A stretch of 64,000 bases of DNA from Streptomyces albogriseolus (GTDB taxonomy: Bacteria; Actinomycetota; Actinomycetes; Streptomycetales; Streptomycetaceae), in assembly GCA_014650475.1 (NCBI GenBank), contig BMVA01000006.1, positions 1 to 64,000 of the forward strand, written 5' to 3'. The number at the start of each line of letters is the position of its first letter. Position 1 is the stretch's first letter. Below, piece after piece: positions 1-64,000 of this stretch. Under the pieces are notes generated by a model. The model was given only the letters and a program-made list of their open reading frames with translations, ran no database searches and had not been told where the DNA came from. Both the position numbers and the translations under genes were made by a program.

Positions 1-900
1 GCGGAGAAGGTCGCCGGGTTCGGGATCGACACGGCGAACATGTTCGAGTTCTGGGACTGGGTCGGCGGGCGGTACTCGTACGACTCGGCGATCGGGCTGT
101 CGTTGATGATCGCGATCGGTCCGGACCGGTTCCGGGAGATGCTGGACGGGTTCCGGATCGTCGACGAGCACTTCCGCACCGCCCCGCCGGAGGCCAACGC
201 GCCGTTGCTGATGGGTCTGTTGGGGGTCTGGTACAACAACTTCCACGACGCGCAGTCGCACGCCGTGCTGCCGTACTCGCACTACCTGTCGAAGTTCACC
301 GCCTACCTCCAGCAGCTCGACATGGAGTCCAACGGGAAATCGGTGGACCGCCAGGGCAGGCCCGTGAGTTGGCAAACGGGTCCGGTCGTGTGGGGCACCC
401 CGGGCACCAACGGGCAGCACGCCTACTACCAGCTGATCCACCAGGGCACCAAGCTCATCCCCGCCGACCTGATCGGCTTCGTCCGTCCGATCGCCGAGCT
501 GAGCGACGGCCTGAAGGCGCAGCACGACCTGCTGATGGCCAACCTGCTCGCGCAGGGACAGGCGCTGGCCTTCGGCAAGACCCCGGACGAGGTGCGCGCC
601 GAGGGCGTGCCCGAGGAGCTCGTCCCGCACAAGACCTTCCAGGGAAACCGCCCCACCACGACGATCCTGGCCACCGAGCTGACCCCGTCGGTGCTGGGCC
701 AGCTGGTTGCCCTCTACGAGCACAAGGTGTTCGTGCAGGGCGCGATCTGGAACATCGACTCCTTCGACCAGTGGGGCGTCGAACTCGGCAAGGTCCTCGC
801 CAAGCGCGTCGAGCCCGCCCTCACCGAGGGCGCCGACGTCCCCGGCCTCGACCCGTCCACGGCCGCGCTGGTGGCCGCCTACCGCGAACGCAGGAAGTGA
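1..900 (+). CDS. pgi: glucose-6-phosphate isomerase (C-terminal part, cut by window edge)
   Basis: Cytosolic isomerase interconverting glucose 6-phosphate and fructose 6-phosphate. The frame is open from base 1, so the N-terminus lies outside the window; about 299 residues remain of a family length near 550. Visible family features are MESNGK (catalytic Glu region), [13 protein letters not shown] (catalytic His loop) and the C-terminal signature around [15 protein letters not shown] followed by WGVELGK with the catalytic Lys. It sits 6 bases upstream of the 6-phosphogluconate dehydrogenase gene, so they are likely co-transcribed. In S. coelicolor a second pentose-phosphate cluster has pgi and gnd in this order, and this looks like its end. 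Confidence 0.97.
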
Positions 901-906
901 ACTGAC

Positions 907-1788
907 ATGCAGATCGGTCTTGTTGGTCTCGGCAAGATGGGCGGCAACATGCGCGAGCGGCTGCGCCGCGCAGGCCACACCGTCATCGGCTTCGACACCA
1001 ATCCCGCGGTGTCCGACGTGCCCCACCTGTCCGACCTGGTCGACCAGCTCGACGGGCCGCGCGCGGTGTGGGTGATGGTCCCCGCGGGCGGCGCCACCCA
1101 GCAGGTCGTCGACCAGCTGGCGAGCCTCCTCAAACACGACGACATCGTGGTGGACGGCGGCAACTCCCGCTGGACCGACGACGAGAAGCACGCCAAGGAG
1201 CTGGCGGCCCGGGGCATCGGCTTCGTCGACGCCGGCGTCTCCGGCGGAGTCTGGGGCCTGGAGCACGGCTACGCCCTCATGGTCGGCGGCGAGACGGAGT
1301 ACGTGGAGCGGCTCAAGCCGATCTTCGACGCCCTCAAGCCGGACGGTCCGTACGGGTACGTCCACGCGGGCAAGGTCGGCGCCGGGCACTTCGCGAAGAT
1401 GGTCCACAACGGCATCGAGTACGCCATGATGCAGGCCTACGCCGAGGGCTGGGAGCTGCTGGAGAAGGTCGACTCGGTGGACAACGTGCGGGAGGTGTTC
1501 CGCTCCTGGCAGGACGGCACCGTCATCCGCTCCTGGCTGCTCGACCTGGCGGTCAACGCCCTCGACGACGACGAGCACCTCCGGCAGCTGCGCGGGTACG
1601 CCGAGGACTCGGGCGAGGGCCGCTGGACGGTGGAGGCGGCCATCGACAACGCCGTGCCGCTGCCCGCGATCACCGCGTCGCTGTTCGCCCGGTTCACCTC
1701 CCGGCAGGAGGACTCGCCGCAGATGAAGATGGTCGCGGCGCTGCGCAACCAGTTCGGCGGCCACGCCGTCGAGAGGAAGAAGGCGTAG
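907..1788 (+). CDS. gnd: 6-phosphogluconate dehydrogenase (decarboxylating), short form
   Basis: Oxidises 6-phosphogluconate to ribulose 5-phosphate and CO2 with reduction of NAD(P)+. The protein has 293 residues, the short bacterial form rather than the 470-residue enzyme. Residues 1-30 form the Rossmann motif (IGLVGLGKMGGNM). VDGGNSRW and DAGVSGGVWGLEHG are the family substrate-binding signatures, and KMVHNGIEY carries the catalytic Lys and Asn region. It follows pgi by 6 bases and precedes the phosphatase gene by 6 bases, so the three form one operon of sugar-phosphate metabolism. Confidence 0.96.
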   Translation: MQIGLVGLGKMGGNMRERLRRAGHTVIGFDTNPAVSDVPHLSDLVDQLDGPRAVWVMVPAGGATQQVVDQLASLLKHDDIVVDGGNSRWTDDEKHAKELAARGIGFVDAGVSGGVWGLEHGYALMVGGETEYVERLKPIFDALKPDGPYGYVHAGKVGAGHFAKMVHNGIEYAMMQAYAEGWELLEKVDSVDNVREVFRSWQDGTVIRSWLLDLAVNALDDDEHLRQLRGYAEDSGEGRWTVEAAIDNAVPLPAITASLFARFTSRQEDSPQMKMVAALRNQFGGHAVERKKA

Positions 1789-1794
1789 CGCCTC

Positions 1795-2415
1795 ATGGGG
1801 GATCTGCTGCTCGCGCGGCACGGGGAGACGGAGTGGAGCAGGTCGGGCCGCCACACCGGCGGCACCGACCTGCCGCTGACACCGGCCGGCGAGGCCCAGG
1901 CCAGGTCCCTGGCCCCGCTGCTGGCCGACCGTGCCTTCGCCCTGGTCCTCACCAGCCCGCTGGCCCGCGCCCGCCGCACCGCCGAGCTGGCGGGCCTCAC
2001 CGGCGCGGAGCCGGAGCCGGACCTGCGCGAATGGGACTACGGCGCGTACGAGGGCGTGACCACCGCCGACGTCCGCACCACCCGTCCGGGCTGGGACCTG
2101 TGGACCGACGGGGTGCCGCCCGGCGAGGAGTTCCCCGGCGAGTCCCCGGAGCAGGTGGGCGCCCGCGCCGACCGGGTGCTGGCCCGGGTCGCGGGGGCGT
2201 TGGAGCGGGGGGACGTGATGCTGGTCGCGCACGGTCATCTGCTGCGGGTCCTCACCGCGCGCCGCCTGGGCCTGCCCCCGTCCCACGGACGTCTCTTCCG
2301 GCTGGAGACGGGCACCCTGAGCCGACTGTCCCTGGAGCGCGGCTCGCCGGTGATCGCGGAGTGGAACACACGCCCGCCCACGCCTGCGCAAGGGACGGGA
2401 CGCGCGCGGGACTGA
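1795..2415 (+). CDS. histidine phosphatase (phosphoglycerate mutase-like)
   Basis: A 206-residue histidine phosphatase. LARHGETEWSRSGRHTG at the N-terminus holds the phospho-acceptor His (RHG), and VAHGHLLRVLTARRLG near residue 145 holds the second catalytic His. Family members dephosphorylate small phosphoesters through a phosphohistidine intermediate; the substrate cannot be read from sequence. It starts 6 bases after gnd, in the same operon, so a sugar phosphate is a reasonable guess. The last residues run into the tandem-repeat region downstream. Confidence 0.9.
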   Translation: MGDLLLARHGETEWSRSGRHTGGTDLPLTPAGEAQARSLAPLLADRAFALVLTSPLARARRTAELAGLTGAEPEPDLREWDYGAYEGVTTADVRTTRPGWDLWTDGVPPGEEFPGESPEQVGARADRVLARVAGALERGDVMLVAHGHLLRVLTARRLGLPPSHGRLFRLETGTLSRLSLERGSPVIAEWNTRPPTPAQGTGRARD

Positions 2416-2600
2416 GCGCATCCGCGCGGGACCGACCGCATCCGTGCCGGACTGACCGCGCCCACGCAAGGCTGACCCGCATCCGTGCGGGACTGAGCGC
2501 CCCCGCGCAAGGCCGACCGCACCCACGCAAGCCGACCCCGTCCATGCGGGACTGACCGCACCCACGCAAGGGCGACCGCCCCCGCGCAAGACCGAGCGCA
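2401..2600. repeat. degenerate tandem repeat, unit about 20 bp
   Basis: About nine to ten consecutive units of 19-21 bp follow the phosphatase stop. Each unit begins GACTGACCGC, GACCGACCGC or a close variant and ends ATCCGTGCGG or CCCACGCAAG. Units of the two endings are mixed. The array is noncoding on both strands as far as can be seen and begins inside the last codons of the upstream gene. Confidence 0.75.
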
Positions 2601-2975
2601 GAGCTGACCGCCCTCGGTCGGGCGTGCGCCCGCGTGACGTTGCCGACGTCCATCGAACTCGGCGCGTCCCGCAGTCCATCGGCTTCGGCGCGTCCCGCCG
2701 CCCGGCGGGGCGCGCCTCGCGCCGTTCCGGACGCGTGACGGCGCCGCGTCAGCGGCCGATCAGGAATGGAGAAGCACCGGCGGGCGCCGTCCGCCTAGGC
2801 TGTCGGTGGCGCGCGACGCCCGGGGCGGGGGACGCCGTACGGGCCGGCCGGGACGCGGCCGTGGGCGCGCCGCCACGGGCCGGCCGGACGCACCCTGCCG
2901 CCGGCCGGACCGAACCGGGGAACGCCGGCGGGGACCGCGATGGCGGGCCCGCCCGACGGATGGAGAACCACGACC
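2601..2975. other. intergenic, no gene seen
   Basis: Very GC-rich stretch between the tandem repeats and the UvrA-like gene. Open frames here lack a ribosome binding site and resemble no family. The promoter of the UvrA-like gene must lie here, but no clear -35/-10 pair was recognised. Confidence 0.5.
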
Positions 2976-5363
<2,388 letters not shown>

Positions 5364-5392
5364 CCGCGGGCCGGGCGCGCCGGGGTGCTCCG

Positions 5393-5842
5393 TCAGACCC
5401 CGGCGCCCCGGCGCGGGATGCCGTACGCCCGTTCGACGTGCAGCCGCAGCACCAGCCGGCGGTCGCGGACCATCGCCGCCCGGTACTCCTCCCAGTCCGG
5501 GTGCTCGCCGTTGATGTCCCGGTAGAGCCGGATCAGCTCCTCCACCGTCTCGTCGTACGGCTGCCCGGCGACCGGCGTCAGCTCGGCGGTGCCCTCGGCC
5601 ACCGTGTAGGCCCAGCGGTCCGGGGTGGTCACGTGGTAGGACGCCCGGGTGTCGCGCCGCAGGTTGCGGGTCTTCGCCCGGTCGTCGGTGAGGGAGACGC
5701 GGATGACCCGCTCGTCGGGGTAATAGGCGTGCATGACGTTGGACAGCTGGGGCCGTCCGTCGCGTTTGGTCGTGACGAGCACTCCGCCGTGCCCCTCGGA
5801 GAGCAGGGCGAGCAGTGCGTTCTGTTCTGCGTCCTGGGTCAT
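5393..5842 (-). CDS. F420- or FMN-dependent PPOX-class oxidoreductase (TIGR03618-like)
   Basis: A 149-residue single-domain split-barrel flavoprotein. The N-terminal part reads LLSEGHGGVLVTTKRDGRPQ, then LSNVMHAYYPDERVIRVSL and TRNLRRDTRASYHV, the usual order of pyridoxamine-oxidase-like proteins that bind F420 or FMN. The ATG at 5842 is used because the residues upstream do not resemble the family. It is divergent from the serine hydrolase gene, with 48 bases between. The physiological substrate is unknown. Confidence 0.85.
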   Translation of the reverse strand: MTQDAEQNALLALLSEGHGGVLVTTKRDGRPQLSNVMHAYYPDERVIRVSLTDDRAKTRNLRRDTRASYHVTTPDRWAYTVAEGTAELTPVAGQPYDETVEELIRLYRDINGEHPDWEEYRAAMVRDRRLVLRLHVERAYGIPRRGAGV

Positions 5843-5890
5843 GCTTCGATCAACGGCCCGCACCGGGCCGGCGTTCCCCGGAGGTGTGCG

Positions 5891-7117
5891 ATGGCGGTGC
5901 TGCGGCAGGAGGCCGATCCCGGCGAGGCGGGACTGGACCCGGACGCGCTGGAGCGGCTCGACAGGGAGCTGGCCCGCCGGGTCGACGACGGGGAGATGCC
6001 CGGGTTCCTGGTCGCCGTCGCCCGTGCGGGGCGCGTCGCGCACCTGACGGCGTACGGGGCGCGGGACCTGGCGGCCGGGCTGCCCGTGGAGAGCGACACC
6101 CTGTGGCGTATCTACTCCATGACCAAGCCGGTGACCACCGTGGGCGCGCTGATGCTGGTGGAGGACGGGCTGCTGTCGCTGGACGACGAGGTGGGCCGCC
6201 ACCTCCCCGCGTTCGCGGAGCCGCGTGTCCACGTGGACGGCTCGGGCGACCAGGTGCGGACCCGCCCGGCGGCCGGCCCGCTGCTGGTACGGCATCTGAT
6301 GACGCACACCGCCGGGCTGACGTTCGCCTTCTACCACGCCCATCCGGTCGACGCGCTGTACCGCGCGGCCGGACTGGACTCGTCGGTGGCGCCGGGCACG
6401 GACCTCGCCGGGACGACGGACGTGTACGCGAGCCTGCCGCTCCAGTTCGACCCGGGCACGCGGTGGAACTACTCGGTCGCCACGAACGTGCTCGGCCGGA
6501 TCATCGAGGTCGTCTCAGGGCGCCCCCTCGACACCTACCTGGCCGAGCGTGTGTTCCGGCCGCTCGGCATGGAGGACGCCGGGTTCGAGGTGACCGACGC
6601 ACAGGCGGAGCGGCTGGCGGAGCTGTACGGCGAGACGGACGACGGGGGCATCGAGCCGATCGACGGGCTGCCGCTGCGGGGCCGCCCCCGCTTCCTGTCC
6701 GGCAGCGGCGGCATGGTCGCTTCCGCCCACGACATGCACCGCTTCATGGAACTGCTGCGCCGGCACGGCGAACTGGACGGCACACGGCTGCTCCGCCCGG
6801 AGACGGTCGATCTGATGACCCGCAACCACCTCCCCGGCGGCGCCGATCTGCGCACCGTCGGCGTCCCCCCGCACGACGACCCCGGCAACGAGGGCGTCGG
6901 GTTCGGCCTCGGCGTCTCCGTGGTCGTCGACCCGTCACGCACGAGGGAGCCGTCCGGCCTCGGCGCCTACGGCTGGAGCGGGGTGGCCACCACCACCTTC
7001 TGGGTCGACCCCGGCCGCGACCTGACCGTGCAGTTCTACACGCAGGTGCGGCCCAGGTCCTCCCACACCGTCTACCGCGACCTCAAACGGCTGGTGCACG
7101 AGGCACTCGCCGACTGA
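5891..7117 (+). CDS. serine hydrolase of the beta-lactamase/EstB family
   Basis: A 408-residue class C beta-lactamase-like hydrolase. The SxxK nucleophile motif is in YSMTKPVT near residue 76, the YxN-type motif is WNYSVATN, and the third motif is probably YGWSG near the C-terminus. No signal peptide is evident, so it is probably an intracellular esterase or peptidase of the EstB type rather than a true beta-lactamase. The start at 5891 is preceded by GGAGGTGTGCG, a good ribosome binding site; upstream in-frame codons overlap the divergent flavoprotein gene. Confidence 0.88.
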   Translation: MAVLRQEADPGEAGLDPDALERLDRELARRVDDGEMPGFLVAVARAGRVAHLTAYGARDLAAGLPVESDTLWRIYSMTKPVTTVGALMLVEDGLLSLDDEVGRHLPAFAEPRVHVDGSGDQVRTRPAAGPLLVRHLMTHTAGLTFAFYHAHPVDALYRAAGLDSSVAPGTDLAGTTDVYASLPLQFDPGTRWNYSVATNVLGRIIEVVSGRPLDTYLAERVFRPLGMEDAGFEVTDAQAERLAELYGETDDGGIEPIDGLPLRGRPRFLSGSGGMVASAHDMHRFMELLRRHGELDGTRLLRPETVDLMTRNHLPGGADLRTVGVPPHDDPGNEGVGFGLGVSVVVDPSRTREPSGLGAYGWSGVATTTFWVDPGRDLTVQFYTQVRPRSSHTVYRDLKRLVHEALAD

Positions 7118-7154
7118 CCTCCGTCCGGCGACGGTTCCGCCGGCCGGCGGGGCG

Positions 7155-7814
7155 TCAGGACAGGTGCCCCACCGCGTCCAGGTGCGGGAGGTGGTGGTCG
7201 AGCCGCTCCCGCTTGGTGCGCAGGTAGGTGATGTTGCTCTCGCACGGCTCGATCAGCAGCGGCACCTGCTCGTCGACCTCCACGCCGTGCCGCTCGAGCG
7301 CCTCGCGCTTGCGCGGGTTGTTGGACATCAGCCGCACCGACCGCACGCCCAGGTCCTTCAGCATCCCGGCGGCGACGGCGTAGTCGCGGGCGTCGACCGG
7401 CAGTCCGAGCGCCAGGTTCGCCTCCACGGTGTCCAGACCCTCCGCCTGCAAGGCCATCGCGCGCAGCTTGGCGAGCAGTCCGATGCCGCGGCCCTCATGC
7501 CCCCTCAAGTAGACGACGACGCCCGCCCCTTCGGCGACGACCGCGCGCAGCGCCGCGGCCAGCTGGTCGCCGCACTCGCAGTGCTGGGAGCCGAAGGCGT
7601 CGCCGGTGAGGCACTCCGAGTGCAGCCGGGTCAGCACCCGGTCCGCGCCCAGGTCGCCGTGGACCAGGGCCACTTGTTCGTCACCGCGGTCGTGGTCCAG
7701 GTAACCGATCGCCTGGAACTTCCCGTACACCGTGGGCAGCGGCGCATTCACGACGCGTTCCACACCGGTCCGCCGCTGAGGCTGCTTGCCGAGTACGCCT
7801 ATTTTTTCTGTCAT
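7155..7814 (-). CDS. ribA: GTP cyclohydrolase II paralogue, formamidopyrimidine-forming type (Met120)
   Basis: A 219-residue GTP cyclohydrolase II fold without a RibB domain. Zinc ligands are Cys68, Cys79 and Cys81 (SECLTGDAFGSQHCECG), and the GTP-binding motif is RGHEGRGIGLL. At position 120 the protein has Met (KLRAMALQ) where ordinary GCH II has a conserved Tyr (E. coli RAYALQ). Published work on S. coelicolor SCO6655 (Spoonamore et al., as I recall) showed that a Met at this site makes the enzyme release the formylated pyrimidine nucleotide (FAPy) instead of formate. The neighbouring creatininase-family gene fits a deformylase. The gene is therefore probably not for bulk riboflavin synthesis. 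Confidence 0.9.
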   Translation of the reverse strand: MTEKIGVLGKQPQRRTGVERVVNAPLPTVYGKFQAIGYLDHDRGDEQVALVHGDLGADRVLTRLHSECLTGDAFGSQHCECGDQLAAALRAVVAEGAGVVVYLRGHEGRGIGLLAKLRAMALQAEGLDTVEANLALGLPVDARDYAVAAGMLKDLGVRSVRLMSNNPRKREALERHGVEVDEQVPLLIEPCESNITYLRTKRERLDHHLPHLDAVGHLS

Positions 7815-7856
7815 GATTCTCGAGTTCCTAAGCAGAGACGAAAGGCCGTGACGGAT

Positions 7857-8624
7857 ATGGGTGGTTCACACGAGCGGTCGGCGGCATACGGCCCGGTGCA
7901 CGGTCTGTTGCCGGCGGATACTACAGAGGATGTACGGACGCGGGGAGCCGGCGTCTCACGTCAGATCGCGGTACTTCCGGTCGGAAGTCATGAACAGCAC
8001 GGTCCCTTCCTGCCGTTGGCGACGGACACCCTGGTCGCCTGCGCGATCGCACGGGCGGTCGCCGACTCCTACCCCGTGCACCTCCTTCCTCCGGTGACCA
8101 TCTCCTGCTCGCACGAGCACGCGGCCTGGCCGGGCACGGTGTCCATCTCCGCCGTGACCCTGCACGCGGTGGTGCGGGACATCGCCGACTCGCTGCGCCG
8201 CTCGGGCATCGACACGCTGGTGCTGGTCAACGGGCACGGCGGCAACTACGTGCTGGGCAACGTCGTCCAGGAGGCCTCCGCGCGCGGTGAGCGGATGGCG
8301 CTCTTCCCGGCCCCGGAGGACTGGGAGGCGGCGCGGGCGCGCGCCGGGGTCGTCACGTCGCTGCTGACGGACATGCACGCGGGCGAAATCGAGACGTCCA
8401 TTCTTCTGCACACCTCTCCCGAGGTTCTCCGTCCCGGTTACGAGACGTCCGACCACGTTTCGGACGACCGGCGTCATCTGCTCACCACCGGAATGTCCGC
8501 CTATACGGATTCCGGCGTCATCGGCCGGCCTTCGCTGGGCACCGCGGAAAAGGGCAAGGAACTTCTCGCGAGCCTCGCGGATTCCTTCGGCGCGTATTTC
8601 TCGCTTCTGACCTCCGACAGCTGA
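7857..8624 (+). CDS. creatininase-family amidohydrolase, likely FAPy formamide hydrolase (ArfB-like)
   Basis: A 255-residue metal-dependent creatininase-fold protein. Family motifs are VGSHEQHGPFLPL near residue 40, NGHGGN and DMHAGEIETS, giving the His, Glu and Asp metal ligands. In archaeal riboflavin synthesis, ArfB of this family removes formate from FAPy made by ArfA. Here the gene is divergent from the Met120 GTP cyclohydrolase paralogue with only 42 bases between, so the same two-step route is the simplest reading. The ATG at 7857 has AAAGG 11 bases upstream; a GTG at 7848 is also possible. The 3' end overlaps the convergent flippase gene by 124 bases. Confidence 0.82.
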   Translation: MGGSHERSAAYGPVHGLLPADTTEDVRTRGAGVSRQIAVLPVGSHEQHGPFLPLATDTLVACAIARAVADSYPVHLLPPVTISCSHEHAAWPGTVSISAVTLHAVVRDIADSLRRSGIDTLVLVNGHGGNYVLGNVVQEASARGERMALFPAPEDWEAARARAGVVTSLLTDMHAGEIETSILLHTSPEVLRPGYETSDHVSDDRRHLLTTGMSAYTDSGVIGRPSLGTAEKGKELLASLADSFGAYFSLLTSDS

Positions 8625-9733
8625 GCGGGAATCCGGACGACCGGGGCCGGTGCGCGCGGGGCGGGCGGGCGGAAGCCCCATGACGCCGGTACCGGCCCCG
8701 CGGGGTCCGCCGTACGGCGGTCACGGGTGGCGGCGTACCACCGGGCCACCAGCACCACCGCTCCCGGCAGGCTGGCCGCCAGGCTGAACACCCCGTACAC
8801 CACGGCGACCGTCAGCCCCCGTCCCGCACCGAGCCCCGCCGCCCCGAACGCCCACGCGGCGACGCCCTCCCGCGGTCCCCAGCCGCCCACGTTCAGCGGC
8901 AGGCTCATCGCCAGCAGCGCCAGCAGCGCGAGCGGCAGCAGCTCCGCCACCGACGCCCCGGCCCCGGCGACGTCCGCGGCGAGGACGAACATGGCCACGT
9001 ACCCGGCGAGCACGACCACGGACGACACGAGGACGCCCGGCGCGGTGGACCGCGAGAACAGCGCCTGCCGCGCCTCGCCGAACATCCCGCGCACCTCGCG
9101 GGGCTTCCGCCCGGACGGCGCCCGGTTCATCCGCAGGGCCAGAACCACCGCGCAGGCGCCCACCACACCCAACGCGGCCGGCGGGGCGGCCTGCCTGATC
9201 TGGTCACGGACGGGGGAGGGCATGGCCAGCAGGACCACTCCCCCGGCGGCGAACAGCGCGAGCTGCCCGGCGGTCCGCTCCAGCACCACTGCCCGTACCC
9301 CCCGCCCGAGGTCGCCGGCGTCCCGCCCGTGCCGCACGGCCCGGTGCACGTCGCCCAGGACACCACCGGGCAGTGCCGCGTTGAGGAACAGGGCGCGGTA
9401 GTAGTCCGCCACGGCCGCGCCGAAGGGCAGCCGTATGCCGATGCCGCGCGCCACCAGCGCCCAGCGCCAGGCGCTGAACACGGTGGTCACGAGCCCGATG
9501 CCGAGGGCGGCGGCCAGCGTGGGCGCGTCGATGCGCCGTACCCCGTCCACGAAGGCGCCGGTGCCGAGCCGCCAGAACAGCACGGCGAGGATGACCACAC
9601 CGGCGAGCGTGCCGAGGCGGGTGCGCACGGCGGGACCGCCGAGCCGCCCGAGCAGACGGCGGACGCCGCCCCCGGTCGCCGGTCCCGCCGAGGGCGCCTC
9701 CGCCTCGGCCGTCTCCCCCGTGTGCCTGCTCAT
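8501..9733 (-). CDS. flippase-like membrane protein (lysylphosphatidylglycerol synthase TM family)
   Basis: A 410-residue polytopic membrane protein with about eight hydrophobic segments, the first near residues 38-58 (LAGVVILAVLFWRLG). It has the family features DYYRALFLNAALPGGVLGDVHR and SLPLNVGGWGPREGVAAWAFG. Such proteins (PF03706) are thought to move lipid-linked substrates; here there is no lysyltransferase domain. Its ATG overlaps the stop of the methyltransferase by four bases (ATGA), so translation is coupled. The last 124 bases overlap the end of the convergent amidohydrolase gene, encoding a basic, Pro-rich tail. Confidence 0.83.
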   Translation of the reverse strand: MSRHTGETAEAEAPSAGPATGGGVRRLLGRLGGPAVRTRLGTLAGVVILAVLFWRLGTGAFVDGVRRIDAPTLAAALGIGLVTTVFSAWRWALVARGIGIRLPFGAAVADYYRALFLNAALPGGVLGDVHRAVRHGRDAGDLGRGVRAVVLERTAGQLALFAAGGVVLLAMPSPVRDQIRQAAPPAALGVVGACAVVLALRMNRAPSGRKPREVRGMFGEARQALFSRSTAPGVLVSSVVVLAGYVAMFVLAADVAGAGASVAELLPLALLALLAMSLPLNVGGWGPREGVAAWAFGAAGLGAGRGLTVAVVYGVFSLAASLPGAVVLVARWYAATRDRRTADPAGPVPASWGFRPPAPRAPAPVVRIPAQLSEVRSEKYAPKESARLARSSLPFSAVPSEGRPMTPESV

Positions 9734-10772
9734 GCGCCGCCGTCCACCGGGTGGCACAGGGCGAGCAGATCGGTGTGGTGCACGACCACCCGGAGCGTCC
9801 CCGCCGCGCAGGCTTCGAGACGCTCGGCCAGATAGGCGCCGGCGCGCTCCGCCAGCTCCGGCCGCTCCTCCACCGCCGCGCCGACCCAGCCGCGCAGCCA
9901 CTGCTCGGTGAGCGCGCCCTCCTCCGGGCCGAGCCGCCACGGGCTGGGGTTGAGCCGTACGGTCGCGCCGTGCTCGGTGAACGCCTCGGCGGCGGCCGTG
10001 ACCGCGTCCGGGCCGAGGAGTCCCCCGCGGCGCTGGTGGGCGTTGAACGCCTCGGTGATCTCCGCGTCCAGCGGGTGCGGCTCCGTCAGCTCGACGCGCC
10101 CGGCCACCGACAGGGTGAGCAGCGCGGGGCAGCCGGCTCCCGCGCAGGCGGCGGCCAGCACGCCGACCTCCTCGCGGGTGAGGACGTCGAGCAGGGCGGA
10201 CGCCGTCACCAGGGAGGCGCCGGCCAGCGCGTCCGGGGTGAGCCGGGCCACGTCGCCGCGCCGGGTCTCGACGGTGACATGACTGCCGTCGGCCGCGGAG
10301 CGCGGGGAGGCGACGGCGGCGAAGTGCAGCAGATAGGGGTCGCGGTCGTGCAGCACCCAGTGCTGGGTGCCGTCCAGACGGGGCGCCAGCCAGCGGCCCA
10401 TGGAGCCGGTGCCGCAGCCGATGTCGTGCACGACGAGACCGCCGCCGGCCCGTCCGGGCAGGTTGGCGAGCCGGATCCGCAGCGGGTCCAGCAGGTCGTA
10501 GGAGCGGGCGGCGGCGTCGGCCGGTTCGCGCAGCTGGAGCCACTCGGGCGCGTAGCGGGGCGGCTCCTCCTCGCCGGTGTCCCGCAGCCGCACGGTGGCC
10601 CGCTCGCCGGGGCGGGGTCCGGACGGTCCGGCGCCGGGGATGACCGACGCGCCGTCCGTGGAACCGGTGGCTGCCATGTCGCCCCCTGGTGTCGCGGGCG
10701 CCGCGTCGGTGACGTCCCGGGGGCCGGGCTGGGCCGGGATCGCGGCGGCGGGTCGAGTGGTGGTCGGTCGTG

Positions 10773-10776
<4 letters not shown>
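9730..10776 (-). CDS. class I SAM-dependent methyltransferase
   Basis: A 348-residue protein. The first 80 residues are rich in Pro, Ala, Gly and Thr and look disordered. The catalytic domain follows with motif I VVHDIGCGTGSMGRWLAP near residue 128, an acidic motif II (VLHDRDPYLL) and a DVARLTPDALAG region. The acceptor cannot be read. It overlaps its neighbours by four bases at both ends (ATGA), placing it inside a tightly coupled operon with the glycosyltransferase and the flippase-like protein. Probably modifies the product of the 7-14 kb cluster. Confidence 0.85.
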
Positions 10777-13493
<2,717 letters not shown>

Positions 13494-13601
13494 CGAGGTC
13501 CTCCTGAACGATCGGGATCCTGCGCGCGTACCGAGTGGTGCACAGGCCGCGCACAAGGTAGCGGCGTTGATCGACTCTGTCACACGGCCGGAGGGTGTTC
13601 G

Positions 13602-14375
13602 GTGGCCCTGAACAACACGTACGACGCGAGGCTCGTCCAGCAGGAGACCGCTGTGGGGGCGGGCCTGCAGATCCTGCTGCTGGCCCTGATCGGTACCGCG
13701 ATCGGCATGGGCCCCGCGGGCTGGGTCACGGGCCTCGTGTTCGCGATCGCCACCTGGGCGGTGCTGTCCCGGGCCCTGCACCGGGCGGGGTCGCGCACCT
13801 TCGGTCCGGCGAACCGGGTCACCCTCGGCCGGGCCACCCTGGTCGGCGGGGTGACCGCGCTGGTCGCGGACTCGTTCCAGGATTCACCTCCTGTCTCCCT
13901 CTTCGTCGGCCTGACGGCCGTGGCCCTGATCCTCGACGGCGTCGACGGCAAGGTCGCCCGCAGGACCGGTACCTCCACCCCGCTGGGCGCCCGCTTCGAC
14001 ATGGAGGTCGACGCCTTCCTGATCCTGGTGCTCAGCGTGTACGTGTCGATGGTGATGGGCCCCTGGGTGCTGCTGATCGGGGTTATGCGCTACGTGTTCG
14101 TCGCTGCCGCCCGGGTGTGGCCGTGGCTGACCGCGCCGCTCCCGCCGAGCACGGCCCGCAAGACGGTCGCGGCCCTCCAGGGCGTACTGCTGCTGGTGGC
14201 GGCCTCCGCGTTCCTTCCTCACGTGGTGAACTTCGGCGTCGTGGCGCTGGCCCTCGGCCTGCTGGTGTGGTCGTTCGGCCGCGACGTGCTGTGGCTGCAC
14301 CGCACGCACCGGGCGACGCAGGCGGCCCCGGCCGCGGCGGGGCGCAGGGCGCGGCGGGAACTGGTGACGAGCTGA
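13602..14375 (+). CDS. CDP-alcohol phosphatidyltransferase family membrane protein
   Basis: A 257-residue integral membrane enzyme with about six hydrophobic segments. The full family signature DGx2ARx8Gx3Dx3D is present near residue 110: DGKVARRTG, then [11 protein letters not shown]. Such enzymes transfer a phosphoalcohol from a CDP-activated lipid or headgroup. The GTG start at 13602 has GGAGGG upstream; the longer open frame overlaps the divergent dehydrogenase gene and is ignored. Its place opposite the dehydrogenase operon, with glycosyltransferase and flippase genes nearby, suggests a membrane-linked product. Confidence 0.87.
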
Positions 14376-14427
14376 CGTCCGCGCGCCGACAGTTCGAGTC
14401 GCACCCCCTTCTGCTGCCGGCACCCGG

Positions 14428-14997
14428 CTACTCGATCCCCGTGGCGTCCAGCAGCCGCACCAGTTCCTTCCGCCCGTACCCGAGCTGTCTCGACCGGTAC
14501 GCGGCCGTCAGCACCAGGTGCGCCACCCTCCCGGCCGCGTCACCGTCCCGCCCGTCGGCGTCGGCACAGGCGTCGGTGTCCGTGCCGGGCCACTCCCCCG
14601 GTCTCCCGGCCACCCCCAGGCCGTTCATCACCACCCCGTGCTCGCGCCGCACCTCCGCGACCGTGCAGGCGACGGCGTCCAGCAGTGTCTTTCCCCGACG
14701 CTCGCACTCCAGGGCGAAGTGCCCGTGGTCGGCCGGCACGCACCCCTCGGGCGGCCTCGCCCGCAGCGCCGCGTACCGCTCGTCGTCGAAGCCGCAGGTC
14801 CCGTCCTCCTCGTGCACCAGCAGGAAGCGGTGATGTCCCGGCGGGACCGGGGACGGCGGGGGCGTGTACGCCCAGCCCGCGTCCTCGTACAACTGCCGTT
14901 TCACCTCCTCCTCGTCGGCGTGTGTCACGGTGAAGCCGTTGGTCTCGTTGTGCCCGGTGACCGTGCCGTCGGCGTTCCGCAGGAACTGCAGGCTCAT
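14428..14997 (-). CDS. hypothetical Streptomyces protein, 189 aa
   Basis: No family recognised. The protein starts MSLQFLRNADGTVTGHNETN and reads as a small soluble protein with an acidic, Cys-poor body; residues 30-50 (DEEEVKRQLYEDAGWAY) look helical. There is no signal peptide or membrane segment. Coding character (strong third-position GC, no stop for 570 bases, sensible composition) supports a real gene. It is convergent with the CDP-alcohol phosphatidyltransferase gene 52 bases away and has its own upstream region of 204 bases. Confidence 0.7.
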   Translation of the reverse strand: MSLQFLRNADGTVTGHNETNGFTVTHADEEEVKRQLYEDAGWAYTPPPSPVPPGHHRFLLVHEEDGTCGFDDERYAALRARPPEGCVPADHGHFALECERRGKTLLDAVACTVAEVRREHGVVMNGLGVAGRPGEWPGTDTDACADADGRDGDAAGRVAHLVLTAAYRSRQLGYGRKELVRLLDATGIE

Positions 14998-15189
14998 GGT
15001 GTCTCCCCCGTCGTCGGTGCCTCGCGGGGGCGACGACCGCCCCCGTCACCCCGTCGAACGGCCCGCACGACCGCCACGTGCCCGCTTGGGGCGTTATCAC
15101 CGGATCGCGTGAAAAGGGGCGGTGGCGGGAACCCTTCCGCATTCTCACGACGCTCGGGAGCCCCCGCCCGCCCTCACCTGTCCCGTTGT

Positions 15190-15195
15190 TACGCT
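15190..15195 (+). promoter_or_regulatory. -10 hexamer TACGCT, leaderless start
   Basis: TACGCT (TAnnnT) ends six bases before the GTG at 15202, with no ribosome binding site between. This is the spacing expected if transcription begins at the start codon. No clear -35 was seen. Confidence 0.5.
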
Positions 15196-15201
15196 CCCCG
15201 G

Positions 15202-15807
15202 GTGAGGATTCCGGGACCGGAAGAGATCCGCGCGCTGCACGAGAAGCACGCGCCGACGGCCGAGGCGTTCACCTCCGTGCACCGCCACTGCGAGCTCGTC
15301 TGGAGCGTCGCCGAACAGCTGCTGGCAGCACCGCGCCTCGCCCACCTCGACGCCGAACTGGTCCGGGCCGGCTGCCTCCTGCACGACATCGGCGTCTACC
15401 GCCTCTACGACGACGCAGGACGGCTGGATCACAAGAACTACATCCGGCACGGACTGCTCGGCCAGGAGCTCCTGGAGAGCGAGGGCCTCCCCGCCACCCT
15501 GTGCCGTTTCTGCTCCCACCACACCGGCGTCGGACTGACCCGGCAGGACGTCGTGAGCCAGAACCTCCCCGTCCCTCCCGCCGACTACCTGGCGGAGACG
15601 GCGGAGGAGCGGCTGGTGATGTACGCGGACAAGTTCCACTCGAAGTCGCACCCCGGCCGGTTCCTCTCCCCCGAGGCCTACGCCGCCCACGTCCGCCGCT
15701 TCGGCGAGCAGAAGGTGACCGCCTTCAGGGCCCTGCGCGACGAGTTCGGCGACCCGGACCTCGCCCGCCTCACCCCGCAGGCCGAGCTGCCGCCCGTCAC
15801 CGGCTGA
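15202..15807 (+). CDS. HD-domain phosphohydrolase
   Basis: A 201-residue HD-superfamily metal hydrolase. HRHCELV near residue 32 gives the first His, GCLLHDIGVYRLYD near residue 60 gives the HD pair, and HGLLGQELLESEG and FCSHHTGVG give further metal ligands. YADKFHSKSHPGRF supplies the last Asp. Proteins of this type act on nucleotides or other phosphoesters; the substrate is unknown. The GTG start is supported by the -10 element six bases upstream and by the family start near IPGPEEIRALH. It stands alone, convergent with the choline transporter gene. Confidence 0.85.
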   Translation: MRIPGPEEIRALHEKHAPTAEAFTSVHRHCELVWSVAEQLLAAPRLAHLDAELVRAGCLLHDIGVYRLYDDAGRLDHKNYIRHGLLGQELLESEGLPATLCRFCSHHTGVGLTRQDVVSQNLPVPPADYLAETAEERLVMYADKFHSKSHPGRFLSPEAYAAHVRRFGEQKVTAFRALRDEFGDPDLARLTPQAELPPVTG

Positions 15808-15868
15808 GGCGGCGGTACGGAACGTCCGGGCGGGACAAGGAGCCGACGCGAACCGCCCCGCCCGCCGC

Positions 15869-17992
15869 TCACTCCGACGGCAGGTGCGCGTCCGGTGCGT
15901 CCGGGCGGTGGTCGGGGAGGTTGGACCTGGTGGACGCCTCGTGGCGCACCCGCAGGAACTCCATGTACCGCTCGTACTGGTCGAGGGCGTCGGCGATGAG
16001 CTGCTCCTGGGTGTAACCCATCACGTCGTAGTCCTGGTTGCCCTCGGCGAGACGGACCTCGAACCGTATGTAGGTGTCGCGCTCCTCGACCGACCGGGTG
16101 GCGAACGCGGGGGTGGGGCGCTCGACGGGCCACACCTCGTAGAGGAACACGTCGCCCTCGCCGACCGGCACGCGCAGTCCGACGTGGGTGAGACCGTTCT
16201 CCTCGACGGTCCCCTCCAGCATCTCCGCCTCGGCTCCCTGCTGCCGCAGCTCGTAGGTGACTTCCTGGAAGGCGGGCCGGGCGACGTGGTCCACGAACCG
16301 TGCCGCGGCCCGCGGGCCGGGGAACGACATGGCGCGCGCCAGCCGGTGCCGCCAGTTCGGCGCGCCGGGAAGGCCGTGCTGCAGCGTGCGTCCGGAGAGC
16401 GAGCCGGGCAGCGTGGTGACACGCGCCTCGACCTTCATCCGCTCGGTTCTCAGGGCGAGATAGAGACCCGCCATGATCAGGAACATCACGAAGGAGAACG
16501 GCAGGCCCATGATGATGGTGGCGTTGGTGAGCGCCTGCACACCGCCGACGATGAGCATGGCGAGGGTGAGCAGACCGGTCGCCAGCGCCCAGAAGATGCG
16601 CAGGTACGTCGGCGCGTCGGTCATCGGGGTGGGCAGGTCGGCGCTGAGGTTGCCCATCACCAGGGCGCCGGAGTCGGCGGAGGTGACGTACAGCAGCAGA
16701 CCGACGAAGGTGGCGAGTCCGGCGCTGAACATGAAGCCGGGGAACTGTTCGAGCAGGGTGTAGAAGCCCTGTTCGGGGACGTTCATGGCGGTCTCGCCGA
16801 ACTCGGTGTTGCCGTCGCGCACCAGGAACAGGGCGCTGTTGCCGAAAATCGCCAGGAAGAGCCCGGTGAAGAGGAACGGGATGACCAGCGTCGCCGCGAC
16901 GAACTCGCGCAGGGTGCGGCCGCGGGAGATGCGCGCCAGGAACAGCCCGACGAACGGCGCCCAGGCCACCCACCACGCCCAGAAGAACAGCGTCCACGCG
17001 TCGAGCCACTCGGTGGGCTGGTCGTAGGCGAAGGTGTTCAGGGTCATCGACGGGAAGCCGCTGACGTAGTCGCCGACGTTCTGGACGATGGCGTTGAGCA
17101 GCCTGAAGGGCTCGCCGACGACGAGGATGTAGAACATCAGCAGCGCGGCGAGCAGGATGTTGAGCTGCGACAGCCGGCGGATGCCCTTGTCGACGCCGGA
17201 CACCGCGGAGACGGTGGCCATGCCCACCGCGACGACGATGAGCGCGATCTGCGCGGTCAGCCCCTCGGGGATGTCGAAGAGCGCCTTGAGGCCGTAGTTG
17301 AGCTGCACCACGCCGATGCCGAGGGTCACGCCGATGCCGAAGACGGTGCCGATGATGGCCGCGAGGTCGACGGTGTCGCCGATCCGGCCGTGGATGCGGC
17401 GCCCGATGATCGGGTACAGCGCGGAGCGGATGGCGAGCGGCAGCCGGTACCGGAAGGAGAAGTAGCCGAGCGCCATGCCCATCAGCGCGTACATGCCCCA
17501 GCCGGTGATGCCGTAGTGGAACAGCGTCCAGACGACCGCCTGCCGGGCGGCCTCCAGGGTCTTCGGGTCGCCCTCGGGCGGCGCGAGGTAGTGGCTGACC
17601 GGGCCCGACACCGAGAAGAACATCAGGTCGATGCCGATGCCCGCCGCGAACAGCATCGAACCCCAGGTGAACAGGCCGTAGTCGGGCTTGGAGTGCTTGG
17701 GACCCAGCTTGATGGTGCCGTACTTGGACGCGGCGATGAAGACGACGAACAGCAGGTACAGGGTGGCCGCGAGGAAGTAGTACCAGCCGAACCAGCTGGA
17801 GATCTTGCCGACGACGACCCCGATCGCGTCCTCGGCGCCCGACGGGGTGATGATCGCCCAGAGGGAGATCGCGAGGACGAGGACCGCCGCCCCGAGGAAG
17901 ACGACGGGCTTGATCCGCACCGGGCCGGTCGGCCCGTCCTCGGGTGGCAGTTCCTCCGGCGTTCCGGGGCCCTTCTCACCAACGGTCGACAC
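15869..17992 (-). CDS. betT: BCCT-family choline/glycine betaine transporter
   Basis: A 707-residue secondary transporter with about twelve membrane segments from residue 36 to 520. The BCCT signature is FFWAWWVAWAPFVGLFLAR followed by ISRGRTLREF, and VSGVDKGIRRLSQLN is the second family motif. A cytosolic C-terminal domain of about 180 residues follows, as in BetT proteins, where it senses osmotic state. The GTG start at 17992 is chosen for AAGGAG six bases upstream. Transcription runs betB, betA, then this gene, so choline uptake and oxidation are probably linked, although 171 bases separate it from betA. Confidence 0.92.
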   Translation of the reverse strand: MSTVGEKGPGTPEELPPEDGPTGPVRIKPVVFLGAAVLVLAISLWAIITPSGAEDAIGVVVGKISSWFGWYYFLAATLYLLFVVFIAASKYGTIKLGPKHSKPDYGLFTWGSMLFAAGIGIDLMFFSVSGPVSHYLAPPEGDPKTLEAARQAVVWTLFHYGITGWGMYALMGMALGYFSFRYRLPLAIRSALYPIIGRRIHGRIGDTVDLAAIIGTVFGIGVTLGIGVVQLNYGLKALFDIPEGLTAQIALIVVAVGMATVSAVSGVDKGIRRLSQLNILLAALLMFYILVVGEPFRLLNAIVQNVGDYVSGFPSMTLNTFAYDQPTEWLDAWTLFFWAWWVAWAPFVGLFLARISRGRTLREFVAATLVIPFLFTGLFLAIFGNSALFLVRDGNTEFGETAMNVPEQGFYTLLEQFPGFMFSAGLATFVGLLLYVTSADSGALVMGNLSADLPTPMTDAPTYLRIFWALATGLLTLAMLIVGGVQALTNATIIMGLPFSFVMFLIMAGLYLALRTERMKVEARVTTLPGSLSGRTLQHGLPGAPNWRHRLARAMSFPGPRAAARFVDHVARPAFQEVTYELRQQGAEAEMLEGTVEENGLTHVGLRVPVGEGDVFLYEVWPVERPTPAFATRSVEERDTYIRFEVRLAEGNQDYDVMGYTQEQLIADALDQYERYMEFLRVRHEASTRSNLPDHRPDAPDAHLPSE

Positions 17993-18163
17993 GTCGCACT
18001 CCTTCTCGGCCTCGGCTGCCGGCCGCCGCACCGGATGTCCGGTCCGCGGCGCGGGCGCCCGGATGACGTCCGGTCACCGAGGCGCATATACCCCACAGGC
18101 CCGTCGTGACCACGACACCGCTGCCGCCGGAGTTCTCACCTGTCGCGGCGGGCCGCGGACCGG

Positions 18164-19735
18164 TCACCGCGCCGCCGCCCCGCCGGCCGGGCCAGGGCGC
18201 CCGGTGATGAGGTCGGCGGCGCGTTCGGCGGCGAGCAGCACCGTCACCATGGGGTTGATGGTGGGCATCGTCGGGAACACCGAGGCGTCGACGACACGCA
18301 CGCCTTCGGCGCCGCGCAGCCGCATCTCCGGGTCGCACACGGCCATCGGGTCGCCGGCGGCGCCCATCCGGCAGGTGCCCGCCGGGTGGTAGACGGTGTG
18401 GGCGGCGCGGCGGCCGTACTCCGACAGGCCGGCGTCGGAGGTGACGTCCGGGCCGGGCGCCACCTCGCGGACCAGCCACTCCTTCAGCGGATCCGTCGCC
18501 GCGACCTCGCGGGCCAGCTTGAGCCCTTCCACGATGGTGCGCTCGTCGTGGCCCTCGGGGTCGGTGAAGTAGCGGAAGTCCAGCGCGGGATGCTCGGACG
18601 GGTCCGCACTGCGCAGCCACATGCGGCCGGTGGAGCGGGCGCGGGGCACGTTCGGCGTCATGCACACCCCGTGCTCGGGGACCGGGTAGCCGAGCCGTTC
18701 GGTGTTGACGGTGAACGGCACCTGGTAGAAGTGGAACATCAGGTCGGGCCGCGGCTGGTTCTTGTCCAAGCGCAGGAAGAGGCCGGCGTCGGAGTCCATC
18801 GCGGAGTTGGGCGGCAGCGGCCCGCGGGTCTCCCAGACGATCACCGACTCGGGGTGGTCCAGCAGGTTCTCGCCCACGCCGGGCAGGTCGATCTTCACGT
18901 CGATGCCGAGGCGGCGCAGGTCGTCGGCCGGTCCGATGCCGGACAGCATCAGCAGCCGCGGGGTGTCGATCGCCCCGGCGCACAGCAGCAGTTCACGGGT
19001 CGCGCGGACGGCGGCGGGCTCACCGTCGGCGCCGCGCACCGCGACCCGGGTGAGCCGTCCCGCCTCGTCGGTGAGCAGCCGATGCGCCCAGGTCTCCAGC
19101 TTGAGCGTGAGGTTGGGGCGGTCGAGGACGGGGTGCAGATACGCGACGGAGGCGGAGGAGCGCTTGTTGCCCTCCGGCTCGTAGGCGAGGGAGAAGAAGC
19201 CGGTGCCGTCGGCGAAGGGTTCGGCGTTGAAGTCGTCGATGACGGGGACGCCGGTGGCGCGGGCGGCGGCGGTGACGAAGTCCTTGGCGATGGGGTTACG
19301 GTCGGCCTCCGCCACCGGCACGATGGTCGTCTGCAGCCGGTCGCGGTACGGCAGGATCGTGCCCGGGTCCCAGCCGGTGCAGCCGGCGGCCACCCAGTCG
19401 TCGAGGTCCTGCGGCAGCGGCAGGAAGCTGATCAGGGTGTTGTGGGAGGAGCAGCCGCCGAGGACGCGGGCCCGCGAGTGCAGGATGTGGGAGTTGCCGC
19501 GCGGCTGTTCGACGGTCGTGTAGCCGTAGTCGAACTCCGAGCCGAGCAGGTTGATCCAGTTGCGCAGGCGCAGGATGCGGTCGTCGCCCACGTCGCTGGG
19601 TCCGCCCTCGATCACGCAGACGCGGCAGTCGGGGTCCTCGCTCAGGCGGGCGGCGAGCACACAGCCGGCGGTGCCGCCGCCGACGATGACGTAGTCGTAG
19701 GCCGACTCCGCGCCGTGAGGGGTGGTGGAGGCCAT
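18164..19735 (-). CDS. betA: choline dehydrogenase, GMC oxidoreductase family
   Basis: A 523-residue FAD flavoprotein oxidising choline to betaine aldehyde. The N-terminus has the FAD dinucleotide motif DYVIVGGGTAGCVLAARLSE; LGGCSSHNTLISFLP is GMC signature 1; LLCAGAIDTPRLLMLSGIGP is GMC signature 2. Near the C-terminus, HTVYHPAGTCRMG holds the active-site His, and PTMPTINPMVTVLLAAERAA is the closing FAD motif. It is 54 bases downstream of the betaine aldehyde dehydrogenase gene and precedes the choline transporter. Other GMC alcohol substrates cannot be excluded without context, but the context is clear. Confidence 0.93.
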   Translation of the reverse strand: MASTTPHGAESAYDYVIVGGGTAGCVLAARLSEDPDCRVCVIEGGPSDVGDDRILRLRNWINLLGSEFDYGYTTVEQPRGNSHILHSRARVLGGCSSHNTLISFLPLPQDLDDWVAAGCTGWDPGTILPYRDRLQTTIVPVAEADRNPIAKDFVTAAARATGVPVIDDFNAEPFADGTGFFSLAYEPEGNKRSSASVAYLHPVLDRPNLTLKLETWAHRLLTDEAGRLTRVAVRGADGEPAAVRATRELLLCAGAIDTPRLLMLSGIGPADDLRRLGIDVKIDLPGVGENLLDHPESVIVWETRGPLPPNSAMDSDAGLFLRLDKNQPRPDLMFHFYQVPFTVNTERLGYPVPEHGVCMTPNVPRARSTGRMWLRSADPSEHPALDFRYFTDPEGHDERTIVEGLKLAREVAATDPLKEWLVREVAPGPDVTSDAGLSEYGRRAAHTVYHPAGTCRMGAAGDPMAVCDPEMRLRGAEGVRVVDASVFPTMPTINPMVTVLLAAERAADLITGRPGPAGGAAAR

Positions 19736-19789
19736 GGGCTGCCTTTCTTCGGAACCGTGGGGTGGAGGGGCGAGCCGGTGTGTCGCGGC

Positions 19790-21271
19790 TCAGTCGCCGC
19801 CGCTCCCGCCCTTGAACCAGCCGGAGGGTCCCGGGGTGAGGTTCTGGTAGATGTGCTTGGCCTCCTGGTACTCGCGCAGGCCCGTGGGCCCGAGCTCGCG
19901 CCCGACGCCGGAGCGTCCGAAGCCGCCCCACTCGGCCTGCGGCACATACGGGTGGAAGTCGTTGATCCAGACGGTGCCGTGCCGCAGCCGCTGCGCGACC
20001 CGCTGGGCGCGACTGGCCTCGGAGGTCCAGACGCCGCCGGCCAGTCCGTAACGGGTGTCGTTGGCGAGTTCCACGGCCTCGTCCTCGGTGCGGAACCGTT
20101 CGACGGTGACGACCGGCCCGAACACCTCCTCCTGCACGATGCGCATGGAGCGGTCGCAGTCGGCGAAGATCGTGGGCAGCAGGAAGAAGCCGCGGCTCAG
20201 GGCGGGGTCGTCGGGACGGGTGCCGCCGGTGACGAGCCGGGCGCCCTCCTCCTTGCCGAGGGCGATGTAGCGCTCGACCTTCTCCCGGTGCTCGGCGGAG
20301 CTGAGCGGCCCGCTCTCGGTGCCCTCCTCCATGCCGTTGCCCAGCCGGATCCGGCGGGCGCGTTCGGCGAAGGCCTCGACGAACCGGTCGTGCAGCGAGT
20401 CCTCCACCAGCAGGCGTGACCCGGCGGAGCAGACCTGCCCGGCGTGCAGGAAGGCGGCGTCGAGCGCGTAGTCGACGGCGGCCTCGAAGTCGGCGTCCGC
20501 GAAGACGATGTTGGGGTTCTTGCCGCCGAGTTCGAGGGCGATGTTCTTCGGCCCCTCGGCCGCGGCGGCCATGATGGCGCGCCCGGTGGCCAGGCCGCCG
20601 GTGAAGGACACCAGGTCGACCTCGGGGTGGGAGGTCATGGCCGCGCCGACCGTCGCCCCGGAACCGAGGACGAGGTTGGCGACGCCGCGCGGGGCGCCGG
20701 CCTCCTCGATCAGCCGGAACAGCGCGATGGTGGTGAGCGGGGTGATCTCGCTGGGCTTGAGGACGATGGTGTTGCCGGCCGCCAGCGCGGGCGCCACCTT
20801 CCACGAGGCTTGCAGCAGCGGATAGTTCCAGGGGGCGATGAGCGCGCACACCCCGACGGGCTGGTGGACGACGCGGCTGAGCACGTCGGGTCCGACGTCC
20901 ACGACGCGTCCGCCGTCCTTGCCGGCCAGCTCCGCGAAGTAGCGGAAGGCGTTGGCCACGTCCTCGACGTCGAAGCGGCCCTCGGCCAGCGTCTTGCCGG
21001 TGTCGAGGGTCTCGGTGCGGGCGATCTCGTCGATGTCCCGCAGCAGCAGGTCGTGCACCCGCATCAGCAGGTCGGCACGGCGCCGCGTGGGGGCGTTCGC
21101 CCAGTCCTCCTCGTCGAAGGCACGGCGGGCGGCCCGCACGGCCCGGTCCACGTCGGAGGCGTCGGCCTCGTCGACGGTGGTGATGACGGAGGCGTCGTAC
21201 GGATTGACCACCTCCCGCCGCCCTCCGCCGGCGGCGGTGGTCCACTCGCCGTCGATGTACAGCTCACCCAT
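19790..21271 (-). CDS. betB: betaine aldehyde dehydrogenase
   Basis: A 493-residue NAD(P)-dependent aldehyde dehydrogenase converting betaine aldehyde to glycine betaine. APWNYPLLQASWK marks the cofactor site, FTGGLATGRAIM the nucleotide loop, ELGGKNPNIVF the catalytic Glu, and HAGQVCSAGSRLLV the catalytic Cys. The ATG at 21271 has AAGGAGG eight bases upstream and is preferred to an in-frame start 19 codons earlier. First gene of the choline operon (betB-betA-transporter); no BetI-type repressor gene lies beside it. Confidence 0.93.
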   Translation of the reverse strand: MGELYIDGEWTTAAGGGRREVVNPYDASVITTVDEADASDVDRAVRAARRAFDEEDWANAPTRRRADLLMRVHDLLLRDIDEIARTETLDTGKTLAEGRFDVEDVANAFRYFAELAGKDGGRVVDVGPDVLSRVVHQPVGVCALIAPWNYPLLQASWKVAPALAAGNTIVLKPSEITPLTTIALFRLIEEAGAPRGVANLVLGSGATVGAAMTSHPEVDLVSFTGGLATGRAIMAAAAEGPKNIALELGGKNPNIVFADADFEAAVDYALDAAFLHAGQVCSAGSRLLVEDSLHDRFVEAFAERARRIRLGNGMEEGTESGPLSSAEHREKVERYIALGKEEGARLVTGGTRPDDPALSRGFFLLPTIFADCDRSMRIVQEEVFGPVVTVERFRTEDEAVELANDTRYGLAGGVWTSEASRAQRVAQRLRHGTVWINDFHPYVPQAEWGGFGRSGVGRELGPTGLREYQEAKHIYQNLTPGPSGWFKGGSGGD

Positions 21272-21812
21272 GGCGGGCGCCTCCTTCGCATCCGACCGGT
21301 TCCGGCTCGGGCGGCCGGCCGGCAGCACGGCCCATCGTGCGGTTCGCGGCCACGGCTCGCACGGCCACCGCCGCGACCGGGTGGTCCGGAGTGACTCGGC
21401 CGGGCTAGCGCTGGACCGGGACGGGCCGCCCCCGAGGGCGAAGGAGGACGACGCACGCGTCAGGCGCGGCGGCGGGGCCCGCGCGCTGTGTGGGCCGCGT
21501 GACGGGACCGCAGACCACGTGTGAATTCTTCACGCTGCCGCGTGGCGTTCACCACAGCACCGCAGCAAAGCATCACGGTCGGCGAAGCGACACACCCCGT
21601 CGACGGCCGGAATGACGGGGGTTCACCTCAAGAGCGGCACGTGGACGAGCCGTTTCGTACGCCACCCCGATGACGGACCGCTCCCCTCGACCTGCTCTAT
21701 GATCGTTCAATAATTGACTTCATCGCGCTTGCAACTGCTCCCTGATGGTGTCCGGTGACCGCGAGCCCACCCGTCGGTGCGCGTCCCGTCGCGGTGACAC
21801 GCAGGAGGAAAG
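21272..21812. other. intergenic between divergent betB and YceI-type genes
   Basis: About 540 bases without a recognisable gene. It becomes AT-richer near 21700-21725 (ATCGTTCAATAATTGACTTC), unusual for this genome and a likely promoter zone, with TTGACT on the plus strand. No clear matching -10 was identified. Confidence 0.45.
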
Positions 21813-22736
21813 GTGAATCGTATGGCCCTCGGACTGCTCCGGCGCCGACGTTCCCGAAGCGGTCCCACGGCCGCATCGGGCGTGCCGCTGACCCTGCCGG
21901 CCGGCGCCGGCGCGTACGGCTGCGAGGTCGTCGATCCCATGGGACAGCCCCTGGGCGGTGCCGAGGTCACGGTGACCGCCCTGGACAGCCACCGGGTCGC
22001 CGCCCACGGCACCACCGATCCGTACGGCCTGTTCATGGCGGCGCTCCCGCCCGGTTCCTACAGTGTGATGGTCACGAGTGAGGGCCTCACCCCGGCCCGC
22101 AGCGACGTCGACATAGCCGCTGACACCGCCCTTCCCCCGGCGCGCGTCGTGCTGCTGCCCGCACGCCAGCTGGAACTGCCGCCACCCGGCACCTGGCTGT
22201 TCGATCCGCCGCACACCGCGATCCGCTTCATCGCCAAGCACGTGGGCATGGCCCACGTCCACGGACGCTTCACCCGCTTCACGGGCGGTATTCGCATCGC
22301 GCCGGACATGCGCGACTCCCAGGTGTCGGTGCGCATCGACGCCGCCAGCATCACCACGGGCAACAGGACCCGTGACAACCACCTGCGTTCCGCCGACTTC
22401 CTCGACGTCGATCACTACCCTTACATCGACTTCACCAGCACCCGGTTCGTCTACCAGGGCGGATCCAAGTGGACGTTGAACGGCACGCTCACCATGCACG
22501 GAACCAGCCGCTCCGTGGGGCTGGACACGACGTACCTCGGCACGGTGAACGGCGGTTACGAACAGGAGCTGCGCTGCGCGGCCCTGGCGAAGACGGAGCT
22601 GCACCGCGAGGACTTCACCCTCAACTGGCGCTCGATGCTGGCCCGCGGCATCGCGGTCGTCGGTCCGACCGTGCAACTGGAGCTGGACGTCCAGGCGATG
22701 TACCGCACCTCCGAGACCCCTACGCCCCCGGAGTAG
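21813..22736 (+). CDS. YceI-family protein with N-terminal carboxypeptidase-regulatory-like domain
   Basis: A 307-residue two-domain protein. Residues 30-115 form a beta-sandwich like carboxypeptidase regulatory domains (VVDPMGQPLGGAEVTV, YGLFMAALPPGSYSVMV). Residues 125-300 form a YceI lipocalin-like domain (WLFDPPHTAIRFIAKHVGM, VRGRF-like VHGRFTRF, SADFLDVDHYPYIDF), the fold that binds polyisoprenoids. There is no clear signal peptide; the N-terminus is basic, so it may be cytoplasmic. AGGAGG lies just before the GTG at 21813; an ATG nine bases later is the alternative. A terminator hairpin follows 21 bases after the stop. Confidence 0.85.
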   Translation: MNRMALGLLRRRRSRSGPTAASGVPLTLPAGAGAYGCEVVDPMGQPLGGAEVTVTALDSHRVAAHGTTDPYGLFMAALPPGSYSVMVTSEGLTPARSDVDIAADTALPPARVVLLPARQLELPPPGTWLFDPPHTAIRFIAKHVGMAHVHGRFTRFTGGIRIAPDMRDSQVSVRIDAASITTGNRTRDNHLRSADFLDVDHYPYIDFTSTRFVYQGGSKWTLNGTLTMHGTSRSVGLDTTYLGTVNGGYEQELRCAALAKTELHREDFTLNWRSMLARGIAVVGPTVQLELDVQAMYRTSETPTPPE

Positions 22737-22757
22737 GCCGGCACCGCTCTCACGGAG

Positions 22758-22790
22758 AAGCCGCACCAACGTACTCCGGTGCGGCTTTTC
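22758..22790 (+). terminator. Rho-independent terminator after the YceI-type gene
   Basis: AAGCCGCACC and GGTGCGGCTT form a perfect 10-bp stem with a ten-base loop, followed by TT and C. It lies 21 bases past the stop codon. Confidence 0.8.
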
Positions 22791-22962
22791 CCTCTCACGG
22801 ATCCGACAGGGCTCTCCGCTTCGTCCCACGGCTACCGATACGACCGAAACCCGCGTGTTCACCACGCGTTTCGGCTCGTTGAACCCGGCGGGCGGTCACC
22901 ACACACTCACCGACCTGCACGATCCGCCCCCCAACAGGGGCGCCCTCGGGACAGGAGCAGCC

Positions 22963-23655
22963 GTGACGCACATCGAACAGCAGACGCGTTCCGCGTGGGA
23001 AACCTACGGGCAGCACCATGTGAAGCGCGGTACGCCCTTGCCCGATCTGGACCGGATCACCTGGGGCCCCGGCCTGGACGGACCGGGCGACGAGGTCCTC
23101 GGCGACCTGGAGGGTCTACGGGTCCTCGACCTGGGCTGTGGTACGGGGCGGCACGCCGCGCATCTGGCCCGCGCCAACGGCGCACGGGTCGACGGCGTTG
23201 ACGCCTCCCACAGCCAGATCGAACGGGCCCGCGTCCACCACCCCGACGTGCCGGGTCTGCGCCTGTTCCACGCGGACGCCGTCGATCACCTGGGCCAGGC
23301 GGAGCCGTACGACGTGATCTACTCCGTCAGCGCGGTCCACTTCTTCGACCCGCACCGCCTTTTCTCGGCCCTGGCCGGTTCATTGACCCCCGGCGGCCGT
23401 CTGTACTTCACGGTGTTGCACACCAACTCCGACGGTCACGGACCCAGTTCGACACTGTCGCCCCGCCCCGAGCTCCTGCACCTGGCGGGCGGCGGCACCC
23501 TCACGATGCACATGTGGGTCCTCGCCCCGGACCTGTGGGAGTCCCTGCTCACCCGACACGGCCTGGAGGTGCGCGGCGTCACCGCCCTGGACGCACCGGA
23601 CGACAGCAACCGGGCGTCGTACCGCCTGTTCGAGGCCCGGCGGCCGGACGACTGA
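22963..23655 (+). CDS. class I SAM-dependent methyltransferase
   Basis: A 230-residue methyltransferase. Motif I is VLDLGCGTGRHAAHLA near residue 51, the acidic motif II is VDGVDASHSQIE, and DVIYSVSAVHFFDPHRLF with LTPGGRLYFTV forms motifs III-IV of UbiE/TehB-like enzymes. The substrate is unknown. The GTG at 22963 is chosen because AGGAG lies five bases upstream and the protein then begins THIEQQTRSAWETYG, where family members start. It stands alone between two hairpins. Confidence 0.85.
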   Translation: MTHIEQQTRSAWETYGQHHVKRGTPLPDLDRITWGPGLDGPGDEVLGDLEGLRVLDLGCGTGRHAAHLARANGARVDGVDASHSQIERARVHHPDVPGLRLFHADAVDHLGQAEPYDVIYSVSAVHFFDPHRLFSALAGSLTPGGRLYFTVLHTNSDGHGPSSTLSPRPELLHLAGGGTLTMHMWVLAPDLWESLLTRHGLEVRGVTALDAPDDSNRASYRLFEARRPDD

Positions 23656-23688
23656 TCGGCGCTGGTTTCCCCGTGCTCAGCGGGACGC

Positions 23689-23706
23689 CAGGCCCTCCAG
23701 GGCCTG
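23689..23706 (+). terminator. short hairpin after the methyltransferase gene
   Basis: CAGGCCC and GGGCCTG pair as a 7-bp stem around a four-base loop, 33 bases after the stop. There is no T run. Confidence 0.4.
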
Positions 23707-23942
23707 CACCGTGTCCGCCAGGCCGTACGGTCGGGCCGTCCCCGGGACAGGGCGGCCCGACCAGCCGAGGGCGTGGGGGGGCAGGAGATCCGCGGGACGT
23801 ACGCATCCGCGCACCCCTTGTCACGGTGGGGGGACGACGAGGCGCGGGACGACGGTCGGGCGGTCATTCGGGACTGTCGACTCCGGCCCTCACGGCTTCG
23901 TGCGCGCCCCTTTCCCCTCGCGCGAGGAGACGACGGGCATTA

Positions 23943-23958
23943 TGTGACGCCCATCACC
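23943..23958. promoter_or_regulatory. possible Crp-type operator
   Basis: TGTGA-CGCCCA-TCACC matches the TGTGA-N6-TCACA pattern of Crp-family sites at nine of ten half-site bases. It lies 125 bases upstream of the truncated kinase gene. A chance match is possible. Confidence 0.3.
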
Positions 23959-24083
23959 CCAACTCCGGGCGGATGCCCTGTTTCTCCCTCCCCGTCCCAA
24001 CTCCCCGCGCATCCATTAACGTGTCTCCAGGCGCGCATCGCGGCAGCTCAGACGCTCGCCCACGACCGATTGCCGAGGACACC

Positions 24084-24260
24084 GTGCGGATCACGCCCCT
24101 GAACCCCGAGGATCCGTCCGTGCTGGGCGACTTCGAACTTCTGGGACGGATCGGGCACGGCGGCATGGGGCAGGTCTTCCTCGGCGAGTCGTTGGGCGGC
24201 GCGCCGGCCGCGGTGAAGGTGATCAAGCCGTCGGTCGTTCTGCCCGAAGCACCGCAGGAT
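24084..24260 (+). pseudogene. Ser/Thr protein kinase, N-terminal remnant
   Basis: From the GTG at 24084 the frame reads VRITPLNPEDPSVLGDFELL, then LGRIGHGGMGQVFLGE (glycine-rich loop) and APAAVKVIKPSVV (ATP-binding Lys). This is the standard start of an actinobacterial PknB-like kinase. Similarity stops after about 55 residues, before the helix C, HRD and DFG motifs, and the continuing frame is Pro/Arg/Thr-rich and unrelated. The gene was therefore cut and cannot make an active kinase. Confidence 0.7.
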
Positions 24261-25360
24261 GCCCGTCTCGCTCTCACCGTGAGTCGTCGTCACCGGTCCC
24301 CTCACCTCGCCACCCGCACCACACCCGGCCATCACTCACAACTCACTGCAAAGGCACGCACCGTAACTTTCGCGCCACTTGGTGCCACTTCGCCCGTACC
24401 GGGGACGAGCGTCCGCCCTCCCCCGTACAGCCCCCGCCTGTACACGCCCTCATGCCAGGACTCCGCCCCCGCCGACCTGCCTATCGGCGGGGACCTGCAC
24501 GTTCATCCCGTGCCTCTTCCGCTTGCCGGAGCAGAAGGGTCGGCCCGCGACCATGCAATGGATCGGCCGAACGTGCCCTCCAGGAGCGGCACACCTCGTC
24601 GTCGCGGTGCGGGCGACATCGGCCAAGGGCTGGCTGTGCGGGCGACAGAGCGACCAGTAGGTCGATTCCGCGGAGCAGTGTGGGCATTCACGCCCCGCTG
24701 GACACCCACCGCCGCCGCCACTCCCAGCACCACGGCCGGTACCGCCCACGGCCACCGCATCACGCCTCCACCAACGACGGGGACGGGCTCACGCGGCACC
24801 AAGCTCACATGGCCCGCCGGTCCGACCAGCACTATGAGCCGCCGCTCACGCCAATGGGCGTCCCTCCAAAACAAGTCCGCGTCCGACGGCGACACCTCGA
24901 CCACGGGGCGTCCGTGCTGATCATGTGAGGCCGGGAAGGGCAAGGGGCCTGGTTCGGTCCCGGGCTGCCCGTCGGAGACCGGAGGCGAGAGTGCGGGCGC
25001 CGGGCAGGCGGAGATGCCGTCGGACCATTCAGCTGGTTTCCGCTGCGCTCTTCGAGATGCACGACGAATGGAGCGCCTCCCCTCGCCCCCGAAGGCGATA
25101 TGGGGGACATTTACCGTAAACTCTCTTTTAGTTCCTCCGCACTACCCAACGCACCCACATGCACCGCCAGTTGATCACCCGCACCATGACGAGGGATACT
25201 GCCTGGCGGGTGCGTGTTCCCGGCCGAGTGGCGCTCGCTGCAATATCCTCCCGCACGGGCCACTCGAAGCCCATATACCCAACGATTACTGGGCAGTTGA
25301 CCTCAGGGTTTCGTGGTAGCGTCCTCGCTCAGAGGGACAGTGCAACCTGAAAGGGAAATC
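24261..25360. other. degenerate stretch without a confident gene
   Basis: About 1.1 kb following the kinase remnant. Frames are open in several phases, but none shows a family, a good ribosome binding site and coding bias together. One weak minus-strand candidate (24503-24943) is listed separately. At 25297 and 25317 are TTGACC and TAGCGT, a possible promoter for the gene at 25361, although the 14-base spacing is short. Confidence 0.5.
24503..24943 (-). CDS. doubtful small membrane protein
   Basis: An open frame of up to 146 residues with a believable core: SDADLFWRDAHWRERRLIVL near residue 20, then a single hydrophobic segment WAVPAVVLGVAAAVGV near residue 70. The first codon would be TTG with no ribosome binding site, and the C-terminal half is Arg/Pro/Ser-rich like noncoding sequence. 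It may be a remnant of a small membrane protein gene. Confidence 0.25.
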   Translation of the reverse strand: MPFPASHDQHGRPVVEVSPSDADLFWRDAHWRERRLIVLVGPAGHVSLVPREPVPVVGGGVMRWPWAVPAVVLGVAAAVGVQRGVNAHTAPRNRPTGRSVARTASPWPMSPAPRRRGVPLLEGTFGRSIAWSRADPSAPASGRGTG

Positions 25361-25969
25361 GTGAACACGGAGAAGATCGCCGCTCGCCGCCTCTCGCTGG
25401 AAGAGGTGACGAAACTCGGCGTGAAGGACAGGCTCTTCGTTTCCGCCGACACGGAAGAACTCAAACTTCCCGACTGCTATGTCCCTGCTTTTCTGACCAA
25501 GCCCGGTGAGCATTTCGAGGGCGGCTCGATCACGGCGAGGACCGTATTCCAGGAAGAGGTCTCCTGCCTTCCCGACGACGAGAACGAAGCCGGGATCTAC
25601 GTGGCCGACGAGAGCGGTCCGGTGACCATCGAGGTCCTCCAGTCCGCCGGTGTCGTGCTGGACCTGGCACTCTTCGTCCCCGGTGGGGACAAGGGGTCCC
25701 TCACGGCCCTTTACGCCGCGGTCCGACAGGCGTTCGGCGCCGACGTCGTGCAGATCTGGCGCCAGGGCCTCAAGGCGGTTCCCGACGTGAAGGTCGACAT
25801 CTTCGAGGAGCAGATCCCCCGGGGCCGCAAGGCGAGCGACAGCCCCAAGCGTGACCGTCGCGCCATCGACACCTACCCCACCCGTGCGGACTTCATCGAG
25901 TTCTCCACGGGGTGGAAGCCGGTCGTTGAGATTCACAAGCCGGTAGTCGACGACACCCCGACCATCTGA
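25361..25969 (+). CDS. hypothetical protein, 202 aa
   Basis: Family not recognised. The protein begins VNTEKIAARRLSLEEVTKLG and is a soluble, acidic, mixed alpha/beta protein with no signal peptide or membrane segment. Residues 60-110 contain PGEHFEGGSITARTVF and DDENEAGIYVADESG; residues 120-160 look like a globular domain (LALFVPGGDKGSLTALY). The GTG start has AAGGGA five bases upstream. Codon use is ordinary for the genome, in contrast to the decayed DNA on either side. A 17-bp perfect hairpin lies 118 bases after the stop. Confidence 0.7.
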   Translation: MNTEKIAARRLSLEEVTKLGVKDRLFVSADTEELKLPDCYVPAFLTKPGEHFEGGSITARTVFQEEVSCLPDDENEAGIYVADESGPVTIEVLQSAGVVLDLALFVPGGDKGSLTALYAAVRQAFGADVVQIWRQGLKAVPDVKVDIFEEQIPRGRKASDSPKRDRRAIDTYPTRADFIEFSTGWKPVVEIHKPVVDDTPTI

Positions 25970-26086
25970 GGCGGCGCCACCTCTCGTCCCGCCCGACCGG
26001 AATCCAAGCCTGAAGTCGTTCTGCGAGAGCCCACAGGGCTTCAGTGCCGGTTGCGATCTCATGAGGTACGAGCAACGAGCAACGAC

Positions 26087-26124
26087 CGAGGGCCGCACTC
26101 CCCGCGCGGGGAGTGCGGCCCTCG
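26087..26124. terminator. very strong hairpin, probable bidirectional terminator
   Basis: CGAGGGCCGCACTCCCC pairs with its exact complement over 17 bp around the loop GCGC. It lies between the convergent genes ending at 25969 and 26249. There is no T run, as is common in Streptomyces. Confidence 0.7.
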
Positions 26125-26248
26125 GCGCATGGGGTGACAAGGGCCAAGCCGCCGCGCGGCACGGTGATGAGCTCCACGGCGGGGCCCTTCCGGCGTGACA
26201 TCCGTCCGAGACCCCACCGCTTCGGCCGGCCGTCGGCGTCCCGGACCG

Positions 26249-26386
26249 TCACCCCCAGGGGCCGACGGCCCCGTAGAGGTCGATTCCCGCCTGCACGGTG
26301 CGCAGCGTCCAGTAGGTGGCCGTCATGACACCCGCCACGATGACGCAGCCCGAGCGGAACGTGCGCCACCCCTTCTTCTCGCGCAT
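26249..26386 (-). CDS. small single-span membrane protein, 45 aa
   Basis: Begins MREKKGWRTFRSGCVIVAGV and is a basic N-terminus followed by one hydrophobic segment (CVIVAGVMTATYWTL). The ATG at 26386 has AAGGGAAAGG upstream with good spacing, which decides this start; the frame continues upstream to 26509 (MTDEALVLHQECRRE) without a comparable site. Function unknown. Small size keeps confidence modest. Confidence 0.45.
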   Translation of the reverse strand: MREKKGWRTFRSGCVIVAGVMTATYWTLRTVQAGIDLYGAVGPWG

Positions 26387-26519
26387 ATGTGACCTTTCCC
26401 TTCGACATTCCTGGTGGAGGACCAGGGCCTCGTCCGTCATCTCAGGACCCGGGTGCTCGAGATGGGGAACCGCCGAGGAGTCGTACCGCGGCGATATCCA
26501 TGAGATCACAGGGGATGTG

Positions 26520-26903
26520 TTACCCGAAATGGCGTAACACGACGGGGGTGACCATCAGATAAGCCGCTGAATTAATGACGTACGGTCGGGTCTGGATTTG
26601 GTCGAACCGGCGGCCCGTCTCGGCAGTGAGTATGTCGGAAATACTTACGGCGGGGCGGCCGAGCATGTCTGTCATTGTGCGCCGTTGGCGCTCGGTGAGG
26701 GAGACGGTGAAAATCACTGCGTCGGCGTCGGCCTGGTCACGGGCCGACGCCACCTCGCGAACTTTCCCGTAGGTCAGCGGGGTTCTCGAGGAGTAGGGCG
26801 GACTCAGCTTCCGGGCCCCACCGTCCGAGACGCCCTGGCGTTGCACGATCCGCGCGACGACCCGAGCGCCGTGCGCTGCCAGTGCTGTGGCCGCCGACGC
26901 CAT
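26520..26903 (-). CDS. HflX-like N-terminal domain fragment
   Basis: A 127-residue frame. HGARVVARIVQRQGVSDGGA, then PLTYGKVREVASA and DADAVIFTVSLTERQRRTM resemble the N-terminal substrate domain of HflX-type GTPases, where a protein of about 450 residues would continue into a G domain. The frame ends at RHFG with no P-loop, so this is either a small stand-alone domain protein or, more likely, a remnant. AGGAGG lies 13 bases before the ATG at 26903, a little far. It meets the septum-formation fragment head to head near 26880-26905, which looks like a recombination joint. Confidence 0.45.
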   Translation of the reverse strand: MASAATALAAHGARVVARIVQRQGVSDGGARKLSPPYSSRTPLTYGKVREVASARDQADADAVIFTVSLTERQRRTMTDMLGRPAVSISDILTAETGRRFDQIQTRPYVINSAAYLMVTPVVLRHFG

Positions 26904-27152
26904 GAGGTGTCGAAGTCCTCCTGCTTCGCGGAGCTCGGCACGGGCCCCTACCCGGGCGAGAAGGCCACCCGGGAGAAGACCGAGGCCGCCTGCCGCGCCG
27001 CCCATGACACTGCCCCCGCGGCCAGGCTCTCCGAGGCGGGCCAGGCCGGAGACTACTGGTACATGTGGTCGAACTTTGGCGCGTGGACGCAGGGCGGAGG
27101 TCACATCAGCTGCTACGTCGTCACCACCAGGGGCACCGCCCCCAGCAGGTGA
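26880..27152 (+). pseudogene. septum-formation-family protein, C-terminal remnant
   Basis: The plus frame reads CCGRRRHEVSKSSCFAELG, then GPYPGEKATREKTEAACR, YWYMWSNFGAWTQGGGHISC and a stop. This matches the end of actinobacterial Septum_form-domain membrane proteins, in which two Cys and the PYPGE motif are conserved. No start codon with a binding site and no membrane segment lie upstream, so the N-terminal half is missing. Confidence 0.5.
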
Positions 27153-27269
27153 CGAAGTCCGTGACCAGGCCGGTCCGGAGCGGCGGGGCCACCCGGCCAC
27201 CCGGCCACCCGGGACAGCCTCCACTTCTGTTCACCGGTCGCGGCGTCGCCGGCGGCCACCCTCCTGCCA

Positions 27270-28128
27270 CCGGCGAGCTCGAAGGCGGGCTCTCCGCGGG
27301 CGCGTACACGGCGACCGTCGCCGCGACCATCGGCAGCCTCGGAGGCGCCTCGCCGGCGACCGTGCCCGCGGCCGTGGCGACCATGATGGTCGACGTCGCC
27401 TTCATCAGTCAGCTCCAGCTCCGCCTGGTCTACGACGTCTCCGTCCTCTACCGGTGCCGATCGACGTGCACGACCCCGAGGACCTGTGGAAGCTGATCCG
27501 TGTGGCCTTCACGATCAAGAGCGGGGAAGCGGCCAACAAGACCGTGGTCAAGGCGGTCTCGATGGTGGTGCGGCCGCTGGTCAAGAAGTTCTACTCGGGG
27601 TCGGTGCTCACCGCCGGCAAAGCGCTGCCGGTCGTCGGGAAGCACCTCCTGCAGCGCAACGTCATCAAAATCGGCATCCCTCTGATCGGCGTCCCCCTCG
27701 CCGTCCTGCTGAACCGCTACACCACCCTCGTGGCCGGCCGGCACGCGCGGGCCGTGTTCCGGAACGAGGCGCGGATCATCGAACTGGCCGAGAGCCTGAG
27801 CGAGCGCAGTCGGCACCCGGAGCTGATGCTCTGGGTCGCCTGGCTCGTCCTCCGGGCGCACACCAAGCCCGCGATCGCCGACGACGAGGCGCTGCTGATG
27901 CGCCATCTGGTCAGGGCCGTCCGTGAGCGCCACGGCGTGGCCGACGAACGACTCGCCCAGGTCGTCGACATCGACCCGGCGGACGTGTGGAAGCGGGTTG
28001 CCGACGAGACGGGCGACCTCAGCGACGTGCTCGACGCCGCCGAACGTGTGGCCACCGTGGACGGTGACCTCGACTCCCGCGAAAAGGCGATTCTCGCGGA
28101 GCTGCGAGAGCGGTGTCGCCGGGGCTGA
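27270..28128 (+). pseudogene. EcsC-like helical membrane-associated protein, frameshifted and N-truncated
   Basis: Two frames join into one family sequence. The first part reads GLSAGAYTATVAATIGSLGG and MMVDVAFISQLQLRLVYDVS, ending at VLY (27451). The second, one frame over, resumes VPIDVHDPEDLWKLIRVAF and runs 220 residues to the stop at 28128, with a TerB-like helical end (EALLMRHLVRAVRERHG, VATVDGDLDSREKAILAEL). One base is missing around 27452-27454 (TACCGGTG; an extra G restores the frame). The N-terminus also lacks a start. Genuine decay or a sequencing error at the G run are both possible. Confidence 0.65.
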
Positions 28129-28162
28129 CCCCGTCCGCACGGCAACACCCGCCGCAGGGCGT

Positions 28163-28198
28163 CGGAGCGGTGACCGCGCTCGCGCGGTCACCGCTCCG
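28163..28198. terminator. strong hairpin after the EcsC-like gene
   Basis: CGGAGCGGTGACCGCG pairs perfectly over 16 bp with its complement around the loop CTCG, 35 bases after the stop at 28128. Confidence 0.7.
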
Positions 28199-28406
28199 AG
28201 CCCACGCGTGACGCTCTGTCTGCCCAGTCGACGTGTCCTCTCCACCGCCACGCCCCGAACCGGTCGGTGGGCGCGCAGGAGACGTGCATCCTCAGACGGA
28301 CAGCGGAACGCCCGTACCGGCCCGGACGGTGATCGAACTGTGCACGCTCGACGGGATCACGGGCCTCCGGGATCACCGGGATCAGCCGGGCGGCATCCGG
28401 ATGCGG

Positions 28407-28994
28407 TCACCGCCAGGCGGTCGCCTCGGTGCCGTGAATGCAGTAGTACTCGTACGTGCCGGCGCCGCCGGCCTTCGGGACCGCACAGGCGCTGACCTCG
28501 AACTCGTCGTCGCCCACGTGCACCATCGGGGTGTACTGGTCGTCGCCGTAGTTGATCTCGGCGGCGCGTTTGGTTCCGCCGGACACCTCGACCGTGACCA
28601 AGTCACCCTTGCCGCCGTGCTCGATCTTCGCCCACACCGCCTGGCATTCCTCGCTGTAGCGAAGCTGGAGGACAGCGGGGTTGCCAGTGGCCGGCTTGAA
28701 TGTGCGCGCATCCTCGTCGCAGCCCTGACGGCCGGGGTTCTTGCCCTCACACGCCTCGCCCGGACAGGTCGGCTCCTCCAGCATCCGGTTCAGAAGGTGT
28801 TCCCCGAGCGGGGACAGGATGGCGGCTGTCAAGGAACTGACGATGGCCACGGAGTACGCCACTTTCGTCGCGTTGCTCAACCGGCGCCGTCCTGCGGGCT
28901 GCTGGGAGTCGAGAGAGTGCGGGGCGGACGCGGAAGGCTGTGCCGAGGGTTCCTGGGGCGTTGCCGTGCTGTCGTCGTTGCTGTTCGTGGTCAT
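28407..28994 (-). CDS. DUF2690-family membrane-anchored protein
   Basis: A 195-residue protein. The first 55 residues are low complexity (Ser/Thr/Pro/Gln); one membrane segment follows (VAYSVAIVSSLTAAILS near residue 60); the extracellular part has TCPGEACEGKNPGRQGC, then LRYSEECQAVWAKIEHG and DEFEVSACAVPKAG, the Cys-containing pattern of DUF2690 (PF10901). In many Streptomyces proteins this domain is attached to an HTH or kinase-like part; here it stands alone with a membrane anchor. Function unknown. The binding site before the ATG (AGGCGG) is weak. Confidence 0.8.
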   Translation of the reverse strand: MTTNSNDDSTATPQEPSAQPSASAPHSLDSQQPAGRRRLSNATKVAYSVAIVSSLTAAILSPLGEHLLNRMLEEPTCPGEACEGKNPGRQGCDEDARTFKPATGNPAVLQLRYSEECQAVWAKIEHGGKGDLVTVEVSGGTKRAAEINYGDDQYTPMVHVGDDEFEVSACAVPKAGGAGTYEYYCIHGTEATAWR

Positions 28995-29321
28995 GAGAAC
29001 CGCCTGGTGCTGTGACTGGGAAAGGCAGAACCCGCCCCGCGGGAGCACGGGGAGCGGCGCACACCGGAAGGCACGGGCTGCATGCCCGGCTCATGTCGTC
29101 GGTGGTCGTGTGCCTCATGTACCGAGCAACGACATTCGCCCCACCCGGGCAACGGGCGCGCGGGAACAGCAGGAGGGCGCGCGGAGGCGCGCGAAGACCC
29201 TGATGGAGCCTCGGCCGTGATCACGCCGAACAGGCAAGGATGTCAGCCTTCCCAGATACGCTGACGCACGATGTTGCGTCCGCGGCGGGTGCGTACCGAC
29301 CGCAGACGGAAGCCGCCCTTC
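28995..29321. other. intergenic, no gene seen
   Basis: Sequence between the DUF2690 gene and the truncated kinase, upstream of the former and downstream of the latter. It includes what should have been the rest of the kinase gene, but no kinase motif can be found in any frame. Confidence 0.45.
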
Positions 29322-29681
29322 CTACCGCATCCGCAAGGCGCGGTCCGAGGAGTTCGGGCGCCGGTGCCAGGGGTTCCGGACAGCGGTCGCACTCGCCGCA
29401 CCACGGCAGCAGACGTTCTCGGTGACCGCAGCGTCGTACACGGTGGTGATGTTGGCGTGGTGCAGGCGGGCGGTTGCCTTGGCCTCCCGCTCGAACCGGG
29501 CCAGAGCGGTGGGGCGCCAGTCGGGCAGGGCCAGCAGGTCCGAGGCGACGGTCTTGACAGCCACCGGACGCTCCAGATCCACGTCCGTGCCTTCCCAGAC
29601 GTGCCCCATCGCACCTCGGCCGAGCACCCGGTCCAGCCGGTACCTGCCGCGCAGGACCTTGCCCGCGGCGAACTGCTCCAC
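29322..29681 (-). pseudogene. Ser/Thr protein kinase, N-terminal remnant
   Basis: From a GTG with GAGGGAA well placed upstream, the frame reads YRLDRVLGRGAMGHVWEG (glycine loop), LERPVAVKTVASDLL (catalytic Lys), ARFEREAKATARLHHANITT (helix C Glu) and VYDAAVTENVCC, where similarity ends. The last 30 residues (RGAASATAVRNPWHRRPNSS) are unrelated and a stop follows. The HRD and DFG segments are absent, so catalysis is impossible. The intact start region suggests a fairly recent truncation. Confidence 0.7.
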
Positions 29682-29761
29682 TGTTCACTTCCCTCGGTAC
29701 TCCCCGTGGCAGTGCCGGGGCGATTCGGCCGCGGGAAATCCCCCCTCTCAGCCCCACCCGT

Positions 29762-29816
29762 TGTCACAGGCAAGCGCTATTCTCGCTGAGCGCTTGTGAC
29801 ACGTGTGTCGTACGAC
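29762..29816. promoter_or_regulatory. promoter/operator region with nested inverted repeats
   Basis: TGTCAC (29762) and AAGCGCT (29772) are mirrored by AGCGCTT (29789) and GTGACA (29796). A TAnnnT hexamer, TATTCT at 29778, lies in the loop. ACACGTGT (29799) and GTCGTACGAC (29807) are further perfect palindromes. The block ends just before the GTG of the receptor-like gene and probably binds a dimeric regulator. Confidence 0.5.
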
Positions 29817-29824
29817 AACGGGGG

Positions 29825-32755
29825 GTGTCCATGCACGGCCGGGACCAGATGTTCCCGCAGGACTGTCCGGGAGGCCACCAGGGCATGTCGACGGGGGCGG
29901 GGATCGACGTCCAGCGGCAACTGGAGTCGCTCATCCAGGACTTCCGCGCGGGCGACCCCCCGATGCCGGTGATCGTGCTGCACGCGGAGGACGCGGCCGA
30001 CGACGACCGCGTGACGGAACTCGTCGACGAGCTGCGCGAAGGACAGCAGAGCCACGGCACGCGTCTGGCCGTCGCGCCCACCGAGCCGCCGCAGGAGGAC
30101 CCGGACCTGGACCCCACCGCCCAGGCCGTGCGGCTTCTGCGCGACCTGGGCGACAGCCGGAAGTGGGGCGACCGTTCCGCCTCCTACCGCCCCTACTCCT
30201 TCCCCCGGCTGGGACTGGTCCGCGCCCTTCAGGACGCCACCGACGACCCGGACATGGACGCGCACTGGCCGACCGCCCCGGCAGGCACTCCGGACGGCAA
30301 CGCCCAGCGCGAACAGGCCCAGACCCAGCTGCTCCGCATCCTCGCCCGGCAGCGCTGGCGGCCTCGCAGGCCCGCGCGCCGCAATCGTCAGGCGCTGCTG
30401 AACGACGTGCAGCAGTTCCTCCCCGCGGGTGTCCTGGGCGCGCTCACCTCCCTGTTGACCCGCCCCGAGTGGTACGTCGCCGTCCTCGCGGGCATCGGTC
30501 TGATGATCCTGCTGGCCGCGCTGAACCACGTGCCCGGGCGCGCACCACTCTTCTTATGGCTGCGCAGGGAGAGCCGCTGGTTCCTGACCACGACGTTCCT
30601 CCAGTCCGCGGCCCGTCGGCAGTCGACCAGCGTGCGGCTGCTGCGGCCCGTCCGTTCCTGGCGCGCCATCGCCGCCCGCGCCTACGACGTCGCAGAGGCC
30701 ATGCGCGAGGGCGGCGTCTTCCCCCTCCAGCTGTACGTGCTGGCGCTCTTCGAGGACCTGCGGGACAACCACCGGCGCGCGAGCTGGGACCTGCGCGGCC
30801 TGAAGCGGACGCGGCCGCCGGTGCTGATCCTGCGCCAGGTGAGCCGGGAGAACGGCGGCATCGAGCTGATCAAGGCGGTCAGCGACGTCCGCAGCCGCCG
30901 AAGCGAACTGGACCCCCTGCTGATCGTGGCCGGCGTGGCGGCGGCCGACGCACCCCTGCTCGACCGGGGCGCCGACACCGGTGCGCCCCCCGCCGGGACC
31001 GACTCCCGTTCCCCGCTGCTCTCCAGCCCCGCCCGCCTGCAGCAACGGCTGCGGCACTGGTACGACGAATGGGCCGGGAACCTGCGCGCCGACCAGTCCC
31101 CGAGCCGGACGAACGCCCTGCCCTGGGTGCTGCGCATATCCCTCCCCCACGAGGAGCTGGTCCAGCTGCGGCAGGCGGACTGGCGGTGCGTGCGGGCCCG
31201 GCACCGTCCGCCCGTGGCCCGGATCGTGTGGTCGGCGTACAGCCTGGCGCTGGTCCTCGCGCTGGCGGCCACCGTCGGTGTCGTACACGCCCGTGACCTG
31301 CACCGCACGTACTGTTCGGCGGGTCTGCTGACCGCCGACCGCGACACCGAGCTGCGCCCGGCGCCGGGCGGCGGCACGGAGTGCGTCGGCATATCGACGG
31401 GCGACGTGCGGTTCGGTTCCCACCTGAAGGGCGGGTCCGACTCGGAGGGCGGACGGCTGCGCGAGCTGGAGAAGCTGGTGCACGCCGAGAACGCCAAGGT
31501 GCTGCGCGAGAATCCCCGCGCCTACGTCACGGTGGTGTACGCGGGCCCGCTGAGTTCGGCCACGGTGGACCCGTCCCTGGTCAAGGGCGCGGAGGAGCTG
31601 GCCGGCGTCTACCTCGCCCAGCGGGTGGTGAACGAGAACTACCGCGTCAAGCTACGCGTGTTGCTCGCCAACGGCGGTGCGGACATGGGACACCAGCGCT
31701 TCACCGCCGACGCGATCGCGCGGTACGCCGAGCGCGATCCGACGGTCGTCGGTGTCGTCGGCTTCGGCCGCGACCTGCAGAGCAGCCCCGACGTGACGCG
31801 GCGGCTGCAGGCGGCGGGCCTGCCCATCGTCTCCGGCACCAACTCGGCGACGTATCTGCCGAAGGACTTCTCCAACTGGTTCAGCCTCGCGGCCCCGGAC
31901 GAGCACCAGGCGGAGGCGCTCGGTCTGGTCGCCCAGCAGCTCCGCGGCAAGGGCGCGGCCCCGTACGCCCTCGTCCTGGCCCGCGACACCAAGGCGTCGC
32001 AGGACCGCTACACCAGCGAACAGGCGCACTACGGCGGGGTGATGCTGCGTAAGAAGGGCTTCCGGCTGCTGCCCTCGCGGACCTACCGGGTGGCGAACGG
32101 CAAGCCCGAACTCCGGCTGCACGCGGAGAGCATCTGCCGGGGTGAGGACGTCCCGTCGGTCATCTACTTCGCGGGACGCGTCGAGGACATCGGCCCGCTG
32201 ATGACCCAGTTGGGGGTCGAACCGGGCTGCGCGAACCGCGAGATATCGATTCTCACCGGGGACGACCTGAGCAAGGCCAAGTTCTCCGGCACGGGCGGCC
32301 GGGACGGCGTGGCCCCGCGCATCACGCTGTACCACGCGGCGCTGGCGGAACTGCGGGAGGCGGCGTCCGGGACCGCCTTCTACCAGGACGCGGCCCAGCA
32401 CCTCCCCTGGCTCGAGCCGGGCGAGGCGACCTACGACGCCCCCGGCTTCGCCAGCGGCCAGACGGCCCTCGCCCACGACGCCACGCGCGCGCTGTACTGG
32501 GCGGCGAGCCTCGGCGACGTACGCCAGAGCCGTGCGGCGACCTGGGTCAATCTCAGGGGCGTCAAGCTGGAGGGCATGGCCACCGGCACGATCGACTTCA
32601 CCGACGCGCCGCTGTACGGCGAACGCCACGGCCACAGCATCGTCCTCGCCCGCGTCCGTAGGACGCCGGAGGGGCTGTCGAGGGCGGAGGTGCTGTGCAG
32701 CAGGCCGGCGGGCACCACGAAGCCGCTTGATGTGAAGGAGTGCTCGATCAAGTGA
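29825..32755 (+). CDS. two-span membrane protein with extracellular periplasmic-binding (ANF receptor-like) domain
   Basis: A 976-residue protein. Residues 1-205 are cytoplasmic (VIVLHAEDAADDDRVTELVD). The first hydrophobic segment is near 214-233 (WYVAVLAGIGLMILLAAL), a cytoplasmic helical region follows, and a second segment lies near 467-488 (AYSLALVLALAATVGVVHA). Residues 520-976 resemble a type I periplasmic-binding fold of branched-chain amino acid receptors: VTVVYAGPLSS, AGVYLAQRVVN, VVGVVGFGRDLQSSPDVTRR, GLPIVSGTNSATYLPKD, NWFSLAAPDEHQAEAL, VPSVIYFAGRVEDIGPLM. Such a domain normally belongs to a transporter or receptor; here it may sense an outside ligand and signal inwards. The GTG at 29825 directly follows GGGGG. 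No transporter genes are adjacent. Confidence 0.8.
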   Translation: MSMHGRDQMFPQDCPGGHQGMSTGAGIDVQRQLESLIQDFRAGDPPMPVIVLHAEDAADDDRVTELVDELREGQQSHGTRLAVAPTEPPQEDPDLDPTAQAVRLLRDLGDSRKWGDRSASYRPYSFPRLGLVRALQDATDDPDMDAHWPTAPAGTPDGNAQREQAQTQLLRILARQRWRPRRPARRNRQALLNDVQQFLPAGVLGALTSLLTRPEWYVAVLAGIGLMILLAALNHVPGRAPLFLWLRRESRWFLTTTFLQSAARRQSTSVRLLRPVRSWRAIAARAYDVAEAMREGGVFPLQLYVLALFEDLRDNHRRASWDLRGLKRTRPPVLILRQVSRENGGIELIKAVSDVRSRRSELDPLLIVAGVAAADAPLLDRGADTGAPPAGTDSRSPLLSSPARLQQRLRHWYDEWAGNLRADQSPSRTNALPWVLRISLPHEELVQLRQADWRCVRARHRPPVARIVWSAYSLALVLALAATVGVVHARDLHRTYCSAGLLTADRDTELRPAPGGGTECVGISTGDVRFGSHLKGGSDSEGGRLRELEKLVHAENAKVLRENPRAYVTVVYAGPLSSATVDPSLVKGAEELAGVYLAQRVVNENYRVKLRVLLANGGADMGHQRFTADAIARYAERDPTVVGVVGFGRDLQSSPDVTRRLQAAGLPIVSGTNSATYLPKDFSNWFSLAAPDEHQAEALGLVAQQLRGKGAAPYALVLARDTKASQDRYTSEQAHYGGVMLRKKGFRLLPSRTYRVANGKPELRLHAESICRGEDVPSVIYFAGRVEDIGPLMTQLGVEPGCANREISILTGDDLSKAKFSGTGGRDGVAPRITLYHAALAELREAASGTAFYQDAAQHLPWLEPGEATYDAPGFASGQTALAHDATRALYWAASLGDVRQSRAATWVNLRGVKLEGMATGTIDFTDAPLYGERHGHSIVLARVRRTPEGLSRAEVLCSRPAGTTKPLDVKECSIK

Positions 32756-32771
32756 GCGACCTGCGGGGCGG

Positions 32772-32800
32772 GGCGCCGCACCGGGAGAAGGCGCGGCGCC
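32772..32800 (+). terminator. hairpin after the receptor-like gene
   Basis: GGCGCCGC and GCGGCGCC form an 8-bp stem with a 13-base loop, 16 bases after the stop. The following 280 bases up to 33083 contain nothing recognised. Confidence 0.55.
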
Positions 32801-33083
32801 AGCCCGCCGTTCAGGCGTAGATTCGGGAATCACCTGGTTCGCCACCCCGACGGCCTTGTCGACACGCAGGACCTCTCGGCGTACGGGCGGCGGGCCACAG
32901 TACGAGCCTGCGTCCGCACGTCAGCGTCCATCCCGCATGCATCACCAGTGGAGCGCGACTCCCAGACCAGCGCGCCGGTAGGTGCGGAGCAAGCTTGAGC
33001 TCGTAGATGTCGGCCACGGTCGGCGTGCTCCGAGTGAGGGCACCGAACAGGGCGAAACCCACGTGCTCCCACGTGCGTTGATC

Positions 33084-33089
33084 TACCGT
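33084..33089 (+). promoter_or_regulatory. -10 hexamer TACCGT, leaderless start
   Basis: TACCGT ends exactly six bases before the ATG at 33096, and no ribosome binding site lies between. No -35 was recognised. Confidence 0.5.
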
Positions 33090-33095
33090 GACGGC

Positions 33096-33431
33096 ATGAC
33101 GCAGAAGTCTCTTCCCCATCTCACCCCCACGGGCACCTGCTGGTGCGGCTGCGCAAAGAAGGTCGGCACCGGATCGTTCTTCGCCCCCGGTCACGACAAG
33201 GTGGCGGAGGCGGCACTGCTCGCGGTCGAGTACGGCTCCTCCGTCGCCCAGTTGCTGCACGGCCACGGATACGGACCCGGACACTCGGTGAGCGCGCGTG
33301 CCGTGTCGGAGGGTGTGTGGCTCACATGCCCCGCGTGCGACTACGTCGGCGCTCCGGCGAGCATCGCCAACCACACGAAGAAGGCGCACGCAGCCACGAT
33401 CGGCGACCAGGCACAGGGGGCGGAGCGTTGA
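33096..33431 (+). CDS. zinc-finger-containing hypothetical protein, 111 aa
   Basis: A small protein with two Cys/His clusters: TGTCWCGCAKKVGTGSFFAP near residue 10 and LTCPACDYVGAPASIANH followed by TKKAHA near residue 75, the latter like a C2H2 finger. The middle is helical (HDKVAEAALLAVEYGSSVAQ). Probably binds nucleic acid or is a structural zinc protein; the role is unknown. It overlaps the next gene (TTGA), so the two are translated together. The start is supported by the -10 element six bases upstream. Confidence 0.65.
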   Translation: MTQKSLPHLTPTGTCWCGCAKKVGTGSFFAPGHDKVAEAALLAVEYGSSVAQLLHGHGYGPGHSVSARAVSEGVWLTCPACDYVGAPASIANHTKKAHAATIGDQAQGAER

Positions 33432-33649
33432 CGGAGCCAGCCGGCAGCCAGCGTGCCGATCTCGAGAGGGCCGTGCGCACGTACGGCGGCCTTTGGGATA
33501 CCGAACGCGGCCTGCGCGCGCTGCGCGACGCGGGGCACGACCCACAGGACAAGCACACCCGCCAGATCCTCCGCGACCTCGCGAGCGATGGCCTGTTGGT
33601 GAAGGTGGAGGACCAGCCGGTCCGCTACAGGACGGTGCGGGCGGACTGA
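33428..33649 (+). CDS. small winged-helix-like protein, 73 aa
   Basis: A TTG start overlaps the upstream stop as TTGA. The protein is helical and basic: RADLERAVRTYGGLWDTERG, HTRQILRDLASDGLLVKVED. The last part resembles the recognition helix and wing of a winged-helix domain (ILRDLASDGLLVKV, then VRYRTVR). It may be a DNA-binding partner of the zinc-finger protein. No family name can be given with confidence. Confidence 0.55.
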   Translation: MTEPAGSQRADLERAVRTYGGLWDTERGLRALRDAGHDPQDKHTRQILRDLASDGLLVKVEDQPVRYRTVRAD

Positions 33650-33664
33650 GACACCACAGCCACC

Positions 33665-33991
33665 ATGGCAGACGAAACAAGCAGTGCGAAGCCCACGGAT
33701 GTCCCCGACGCACTGGTCATCGACCTGACCGAGGTGTGCAACGCCGAGGACCTCCATCGACTGCTGCAATGTGAGTTGCGGTTCCCCGACTTCCACGGCC
33801 GGAACTGGAACGCGCTGTGGGACGCGATCACCGGCCTCGTCGACCTGCCGCACGAGCTGACCTTCACCAGATGGGCGGCCTTCTCGGCCGCCCTCCCCAC
33901 GGAGGCACACACGCTGCGCAGACTTCTCGGCGACTACCTGCGTGATGTCGGCCGGTACCTCGCCGTGCCCCGCCGTATCCGCTGCCTGTAG
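33665..33991 (+). CDS. barstar-family protein
   Basis: A 108-residue barstar-like protein, the inhibitor fold of ribonuclease barnase. LVIDLTEVCNAEDLHRLLQC gives the first strand and helix; ELRFPDFHGRNWNALWDAIT is the barstar signature, with Tyr/Phe and Asn/Trp residues of the interface helix; LPHELTFTRW follows. No barnase-type gene lies beside it, so it may neutralise an RNase encoded elsewhere or delivered by a neighbouring cell, or be a free immunity protein. It starts 15 bases after the winged-helix gene and ends before a terminator. Confidence 0.85.
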   Translation: MADETSSAKPTDVPDALVIDLTEVCNAEDLHRLLQCELRFPDFHGRNWNALWDAITGLVDLPHELTFTRWAAFSAALPTEAHTLRRLLGDYLRDVGRYLAVPRRIRCL

Positions 33992-33996
33992 GACCC

Positions 33997-34032
33997 GCAC
34001 CGCAGGGCTTCGCCGTAAGTTCCCTGCGGTGC
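33997..34032. terminator. hairpin between barstar and the Hsp70-fusion operon
   Basis: GCACCGCAGGG and CCCTGCGGTGC form an 11-bp perfect stem with a 14-base loop, in the gap between two convergent transcription units. Confidence 0.7.
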
Positions 34033-34084
34033 GCCGCGCTCGGCCCCGGCGCACCGGGGCGTGCCGTCGGTGGTGCCGCCCCGG

Positions 34085-36193
34085 TCAGCGACGACGTCCC
34101 GCCGCCCCGGTGACATTGGGCCTGCGCGGGTTGAAGACCCACACACCCTGGGACTGTGTGGCACCCAACACCCTGCCGACGTCCAGAAGCCAAGGGTTGG
34201 CCTTCTGGAACGGGGCGAAATTGTCGTTAGAGACAATTACTCCGCCCACCTCTTCGGCGATGCTGATGACCAGGGCGTCCCCCCTGCCCTCGGTGCCCGC
34301 CGGGGGCTGCACCACGGTGCCGGCGGCGATCGCCTCCTCCACCAGCGGACGCTCGTCGGCGGCGACGTCATGCCGGAGCGTCGCATCAACGACGACATGA
34401 ATGTCCCGGTCCGGGTTCTTGAACCGCAGGGACTTGATCGCGGCCTGGAGCGCCTGGAAGCTCGGCTGCCCGCCCGCTGAGCGCGGCGGGCGACCGTTCC
34501 ACGCAAGGTTCGAGCCATCCACCACCAGAGCCGCAGCAGGCTGCTGGGCGGCCTTGACCGACTGTGCCATCGACGCTGGCGTGGGCCGGGCCGCCGTCAC
34601 CGCGCCGCCTTGCCGGCCCTGAGCCGGGACCGCGGGGGTCGCCGAGACAACAGGAACCGGTTGGGGATGCGTCGGACGGGGCGCTTCACGGCCGGTCGTG
34701 CGCAGCGAGAACAGGTCCTGGAGTTCTTTCTCGATCTCCGGCGGAACGGTAGCGTCACCGAAGACCCGCACCTCCCCGTCGAGGACGACCTGCCCCGTCT
34801 TCTGCAGCGTGGCCCGCACCGTCAGCAGGCCTTCCTTGCTGTAGGTGTACTCCAGGTCGAACGCGCCGTCCTCGGCTGCTCGGGAACGCTCCGGGTAGGC
34901 GAGAGGAAGTTCGGTGAGCTTCACGTTGTCGGGGTGGTCGACGGGCCGGTCGGGGTCACCCTCCCACACTTCGACCGTCAGTTTGGACACACCGTCCCTG
35001 GACGGCTGGTATGACTTCTTCCGCTGCTGCGGAAGCCGCTGGTTGCGGTCGATCAGCGCGCTGAACTCACGCTTGCCGTACTGGTCCTTGGTGACCGTGC
35101 CAAGCGCGTGGGTGTTCACCACGCGGATGATGCTCTTCAGCTCTCCGTCCATGGCGGCCGCGCAGACCGCAGCGCCCTCGGCGACCGCGGTCAGCGGGTG
35201 ACAGAGTTCCGGGCCGACGAGCTCGCAGTCCAGGGCCTCGGCCACGGCGTCACGGACGGCGGGGATCTGGCTGCTGCCACCGATCATCAGCACGGCCTTG
35301 AGCTCGCTGGGGTCGATGCGGGCCTGTTCGAGGCATTCCTCGACGGGGTCGAGTGCGCGGGTGATCAGGTCCTGGATCTCGGCGGAGAACTCGTCCTGAC
35401 CGATCTCCACCGCGTTGCCGTCCGGCGTGGTGATACGCACGAATTCCTGGGAGGACAGCAGGATCTTGTTGCGCTCGATGTCGAGTGCGAACTGTCGCTG
35501 TTCGGACTCGGACCACTTCCTGCGCGCGGGCGCCCGGTTGAGCACCATGCGACGAAGCCGCCCGTCGATCTCCAGACCGCCGAGCTTGTTGACGCCGCGG
35601 CTGGCCTTCTCGTCGAAGAAGCCGTCGTCGTGCAGGAGCAGGGTGGCGTCCATGGTTCCGCCACCCCAGTCGAAGACGAGGAACTCGCCATCCTCCTCCA
35701 TATCGTGCGCGTAGGCGATGGCGGCGGCGGTGGGTTCGTTCAGCAGTGTCCTGACGGCGATGCCCGCCGCCCGTGCCGCTTCGCGCGTGCGGAAACGAGC
35801 CGCCCCCGTGGCGTTTGCCGGAACGGTGATCACTGCCTCACCGATCTCGGTCGCGGCTTCTTCCTGGGCTGCGGCAGCCATGGAGCGGAACACGCCGGCG
35901 GCCGCGGTGGTGGCGGCGAAGCGCCGCCCGCCGACCGTCACGAGCGGTTCTTCGCGCAGCAGCCGCTTGCATGCCTCGACGGCCTTCTCCGACCGCAGCT
36001 TGGCCTCCCAGCCGAACAGGGCTCCGGCTCGGAGGGAACTGGTGCCCACCACTGAGGGGTAGAGCTTTTCGAAGCCGGGCCGCCCCCAGTCCGCGTCGAG
36101 TCCCTGACCGCCGAGTTCGAGAATTTCGACGTACTCGCCGTTCCACTGGGCGGCAACCGAGTTGGTGGTGCCGAAGTCGATGCCCGTCGTCAT
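34085..36193 (-). CDS. Hsp70-family ATPase fused to a NYN/PIN-type ribonuclease domain
   Basis: A 702-residue fusion. Residues 1-370 are an Hsp70 nucleotide-binding domain: IDFGTTNSVAAQW (phosphate 1), FLVFDWGGGTMDATLL (phosphate 2), TVPANATGAARFRTREAARA, LNEPTAAAIAYAH and VLMIGGSSQIPAVRD (adenosine). About 370-490 resembles the beta substrate-binding part; 490-545 is a Pro/Ala linker. Residues 550-695 look like a NYN (Zc3h12a-type) RNase: ALVVDGSNLAW, IHVVVDATLRHD, GRGDALVISIAEE and IVSNDNF supply four acidic residues as in PIN/NYN metal sites. Inferred role: a chaperone-controlled RNase. It overlaps the GrpE-like gene by four bases and has GGAGGAAG before the ATG. Confidence 0.85.
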   Translation of the reverse strand: MTTGIDFGTTNSVAAQWNGEYVEILELGGQGLDADWGRPGFEKLYPSVVGTSSLRAGALFGWEAKLRSEKAVEACKRLLREEPLVTVGGRRFAATTAAAGVFRSMAAAAQEEAATEIGEAVITVPANATGAARFRTREAARAAGIAVRTLLNEPTAAAIAYAHDMEEDGEFLVFDWGGGTMDATLLLHDDGFFDEKASRGVNKLGGLEIDGRLRRMVLNRAPARRKWSESEQRQFALDIERNKILLSSQEFVRITTPDGNAVEIGQDEFSAEIQDLITRALDPVEECLEQARIDPSELKAVLMIGGSSQIPAVRDAVAEALDCELVGPELCHPLTAVAEGAAVCAAAMDGELKSIIRVVNTHALGTVTKDQYGKREFSALIDRNQRLPQQRKKSYQPSRDGVSKLTVEVWEGDPDRPVDHPDNVKLTELPLAYPERSRAAEDGAFDLEYTYSKEGLLTVRATLQKTGQVVLDGEVRVFGDATVPPEIEKELQDLFSLRTTGREAPRPTHPQPVPVVSATPAVPAQGRQGGAVTAARPTPASMAQSVKAAQQPAAALVVDGSNLAWNGRPPRSAGGQPSFQALQAAIKSLRFKNPDRDIHVVVDATLRHDVAADERPLVEEAIAAGTVVQPPAGTEGRGDALVISIAEEVGGVIVSNDNFAPFQKANPWLLDVGRVLGATQSQGVWVFNPRRPNVTGAAGRRR

Positions 36194-36837
36194 TCTTCCT
36201 CCCCCAGTGCCGGGCCGGATACCCGCCGCAGATGTCCGGCCAGGATGACTTTCCCGGTCACTTCGTCCACGTACGCCGGGCGCAGCACCTCAAATGTGTC
36301 GCCCTGACCTTCGGTGACCACGAACCGGTCGCTCTCCTCGGGCTCGGTCACCCTGAGGATGCGCAGTTCCCGCAGGTGCGCCCCCATGGCCCCGCCCAGC
36401 AGATCGCCACCGTGCTCCGCCTGCGCCCACACGAGAGCGTCGATCTCCGCGAGACGTCCCGCGAACTGGGCACGAGTGCGGAACTCGTCGAGCACCGCCT
36501 TGCGCACCGCCACGTTCAGAGCCGTGGACGGCGGGACGTCGCCGATGTCGGCGTCCGCTAGTGCAGCGGGTACCCGGTCGACGATTCCCCGGATGATCGT
36601 CTTGGCATCGATGGGGTCAGGCGCATCCGGTACGGTCCGTTCTCGCGCGGCGGCTAGCTCTTCGACCTGCCGCTGCCGCTTCTCCTGGCGGCGCTTCAGT
36701 CCCCCAGGCCTGTGCGGCGCGTCGGCATGCGATGCGCCAGGCTGTATCTGGCCGCAATGCGGACAAATGCGGTGAGCACGCTGATTTTTCGGGATCCTCT
36801 CCCGGTCACGGCGTGCCGTGGTCTTCTTAGCGGCCAT
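36190..36837 (-). CDS. GrpE-like protein with N-terminal zinc ribbon
   Basis: A 215-residue protein. The N-terminus is basic with RICPHCG (CxxC) near residue 24, then a charged helix (KRRQEKRQRQVEELAAARER). The last third (GQGDTFEVLRPAYVDEVTGK, then VILAGHLRRV) resembles the C-terminal beta domain of GrpE, the Hsp70 nucleotide-exchange factor, in the order of strands and the closing RPAYVD. The similarity is weak and this call is inference. The gene overlaps the Hsp70-RNase gene by four bases (ATGA), which fits a partner, and lies 49 bases after the large helical protein gene. Confidence 0.55.
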   Translation of the reverse strand: MAAKKTTARRDRERIPKNQRAHRICPHCGQIQPGASHADAPHRPGGLKRRQEKRQRQVEELAAARERTVPDAPDPIDAKTIIRGIVDRVPAALADADIGDVPPSTALNVAVRKAVLDEFRTRAQFAGRLAEIDALVWAQAEHGGDLLGGAMGAHLRELRILRVTEPEESDRFVVTEGQGDTFEVLRPAYVDEVTGKVILAGHLRRVSGPALGEEE

Positions 36838-36886
36838 GGACTTGTTGCGCCTCGCTCACCGTCGTGCGTTCTGTGGGAAGGACCGT

Positions 36887-38587
36887 TCAGCGGGTGGATC
36901 CGTGCCGGTCGAGATGCGGTGGGGTGCTGCGGAAGTCGTCGAGCAGTTCGACGGCCGCCAGAGCACGGATGTATTCAAGGTCCGCGCCGCTCGTAGCGGC
37001 GGTCCGACGTGCCATCGGCTCCAGCGGCGGCACCAGTCGCCTGGGCACGGTGTCGGGCAAGTCGTACCGGTTCCGGTCGAGAGGCGCCCGGAAGAAGACA
37101 TCGAATTCGGCCTCGTGACGTGCGGCCTCGTCGATGCGGTCCTCGGCCTGGTTGAGCCGGGCCTGAGCTGCCTGGTCCCCCGCTTGCTCGTACTCACGGA
37201 AAAGGACGCGGCAGTGCCGGTCCCAGCCCTCCTGCCCGTGGTCCAAGCCGATTTCAAGGAACGGGTTCGTCATCATTCCCCGCTTGTTCTTCGGCGTTTC
37301 CCTCCAGGTACGCACGTGCGCGAGGTTGCGCTCGGCGACCGGATGGCCGTTCCCTGCGGCTTTCTCGGCGTAGGTTTCGGCGAGGGCCAACTGTTCCCGG
37401 GCGGCCCGGTCGTTGTCGGCCTCGGGCGAGGTGACAGCAGCGACGTACGCAGCGATGGTGTATGCCTCGTCCATCAGGTCGGCGGACAGGGACGGATCCT
37501 TCTTGCGTTCCCGCACAAAGGGCTCCACCTGACGCCGCGCCCCCTCGATGTCACCGGACTTGAGCAGATCGTAGGCGCGGTTGAGTGCGACCAGGGCGTA
37601 GAAGTCGCCGCGTCGGGGGTCAACGGGAGTCGTCGGCCGCCACAGCGCAGCCATCAGCTTCCACAGTCCGCGGTCGCGAAGGGTGTCGCGGTCCCATTGG
37701 CCGACGAGCGCCCCGGACCTGAGGTCGCGCAACACGATCTGCTGCGCGCGCGGCAGCGCTGCGTCCAAGGCGTCGAGAGACGGCAGGTGAACGTCCCTGA
37801 CCACGTCGTAGAGCAGGTCCCAGACGTCTTCCGGTTCCTGCCGCACGACCGTCTCGTCGTTCAGGAAGGCCCGACGGCGCAGCATGGCGTCCCAGCCGAT
37901 CCGCTCGGCTTCCTCCGGACTGACCGAGCCGGGTACGAGTCGGGCCCGCAGGTACAAGGAGTCCTCGTCGTCCCGGGCCTTCCACGGCTCGTCCTCCGCC
38001 AGCAGACCACCGTGGTCCACGAGGTCGTCGAGGACAGACAGCGGCGCCCACGGGAGGACCTGGGCCAAGACGGCGTTGGGGACGGGGACCGCGCCCCGGG
38101 TGGCGGCTGTGGCGAACAGGGAGAAGGCGGGGCCGCCCGAGACCGCGCGGGACCTCGTGCTGACCAGCTCCAGCCCGGGAGCGGTCGAGCACAAGATCCG
38201 ACAACGCTCCAGTCCTGGCCCGTTCAGCCATCGCACCCCGGCGGCCCAGAGCGCGCGTATGTGGCGGAGAACGGACTCCGGGCCCAGACCGGTAAGGCCT
38301 GCCTGGATCGTGGACAACAGCGCATCCCGGTCCGGTGCGCCCTCCAGCGCCTGGGTCAGGACGGTGCTCTGGTCCTCCGTCAACGAGGAGACATTCTCGA
38401 TGTCCTTCAGAACATCGAGGACGGTGTCGACAGCTTCACTCCCATCGACTCCGACCCAGCGCCACTTTCGCTGCACGAATCCACTGGCACCTGCCGAACT
38501 GCCGCTCCGCCGGCGCTCACGTGCTCGAGCCAGGCGCTCCTTTTCCGCGGCTATTGCCGCGCGGCGGGCGGCAACCGGGTCGGTCAT
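36887..38587 (-). CDS. large helical protein, possible co-chaperone with degenerate J domain
   Basis: A 566-residue soluble, mostly helical protein. A basic coiled start (AAIAAEKERLARARERRRSG) is followed by repeats of TPR-like helices around residues 320-430 (RRGDFYALVALNRAYDLLKS, LALAETYAEKAAGNGHP). Near residue 440, NPFLEIGL, GWDRHCRVLFREYE and QARLNQAEDRIDEAA have the layout of J-domain helices I, II and III, but the HPD loop is absent. First gene of the Hsp70-RNase operon. The ATG at 38587 has no binding site; a GTG three codons upstream, six bases after a TACTCT box, may be the real leaderless start. Name uncertain. Confidence 0.7.
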   Translation of the reverse strand: MTDPVAARRAAIAAEKERLARARERRRSGSSAGASGFVQRKWRWVGVDGSEAVDTVLDVLKDIENVSSLTEDQSTVLTQALEGAPDRDALLSTIQAGLTGLGPESVLRHIRALWAAGVRWLNGPGLERCRILCSTAPGLELVSTRSRAVSGGPAFSLFATAATRGAVPVPNAVLAQVLPWAPLSVLDDLVDHGGLLAEDEPWKARDDEDSLYLRARLVPGSVSPEEAERIGWDAMLRRRAFLNDETVVRQEPEDVWDLLYDVVRDVHLPSLDALDAALPRAQQIVLRDLRSGALVGQWDRDTLRDRGLWKLMAALWRPTTPVDPRRGDFYALVALNRAYDLLKSGDIEGARRQVEPFVRERKKDPSLSADLMDEAYTIAAYVAAVTSPEADNDRAAREQLALAETYAEKAAGNGHPVAERNLAHVRTWRETPKNKRGMMTNPFLEIGLDHGQEGWDRHCRVLFREYEQAGDQAAQARLNQAEDRIDEAARHEAEFDVFFRAPLDRNRYDLPDTVPRRLVPPLEPMARRTAATSGADLEYIRALAAVELLDDFRSTPPHLDRHGSTR

Positions 38588-38602
38588 GTCGTACACGCCG
38601 AC

Positions 38603-38608
38603 AGAGTA
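38603..38608 (-). promoter_or_regulatory. -10 hexamer TACTCT of the Hsp70-RNase operon
   Basis: On the minus strand TACTCT ends six bases before the GTG at 38596, which is in frame with the operon's first gene. No Shine-Dalgarno sequence is present, so the transcript may be leaderless. Confidence 0.45.
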
Positions 38609-38709
38609 ACCTCGCGCAAGAATCTCACCTAGCTCTCCCCCCACCCCACGAAGACGCAGGTAATGTGCCTAGCTCGCGTGAGCGGCAGTCCCGGACGGAC
38701 GCTGCGGCT

Positions 38710-39279
38710 TCAGCCAACCCTCTTCCACTCTTGGCACCGGTTCGTTTTGAAGTACTCGCCGTTGTTGAGCGTCACCCGTCCTGGCCCGTTGAGGTTGTTG
38801 TTGGCGATGATGGAGTCGAACTCGCCGCTGGCGTCCTTGGCCCGTTCCCAGTAGCAGCCGAACTCGTCCTCCGCCCCGGCCGTCTTGTAGATGCCGGCCT
38901 TGATGTCCTCGCCGACCAGGTACTCGCCCTCGCCGGAGAAACTGGTGGCCGGGCCGGGCTTCTCGGTCTTCTTCGGCTTCGCCGTCACCGTCTCGGTGAC
39001 CGTGGGTGCGGGCTCCGCCTCCGCGGTCTCGGTGACGGTGGCCGTGGGGCGGGGACCGGCCTTGGTGTCGGCGGCCGTCGCCTCGCCGGTGTCTGCCGAG
39101 CCGCTGTTCGTTCCGATGCCGACGCCCAACAGCAGGGAGACCAGGGCGACCGCCCCGTACGTCAGCCATCGTCTGCGGTCGCGAGTGGGCTGTCCGGGAC
39201 CGGTGGGCGTGCCGAGGCCGAAGGGACCGGCGCCCTCCGGACGGTGGTCGGGCGGCGGGGGCGGCTGATGGAAGGTCAT
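38710..39279 (-). CDS. membrane-anchored hypothetical protein, 189 aa
   Basis: Residues 1-35 are cytoplasmic and Pro-rich, 39-57 form a membrane segment (LTYGAVALVSLLLGVGIG), and 60-105 are a Thr/Glu/Ala/Pro linker. The extracellular end has SGEGEYLVGEDIKAGIYKT, FGCYWERAKDASGEFDSIIA and NRCQEW, with two Cys. This C-terminal domain is common at the ends of secreted actinobacterial proteins; its role is not known. It stands between two leftward genes with its own upstream region, so no operon is implied. Confidence 0.8.
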   Translation of the reverse strand: MTFHQPPPPPDHRPEGAGPFGLGTPTGPGQPTRDRRRWLTYGAVALVSLLLGVGIGTNSGSADTGEATAADTKAGPRPTATVTETAEAEPAPTVTETVTAKPKKTEKPGPATSFSGEGEYLVGEDIKAGIYKTAGAEDEFGCYWERAKDASGEFDSIIANNNLNGPGRVTLNNGEYFKTNRCQEWKRVG

Positions 39280-39361
39280 GGCCTGCTCCGTTCGCGGGAT
39301 GCGTGGGCGGGGAGGTGGGTGAACGGGAAGGTGTTACCGGACGCTGGCGCCTGCGCCGGGC

Positions 39362-40588
39362 TCAGAGGCCGCGGATCCTGCGGCCCGTCTCGGTCGCCGG
39401 GTAGAGGATCGCCTCGGCGACCCGGCCGCCGGAGTCCTTGACTCCGCCGCTGAAGTTGAGGCGTCCGGACGTGCCGGTCTTCGCGGCGACGCCGTCCCAG
39501 TACGTCGCCTCCCGCTCCCAGTGGATGTCGTCGAGGAGGCGGAACAGGTCGTCCGTGCGGAAGGCGGACGCCGTGTCGGTCCACGGCATGGTGTGGTGAA
39601 CGGCGATGCCGATACCGGCGAGGACGGCGGGTGCGGTGATGGCGCTGCGCGAGGTGAACGCCTGGGCGTGACGGGCGATGAGCCGGGCGAGGACCGGGAC
39701 CACCGTGGCCTCGATCTCCTCGGGCCGGTGTGCCGCCGGCAGGTCGTCCTCGTGCACCGACTCCGCGGAGATCTGGAGGCCGTTGCGGCCGTAGAGTGTC
39801 GCGACGACGAGGGCGCGCAGCGCGGAGAGGGTGACAACCTCGCGGTCGCTCGCGGACACCTGCCGCTTGCTGACGTTCACCAGGCGTGCGAAGGGCACGC
39901 GCTGCCCGTCCGCGTCGACCTTCACCGCGTCGGCGACCAGGTGCGCGAGCCGGGTGGCGTAATCGCGCTGGTCCATGGACATGGCCAGGTTCTTGGCGAC
40001 GGCCACGCCCTGGACGTTCCGGTCGTAGAAGATCTGCCGCGCGTCAGCGGGGGCGAGGTCGATGTACAGCTCGAAGGGCAGGCGCACCTCGGCGAGTTCG
40101 GGGTATGTCAGGCCGTACGCCTCGGGATCGTCGTAGAGGTCGTGCCAGGCGGTGGTCTGGGTCTCGCCATCGATGGCGATGACCATGGTGCCCGGCGCGA
40201 CGGTGAGGGTGCGCAGGCCGCTGCCGGGCACGAGTTCGTCGCTGAGGGCGGCGAGCGGTCCGGCGTGCCACAGGGTGACCGGCGGCGTGGACCAGGCCGC
40301 GCCGAACTCGCCCTTGAGGCCGGCGGCGATGTACTCGGCGTACGGGCCGACGTTCTTGCCCTTCTGTGAGGACTTGAGCGTGCGCTGCACGGTGGCCCGC
40401 AGTTCGGCGTGCCGGCGCACCAGGCCGGACGCGGCCTTCAGTCTGCGCGGGTCCTCCTCCGCGCGGGGCGAGGGCACGAGCTGGACGAGCGTCGGCACGG
40501 ACATCGTTCCGACGACGGCGTCGGCGCGGAACGGCATCACCGTGAGCTGGGTGCCTTCGACGACGGCGGTCGGCATGGACAGAAGCAT
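39362..40588 (-). CDS. DndB-like protein with a DGQHR-type domain
   Basis: A 408-residue protein. MVIAIDGETQTTAWHDL near residue 135 corresponds to the DGQHR motif of DndB-family proteins, here in the form DGETQ; QIFYDRNVQGVAVAKNLAMS is the second family motif. In phosphorothioate (Dnd) systems DndB represses the modification genes, but no dndA, C, D or E gene is present here. The ATG at 40588 follows GGGGGGAG. It is divergent from the HTH-methyltransferase gene across a 147-base region with an inverted repeat, so a regulatory or partner role in that system is the best inference. Confidence 0.75.
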   Translation of the reverse strand: MLLSMPTAVVEGTQLTVMPFRADAVVGTMSVPTLVQLVPSPRAEEDPRRLKAASGLVRRHAELRATVQRTLKSSQKGKNVGPYAEYIAAGLKGEFGAAWSTPPVTLWHAGPLAALSDELVPGSGLRTLTVAPGTMVIAIDGETQTTAWHDLYDDPEAYGLTYPELAEVRLPFELYIDLAPADARQIFYDRNVQGVAVAKNLAMSMDQRDYATRLAHLVADAVKVDADGQRVPFARLVNVSKRQVSASDREVVTLSALRALVVATLYGRNGLQISAESVHEDDLPAAHRPEEIEATVVPVLARLIARHAQAFTSRSAITAPAVLAGIGIAVHHTMPWTDTASAFRTDDLFRLLDDIHWEREATYWDGVAAKTGTSGRLNFSGGVKDSGGRVAEAILYPATETGRRIRGL

Positions 40589-40659
40589 GGAACTCCCCCC
40601 GGAGATCTTGCCACTTCCCCTCGGAAGCAACACCAGAGAAGCACAGCACTGAAAGCACC

Positions 40660-40674
40660 GTCAATCACGTTGAC
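40660..40674. promoter_or_regulatory. inverted repeat GTCAA-N5-TTGAC, probable operator
   Basis: Perfect 5-bp half-sites flank TCACG. The right half overlaps the -35 box of the methyltransferase promoter. A further TTGAC occurs at 40679 and another at 40699, so several half-sites lie in this divergent region. Confidence 0.5.
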
Positions 40675-40697
40675 AGATTTGACGGATGTTGTAGGTT
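40670..40697 (+). promoter_or_regulatory. promoter TTGACA-N16-TAGGTT for the HTH-methyltransferase gene
   Basis: TTGACA at 40670 and TAGGTT at 40692 are separated by 16 bases, close to the vegetative consensus. The expected transcript begins about 30 bases before the ATG at 40736, leaving room for a weak AGGA binding site. Confidence 0.65.
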
Positions 40698-40735
40698 GTT
40701 GACCGCTCGCTTCAGAGAGGCTCAGGACTTCCGCC

Positions 40736-42955
40736 ATGCCCCAGTCATCCGCGCAGGTGACCGCCGCCGAGATCTCCCGCATCGCGGGGGTCACGCGCGC
40801 CACGGTCAGCAACTGGCGCCGCCGGCACGAGGACTTCCCCACGCCGTCCGGCGGCACGGACAGCAGCCCGCTGTACGACCTGGAGGCCGTGCGCGCCTGG
40901 CTCGCCGCCCGCGGTCACGTCTCCGCGGCGACCCCGGCGGAGGAGCTGCGGACGACGCTGCGCTTGCGCGCACAGAGCGGCGGGAGCGGCGCGTCGGAAG
41001 GGCTGCTGCTCTTGGTCCTCGCGGCGGCCGGCCGCTCGCCGGAGGAGCTGACGGCCGTCATGGAGTCCCCGGACGCGGATCTCGTGGCGCAGGCGCAGCG
41101 TGACGCAACGACCGCGGCCGACGCCGTGCCCGGCGCCGTTCCCGTCCGTTTCGGCGCGGGCGACGCGGCGGTGCTGCGCGCGCTGTACGCGTGTGTACGT
41201 GACGAAGGGGGTCAGGCCGCCCTCGGCGTGCTCGCCGAGCGGGAGCTGGAGGACAGCGCCGCGTCCGGCGCGTACCTGACCCCCGCCCCGCTCGCGGACC
41301 TGATCGCCCGGCTGATCCCGGGGTCCGCGTCCAGCGTCCTCGACCCGGCCTGCGGCGGCGGCACCCTGCTGGCGGCGGCCGCCCGCCGGGGAGCGCGTGC
41401 GCTGTACGGCCAGGACAACCTGCCCGTACAGGCCCTGCGCACCGCCGTGAGCCTGACGCTGACGGCTCCGGAGGCCGAGGTCACCGTGCGCGCCGCCGAC
41501 AGCCTCCGCGCGGACGCGTTCCCCGACCTGCTCGTGGACGCGGTGCTGTGCAATCCGCCGTACGGCGTGCGCGACTGGGGCCACGACGAGCTGGCGTACG
41601 ACCCGCGCTGGGCGTACGGCGTCCCGCCGCGCGCGGAGTCGGAGCTCGCCTGGGTGCAGCACGCGCTCGCCCACCTGGCACCGGGCGGTTACGCCGCCCT
41701 GCTGCTGCCGCCCGCCACGGCCGGCCGCGCGTCGGGGCGCCGGGTGCGGGCGGAGCTCGTACGCAGCGGGGCCCTGCGCGCGGTGATCGCGCTGCCGGTC
41801 GGCGCGTCGGTGCCGCTGCACGTGGGGCTCCAGGTGTGGGTGCTGCAGCGACCCGAACCGGGCGGGCCCGCGCGGAAGTCGGTGTTGTTCGTGGACACGG
41901 CGGCGGACGCGGTGACGGGTACGACGGCGGGCGGGCGCGGTGGGGCGGCGGTGACCGAGCGGACGAGGAGCGGCGGCCGGTCCGCTTCCCTGGACTGGGA
42001 GGCGATCACCGCGCACGCCGTTGGCGCGTGGCAGGTGTACACACGGAACCCGGACGCTTTCGAAGGCGAACCGGGTGTCGCGCACGCGGTGGGTGTGGTG
42101 GACCTGCTGGACGACGTGGTGGACCTGACCCCGGCACGGCTCGTACGGGCGTCCAGGGCGGAGGTCGACCCGGCGGAGCTTTCGGCCGAGGTCGAGGCCG
42201 CGCGCCGTGGCCTCGTCGGAGCCGCGCGGTCCCTGGAGCGGGCGGCGGGCCGGGAGAGGTGGAGCGCCGCGGGCGCCTCGCCCCGCGAGTGGCGGACGGC
42301 GACGGTGTCCGACCTGGCGCGCGGCGGGGCCCTCACGCTGCTGCGGACCGTGCCGGAGGGAGTGCGGAGCCGCGCCGACGGTGACGGGAGCGGCAGGAGG
42401 GGGATGCGGCCTGAGACGGCCCGTGCGGTGCTCACCGGCTCGGACATCATGCGCGGATCGATCCCCACTGGCGACCCGGCGGAGCTGCCCGGCCACACGG
42501 CACCGGTCATCGCCGTGGGGGATGTTCTCGTACGGGCGATCGCGAGCGCCGACGGGCCGATGAGCCGGGTGGCGGGCGAGGAGGAGGCAGGCGCGCTGCT
42601 CGGCCTCCACGTCCACCTCTTCCGGCCGGACCCGAAGCGCCTGGACGCCTGGTTCCTCGCCGGGTTCCTGGGCGCGGAGGAGAACATCGCGGGCGCGTCG
42701 ACGGGCAGCACGGTCCTGACCGTCAGCCCGGGCCGGCTGCGCGTGCCGCTGCTGCCGCTGGAGGAACAGCGGCGCTACGGGGAGGCGTTCCGGCACGTGC
42801 ACGCGCTCCGAACGGAGGCGCGGCGGGCGACCCTGCTGGCGGAGGAAACGGCACGGTTGCTGGCGGGCGGGCTCACGGGCGGGCAGTTGCTGCCGGCCCG
42901 GGAGGCGGCGAAGGGGGACGCGGTACGCGGCCGGGGTGACGATTCACCCCATTAG
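40736..42955 (+). CDS. N6-adenine DNA methyltransferase with N-terminal HTH and C-terminal specificity-like domain
   Basis: A 739-residue protein in three parts. Residues 8-58 form an excisionase/MerR-like HTH (VTAAEISRIAGVTRATVSNW, YDLEAVRAWLAARG). Residues 150-430 form a type I/IIG-like methyltransferase with SAM motif VLDPACGGGTLLAAAA near 200 and catalytic NPPYG near 273. The last 200 residues read like a type I specificity subunit (GDVLVRAIAS, GSTVLTVSPGRLRVPLLPLE, ERR-type helix EEQRRYGEAF). There is no nuclease domain, so it modifies DNA only. An HTH on such an enzyme is unusual. It lies just upstream of the hsdMSR operon, 105 bases away. Confidence 0.87.
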   Translation: MPQSSAQVTAAEISRIAGVTRATVSNWRRRHEDFPTPSGGTDSSPLYDLEAVRAWLAARGHVSAATPAEELRTTLRLRAQSGGSGASEGLLLLVLAAAGRSPEELTAVMESPDADLVAQAQRDATTAADAVPGAVPVRFGAGDAAVLRALYACVRDEGGQAALGVLAERELEDSAASGAYLTPAPLADLIARLIPGSASSVLDPACGGGTLLAAAARRGARALYGQDNLPVQALRTAVSLTLTAPEAEVTVRAADSLRADAFPDLLVDAVLCNPPYGVRDWGHDELAYDPRWAYGVPPRAESELAWVQHALAHLAPGGYAALLLPPATAGRASGRRVRAELVRSGALRAVIALPVGASVPLHVGLQVWVLQRPEPGGPARKSVLFVDTAADAVTGTTAGGRGGAAVTERTRSGGRSASLDWEAITAHAVGAWQVYTRNPDAFEGEPGVAHAVGVVDLLDDVVDLTPARLVRASRAEVDPAELSAEVEAARRGLVGAARSLERAAGRERWSAAGASPREWRTATVSDLARGGALTLLRTVPEGVRSRADGDGSGRRGMRPETARAVLTGSDIMRGSIPTGDPAELPGHTAPVIAVGDVLVRAIASADGPMSRVAGEEEAGALLGLHVHLFRPDPKRLDAWFLAGFLGAEENIAGASTGSTVLTVSPGRLRVPLLPLEEQRRYGEAFRHVHALRTEARRATLLAEETARLLAGGLTGGQLLPAREAAKGDAVRGRGDDSPH

Positions 42956-43060
42956 GCACGCGGCCGCACACAGATAGACCACACTTGTCGGACGGTCCTG
43001 GTCGGCTCATCGGCCCGGGCGGTGGGGTCGGGACGTTCTGGAAGGAATCCGGGGATCCAG

Positions 43061-45052
43061 TTGAACAGCAGTAAGCACACGGAGTTGGCGAACCACGCGT
43101 GGTCCGTCGCCGACCTCCTGCGGGGGGACTACAAGCAGTCCGACTACGGCAAGGTCATCCTGCCGTTCACGGTGCTGCGGCGACTGGAGTGCGTGCTGGC
43201 GCCGACCCGCGAGAAGGTCGCGGAGATCGCGGAGCAGCACAAGGACAGCGGCATCGACCCGGACCGCTTCCTGCGGCGGGCCTCGGGCCACTCCTTCTAC
43301 AACCGGTCGAGCCTGACCCTGAAGAAGATCGCGGACGACCCTCAGAACGCGGCGCAGAACCTCCAGGTGTACGTGGGGGCGTTCTCCGACAACGCGCGGG
43401 GCGTGCTGGACCGCTTCGAGTTCGCGCAGCAGATCAAGCGGCTGGACGCGGCCGGGCTGCTCTACCAGGTCATCGGCAAGTTCACGGACCTGGACCTGCG
43501 TCCCGAGGTCGTGCCCAACCACAACATGGGCTACATCTTCGAGGAACTGATCCGCCGCTTCGCCGAGCAGTCCAACGAGACGGCCGGTGAGCACTTCACA
43601 CCCCGCGAGGTCATCCAGCTGATGGTGCGGCTGCTCGTCGCCCCGGACGGCGACGCGCTCCAGCTCCCGGGCGCGGTGCGCACGGTCCTTGATCCGGCCT
43701 GCGGCACGGGCGGCATGCTCTCCGCGATGGACGACCTCATCAAGGAGCTGAACCCTGACGCCACGGTCGAGGTCTACGGCCAGGAGCTCAACCCCGAGTC
43801 GTGGGCGATCTGCCGGTCCGACCTGATGATCAAGGGCCAGGACCCGGAGAACATCGCCTTCGGCAACTCCTTCTCCGACGACGGCCACGCCCGCAAGTCC
43901 TTCGACTACATGCTGGCCAACCCGCCGTTCGGCGTGGAGTGGAAGAAGGTCAAGGACGAGGTCGAGCACGAGCACAAGACGCTGGGCGAGGCCGGCCGCT
44001 TCGGGGCGGGGTTGCCGCGCATCAACGACGGGTCGCTGCTGTTCCTGCAGCACATGATTTCGAAGATGAAGCCGGTGGACGTGAACGGCGGGGGCGGCTC
44101 GCGGCTCGCGATCGTCTTCAACGGCTCGCCGCTGTTCACGGGCGCGGCGGGCTCGGGCGAGTCGGAGATCCGGCGCTGGATCCTGGAGAACGACTGGCTG
44201 GAGGGCATCGTCGCCCTGCCGGACCAGCTCTTCTACAACACCGGCATCTCGACGTACTTCTGGATCCTGACGAACCGGAAGAGCCCGGACCACAAGGGCA
44301 AGGTCGTGCTGCTCGACGCGCGTGACCAGTGGCAGAAGATGCGGAAGTCGCTGGGTGACAAGCGCAAGCAGCTGGGCTCGGACCACATCGCGACGGTGGT
44401 CAAGCTGTACGGCGAGGCGCTGGCCGTGGTGGACGACCCGGAGCACCCGCAGCACGGCAAGGTGAAGGTCTTCCGCAACGAGGACTTCGGCTATCAGCGG
44501 ATCACGGTGGAGCGGCCGTTGAAGCTGCGGTTCGAGGTGACGGAGGAGGCGCTGGCGGCGCTGGAGGCGTCCAAGGCGATCCAGAAGCTGCCGCAGGCAC
44601 CGGTTCTGGCGGACGCGTTCAAGTCCCTGATGGGCGCGAGCTGGGGCACGAAGCAGGAGGCGTGGCTCGCGCTGAAAGACGCGGTGGTGCAGGCCGGCGG
44701 GACGTGGCCGACGGGGGCGCCGTTCAACAAGGCGCTGCGGGATGTACTCGGGGTGCGGGATCCGGAGGGCGAGGTGCAGCTCGTGAAGGGGCAGCCTGAG
44801 CCGGATGGGGAGTTGCGGGACTACGAGAACGTGCCGTTGGGGGAGGACGTCGAGGAGTATCTGGCGCGGGAGGTTCATCCTCATGTGCCGGATGCGTGGA
44901 TCGACGGCAGTAAGACGAAGGTGGGGTACGAGATTCCGTTCACTCGGCACTTCTATGTGTATGAGCCGCCTCGGCCGTTGGCGGAGATTGATGCGGAGTT
45001 GAAGGCGCTGGAGGCGGAGATTCGAGCGCTGTTGGGCGAGGTGACAGAGTGA
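43061..45052 (+). CDS. hsdM: type I restriction-modification system, modification subunit
   Basis: A 663-residue N6-adenine methyltransferase subunit. The N-terminal helical domain (LANHAWSVADLLRGDYKQSD, LPFTVLRRLECVLAPTR) precedes the SAM motif VLDPACGTGGMLSAM near residue 209 and catalytic NPPFGVEW near 286. TTG at 43061 is chosen as start because GGGGATCCAG lies directly upstream and the family starts at SSKHTELA. The stop overlaps the hsdS start (GTGA). It forms the modification enzyme with HsdS and the restriction complex with HsdR. The C-terminal 150 residues are longer than in EcoKI-type HsdM. Confidence 0.95.
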   Translation: MNSSKHTELANHAWSVADLLRGDYKQSDYGKVILPFTVLRRLECVLAPTREKVAEIAEQHKDSGIDPDRFLRRASGHSFYNRSSLTLKKIADDPQNAAQNLQVYVGAFSDNARGVLDRFEFAQQIKRLDAAGLLYQVIGKFTDLDLRPEVVPNHNMGYIFEELIRRFAEQSNETAGEHFTPREVIQLMVRLLVAPDGDALQLPGAVRTVLDPACGTGGMLSAMDDLIKELNPDATVEVYGQELNPESWAICRSDLMIKGQDPENIAFGNSFSDDGHARKSFDYMLANPPFGVEWKKVKDEVEHEHKTLGEAGRFGAGLPRINDGSLLFLQHMISKMKPVDVNGGGGSRLAIVFNGSPLFTGAAGSGESEIRRWILENDWLEGIVALPDQLFYNTGISTYFWILTNRKSPDHKGKVVLLDARDQWQKMRKSLGDKRKQLGSDHIATVVKLYGEALAVVDDPEHPQHGKVKVFRNEDFGYQRITVERPLKLRFEVTEEALAALEASKAIQKLPQAPVLADAFKSLMGASWGTKQEAWLALKDAVVQAGGTWPTGAPFNKALRDVLGVRDPEGEVQLVKGQPEPDGELRDYENVPLGEDVEEYLAREVHPHVPDAWIDGSKTKVGYEIPFTRHFYVYEPPRPLAEIDAELKALEAEIRALLGEVTE

Positions 45053-46344
45053 CTCTCTGGCCAAACATGAAGGTGGGACGCGCCGCGCGGCTGATCAGCG
45101 GGGTTGGGTTCCCTCACCAGTACCAGGGCAAGTCGTCAGGCGCGCACCCGTTCCTGAAAGTGTCCGACCTCAAATCAGGAGTATCCGGATACCGCCTGGT
45201 TACGGCGCAGAACTGGGTAGGCCAAACCGACCTTGTCTCGCTCAGTGCCCGATTGGCCCCCAAAGGAGCGATCGTGTTCCCAAAGGTGGGAGCCGCCATG
45301 CTAAAGAACCCCCGCCGCCTCCTAAATCTTTCGGCAGCGATGGACAACAACCTGATGGCCGTGGTTCCCAACCTTGGCGAATCTCGGTTCTGGCTGTACG
45401 CCCTGAGCACTGTCGACCTGGGTGAGATTGCCGCCGGTGGCGCGCTTCCTTACGTCAACGAGGGACAGATTCGGGACTTGCGTATCCCGTTCCCGGGGAT
45501 TGAGGAGCAGCGCCGCATCGCCGACTTCCTCGACGCCGAGACAAGCCGCATCGACAAGCTCGTAGGCACGTTGCAGCGCGAGCGGGACCTCCTAGCGGAG
45601 CGGCGCACAGCAGGCGTGGTAGCGGCTGTGTCGGGCAGTACGGACCCGGACCGCCGAAAATCGACGCTGGCCTGGTTGGAGTCAATACCGAAGGCCTGGC
45701 AGGAAGTCCGCGTGGGGTTGCTAGCTCGGATGGGCAGTGGCCACACACCGAGCCGTTCCCACCCAGAATGGTGGACGGGATGCAGCATTCCGTGGATCAC
45801 AACAGGCGAAGTTAAGCAGGTACGAGACGACCGTATCGAGGAGCTTTACGAGACTCGAGAGAGAATCAGCGAACTAGGACTTGCCAACTCCGCCGCCGAA
45901 CTACACCCGAAAGGCACCGTATTTTTGTGCCGTACTGCATCGGCTGGCTACTCGGGTGTCATGGGTCTAGATATGGCGACGAGCCAGGACTTCGTTACGT
46001 GGACCTGCGGACCTCGCTTGCAGCCGCATTTCCTCTTGTGGTGCCTTCGAGCCATGCGACCTGATCTTCTGGGTCGTCTAGCTATGGGGTCCACTCACAA
46101 AACGATCTATGTGCCCGATCTCCAGATGCTGCGCATCCCCCTGCCCCCCTTGGAGGACCAAGAGGAGATCGTGCAGACCATCCGACGCCAGAATGCCCGT
46201 CTGGACACGCTGACGGACAAGGTGCAGCGTCAACAAGCACTGCTTCGCGAGCGGCGTGAAGCAGTGATCACCGCCGCTGTCACTGGCCAGTTCGACGTAT
46301 CCACCGCCAGCGGCCGCAACGTCACCGAAGGAGTCTCCGCATGA
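45049..46344 (+). CDS. hsdS: type I restriction-modification system, specificity subunit
   Basis: A 431-residue DNA-recognition subunit with two target-recognition domains, about residues 1-145 and 210-370. Each is followed by a conserved helical region: IPFPGIEEQRRIADFLDAET with IDKLVGTLQRERDLLAERR, and IPLPPLEDQEEIVQTIRRQN with LDTLTDKVQRQQALLRERR. The GTG overlaps the hsdM stop and the stop overlaps the hsdR start, both by four bases. Base composition is visibly lower in GC, with more A/T at third positions than either neighbour, as expected for recognition domains that move between strains. The recognised sequence cannot be predicted by eye. Confidence 0.94.
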   Translation: MTLWPNMKVGRAARLISGVGFPHQYQGKSSGAHPFLKVSDLKSGVSGYRLVTAQNWVGQTDLVSLSARLAPKGAIVFPKVGAAMLKNPRRLLNLSAAMDNNLMAVVPNLGESRFWLYALSTVDLGEIAAGGALPYVNEGQIRDLRIPFPGIEEQRRIADFLDAETSRIDKLVGTLQRERDLLAERRTAGVVAAVSGSTDPDRRKSTLAWLESIPKAWQEVRVGLLARMGSGHTPSRSHPEWWTGCSIPWITTGEVKQVRDDRIEELYETRERISELGLANSAAELHPKGTVFLCRTASAGYSGVMGLDMATSQDFVTWTCGPRLQPHFLLWCLRAMRPDLLGRLAMGSTHKTIYVPDLQMLRIPLPPLEDQEEIVQTIRRQNARLDTLTDKVQRQQALLRERREAVITAAVTGQFDVSTASGRNVTEGVSA

Positions 46345-49300
46345 GCCCCGTGCACGACGAGTCCTCCTTCGGGTCCGCCATAGTCGCTGCCCTCCGCGAG
46401 CGAGGGTGGCGGGAGGCGAATCCCGAGGACTACCGACCCGACCTCGGTCTGGACACCGCCGAGTTGTTCACCTTCATCGGTGCCACCCAGCCCGACGAAT
46501 GGAACGAACTGCTCACTGTCTACGGCGGCAACCCCAATGAGGCGCAGCGCGGTTTCGCTCAGCGGCTTGACCGGGCTATCGCCGACGACGGGCTGCTCCA
46601 CGTCCTCCGCAACGGCGTGAAGGATCGCGGAGTCCGTCTCCGCGTCGCGTACTTCAAGCCCAACCTGATCACCGCCGACTCCGTCCTCGACGGCTACCGC
46701 GCCAACCGCCTCACCGTCGTCCGGGAACTCCCCTATGCCACCAAGCAGGCCGACTGGGGACACCGGCTCGACCTCACCCTTTTCCTCAACGGCATACCCG
46801 TCGCCACGGCCGAGTTGAAGAACCCGCTCACCGGGCAGGGCGTCGAGCAGGCGAAGGAGCAGTACCGGACCGACCGGGACCCAACGGAGTTGATCTTCAC
46901 GCGGCGCGTGATCGCGAACTTCGTCGTCGACCCGGACCTGGTCTTCGTCACGACGCAACTGCGCGGCAAGAGCACCCAGTTCCTGCCCTTCAACACCGGC
47001 TCGAACGGCCCTGGCCAGCCCGGTGGGGCAGGAAACCCGGCACCCACCGCCCACGGTACATACGCGACCTCGTACCTCTGGGAACAGGTCTGGCAGCGGG
47101 ACAACTGGCTCGACCTTCTCCAGCGCTTCGTGCACCAGCAGAAGGAGAAGACACCCGGCGGCGGCACCACCAGAAAGACGATCTTCCCGCGCTTCCACCA
47201 GTGGGACGTGGTCCGGAAGCTCACCGCGCACGCCTCCGTCCACGGCGCCGGCCAGAACTACCTGGTGATGGCGTCCGCCGGGTCCGGCAAGTCGAACACC
47301 ATCGGCTGGCTGGCCCACCGCCTCAGCGACCTGCACGCACGCAACGATCCGGCCGTCCTCAGGCCCGACGCTCTCGCCGACGGTCGCATCAAGCCCGGCG
47401 AGCCCGTCTTCGACAAGGTCATCGTCATCACCGACCGCCGCGCGCTGGACGCCCAGCTCTCGGCGACGGTCGGCAGCTTCTCGCAGACGGACGGCCTGGT
47501 CGTGAAGGTCGACGAGAAGCATGGCGCCAAGAGCGAGCAGCTCGCCCGAGCCCTGTCCCGGGACAGCGGCAAGATCGTCACCGTCACGCTGCACTCGTTC
47601 CCGGCGCTGCTCGACTACATCAGGCGCAACCCCACGGAGATCAAGGGCACCCGCTTCGCGATCATCGTGGACGAGGCGCACTCCTCACAGTCCGGCGACG
47701 CCGCCACCGCCGTGAAGTCCGCCCTGCGCGACCTCGGCCTGGACGCCGACTCGGACGAGGAAGGCGCGACCACGGTCACCGTGGACGACCAGCTCAAGGC
47801 GAAGGCCGTGGCGCGCTCCCGTGCCGCCAACCTCTCCTACTTCGCCTTCACGGCCACACCCAAGTCCAAGACCCTTGAACTGTTCGGCACGGAAGGCGTG
47901 GAGAACGGCAAGACCGTCTACCGCCCCTTCCACACCTACTCCATGCGCCAGGCCATCGAGGAGGGCTTCATCCTCGATCCACTGCGCAACTACGTCACCT
48001 ACAACACCTACTGGAAGCTCGCGAACCTCAACCGCGACGAGAAGGAGGTCGACCCCTCCAAGGCGAACAGCCATCTCGCCCGGTTCGCCCTCATGCACGA
48101 GCACACCGTGTCCCAGCACGCCACGGTGATCGTCGAGCACTTCCTCGCGCACACCCGCGGGCGGCTCGGCGGACGGGCCAAGGCCATGGTGGTCACGGCC
48201 TCCCGCCACTCCGCCGTGCAGATGGCCCGCGCCATCCGCAGTTACATCAAGGACCGCGAGTACGACACCAAATACCCGGACCTCGGTGTGCTGGTCGCGA
48301 TCTCCGGCACCCTCACCATCGACGGCGAGGAGACCACCGAGGTCAAGGAGAACGGCGGTCTCTCGGAGAACGCGCTGCCCAAGGCCTTCGCCTACACCCG
48401 CGCCGACGACAAGGCCGCGAAGGCCGGCGGTAAGGGGCAGCAGGAGTACCGGATCCTCGTCGTCGCCGAGAAGTACCAGACCGGCTTCGACCAGCCGCTC
48501 CTGACCACGATGTACGTCAACAAGACGCTGACCGGCATCGCCGCCGTGCAGACTCTCTCGCGCCTCAACCGCACCGTCGAGCGCAAGTCCCAGGCCGACC
48601 TGGCCGTCCTGGACTTCGTCAACGACGCCGAGGACATCCAGGACGCCTTCCGCCCCTACTTCGAGGAAGCGCACACCCTTCCCACCGACCCCAACCTCCT
48701 CTACACGGCCCAGAGCCGCGTCATGTCCGCGCCGATCATCTCGGAGCAGGACATGGACGAGTTCGTCGCCGCGTACTTCGAGGCGCAGGAGAAGGCCGGC
48801 GGCTCGCAGTCCAAGTGGGAGAAGCTGCACGCCGAGCTGTACCGGCTCCTCTCCCCCGCCGTCACCCGCTTCACCGCCCTCCTGGAGAGCGAGGAGGAGG
48901 ACGACGTCGAGACGGCCGAGGAGTTCCGGGCCCACCTCAACGACTACGTCCGCAAGTACGGCTTCCTCGCGCAGATCGTGCCGTACCGCGACGCCGAGTT
49001 GGAACGGCTCTATCTGTACGGGCGTTACCTGCTCAACCGGCTCCCCCGCCTCGCGGACGGTGGCGTCGACATAGGCGAGGTCGACCTGAGCCACCTGCGC
49101 GTGGAGAAGACCGGCGAGCACGACGTGTCCCTCAACCCCGAGGGTCCTGCCGAGCTCAAGGGGTTCGGTGACGGGGTCGGCGGTGCGAAGGACGCCGAGA
49201 AGTCACTGCTGTCCGAGCTGATCGAGAAGTTCAACGCGAAGTTCGGCACGGAGTTCACCGAGGAGGACGTCCTCCCGGCCTTCAACGCCACGAAGAAGGA

Positions 49301-49523
49301 CCCGAAGGTCCGAGCCGCGGCCCTCGTCAACGACGAGGAGAACTTCGGCATCGTCTTCGACAAGAAGTTCGAGGAGAACATGATGGACCATGTCTCCACG
49401 ATCGACACGCTCGGCAAGCGGTACTTCGGTACCGACCGGGACTTCAAGTCCAACCTCGACCGCAGCGCCCGCCGGGCCGCCTGGCGGATGATCCGCCGGG
49501 AAGAGGGGCTGGACGAAATCTGA
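46341..49523 (+). CDS. hsdR: type I restriction-modification system, restriction/translocation subunit
   Basis: A 1060-residue subunit. The N-terminal nuclease region contains TLFLNGIPVATAELKNPL, the D/ExK-type core of HsdR nucleases near residue 155. The SF2 translocase follows: Walker A MASAGSGKSNTIGWLAHR near 310, DEAH box IIVDEAHSSQSG near 442, and motif VI region QTLSRLNRTVERK near 735. It cleaves unmethylated DNA after ATP-driven translocation. The ATG overlaps the hsdS stop by four bases. The full length and all motifs indicate an active subunit. A hairpin follows the stop. Confidence 0.95.
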   Translation: MSPVHDESSFGSAIVAALRERGWREANPEDYRPDLGLDTAELFTFIGATQPDEWNELLTVYGGNPNEAQRGFAQRLDRAIADDGLLHVLRNGVKDRGVRLRVAYFKPNLITADSVLDGYRANRLTVVRELPYATKQADWGHRLDLTLFLNGIPVATAELKNPLTGQGVEQAKEQYRTDRDPTELIFTRRVIANFVVDPDLVFVTTQLRGKSTQFLPFNTGSNGPGQPGGAGNPAPTAHGTYATSYLWEQVWQRDNWLDLLQRFVHQQKEKTPGGGTTRKTIFPRFHQWDVVRKLTAHASVHGAGQNYLVMASAGSGKSNTIGWLAHRLSDLHARNDPAVLRPDALADGRIKPGEPVFDKVIVITDRRALDAQLSATVGSFSQTDGLVVKVDEKHGAKSEQLARALSRDSGKIVTVTLHSFPALLDYIRRNPTEIKGTRFAIIVDEAHSSQSGDAATAVKSALRDLGLDADSDEEGATTVTVDDQLKAKAVARSRAANLSYFAFTATPKSKTLELFGTEGVENGKTVYRPFHTYSMRQAIEEGFILDPLRNYVTYNTYWKLANLNRDEKEVDPSKANSHLARFALMHEHTVSQHATVIVEHFLAHTRGRLGGRAKAMVVTASRHSAVQMARAIRSYIKDREYDTKYPDLGVLVAISGTLTIDGEETTEVKENGGLSENALPKAFAYTRADDKAAKAGGKGQQEYRILVVAEKYQTGFDQPLLTTMYVNKTLTGIAAVQTLSRLNRTVERKSQADLAVLDFVNDAEDIQDAFRPYFEEAHTLPTDPNLLYTAQSRVMSAPIISEQDMDEFVAAYFEAQEKAGGSQSKWEKLHAELYRLLSPAVTRFTALLESEEEDDVETAEEFRAHLNDYVRKYGFLAQIVPYRDAELERLYLYGRYLLNRLPRLADGGVDIGEVDLSHLRVEKTGEHDVSLNPEGPAELKGFGDGVGGAKDAEKSLLSELIEKFNAKFGTEFTEEDVLPAFNATKKDPKVRAAALVNDEENFGIVFDKKFEENMMDHVSTIDTLGKRYFGTDRDFKSNLDRSARRAAWRMIRREEGLDEI

Positions 49524-49531
49524 CGCGACTG

Positions 49532-49564
49532 GGGGGCCGGTGCGAGTGCATCGAACCGGCCCCC
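49532..49564. terminator. hairpin after hsdR, shared by convergent genes
   Basis: GGGGGCCGGT and ACCGGCCCCC form a 10-bp stem with a 13-base loop, starting 8 bases after the hsdR stop and 20 bases from the end of the DUF397 gene. Confidence 0.7.
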
Positions 49565-49584
49565 GTTCGTCTACGTCCGTCAGT

Positions 49585-49767
49585 TCAGCGACCTGAAGCC
49601 ATCCGCACAAAGCCGGACCATGCCTCCGACCCGAAGGACAGCATGGCCTCTGCGGGCCGCTTGGAGTCACGTACCCATACAGCGTCGCTGGTCTCGGCGA
49701 CCTCGATGCACTCGCCGCCCTCCGCGCCGCTGTAGCTGCTCTTGCGCCACGACTCACCCGTGTTCAT
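49585..49767 (-). CDS. DUF397 protein
   Basis: A 60-residue DUF397 protein: WRKSSYSGAEGGECIEVAE, then VWVRDSKRP, the standard pattern (PF04149). Such genes nearly always follow an HTH/DUF5753 regulator in Streptomyces, as here, overlapping it by four bases (ATGA). These pairs act in developmental regulatory circuits of the BldB/WhiJ type; the partner is the upstream HTH protein. Confidence 0.93.
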   Translation of the reverse strand: MNTGESWRKSSYSGAEGGECIEVAETSDAVWVRDSKRPAEAMLSFGSEAWSGFVRMASGR

Positions 49768-50621
49768 AGCTCTCCCAGCACCTTCTCTACGAATCCGAGG
49801 GACTCTCGCGGAGTGAGAGCCTGACTTCGGATGATCCCATAACGGGCTGAGAGGGACCGCACCTCATCCCGGTCAGTGACAAGGATGCTGCGCCCCTGGA
49901 CTTCCAAGTAGCCAATCTGCTCACCCCTCTTCGGAGTGATCAACGTGAAAGGCCCGTCGACACCGGCGTTGTCCTCATGGTCGTTCGGCATGACCTGGAC
50001 CTCGACGTTGCGTCGGCGCCCGATCAAGAGGATGTTCTCAAGCACCCCGCGCAGCACCGGCTTGCCACCAAACGGTTTGCGCAGCACGGCCTCCTCGATG
50101 ACGAAGCTCACCAGCGGTGCCGGCCATCGTGCGAAGGTCTCCTGACGCGACAGTCGGGCTGAGACCCGCTGTTCGATCGTGTCCTCATCGAGCAGCGGTC
50201 GCCGCATGGCAAGCAGAGCACGCGTGTACTCCTCGGTCTGAAGAAGCCCCGGGACGGCCTGGACCGCGTAGAGGAAGAGCTCGTGAGCATCGGCCTCCAA
50301 GCGCGCCGCATCCCTGAAGAATGCCGGGTACTGGGCCTTGCCCACTTCTTCCTTCAGAGCCGTAAGCACCCCGCCAGCCCCTAACACCTCATCCGCCTTC
50401 TCGATGAACTGAGGTTGCGGAATCCGCCTCCCCTGCTCAATGGAAGCCACCGTGTCCGCCGAGTACCCCAGCCGCTTCCCGAACTCCGCCCGCTCCAGAC
50501 CCGCCCGCGTCCGCAGCAGCTTCAGCTGCCGTCCGAACGCCGTCACCACGCCCGTCCCCGGTTCGTCCTCCGGCCGCTGCTGCCGCCGCGCCGCCGTCTC
50601 CTCGTCCCGCACCTCGGTCAT
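49764..50621 (-). CDS. XRE-family HTH regulator with DUF5753 domain
   Basis: A 285-residue regulator of the WhiJ type. The HTH is at residues 28-75 (FGRQLKLLRTRAGLERAEFG, GYSADTVASIEQGRRIPQP); DUF5753 follows with YPAFFRDAARLEADAHEL, AVPGLLQTEEYTRALL and the closing EVRSLSARYGIIRSQALTP. The ATG at 50621 is chosen over the long open frame because AGGCGG precedes it and the family starts there. It overlaps the DUF397 gene. Normally a HATPase-type gene is divergent from such a regulator; here that gene lies 3.9 kb away. Confidence 0.9.
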   Translation of the reverse strand: MTEVRDEETAARRQQRPEDEPGTGVVTAFGRQLKLLRTRAGLERAEFGKRLGYSADTVASIEQGRRIPQPQFIEKADEVLGAGGVLTALKEEVGKAQYPAFFRDAARLEADAHELFLYAVQAVPGLLQTEEYTRALLAMRRPLLDEDTIEQRVSARLSRQETFARWPAPLVSFVIEEAVLRKPFGGKPVLRGVLENILLIGRRRNVEVQVMPNDHEDNAGVDGPFTLITPKRGEQIGYLEVQGRSILVTDRDEVRSLSARYGIIRSQALTPRESLGFVEKVLGEL

Positions 50622-50639
50622 GCCGTGCCGCCTCTCCCC

Positions 50640-50761
50640 GCGTACCGCTCCGTACAGCGCCCGCGCCCACCCCGTACGAAGGTCCGTGAGCGACGCGTCA
50701 CCACTGGTCACGCTAGGCCACCGCACGCCACCGTAGGTTCGCACTGCTGGAACAATCACCC
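50640..50761. repeat. direct repeat, copy A, of a divergent promoter region
   Basis: 122 bases match 54511-54632 without gaps, about 70% identical by eye, including an unbroken 25-base identical core at 50694-50718 that contains CACCACTGGTCACG. Copy A lies upstream of the HTH regulator. Its right end (ACAATCACCC) corresponds to the first codons of the ATPase gene in copy B, but here the ATG is lost. Confidence 0.75.
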
Positions 50762-51724
50762 CTGCGGGGAGGGACCTTGTGCATCCCTCTCACACGCGGC
50801 GGCGACCGACTCGGTGAACCGGACCATCCCCCGGTGGTACGTCGCCCTTTCCGGGTTCGGGAAGCGGACGTTGTGACGGTAGAAGCGGTGGAAGGCGATG
50901 ATCAGCGCGGCGTGCTCGATCTCGAGGGGGAGGAGCGCCCGATCCGCCATGGTGAGTGGGCGGCTCTTCTCGTATCCGGCGAGGAGGGCGTGGAGGCGGT
51001 CGGTGGAGAGAAGGCCGGCTTCGTCCTGAGCGAGGCCGACGGCTGCCATGCCGAGGTCGAGCAGCGGATCGTCGAGGGAGATCGTCTCCCAGTCCAGGAA
51101 GGACAGTCCGCCGTCGTCGCGGACGATGACGTTGTCGTCGAAGAGGTCTCCGTGGATCAGGCAGGGAGCGCGTAGGCCGCCCACCTCGGCGGCACGGACG
51201 CGGTCGAGGCGGGCGGCCAGCCACTGGGCGAACTCCTGGTCGGCGAAGCCAGCCATCGCAGCGAGATGCTGCGGTGAAAGACGGCGCGTGCCGACAGGGA
51301 CGTCCTCGAGGCCTGCAGCGCCGGGCGTCAGGCTGTGCAAACGGGCGAGGAGGCCACCGGCATCCGGGAGCAGGGTGAGTGGCAACGGCTGCTGAACCGT
51401 GCCGGCGATCCATTTCTTCAGCATGAAGAGGCGACCCCCCACCGGGGTGACGAGTGAGCCGCCCACGGCGGGGACGACCTCGCTGGTGGGCAGGCCGAGC
51501 CGGTGGAGGGCCTGGGTGTGACGGGCCAGCGTGGCCGCGGTGTCCTCGTCATGGTTGTCGAGCGAGGTCAGCACATACTCACCCTGGTCGGAGGTGAGCC
51601 GGAAGCTGGAGTTCGCGGCACCACCGGAGAGCGGGCTGATGGACTCGCCTGTGAGCCCGTACCTCTCGGCAACGGCCGCAAGGTCGATCTGTTCGGCTGT
51701 GGTGTAGTGCGCCACTTGGTTCAT
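50756..51724 (-). CDS. phosphotransferase of the APH/choline-kinase fold
   Basis: A 322-residue kinase-like phosphotransferase. GGAANSSFRLTSDQGEYVL is the nucleotide loop, PCLIHGDLFDDNVIVRDDG is the catalytic HxDxxxxN loop, and LSFLDWETISLDDPLLDLG gives the metal-binding Asp. Relatives include ThrB-type homoserine kinase and aminoglycoside phosphotransferases; the substrate cannot be told. It overlaps the NTPase gene upstream by four bases (ATGA), so the two proteins are made together, which suggests a shared task. Its 3' end reaches into repeat copy A. Confidence 0.85.
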   Translation of the reverse strand: MNQVAHYTTAEQIDLAAVAERYGLTGESISPLSGGAANSSFRLTSDQGEYVLTSLDNHDEDTAATLARHTQALHRLGLPTSEVVPAVGGSLVTPVGGRLFMLKKWIAGTVQQPLPLTLLPDAGGLLARLHSLTPGAAGLEDVPVGTRRLSPQHLAAMAGFADQEFAQWLAARLDRVRAAEVGGLRAPCLIHGDLFDDNVIVRDDGGLSFLDWETISLDDPLLDLGMAAVGLAQDEAGLLSTDRLHALLAGYEKSRPLTMADRALLPLEIEHAALIIAFHRFYRHNVRFPNPERATYHRGMVRFTESVAAACERDAQGPSPQG

Positions 51725-54372
51725 GCTCCTTGTTGTGCTGCCGACTCCTGCCGGCGGTCCTCGACGAGGCCGACCCAGCGTGCACGCACCTGAGTTACGT
51801 CGTCCAGCCATTCGGCGCGAGGCAGACTCGCCGGAGGCTCCTCGTCGGCCATCAGATAGGTCAGTTCGGCGAGGTACGCGAACTCCATCCCGCTGACGCA
51901 GTCCTCCGTCAGGCGCTCCCGGGCTCGGGCAAGCGCCTCCGGGATACCGGCGACGAGAGCGTGCAGGCACTCGGCGAAGCGGACGTAGGCGACGGACGAC
52001 GTCTGTCCCGCTTCCTCGGCTTCCCTCGCCACGGCCTCGGCACGCTGCGGCAGGTCGGGCGCGATGCCCGCGTCCCTCACCAGTGCCGCGACGCGGGTCT
52101 GGGTCTGGGCCCACCGGATCGAGACGCCCGCGAGGAGTTCTTCGGCACGGGCGATCTGCTCGGCCGCCCGTGGCCGGTCCTGGAAGGCCGCCGCAAAGGC
52201 GAGGCATGCCTGCGACAGGGCGGCTTCGCCGACCTGCCCGTCGGCCAGAGCCTGGTCGCGGCCGGCTGCGTAGGCGGAGCACGCCAACACCATGGACCCC
52301 TGTGGCCACCACAGGTCTCCGAGGACACGGTCCTGGCGGCCCTCCGCTCCCAGATGAAGCGCCGCCTCCCTGGCCCGTGGGAAGTCGCCGATCCGGCGGG
52401 CCAGGTGAACCAGCCCTCGGCGGGCCGTCGCGGCGAGACGGCCGCCCAGGTCGGCCACGCGCCGCATCCCGTTCAATGACTCCTGGAAATTCCCCAGGTC
52501 ACGGTCGCACTCGGCCAGGAAGTAGAGCGGCAGTTCCTCCAGACTCGGCGGCAGGACGCCGGTCTCCAAGACCTGCCGGAGCTGCCGCGCGGTGCCGCTG
52601 CGGTGTCGACGCTGGCGCTGGGCGATGGCTGAGAGGGTCGTGGCGAGTGCCTGAGCCGGGGTGGGAGCGGTGTCGTCCTGTAGGCCTGCGGGCGGCTCGA
52701 TGGGCTCCCAGACGAAATCGTCCACGTACTGGAAGGCGGCGTCCTCGAGCCAGCCGAGCGGAAGACCGAACTGGTGTGACAGAGCCAGACCTTGGCGGAG
52801 AGCAGAAACCAGGCGCGCACGGTGGGAGATGTCCTCGCGGCCGAGGGCTTCGAAGGCGCGGCGCGCGGCGCGCTGCCAGTCGGCACTCGTCCACCGGTCG
52901 TCACTGGTCGAGTCCGCCTCCCGCACCGCGTCCCGGATCAGGGCGTGCAGGCGGTAGGGCCATGGAGCTCCGGGGTCGTGCTCGACGAACGGCCGGTCCA
53001 CCAGGCTCTGGGCCGGAGCGTCGTGGTCGAAGCCCGCGGCGGCGGAGGCGAGAGGTACGGAGAAGCTCTCCAGGAGGCTGACGGATCGCACGACGCGTCG
53101 CGCCTCCGGAGGCAGGTCACGGAACGTCCGGGCGACCAGAGCGGGAAAGTCGAGGTTGAAGTCGTGCACCGAGGGAGCGTTGCCGGACCGACGGTACAGA
53201 TCGAGGAACCGCATCGCCGCAAGGTCGAGGTACAGCGGCAGTCCGTGCGAGTTGGCCGTGACGAGATGACGGGTCACGTCGTCCATCATCGGCCGGCCGG
53301 CGCGCGTCAGACGTTGGGACAAATACGTCTCACAGTCACCGGCCGACAGGTAGCCGACCGTGTGCTGCCGGGGCTCCTGCGTCGCGCCGCCGACGAGTTG
53401 GGGCCAGCATTCCGGGCCTGCCCAGTCGAGCTGCCCCTCGAGCTGCGGGTCGTCCCACTGGAGACGATTGCGTCCCGTGATGACGAACAGGGCGTTCGGC
53501 ATCAGCCACACCACTCGTTGGACAAGGCGCTCCAGGTCTCGGTGCACCCGGTCCCCTACGTCCTCGAAAGTGTCCAGCAGTACCACCAGGGTCGCCCGGT
53601 GCTTGGGGGGAAGGCTTGCCAGGTCCCAGGCGAGGAGGTGCGGGTAGTAGCTGAGCGCGTCCTGGTCGGGAGTGGCCTCGAGGAGGTCGGCGAAGCGGCT
53701 GCACTCGGCAAGTGCCCTGACCCGGTGATGCCTCTCGCGCAACGCGCGGACGACGGTCCGCAGGCCCTGGCCGACCACTTGGCCCATGGTGCCCGGAAGA
53801 GCGACCGCCTGCGCCACGTCGGCCAGCGCCGACTGGACCTGTCCGGACAGGTTGCGAGCGCCGGGCAGGGAACTCAGCCGGGTACGGCGCCGGACGTACT
53901 CGTCGAGCGGTTCACCGGGATGGTTGTGCTCCCAGTAGCGTTGCAGGGCCAGATCGAACGTAGGCATCGGCTGTCCGATCTCCGCCGCGGCCAGCCGGAC
54001 AGCCAGGATCAGCGACTCGAAATCGGCGCCGGAATCGCGCGCCAGATCGACCCGCACCGGTACGACAGGCCCGGTCCCCTCGTCCAAGGGTGGCCAGTGG
54101 TCATCGGCTGGTAGCCCTCCGGATAAGTGCCGGGCCACGGACCGGGACAATGTCGACTTGCCGATACCGCCGACACCGTAGAACGTGAGCACATTACGGC
54201 GGGGGGCCTCGAGGTCCTGCACGTCGAAGCCGTCGGCACGGACAGCGCGGACGAGGTAGGAGAGGCTCTGAGCCACCGAGTCCCACTCGTCACGCCTGTC
54301 CGCGAAATAGTCGACCGCTCTGACATCGCGATCGTTCGAACGGAACAGCGCCCTCAGGTCCGACCGGCTCAC
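51721..54372 (-). CDS. STAND-like P-loop NTPase with C-terminal helical repeats
   Basis: An 883-residue protein. Residues 1-60 are a short helical start with DVRAVDYFADRRDEWDSVAQ; Walker A FYGVGGIGKSTLSRSVARH is near residue 65; Walker B RATLVVLLDTFEDVGD is near 265; NALFVITGRNRLQW is a sensor-1-like segment. The domain continues with a winged-helix-like part (LPPEARRVVRSVSLLESFSV). From about 520 it is all-helical, TPR-like repeats (ELPLYFLAECDRDLGNFQES). This is the layout of signal-transducing STAND ATPases, although no N-terminal effector is visible. GTG at 54372 is preferred to one two codons upstream because AGAGGG then has normal spacing. Coupled to the phosphotransferase gene. Confidence 0.82.
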   Translation of the reverse strand: MSRSDLRALFRSNDRDVRAVDYFADRRDEWDSVAQSLSYLVRAVRADGFDVQDLEAPRRNVLTFYGVGGIGKSTLSRSVARHLSGGLPADDHWPPLDEGTGPVVPVRVDLARDSGADFESLILAVRLAAAEIGQPMPTFDLALQRYWEHNHPGEPLDEYVRRRTRLSSLPGARNLSGQVQSALADVAQAVALPGTMGQVVGQGLRTVVRALRERHHRVRALAECSRFADLLEATPDQDALSYYPHLLAWDLASLPPKHRATLVVLLDTFEDVGDRVHRDLERLVQRVVWLMPNALFVITGRNRLQWDDPQLEGQLDWAGPECWPQLVGGATQEPRQHTVGYLSAGDCETYLSQRLTRAGRPMMDDVTRHLVTANSHGLPLYLDLAAMRFLDLYRRSGNAPSVHDFNLDFPALVARTFRDLPPEARRVVRSVSLLESFSVPLASAAAGFDHDAPAQSLVDRPFVEHDPGAPWPYRLHALIRDAVREADSTSDDRWTSADWQRAARRAFEALGREDISHRARLVSALRQGLALSHQFGLPLGWLEDAAFQYVDDFVWEPIEPPAGLQDDTAPTPAQALATTLSAIAQRQRRHRSGTARQLRQVLETGVLPPSLEELPLYFLAECDRDLGNFQESLNGMRRVADLGGRLAATARRGLVHLARRIGDFPRAREAALHLGAEGRQDRVLGDLWWPQGSMVLACSAYAAGRDQALADGQVGEAALSQACLAFAAAFQDRPRAAEQIARAEELLAGVSIRWAQTQTRVAALVRDAGIAPDLPQRAEAVAREAEEAGQTSSVAYVRFAECLHALVAGIPEALARARERLTEDCVSGMEFAYLAELTYLMADEEPPASLPRAEWLDDVTQVRARWVGLVEDRRQESAAQQGA

Positions 54373-54510
54373 CAGCACCCCTCTGCGTCATCGTCAACGG
54401 TGACAGCAGACCAGCAGGCCTGAAATACCGTCAAGTCCTCTTGGCGGCGGGCGAGAGCTTCCGGAACCGCCTCCGCCGGATCGGGGATCGAGCACCGTCA
54501 CGGCATCGTC

Positions 54511-54632
54511 GAGTACCACCCCGTACAGCACCCGCGGCCGCCGCGTACGGAACCGTCGAAGCGGCGCGTCACCACTGGTCACGCTAGGCGACAGCAGGCC
54601 ACCGTGAGTGCATGACCGCAACACAATCACCC
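54511..54632. repeat. direct repeat, copy B, leading into the ATPase gene
   Basis: Gap-free match to 50640-50761, with the 25-base identical core at 54565-54589. Copy B carries the intact start of the HATPase gene (ATG at 54612) but no HTH regulator gene on its left side; the NTPase gene is there instead. Confidence 0.75.
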
Positions 54633-55055
54633 GTCACGGTGCACCAGTTCACGATGCGCTTCAGCTCCACCCCGCGCGGTGCCCGGCTCGCCCGCCGTCT
54701 GTGCGAGCACTGCCTCGGCGCCTGGGGCGTCCCGTACGACAGCGACGCGCACGACGTCGTCACGCTCGTGGCCGCGGAGCTGTGCGCCAACGCCGTGCAG
54801 CACGGGCACGTCCCCGGCCGGGACTTCCAGGTGCACATGACGGCCTCCCCGTCGACCCGCACCGTTCGGATCGAGGTCACCGACACCCGTGGGGAAAGCG
54901 TCCCCCTTCTCTCCGCCGGCCCGTCGCCGGACGGCGAGGGTGGGCGCGGCCTGCTGCTGGTCTCGGCGCTGGCCGACCGCTGGGGCTGTTCGCCGCGCGC
55001 CGATGGCGGGCCCGGCAAGACGGTCTGGGCGGAGTGCACCGCCTACCCGGCATGA
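54612..55055 (+). CDS. HATPase-domain regulatory protein (anti-sigma factor-like kinase)
   Basis: A 147-residue GHKL-type ATP-binding protein of the SpoIIAB/RsbW class. FSSTPRGARLARRLCEHCLG starts the domain; VVTLVAAELCANAVQHGH is the N box; IEVTDTRGESVPL is the G1 box; GGRGLLLVSALADRWG is the G2 box. Such proteins in Streptomyces pair with HTH/DUF397 regulators. Its usual divergent partner is displaced by the block 50756-54372. Cytosolic; partner sigma factor unknown. Confidence 0.9.
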   Translation: MTATQSPVTVHQFTMRFSSTPRGARLARRLCEHCLGAWGVPYDSDAHDVVTLVAAELCANAVQHGHVPGRDFQVHMTASPSTRTVRIEVTDTRGESVPLLSAGPSPDGEGGRGLLLVSALADRWGCSPRADGGPGKTVWAECTAYPA

Positions 55056-55200
55056 CCTGATCACGCAAGCGGCGCCCCCGCAGGTTGAACGCCCAAGCCC
55101 TCGCCCGGAAGACTGCTACCCGACACATCGAAGACCTCCGAAGATCGAAGATCTCTGAAGTCGTCTTCGGACACTCGACGCGGGCGGGGGCCAGGACCAG

Positions 55201-56826
55201 GTGCCGGACGGACGACGGATCGCGGGGCGTTACGAGCTGCTGGAGCAGTTCAGTCACGGGGGCATGGGGGACGTGTGGCGCGGCTACGACGCCGTGCTGG
55301 ACCGGCCGGTCGCCGTGAAGCTCATCCGCCCGCAGGCCGTGGCGTCGCCGCACCTGGCGGAGGAGTTCGAGAAGCGGTTCCGGCGCGAGGCCCGGGTGAC
55401 CGCGCGCATCCAGCACCCGGGCGTGCCCCAGGTGTTCGACGCGGTGCTCGACGAGTCGTACGAGCAGTTGTTCCTGGTGATGGAACTGGTCGACGGTGTG
55501 CCGCTGACCGCGTACGTGAACCCGGACCGGCCGCCGCTTCCCGTCAGCTGGGCGGTGGCCGTGGCGGCACAGGTGGCGACCGTGCTGTCGTACGCACACG
55601 ACGTGCCGGTCGTCCACCGCGACCTGAAGCCCAGCAACATCCTGGTCGCCCGGGACGGCACGGTGAAAGTGCTGGACTTCGGCATCGCGGCGATCCTGCG
55701 CACGGACGTCACGAAGCTGACAGCGACGGGCAGCCCGATCGGGACGCACCAGTACATGGCGCCGGAGCAGGTGCGCGGGGGACGGGTCACGCCGCGCACC
55801 GACCTGTACGCGCTCGGCTGCGTGCTGCACGAACTGCTTTGCGGGCAGCCGCTGTTCAGCGGGGACAGCGAATGGCAGCTGATGATGCAGCACGTCAACG
55901 CTGCCCCGGTGCCGCTGCGCCGGCTGCGGGCAGACGTACCGGAGGCCTTGGAGGATCTCGTCCTGCATCTGCTCCGCAAGGCGCCCGAGGCGCGCCCTGC
56001 GGACGTGCAGGAGGTGTACGAGCGGCTGCGGCCCTTCCTGCCGGTGCCCGGCGAGGAGTCCGGGGAGTCCGAACCCGAGGGGGCGGGGCTCGCCGGGGCG
56101 CCCGACCCCACCGGCATCTTCCGCCGCCCCTACGCGCCCCGTTCGCGCGCCGCAGCGTCGGGCGCGCAGCAGAACGCGGCCGGCGCCGGGGCGGGCGCGG
56201 TCCCGGCCCCCGTGCTGCCGCCTGCCCAGCGCGACGAGCTACGCGAGCAGATCCGCGAGGTGTACGAGCACTGCGCCGCGTTGTGGGAGGAGGACCGCTT
56301 CTCGCAGGCGGCCGAAGTGGTCGGTGAGATGGTCGAGTCGGCCGCCCGGGTACTCGGCGCGGAGAGCAAGGCGGTCCTCGCCCTGCGCAGGCGCCGGGCG
56401 TTCAGCCGTCAGCTCGCGGGCGATCACCGGTCGGCGCTGCCGGAGTTCGAGGCCCTGGCGGACGCCTACGGGCGGGTCATCGGGCCGAACAGCGACGAGG
56501 CCCTGGACTGCCGGGCGCAGGCGGCGCGCTGCCGGGGCGAACTCGGGCAGGTGACCGAGGCGCTGGCCGGGCTGCACGGGGTGCTGGACGCCGTCCGCGC
56601 CGTCGACGGTGACGTGAGCGAGAACGCGGTGGAGCTGCGCCGCGACATCGGCATGCTGCTGCTCGCACAGCAGCGGGCCGCCGACGCCTTCGAGGTCCTG
56701 GAGCCGCTGCACGCGGACCTGTGCGTGGTGTACGGGCCAGACGACGAACTGACCGCCGAGGTGGCCGAGACGCTGGCCGTGATCCGTCTGGATCTCGACG
56801 GCGACGGCCCCGGTTCCGCCGGCTGA
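55201..56826 (+). CDS. Ser/Thr protein kinase with C-terminal TPR-like region
   Basis: A 541-residue soluble kinase. Residues 8-265 form the catalytic domain: LLEQFSHGGMGDVWRGYD (glycine loop), PVAVKLIRP (Lys), VVHRDLKPSNILVARDG (catalytic loop near 136), VLDFGIAAI (DFG) and MAPEQVRGG (APE). A Pro/Ala linker spans about 290-335. The C-terminal 200 residues are helical repeats (AALWEEDRFSQAAEVVGEMV, DCRAQAARCRGELGQVTEAL). No membrane segment, so it is cytosolic, unlike PknB. GTG at 55201 has AGGA four bases upstream. Complete, in contrast to the two kinase remnants in the window. Confidence 0.9.
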   Translation: MPDGRRIAGRYELLEQFSHGGMGDVWRGYDAVLDRPVAVKLIRPQAVASPHLAEEFEKRFRREARVTARIQHPGVPQVFDAVLDESYEQLFLVMELVDGVPLTAYVNPDRPPLPVSWAVAVAAQVATVLSYAHDVPVVHRDLKPSNILVARDGTVKVLDFGIAAILRTDVTKLTATGSPIGTHQYMAPEQVRGGRVTPRTDLYALGCVLHELLCGQPLFSGDSEWQLMMQHVNAAPVPLRRLRADVPEALEDLVLHLLRKAPEARPADVQEVYERLRPFLPVPGEESGESEPEGAGLAGAPDPTGIFRRPYAPRSRAAASGAQQNAAGAGAGAVPAPVLPPAQRDELREQIREVYEHCAALWEEDRFSQAAEVVGEMVESAARVLGAESKAVLALRRRRAFSRQLAGDHRSALPEFEALADAYGRVIGPNSDEALDCRAQAARCRGELGQVTEALAGLHGVLDAVRAVDGDVSENAVELRRDIGMLLLAQQRAADAFEVLEPLHADLCVVYGPDDELTAEVAETLAVIRLDLDGDGPGSAG

Positions 56827-56863
56827 AACGGCCTTCACCCCGCACCACGGCCCACCAGGACTT

Positions 56864-56869
56864 TAGGAT
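56864..56869 (+). promoter_or_regulatory. -10 hexamer TAGGAT, leaderless start
   Basis: TAGGAT ends exactly six bases before the ATG at 56876 with CCCCGT between and no ribosome binding site. A good vegetative -10; no -35 was recognised. Confidence 0.55.
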
Positions 56870-56875
56870 CCCCGT

Positions 56876-59038
56876 ATGCCTCAACTCGCCTTCGACATCG
56901 GCTTCTTCGCCGAGCTCCCCAAGCTCCAGCCTCCGGTCAGGAAGGGGGTCATGGACGCCTGGGAGAAGTTCGGCCGGCTCACCCTCGACCAGCTCTTCAA
57001 GGACCCGGGGCTGAAACTGGAGAGCCTGGTGAAGGCGAAGGACAAGCAGATCAGGACGATCCGCATCGACCAGTTCTGGCGTGGGGTGGTGCTGGCGCCG
57101 CCCAGCGGGGACACCTTCGTCCTGCTGCGGGTCATGCCGCACGACAAGGCCATCGCCTGGGCGCTGAAGCAGAAGTCCAGCATCAACGAGGTGACGCGGG
57201 CCGTCGAGATCCGAGACGCGGCGACCCTGGACGAGATCACGCCGGCCTACGAGCGGGTGGCCGAGGCCTCGCCGAAGGAGCGGCTGTTCGCGAAGTTCAC
57301 CGACGGGGACCTGAAGGCGCTCGGCATCGACGACGAGACACTGCGGCAGGCCCGGTCGCTGGTCGACCAGGAGCAGCTGGACGTCTTCGCGCCGCTGCTG
57401 CCGCAGGACCAGCGGGAGGTGCTGCAGTACCTCGCCGCGGGCTGCACGGTCGAGGAGGTCTGGCAGGACATCGTGGCCCCCGCCCTGCAGGCGTCCACGC
57501 AGCCGGTGGACACGGGCGACTACGAGACGGCGATCCACCACAGCCGGGCCCGCATCGCGCTGGTGTCGGCCCCCGAGGAGCTGCGGGACATCCTGGAGAA
57601 GCCCTTCGCGGCCTGGCGGGTGTTCCTGCACCCCTCGCAGCGGAAGGTGGCCTACCGGGCGTCGTACTCGGGTCCCGCGCAGGTCACAGGCGGTCCGGGC
57701 ACCGGCAAGACCGTCGTCGCGCTGCACCGGGTGAAACACCTGCTCGGCCACCTGCGCGACGGCGACCGCATCCTGCTGACCACCTACACCAACGCGCTTG
57801 TCAACGCGCTCCGGTCGGGCCTGGAGTCCCTGGTGGACGACCCGGTGCTGCGCGAGCGCGTGGACATCTCCACCGTCGACGGCTTCGCGAGCCGGGTCGT
57901 CGCGGAGGTGCCGGAGGCGGTGCCGCTGCGTCCGCTGATGAACAACGAGGAGGTGAGCCGTTGGGGCAAGGCCGCCAAGGCGACGGGCTTCACCGGCAGC
58001 GCTCAGTTCCTCGCCCAGGAGTACCGGCACGTGGTCCTGGCGCAGGGCATCACCACCCTGGCCGAGTACGAGGCGGCGGACCGGCGGGGACGGGGCAGCC
58101 GACTGACGGCCGCCGAGCGGCCGCTGGTGTGGGAGACGGTCGAGCGGTTCACGGCCGACCTCGCCGCGGACGGGGCCCGGACCTGGCTGCAGACGTGCGC
58201 GGAGGCGGCTCGGCTGCTGGAGGAGAAGGGGCCGCAGTACCGGCATGTGGTGGTGGACGAGGCGCAGGACCTGCATCCCGCGCAGTGGCGGCTGCTGCGC
58301 GCGGCCGTACCCGCCCGCCCGGACGACCTGTTCATCGCGGGCGACCCGCACCAGCGCATCTACGACTCGAAGGTGTCGCTGAAGTCGCTCGGCGTCAAAG
58401 TGGCCGGGCGTTCGGTGAAGCTGCGCAAGAACTACCGCAGCACACAGGAGATCCTGCGCTGGTCCACGGCCCTGCTGGTCGGCCGCCCGATCGCCCAGCT
58501 CGAGGACGAGGGCCGCAACGACACCCTGCTCGGCTATCGCTCCGCCCTGCACGGCGACGGACCGGCCGTCCGGGGGACGGCGAGCGAGGAGGCCGAACTG
58601 GACGCTTTGGTCGACCAGGTGCGGGCATGGATGGACGCTGGTGTCGGCGCCGGTGAGATCGGGGTGAGCGCCCGGTTCAACAAGACATGCGCGAAAGCGG
58701 TGGCACGCCTGAAAGGCGCCGGGATCTCCGCCGCCACGCTGCGCGCCGCCGACGCCGCCGCCGGCGGGGACGGGACGGCCGTCCGGGTCGGAACCATGCA
58801 CTCGTTCAAGGGCCTGGAGTTCCGCTGCGTCGCGGTTATCGGCGTCACGGAGGACGCGCTGCCGTTCCCGAAGGCGGTCACACCCCCCGAGGTGGATCCC
58901 AAGCAGCACGAGACGGACATGATGTCCGAGCGCTGCCTGCTCTTCGTGGCCTGCACGCGGGCCCGGGACAGCCTCTACGTGTCCTGGTCGGGCGCCCCGA
59001 GCACGTTCCTGACCGAAGCGGGCGCCACCGCGGTCTGA
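56876..59038 (+). CDS. UvrD/Rep-type helicase with N-terminal RelE-like domain (GajB-like)
   Basis: A 720-residue fusion. Residues 1-105 look like a RelE/ParE fold: FDIGFFAELPKLQPPVRKGV, then IRTIRIDQFWRGVVLAPPSG and VLLRVMPHDKAIAWALK, the usual RelE order ending in the HDkA...WA motif. Residues 240-715 are an SF1 helicase: Walker A VTGGPGTGKTVVALHR near 270, VVVDEAQDLHPAQWRLL near 458, LRKNYRSTQEIL (motif IV/V region), GTMHSFKGLEF and VACTRARDSLYV. The next gene is an OLD-family nuclease, so the pair resembles Gabija (GajA nuclease, GajB helicase) with the order reversed. The ATG follows a -10 box by six bases. Confidence 0.9.
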   Translation: MPQLAFDIGFFAELPKLQPPVRKGVMDAWEKFGRLTLDQLFKDPGLKLESLVKAKDKQIRTIRIDQFWRGVVLAPPSGDTFVLLRVMPHDKAIAWALKQKSSINEVTRAVEIRDAATLDEITPAYERVAEASPKERLFAKFTDGDLKALGIDDETLRQARSLVDQEQLDVFAPLLPQDQREVLQYLAAGCTVEEVWQDIVAPALQASTQPVDTGDYETAIHHSRARIALVSAPEELRDILEKPFAAWRVFLHPSQRKVAYRASYSGPAQVTGGPGTGKTVVALHRVKHLLGHLRDGDRILLTTYTNALVNALRSGLESLVDDPVLRERVDISTVDGFASRVVAEVPEAVPLRPLMNNEEVSRWGKAAKATGFTGSAQFLAQEYRHVVLAQGITTLAEYEAADRRGRGSRLTAAERPLVWETVERFTADLAADGARTWLQTCAEAARLLEEKGPQYRHVVVDEAQDLHPAQWRLLRAAVPARPDDLFIAGDPHQRIYDSKVSLKSLGVKVAGRSVKLRKNYRSTQEILRWSTALLVGRPIAQLEDEGRNDTLLGYRSALHGDGPAVRGTASEEAELDALVDQVRAWMDAGVGAGEIGVSARFNKTCAKAVARLKGAGISAATLRAADAAAGGDGTAVRVGTMHSFKGLEFRCVAVIGVTEDALPFPKAVTPPEVDPKQHETDMMSERCLLFVACTRARDSLYVSWSGAPSTFLTEAGATAV

Positions 59039-59095
59039 ACCTGGATGGCCAGGTGTGTGCAGACGCAGGACAGGTCACACATCTCCACAGTTCAA

Positions 59096-59124
59096 TTGAC
59101 AGTGCTTTCAAGGGCATGTTTGAG
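59096..59124 (+). promoter_or_regulatory. weak promoter candidate upstream of the OLD-family gene
   Basis: TTGACA at 59096 is followed after 17 bases by TTTGAG, a poor -10. TTCAAGGGCAT occurs twice (59107, 59146), spaced 39 bases. The 231-base gap after the helicase gene means the nuclease gene may have its own promoter. Confidence 0.25.
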
Positions 59125-59269
59125 TACTCACGCTTCCGGTGGCGCTTCAAGGGCATCACCGGACGCGCCTGTCCCTCATGCCCGGATGAATCCGAAGTGC
59201 TCTGGCGTCATTCCCTGTTCGACGCCTCGCGGCCCCGGGCGTGCCGCACCGCCACTCCTCGGAAAGACC

Positions 59270-61165
59270 ATGAAGATCAAGCGCGTTCGTATCGAGAATT
59301 TCTGCTGCCTCCGCAGCCTCGACGTCTCCTTCGACTCCATCACCTCACTCATCGGCCCGACGGGTGTCGGCAAGTCCACCGTGCTGCGTGCTCTGGACTG
59401 GTTCTTCAACGGTGAGAAGGGCGGCGTTCTCGGCGAGGAGGACGTGCACTCGGCGGCGGCGACGAAGCGGATCCGCGTGGAGGTCGAGTTCGACTGCCTC
59501 ACCGCTTCCGACCGGTCCGCGCTCGGCCACTACGCACCCGACGGACTGGACACCCTGAGCATCTGGCGCACCTGGGAGAACGGAGAGGACCGGATCAGGG
59601 GCAAGGCCCTGGCCTATCCGCCCTTCGAGCGGATCCGGGAGTGCGCCGGCAACCGGGAGAAGACGGCCGCCTACAAGGCTTTACGGGACCAGGACCCGAC
59701 ACTCGGCCTGGCCGCCGTACGCAGTTGGGACGCCGCCGAGGCGGAGATGCGGTCCTGGGAGGCGAGGAACCGCCATCGGCTCGCTGAGGCCGAGGTGGAG
59801 GGCACCCAGTTCTTCGGCTTCGCCGGCCAGGGACTGCTCGGCAAGCTGATCGACTTCGTCTTCATCTCGGCCGATCTGCGGGCCTACGAGGAGACCGACG
59901 ACAACAAGGCGTCCGTGGTCGGGCGGATCCTCGAGCACGCGGTCGACCGCTCGGAAGCGGAAGCCCACTTCACCGCCATCGACGAGGAAGCCCAGGCGGC
60001 CCGGGAGAAGGTGCACAAGGAGATCTACCAGCCGGTACTCACCAGGCTGTCCGGCGCACTGTCCGCGGAGGTCGGCCGGTTCACCACCGGTCGGGACGTC
60101 GTCGTCACCCCGACGGCCCAGGTGCCCAAGCGGACCAGGACCGCGTTCGCGGTCAACATCCGTGACGGGGCGGCACTGACACCGGTCCGCCGTCAGGGGC
60201 ACGGATTCCAGCGCGCGCTGATCATCGCGGCGCTGAGATACCTCTCGGAGTGCCGCCGCCCCGAGAACGGCACGCGTTCCCTGTGCCTGGCGATCGAGGA
60301 GCCCGAGCTCTTCCAGCACCCGGCGCAGACACGGGTGTTCGCGCAGGTGCTGCGGAGCCTGGTCTCATCGGCCGAGGACCAGACCCAGGTGATGTATGCG
60401 ACGCACAGCCCGGTGTTCATCGACCCGAGCGACTACCAGCAGGTCCGCAGGTTGTACCGGGTCGGCGGTGGCGACCACCCGGAGGTGCGCCTGCGCGCCC
60501 TGACCGAGGCGGAGCTGCGGCAGACCCTCGACGGACACGTACCGGAGAAGTCCGTCGCCCGGCGTGGCGCCACGCGGTACGTCAAGGAGCTTGCCGAGGC
60601 ACTGTTCGCCGATGTCGCCGTCCTGGTCGAGGGCGCCACGGACGAGAGCGTCCTCCTGGCCTTCGCGGAGCGTCAGGGCTTCAGCCTGGGCGCCGAAGGC
60701 ATCTGCGTCGTGAATGCCGAGGGCAAAGACAACATGATTCTCTGCCACGCGATTCTCACCGGCTTCGGCGTGGGCTGCCATGTCGTCTTCGACGCGGACA
60801 CCGGGCAGAGGAAGGTGGCCGAGGCCGACACCGAGAAAAAGGAGGCGGCCCTCCGCGGTTCGATGGCCAAGAACCGGAGGATCCTGCGCTACCTGGGGAT
60901 GACCGCCGAGGCCAGCCCCGCGAGCGCGAGCGAGGCGACGCACACCGTCTTCGCGGACGACCTCGACACCTACCTCAAGGACGACTGGCCCGCTTGGAAC
61001 ACCCGCCGCCAAGTCCTGGTCGCGCAGGGCGACGGTTACGCGGACGGCAAGCACGCCCCAACCTACGCCGAGGCCGCACGCACCGCCGGCGGTGAACCGA
61101 AACTCCTGCACGCGCTGCTGGAGAACGTGCGGTCCCTGGTGGGGCGGCCGGTGTCCCGCGCCTGA
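59270..61165 (+). CDS. OLD-family ATPase with TOPRIM nuclease domain (GajA-like)
   Basis: A 631-residue overcoming-lysogenisation-defect family protein. The ABC-type ATPase spans residues 1-430: IKRVRIENFCCLRSLDVSF, Walker A LIGPTGVGKSTVLRALDWFF near 30, signature RQGHGFQRALIIAAL, Walker B LCLAIEEPELFQHP near 338, and ATHSPVFID. The TOPRIM domain begins near 450 (AVLVEGATDESVLLAFAE) with DxD in VVFDADTG near 507. With the helicase gene upstream this forms a class 2 OLD/Gabija-like pair, expected to sense nucleotide depletion or phage DNA and cut DNA. ATG at 59270 has GGAAAG upstream. Confidence 0.88.
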   Translation: MKIKRVRIENFCCLRSLDVSFDSITSLIGPTGVGKSTVLRALDWFFNGEKGGVLGEEDVHSAAATKRIRVEVEFDCLTASDRSALGHYAPDGLDTLSIWRTWENGEDRIRGKALAYPPFERIRECAGNREKTAAYKALRDQDPTLGLAAVRSWDAAEAEMRSWEARNRHRLAEAEVEGTQFFGFAGQGLLGKLIDFVFISADLRAYEETDDNKASVVGRILEHAVDRSEAEAHFTAIDEEAQAAREKVHKEIYQPVLTRLSGALSAEVGRFTTGRDVVVTPTAQVPKRTRTAFAVNIRDGAALTPVRRQGHGFQRALIIAALRYLSECRRPENGTRSLCLAIEEPELFQHPAQTRVFAQVLRSLVSSAEDQTQVMYATHSPVFIDPSDYQQVRRLYRVGGGDHPEVRLRALTEAELRQTLDGHVPEKSVARRGATRYVKELAEALFADVAVLVEGATDESVLLAFAERQGFSLGAEGICVVNAEGKDNMILCHAILTGFGVGCHVVFDADTGQRKVAEADTEKKEAALRGSMAKNRRILRYLGMTAEASPASASEATHTVFADDLDTYLKDDWPAWNTRRQVLVAQGDGYADGKHAPTYAEAARTAGGEPKLLHALLENVRSLVGRPVSRA

Positions 61166-61238
61166 CCCGTTGACGAGGTTCATGACGTTCGCGCCGCACG
61201 CCGACCGTAGGCTGTGCCGAAGGAAAGAGGGGGAGACG

Positions 61239-62555
61239 ATGACTGACGACCGCAAGGGAACCGTTCCGGTGTGGATGCTGGCGACCGGGGACGCCCGCGT
61301 GCCCGCGGTGACCGAAGACGGGCCGATGACGGCTGAGCGCCTGGCCGAACTGCGCGGTGCACTGGCCGCCCTGGCCGAGGAACCGATCGCCACACTTGAG
61401 GTGCACCCGCTGCCCGACCAGCTCGACCGCGGCCGAGGTATCCCGCTCGATGCCGCAAGTCCCTTGGCGCAGCACCTGTCTCAGCTCATTATGCAGTCAG
61501 CGCGGGGTTCGTCCGCAGCGACCACGGCGACGGCCACCGGCGAAGGCCTGTATCGCATGGTCATTCCGGCGAAGGTCGCTGCCCGGTTCGGTCAGGGACT
61601 TATTCGCCCGATGGCGGTGAAGGGGGCGGCCGGCGCCATCCGCGGCCCGCTGGTGGACTCGGCGGGGAAGATCGTCGGCGGTGTGAAGTTCGTGCCCGCC
61701 GGTCAAGCGGCGGCGGCGGGCGCGGCCGGCGGAGCCGGTGCGACGGCCGGTCTTGCGGTCGGCGGCAGCGCGATGCTCACCGTGGCCGCGCCGCTCGTCC
61801 TCATGGCCGTGGCGGTGGGGGTGAGCGCTCATGCCGACAGCAGGCGTCAGCAAGCCATCGAGCACATCACAGAACTGCTGGAGCAGCTGCACGAGCAGAA
61901 GCTCGTGGACGAGCACAGCGAACTCGACGGCTGCCGCGACGCCATCGACAAGGCCACCGCCATTCTTCTCGACCAGGGCAGGCCCGGCGTCTCGCTGGGC
62001 CTGGACTCGGCGGTGCACGCCATCAACTCGGCGCTCGGCGCCGCCGACCGCCGCCTGGCCCAGTGGCAGAGCGCACTCGACAAGCTCCCCGAGGGCAAGG
62101 CAGTCGATCTCGGGACGCTGACCAAGTCGTTCCCGGGTATCGACGACCATGGCGGCATTTTCCGCGCCCACCTCGAACTCGCCACACTGGCCATCGCGTT
62201 GAAGCGTCGAGTCGTCGTCCTCCAGGCCGTCGAACACGCCCAGAGCGACCCTGGCAACCTGTTCGAGAACTTCACCCGTGCTCTCAGGCTCGACCAGCAG
62301 CGTCTTGACGCACTGGAGTCGAGCATCGCCGGTGTTCTGGTCCGCCTGTCGACGCTGGAACTGGCCCGCCCGAGCGGATTGCGGCCCGTTTTCACGACAG
62401 CGGAAGTCGACCGCCTGATGCGCGCGGCTCATCGGATTCGTCGGCTGGGAGACGGCGTTGCGGTAGACAACCGCGCGACGGACTTGGCGATCGAGATTGC
62501 CCGCGACGAGGAAGGCACGGTCGTCGTGTTCCCGGCGTTGCCCACATCTGCGTAG
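61239..62555 (+). CDS. hypothetical protein with central Gly/Ala membrane segment, 438 aa
   Basis: Family not recognised. Residues 1-95 are soluble, 95-165 contain a domain with YRMVIPAKVAARFGQGL, and about 160-200 form a Gly/Ala-rich hydrophobic segment (AGLAVGGSAMLTVAAPLVLM). The rest is helical and coiled (QQAIEHITELLEQLHEQKL). The layout recalls membrane-active proteins with a helical sensor, but no function can be assigned. AAAGAGGGGGAG precedes the ATG, and TAGGCT at 61208 may be its own -10. It lies 73 bases after the nuclease gene, same strand, so a third component of that system is possible. Confidence 0.7.
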   Translation: MTDDRKGTVPVWMLATGDARVPAVTEDGPMTAERLAELRGALAALAEEPIATLEVHPLPDQLDRGRGIPLDAASPLAQHLSQLIMQSARGSSAATTATATGEGLYRMVIPAKVAARFGQGLIRPMAVKGAAGAIRGPLVDSAGKIVGGVKFVPAGQAAAAGAAGGAGATAGLAVGGSAMLTVAAPLVLMAVAVGVSAHADSRRQQAIEHITELLEQLHEQKLVDEHSELDGCRDAIDKATAILLDQGRPGVSLGLDSAVHAINSALGAADRRLAQWQSALDKLPEGKAVDLGTLTKSFPGIDDHGGIFRAHLELATLAIALKRRVVVLQAVEHAQSDPGNLFENFTRALRLDQQRLDALESSIAGVLVRLSTLELARPSGLRPVFTTAEVDRLMRAAHRIRRLGDGVAVDNRATDLAIEIARDEEGTVVVFPALPTSA

Positions 62556-62833
62556 GCGCGTCGGCCCGTACCGGCCCAAGGGCGCGGCGTGACCCATGGG
62601 CCAGGGCAGACCTACCGGGTCCCCGACGCAGGATTTGCCATTCCGAGGCGGCATTGCCTCTCCCTGTACCTGCTCCACCGATGGGCCTCGTTGCCGTGAC
62701 CGGCTCCGCTCCCACACCGCCTCCCGTTGTCCGGATGCCAGCCCTACAGCGCACGGCCTGCGGGACCGGTCTCGACAACGCAGCGGCCGATGCGGCAGGG
62801 TGCCTGCCAGGCGTGGCGGCGCGTAACCGAGTC

Positions 62834-63058
62834 ATGTGCGCTCCACAGCGGCGGCAAGGACACTTCACCCACTTCACCCATGCCCTCGGCGCCGCGTATC
62901 TGGCCCCTACGGCTGCCGAACTGGACGACAGCTGCAAAAGCGTGGGCGAGGCCCTCCAGGAGATCGAGATGCGCCTGCGGACCTACAAGGCCGAGGGCGC
63001 AGAGGCGGAGGCCGCCCACCAGAAGGTGACGCGTCTCTGCGCCGGCTTGGACGACTGA
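62834..63058 (+). CDS. doubtful small hypothetical protein
   Basis: A frame ending at 63058 whose last 55 residues look coding: LAPTAAELDDSCKSVGEALQ, IEMRLRTYKAEGAEAEAAHQ, KVTRLCAGLDD, an acidic helical pattern. The upstream extension to 62654 is Pro/Ala/Arg-rich and unconvincing, and the ATG at 62834 has no binding site. Possibly an intact small protein with a misread start, or a remnant. Confidence 0.35.
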   Translation: MCAPQRRQGHFTHFTHALGAAYLAPTAAELDDSCKSVGEALQEIEMRLRTYKAEGAEAEAAHQKVTRLCAGLDD

Positions 63059-63083
63059 GGCTCGCAGACACCGGCGCTCGCGT

Positions 63084-64000
63084 TCAGACGGTCACGGCCT
63101 TGACCAGGTCCACCGCCCCGTCGTCCCGCGCGCCGGGCAGCACGGCGTAACCCTGCCGTCGGTAGAGGGCGAGGTTGCGGTGGCTGGCGGCGCCGGTGGT
63201 CAGGAGGGCGCGGTGGCAGCCTTCGGCGGCCGACTCGGCGAGGCCCAGCAGCCACCGCCCCACGCCGAGGCCGCGCAGGTCGGGGGCGACGCCGAGACGC
63301 CCGATGTGCAGGTCGTCGCCGTCCCGGCGGGTGCGGACCATGCCGAGCAGCCGCCCGTCGCGCCACAGCCCCGTGGCGTCCCACTCCGCCAGCCAGGCGC
63401 GCACGTCGTCCGGGCTCTCGTGGAGCGCGGGGATGTCGAGGGTGTCGTTGACCAGCGCCTCCTCCAGCCAGCAGCAGCGCTGCAGCACGGTCACCTCGGC
63501 CGCGTCGTCCGGACCGAGACGCCGGACGTAGGAACCGGGGAGCGGGCCCGGCAGGGCGTCGGCGTGTTCGCGCTCGCGCATCGGGCTCAGGGCGTGGGCG
63601 ACCCGGACCAGCTCCGCCAGCAGTCCTTCGGCCGCCTCGGCGTGGCGCGGCTCGGGGGCGAACCGGTCGTCCCTCATCGCGTCGGTGATCCGTATCGCGA
63701 CGGTCGAGCCCAGCGGGACCAGGCGCAGGGTGGTCACCACCTGCTTGGCGTGCTGGACCGCGCGGGTGCCGGCGGAGGTGTGGCCGTAGCTGACGAAGCC
63801 GGCCGGCTTCCAGGCCCACTCCGGGCCGAGGTAGTCGAGGGCGTTCTTCAGGGTGGCCGGCATGCCGTAGTTGTACTCCGGCGTGACGAAGACGAACCCG
63901 TCCGCCTCGGCGACGATCCGGCTCCACCGGCGGGTGTGCTCGTGCTGGTGCACACCGGTCGACGGGTGCTCCTCCTCGTCGAGGAAGGGCAGGTTCACGT
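63084..64000 (-). CDS. NADPH-dependent FMN reductase fused to a GNAT acetyltransferase (5' end outside window)
   Basis: The frame is open to the right edge, so the N-terminus is missing. Visible part, over 300 residues: a flavodoxin-like FMN reductase (FVFVTPEYNYGMPATLKNAL, LGPEWAWKPAGFVSYG) ending near residue 140, then a GNAT N-acetyltransferase (LHIGRLGVAPDLRGLGVGRW, ALLTTGAASHRNLALYRRQG) with the acetyl-CoA loop RGLGVG. A fusion of these two domains is unusual; the reductase supplies FMNH2 or reduces quinones, while the acetyltransferase substrate is unknown. The two domains are continuous in one frame with no stop. Confidence 0.85.
   Translation of the reverse strand, partial: VNLPFLDEEEHPSTGVHQHEHTRRWSRIVAEADGFVFVTPEYNYGMPATLKNALDYLGPEWAWKPAGFVSYGHTSAGTRAVQHAKQVVTTLRLVPLGSTVAIRITDAMRDDRFAPEPRHAEAAEGLLAELVRVAHALSPMREREHADALPGPLPGSYVRRLGPDDAAEVTVLQRCCWLEEALVNDTLDIPALHESPDDVRAWLAEWDATGLWRDGRLLGMVRTRRDGDDLHIGRLGVAPDLRGLGVGRWLLGLAESAAEGCHRALLTTGAASHRNLALYRRQGYAVLPGARDDGAVDLVKAVTV

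Follow-up and report, generated by a model that had tools for sequence, protein, structure and literature searches.

We describe a three-gene cassette at positions 34085–38596 (minus strand) of the window, a 64,000-nucleotide stretch of a Streptomyces albogriseolus contig, that encodes an Hsp70 fused to a predicted NYN-type RNase domain together with two partners, one helical and one small and GrpE-like. The cassette is associated with defence genes, and its patchiness, its neighbours and its swapping within a shared neighbourhood make it a candidate antiphage defence system. To the joint reading of these results, in which the cassette serves defence with a dedicated Hsp70 machine as the gate on an exchangeable effector, we give an even chance. 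The initial annotation of this DNA had noted the fusion operon, an observation that we confirm, and had read it as chaperone-gated defence, an interpretation that our analysis partly supports.

Pfam searches with the 702-residue fusion protein (34085–36193, minus strand) bore out the proposed joining of an Hsp70 to an NYN-type RNase domain, with matches to HSP70 at 184 bits and to RNase_Zc3h12a at 28.2 bits, above the cut-off of 23. Residues from about 1 to 480 (34754–36193, minus strand) comprise a nucleotide-binding domain (NBD) and a beta substrate-binding domain (SBD). The phosphate and catalytic motifs of the NBD are conserved in alignments, including GIDFGTTNS, NEPTAAA and DWGGGTMD, which we take to be ATPase motifs after DnaK, and dN/dS for this part is 0.06–0.09 (13 pairs). 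The AF2 model of the fusion was of too low a quality (mean pLDDT 46.9) to bear on the NYN fold; a Foldseek search with this low-confidence model placed DnaK structures on top (E = 5e-22). The PADLOC model PDC-M61B, the sole PDC-M61 part searched, matched residues 147–320 of the NBD only, at 26.4 bits. The Hsp70 part alone also matched a PHROG family without assigned function at 176 bits, as would be expected of any general Hsp70. In both alignment and model, the alpha-helical lid (SBD alpha) is missing, and its place is taken by a Pro/Ala-rich variable linker (residues about 481–555; 34529–34753, minus strand) followed by the NYN domain (34088–34528, minus strand). The linker is poorly conserved and carries indels in the alignment, with dN/dS of 0.19–1.06 and pLDDT of about 30.

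The C-terminal domain is, judged by sequence, a Regnase/KHNYN-type NYN domain and a predicted RNase. A single NYN sequence matched PDB entries weakly (best E = 0.075) and a family profile was needed: the profile of the 14-row NYN alignment A6 matched ZC3H12B (E = 9e-8), ZC3H12C (9e-7), KHNYN (2e-6) and ZC3H12A (4e-6), with matches ranging to 1e-5. All four motifs initially pointed out as carrying conserved acidic residues were found: VDGSN (D559, 34517–34519), VVDATLR (D603, 34385–34387), GRGDAL (D639, 34277–34279) and SNDNF (D657, 34223–34225), all on the minus strand. These four acids are invariant in A6 and in the 17-row alignment A1, so that the acidic centre is kept by sequence, but only three match Regnase-type positions. 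D559 lies opposite the Asp of ZC3H12 VIDGSN, D639 opposite the second Asp of the ZC3H12 DD pair, the first being Gly here, and D657 opposite the Asp of SNDNY; D603 is a separate invariant acid that faces no Asp in the alignments to ZC3H12. The NYN domain has dN/dS of 0.05–0.20 (13 pairs), and 36 of the 40 NYN-bearing loci retain all four acids. In the other four, two or three of the acids have been lost; three of these degenerate domains were compared and are still constrained (dN/dS 0.12–0.16), so the domain can serve in a role other than catalysis.

The GrpE-like gene (ORF215, 215 residues; 36190–36837, minus strand) ends within the start of the Hsp70 gene. The overlap that had been noted is 4 bp long (36190–36193, minus strand) and was the same in 22/22 measured loci; in one further locus as called (L071), the Hsp70 starts 38 bp past the GrpE-like gene and its N-terminus is missing. 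In the Streptomyces clade, the GrpE-like protein has a CPHCG/H-rich N-terminal stretch. By hhalign its profile matched GrpE (P = 2e-4, probability 47%), and the GrpE match exceeded all 300 column shuffles, scored with an earlier ORF215 profile, and all 74 real control windows. Pfam GrpE was absent from the best 25 of the 29 families matched by 27 ORF215 members, the families ranked lower being weaker than single-member matches of E = 0.19, and a profile search of the PDB gave chance-level matches only (best E = 0.23). The GrpE label is, on these comparisons, weaker than the initial annotation implied. Together, the conserved ATPase motifs and the tightly coupled GrpE-like gene suggest a working ATP cycle.

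The gene preceding these two encodes, as had been proposed, a large helical protein (ORF585, 569 residues; 36887–38596, minus strand), but gene model and alignment place its conserved start at 38596 rather than 38608, within a reading frame open to 38644. Its AF2 model is all-helical at a mean pLDDT of only 55.8 and does not bear on a J-like fold. Foldseek returned no match to this model at E ≤ 0.001, the highest-probability match listed being a TPR protein, and we refer to ORF585 as a TPR-like helical-repeat protein; a profile search of the PDB gave chance-level matches only (best E = 1.7). A C-terminal segment chosen by its NP[FY] anchor (NPFLEIGLDHG...WDRHCRVLFRE; 37112–37267, minus strand) matched DnaJ J-domains by hhalign (P = 2e-5, probability 77%) over 27 columns only. 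The full-length profile does not find J-domains (score 14.0, null level, P = 0.31), the HPD motif is absent by eye from the 27 aligned ORF585 rows, and none of 27 members matched Pfam DnaJ. The C-terminus resembles a degenerate J-like region without HPD, and the trio resembles, by profile-profile comparison, a complete Hsp70/Hsp40/GrpE machine.

Both resemblances could have arisen by chance, leaving an Hsp70-RNase with two unrelated partners. The Pfam results for the two proteins, the missing HPD, the shortness of the J-like match and the null-level score of full-length ORF585 are as such an account would predict. Against it, the J-like segment, like ORF215, surpassed 300 of 300 column shuffles (again with an earlier profile) and 74 of 74 real windows, cross-comparisons were negative, and fixed linkage to an Hsp70 is expected of co-chaperones. 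We consider a chance origin distinctly unlikely.

We collected 61 distinct Hsp70 proteins, merging eight fetched loci that duplicated earlier ones; omission of two fragments (L031 and L119) left a table of 59. Genes of the related loci were called with a purpose-made simple codon-usage caller in place of a standard gene finder. Of the 59 loci, all with an Hsp70 of 500 residues or longer, 55 have both partners, showing that the three genes travel together; ORF585 is interrupted in 3 of these 55 (L010, L016 and L021). With the acidic centre kept by sequence and the genes found together, neither outcome named at the outset as refuting the initial interpretation has occurred. The family is patchy: within the order, 43 of 391 genomes have it, as do 5 of 61 relatives, with the source genome included in both counts. 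Searches of plasmids yielded no match of the 215-residue protein or the NYN domain, phages no NYN match, and viral contigs no match of the 215-residue family.

The cassette had been placed between a receptor-like gene and a restriction system. The restriction system is real and of type I: genes for HsdM and HsdS (43022–46344, plus strand) matched PADLOC models at 914 and 374 bits, and a large ORF that follows hsdS (46341–49523) is presumed, by position only, to be hsdR. Other genes lie between it and the cassette, namely a DndB/DGQHR-like gene (39362–40633, minus strand; Pfam DndB 40.9 bits), an Rv1352-like gene and a separate N6 DNA methyltransferase (40736–42955, plus strand; Pfam N6_Mtase 116 bits, PADLOC MTase_I 871 bits). 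By contrast, the supposed receptor-like gene (29825–32755) had no convincing family in Pfam or PADLOC scans. A barstar gene adjoining Hsp70-NYN was considered as an antitoxin and dropped, as it was absent from 19/19 other loci searched.

Across loci, type I restriction-modification (RM) genes or DruE-like or DpdE-like helicases occurred in 18 of 40 NYN stretches versus none of 20 control stretches taken from 20 trio-bearing genomes (Fisher P = 2e-4), a count that leaves out kinase-level matches of the KDRUE model (the window, L007 and L009) and for which the gene models were drawn partly from these same neighbourhoods. DruE-like or DpdE-like helicases were present in the fetched stretches of 10 of the 40 NYN loci, and 22 of the 40 had neither such a helicase nor HsdM/HsdR in the fetched stretch. 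The association with defence genes that had been suggested for follow-up is supported by these counts and by a sister clade, in which a trio without NYN lies directly downstream of DruF-DruL-DruE, or Druantia type IV, in 14 of 14 loci. In 11 of these 14 loci, as called, the DruE and ORF585 genes overlap by 1–4 bp.

The trio might instead fold or remodel the big defence complexes beside it (DruE of about 1800 residues, DruE-like or DpdE-like helicases, type I RM), with NYN as their auxiliary nuclease. The 10 helicase-bearing NYN stretches and the position of DruE4 directly upstream of the trio in the 14 NYN-less loci would suit such an assembly or maintenance factor. We regard this role as very unlikely, given the 22 NYN stretches with neither helicases nor HsdM/HsdR and the occurrence of Druantia IV without the trio at 12 of the order's 25 DruL4 loci.

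The two forms can occupy the same place. One neighbourhood, defined by a GNAT37/BP38/P39 flank, carries NYN, degenerate-NYN or Druantia cargo in seven distinct loci of different strains. On the Hsp70 tree, a single loss suffices for the NYN–Druantia IV swap, without many independent events, and gain and loss of NYN look like single events on a tree that is midpoint-rooted, places long branches together, supports the large NYN clade weakly (87/67), omits L150 and L076 and counts the contig-truncated L022 as NYN. The tail TVNG(E/R)PQ of the Druantia-linked Hsp70s may be a stub of a lost NYN. Because the sister lineage uses an NYN-less machine beside Druantia IV, we infer that what stays fixed is the chaperone module and what varies is the effector.

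An outgroup trio without NYN (L074/L075) lies among metabolic-looking genes, as judged by eye, and may be a housekeeping chaperone. Its setting is compatible with an account in which the cassette has no phage role and performs proteostasis-linked RNA quality control, cutting mRNA or tRNA under heat or translation stress so that translation slows; folding stress is generally sensed by Hsp70 systems, and the purifying selection seen in both the Hsp70 part and the NYN part would fit as well. However, occurrence in so few genomes of the order, defence neighbours, neighbourhood swapping and coupling to Druantia IV are atypical of housekeeping, and we find quality control improbable as the cassette's role.

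For the defence reading, we infer J and GrpE functions, RNase activity, gating, a trigger and an antiphage effect as follows. The TPR/J-like adaptor, the GrpE-like exchange factor and the lidless Hsp70 would form the trigger of the system, with the NYN RNase tethered by the flexible linker at the lid site. In the resting cell, the complex of Hsp70 and adaptor would hold NYN off, for example by blocking NYN-NYN pairing. Once a phage infects, unfolded or phage protein would accumulate in large amounts, be brought in by the helical adaptor and drive the ATP cycle, and the cycle would release NYN to cut RNA and halt the infected cell or the phage. That the RNase is held inactive until misfolded or phage protein appears, as the initial annotation had proposed, is our hypothesis too. 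More tentatively, the private Hsp70/Hsp40/GrpE machine could be a plug-in alarm that reads folding load and fires whichever effector it is paired with, the lid-site NYN in one branch and Druantia IV in the sister branch, a possibility that we rate well short of even.

If true, the plug-in alarm would represent a class of bacterial defence in which the unfolded-protein state itself is the phage signal. How bacteria recognise phages that share no common molecular pattern is the question at stake, and a triad with exchangeable effectors would offer a testable answer, that the burden of phage protein synthesis is sensed via Hsp70 occupancy. A shared trigger would explain the unassigned genes downstream of one clade of Druantia IV operons and supply a plausible trigger for Druantia, and the fusion would be an example of an Hsp70 with an enzyme in place of its lid.

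Among known proteins, Regnase-1/ZC3H12 and KHNYN share with Hsp70-NYN the NYN domain and three ZC3H12 Asp positions; they are eukaryotic, have other partner domains, and differ at the Gly replacing the first DD Asp and at the additional D603. The initial annotation knew of no system of this composition, and we found no description of Hsp70-NYN with a GrpE-like and a helical protein in the open papers searched, although conceptual neighbours exist (PMC7159879, PMC11090510). GAP1-N2 GTPase conflict systems (Kaur 2020), which are predicted and largely actinobacterial, likewise contain HSP70, GrpE and a DnaJ/TPR-fused protein, but the accessible text describes no RNase-for-lid fusion (PMC7159879). 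Membership of the trio in that theme was rejected: GAP1-N2 was beside the trio in 0 of 20 trio-bearing genomes, 15 of which had no GAP1-N2 match at all. In the other five, it was on a different contig or at a distance of 0.5 Mb, in fetched stretches without relatives of Hsp70, the GrpE-like protein or ORF585. Phage sensing by bNACHT25 requires DnaJ, acting with DnaK, and similarly treats chaperone state as a sign of infection, but it joins host DnaJ to a NACHT protein, with no private Hsp70 bearing a fused RNase in the portion of the paper available (PMC12169576).

CoCoNuTs, according to PMC11090510, also unite an Hsp70-like NBD/SBD (CnuD/CnuCD) and RNases in a single predicted defence system, which frequently adjoins type I RM, BREX or Druantia III, and are predicted to target RNA. 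By analogy, Hsp70 and adaptor might address NYN to ribosomes or aberrant RNA, with no inhibition to relieve, and the cassette would still serve defence; loss of the lid would suit binding more than folding. Yet the Walker A-like motifs of CoCoNuT Hsp70s are called degenerate there, whereas Hsp70-NYN has conserved ATPase motifs and a tightly coupled GrpE-like partner, the features that suggest a working cycle. No McrB-type NxD GTPase, CnuC/McrC or HEPN family was found in the trio and its near neighbours (Pfam, 8 proteins; PADLOC, 9 proteins). We judge CoCoNuT-like RNA restriction unlikely.

The cassette is also close to Druantia type IV, given as DruE-DruF-DruL in PMC8565338. The form in the window differs in having the fused NYN as its effector and no DruE, DruF or DruL (the three genes together occur in the fetched stretch of 0 of 40 NYN loci), but in the sister clade the trio makes up the downstream end of DruF-DruL-DruE operons, and one neighbourhood carries either form.

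The trio lies on the minus strand between 38596 and 34085 and consists, in gene order, of ORF585, which encodes a 569-aa helical protein (start 38596, frame open to 38644), a gene for a 215-aa protein, and a gene ending at 34085 for a 702-aa Hsp70 with a C-terminal NYN domain. Pfam assigned the latter to HSP70 (184 bits) and RNase_Zc3h12a (28.2 bits, cut-off 23), and neither partner had a convincing family match in Pfam, NCBIfam or PADLOC. The 215-aa and Hsp70 genes overlap by exactly 4 bp in all 22 loci measured; in L071, a related locus outside these 22, they are non-overlapping as called. The initial annotation of an Hsp70-NYN fusion that overlaps a gene labeled GrpE-like and lies behind a helical protein is confirmed. 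A Barstar-family gene (33665-33991, plus strand; Pfam, 58 bits) converges with Hsp70-NYN at a distance of 93 bp and was not found in the 19 other trio loci searched. A DndB/DGQHR-like gene (39362-40633, minus strand) adjoins an N6-methyltransferase and a type I restriction-modification system, with no other Dnd families among its scanned neighbors, and was found again near several other trios. Further along the window lie a UvrD-type helicase and then an OLD-like ATPase ORF, the latter recognized by eye (56876-61165, plus strand).

We searched related genomes with each gene of the trio. A scan seeded with the 215-aa protein returned 19 loci, all with the three genes in one order and three (L010, L016, L021) with an interrupted ORF585. 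Seeding with Hsp70-NYN in a small sample of 61 genomes gave matches in five, own included, comprising four complete trios (the window, L029, L030 and L032) and a decayed fragment (L031). ORF585 profiles found members in 7 of the 246 genomes scanned from the class and in 43 of the 391 from the order, counts that include the own genome. With duplicates merged and two fragments left out, we counted 59 Hsp70 loci, 55 with both partners; this number is biased, since a partner gene was the seed for most of them. The other four loci are L074 and L075, which carry a split form, L076 and L150. The expectation that the three genes travel together was borne out by the 19 seeded loci and by this count. 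The queries tried gave no trio copy on plasmids, in phages or in viral contigs.

Within Hsp70-NYN, the nucleotide-binding domain and beta substrate-binding domain are followed by a fast-changing Pro/Ala-rich linker, which spans about 75 residues in the window's protein, and then by the NYN domain; the alignment shows no lid. A profile built from 14 diverse NYN domains matched structures of ZC3H12B, ZC3H12C, KHNYN and ZC3H12A (E 9e-8 to 1e-5). Regnase is described as having four catalytic Asp residues, with D225, D226 and D244 named (PMC4772114). In profile alignments D559, D639 and D657 of the window protein stand opposite Asp positions of the ZC3H12/KHNYN RNases, Gly occupies the first position of the RNase DD pair, and D603 is an additional invariant acid of the trio NYN. 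All four acids are intact in 36 of the 40 NYN-bearing loci, which together with the profile matches upholds the reading of this domain as a NYN/PIN-type RNase with four conserved acids. The other four (L030, L128, L142, L143) have lost two or three. Computed by gene part, dN/dS indicated strong selection on NYN (0.05-0.20, 13 pairs) and on Hsp70 (0.06-0.09) and weak selection on the linker (0.19-1.06); degenerate NYN domains are still constrained (0.12-0.16 in the three of four loci compared).

Profile comparisons suggest that the Hsp70 and its two partners probably form a chaperone triad. The C-terminal part of the 215-aa family aligned with GrpE (hhalign P 2e-4, probability 47%), and a C-terminal segment of ORF585, picked by its NP[FY] anchor and with a consensus beginning NPYLxLGxPHGxxxWxxxWRxLRR, aligned with the DnaJ J-domain over 27 columns (P 2e-5, probability 77%). 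Earlier versions of both profiles outscored 300 of 300 column-shuffled targets, and the final ones did better than each of 74 real windows of 140 columns drawn from nine other families; the cross-comparisons, J-like with GrpE and GrpE-like with J-domain, were both negative. The full-length ORF585 profile matched J-domains no better than the null (P 0.31), Pfam showed no DnaJ for 27 ORF585 members, GrpE was absent from the 25 of 29 Pfam families shown for 27 GrpE-like members, and none of 27 aligned J-like rows has HPD. A weak structure model of ORF585 is all-helical with TPR-like pairs. The distant loci L074 and L075 encode the J-like part in a small gene of its own, adjoining a GrpE-like gene and an Hsp70, which fits a triad whose parts fused later. 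By eye, this trio sits among metabolic-looking genes. It is a possible housekeeping ancestor.

The trio occurs in two main forms. Forty of the 59 loci carry NYN, without DruF-DruL-DruE in any of their fetched stretches. Another 14 have no NYN and sit immediately downstream of those three genes; in 11 of these 14, DruE and ORF585 as called share 1-4 bp. The remaining five are truncated L022, outgroup L074 and L075, L076 and L150. In L072 PADLOC identified DruE4 (2171 bits), DruF4 (318) and DruL4 (307), and models built from L072 and L073 labeled the other loci; the Druantia form comprises L072, L073, L123-L126, L129, L130, L132, L133, L137 and L146-L148. A midpoint-rooted tree of 57 Hsp70 rows, for which the tool warned of long branches, placed L074 and L075 on their own, followed by a large, weakly supported NYN group (87/67). 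NYN-bearing L029 is the sister of a group that unites the four Hsp70s with degenerate NYN and the 14 Druantia-linked ones (100/98 and 100/99), and within this group the former are sister to the latter. The most parsimonious account has NYN gained once and decaying and being lost once; the alternation is therefore real, but few events underlie it. The chaperone trio looks like an overlooked part of that Druantia IV clade. Across the order, DruL4 marked 25 loci in 24 of 391 genomes, 13 with the trio and 12 with other genes behind DruE; across the phylum it had matches in 3 of 296 genomes, whose fetched stretches contain no trio. The trio is dispensable for Druantia IV itself. Behind DruE, the trio-less operons (L199-L210) have other ORFs, for example for proteins of 486-488 aa (L201, L202) or 464-480 aa (L203, L205), perhaps alternative partners.

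Among the 40 NYN loci, eight have type I HsdM/HsdR genes in the fetched stretch, eight pair a DpdE-like helicase with a kinase- or DruE-like one, and two have a DruE-like helicase alone. The proposed defense association received support: these genes lie in 18 of 40 NYN stretches and 0 of 20 controls (Fisher P 2e-4; 20-kb stretches 400 kb off in 20 trio-bearing genomes, 10 of each form), which shows only that such genes are not background, because the gene models were partly drawn from these neighborhoods. PADLOC found HEC-01 and NsnABC genes in L018, in clusters common to L010, L011 and L019. L020 encodes a fusion of about 2100 aa (12820-19152), an N-terminal Ser/Thr kinase joined to a DruE-like helicase, adjoining a DpdE-like helicase; L006, L016, L021 and L022 have kin of it, and the family scan behind these labels covered L020 and L022. 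Seven distinct loci share a neighborhood of GNAT, binding-protein and P39 genes with three cargo types: intact NYN trio (L005, L008, L117), degenerate NYN trio (L030, L128) and DruFLE plus trio (L072, L148). In some of these loci as many as six other genes intervene, and the window itself lacks these flank genes. Alternative cargos in one neighborhood are the behavior of an exchangeable cassette.

The gene set, its coupling and conservation, selection on Hsp70-NYN, its context and the NYN/Druantia alternation are direct observations, around which a mechanism can be proposed. By analogy with known family members, Hsp70, with conserved ATPase motifs, would cycle ATP with the GrpE-like partner and, being lidless, would have a loose grip on clients; the J-like TPR adaptor, which lacks HPD, would more likely serve to receive clients or partners than to stimulate the ATPase strongly. 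At rest the chaperone machine might keep NYN domains apart or covered, and during infection client overload might free them to cut RNA. That chaperone state can report infection is shown by bNACHT25, whose phage sensing requires DnaJ and its work with DnaK (PMC12169576). The idea of the machine as an infection alarm is directly testable and hence of high interest. Overall, the observation behind the initial annotation is confirmed, and its interpretation as a chaperone-gated defense operon is supported in part and extended.

The membership tests tried placed the window cassette outside Druantia, CoCoNuT and the GAP1-N2/HSP70 theme. GAP1-N2 had no match in 15 of 20 trio genomes tested and in the other five is located elsewhere, without the trio partners. 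The accessible text of a YprA/DruE-type helicase survey mentions no Hsp70, DnaK, GrpE, chaperone or NYN (PMC12458937). Searches of open-access papers (including PMC8195603, PMC3710099, PMC10853773 and PMC11019930) turned up no account of such a composition and, within that scope, leave the initial annotation's statement that it knew of none uncontradicted. Close in spirit are the largely actinobacterial GTPase systems with HSP70, GrpE and DnaJ- or TPR-fused proteins, as described in the available part of Kaur 2020 (PMC7159879). We rate the cassette as belonging among chaperone-centered conflict systems, with a core distinct, by the tests tried, from the known ones.
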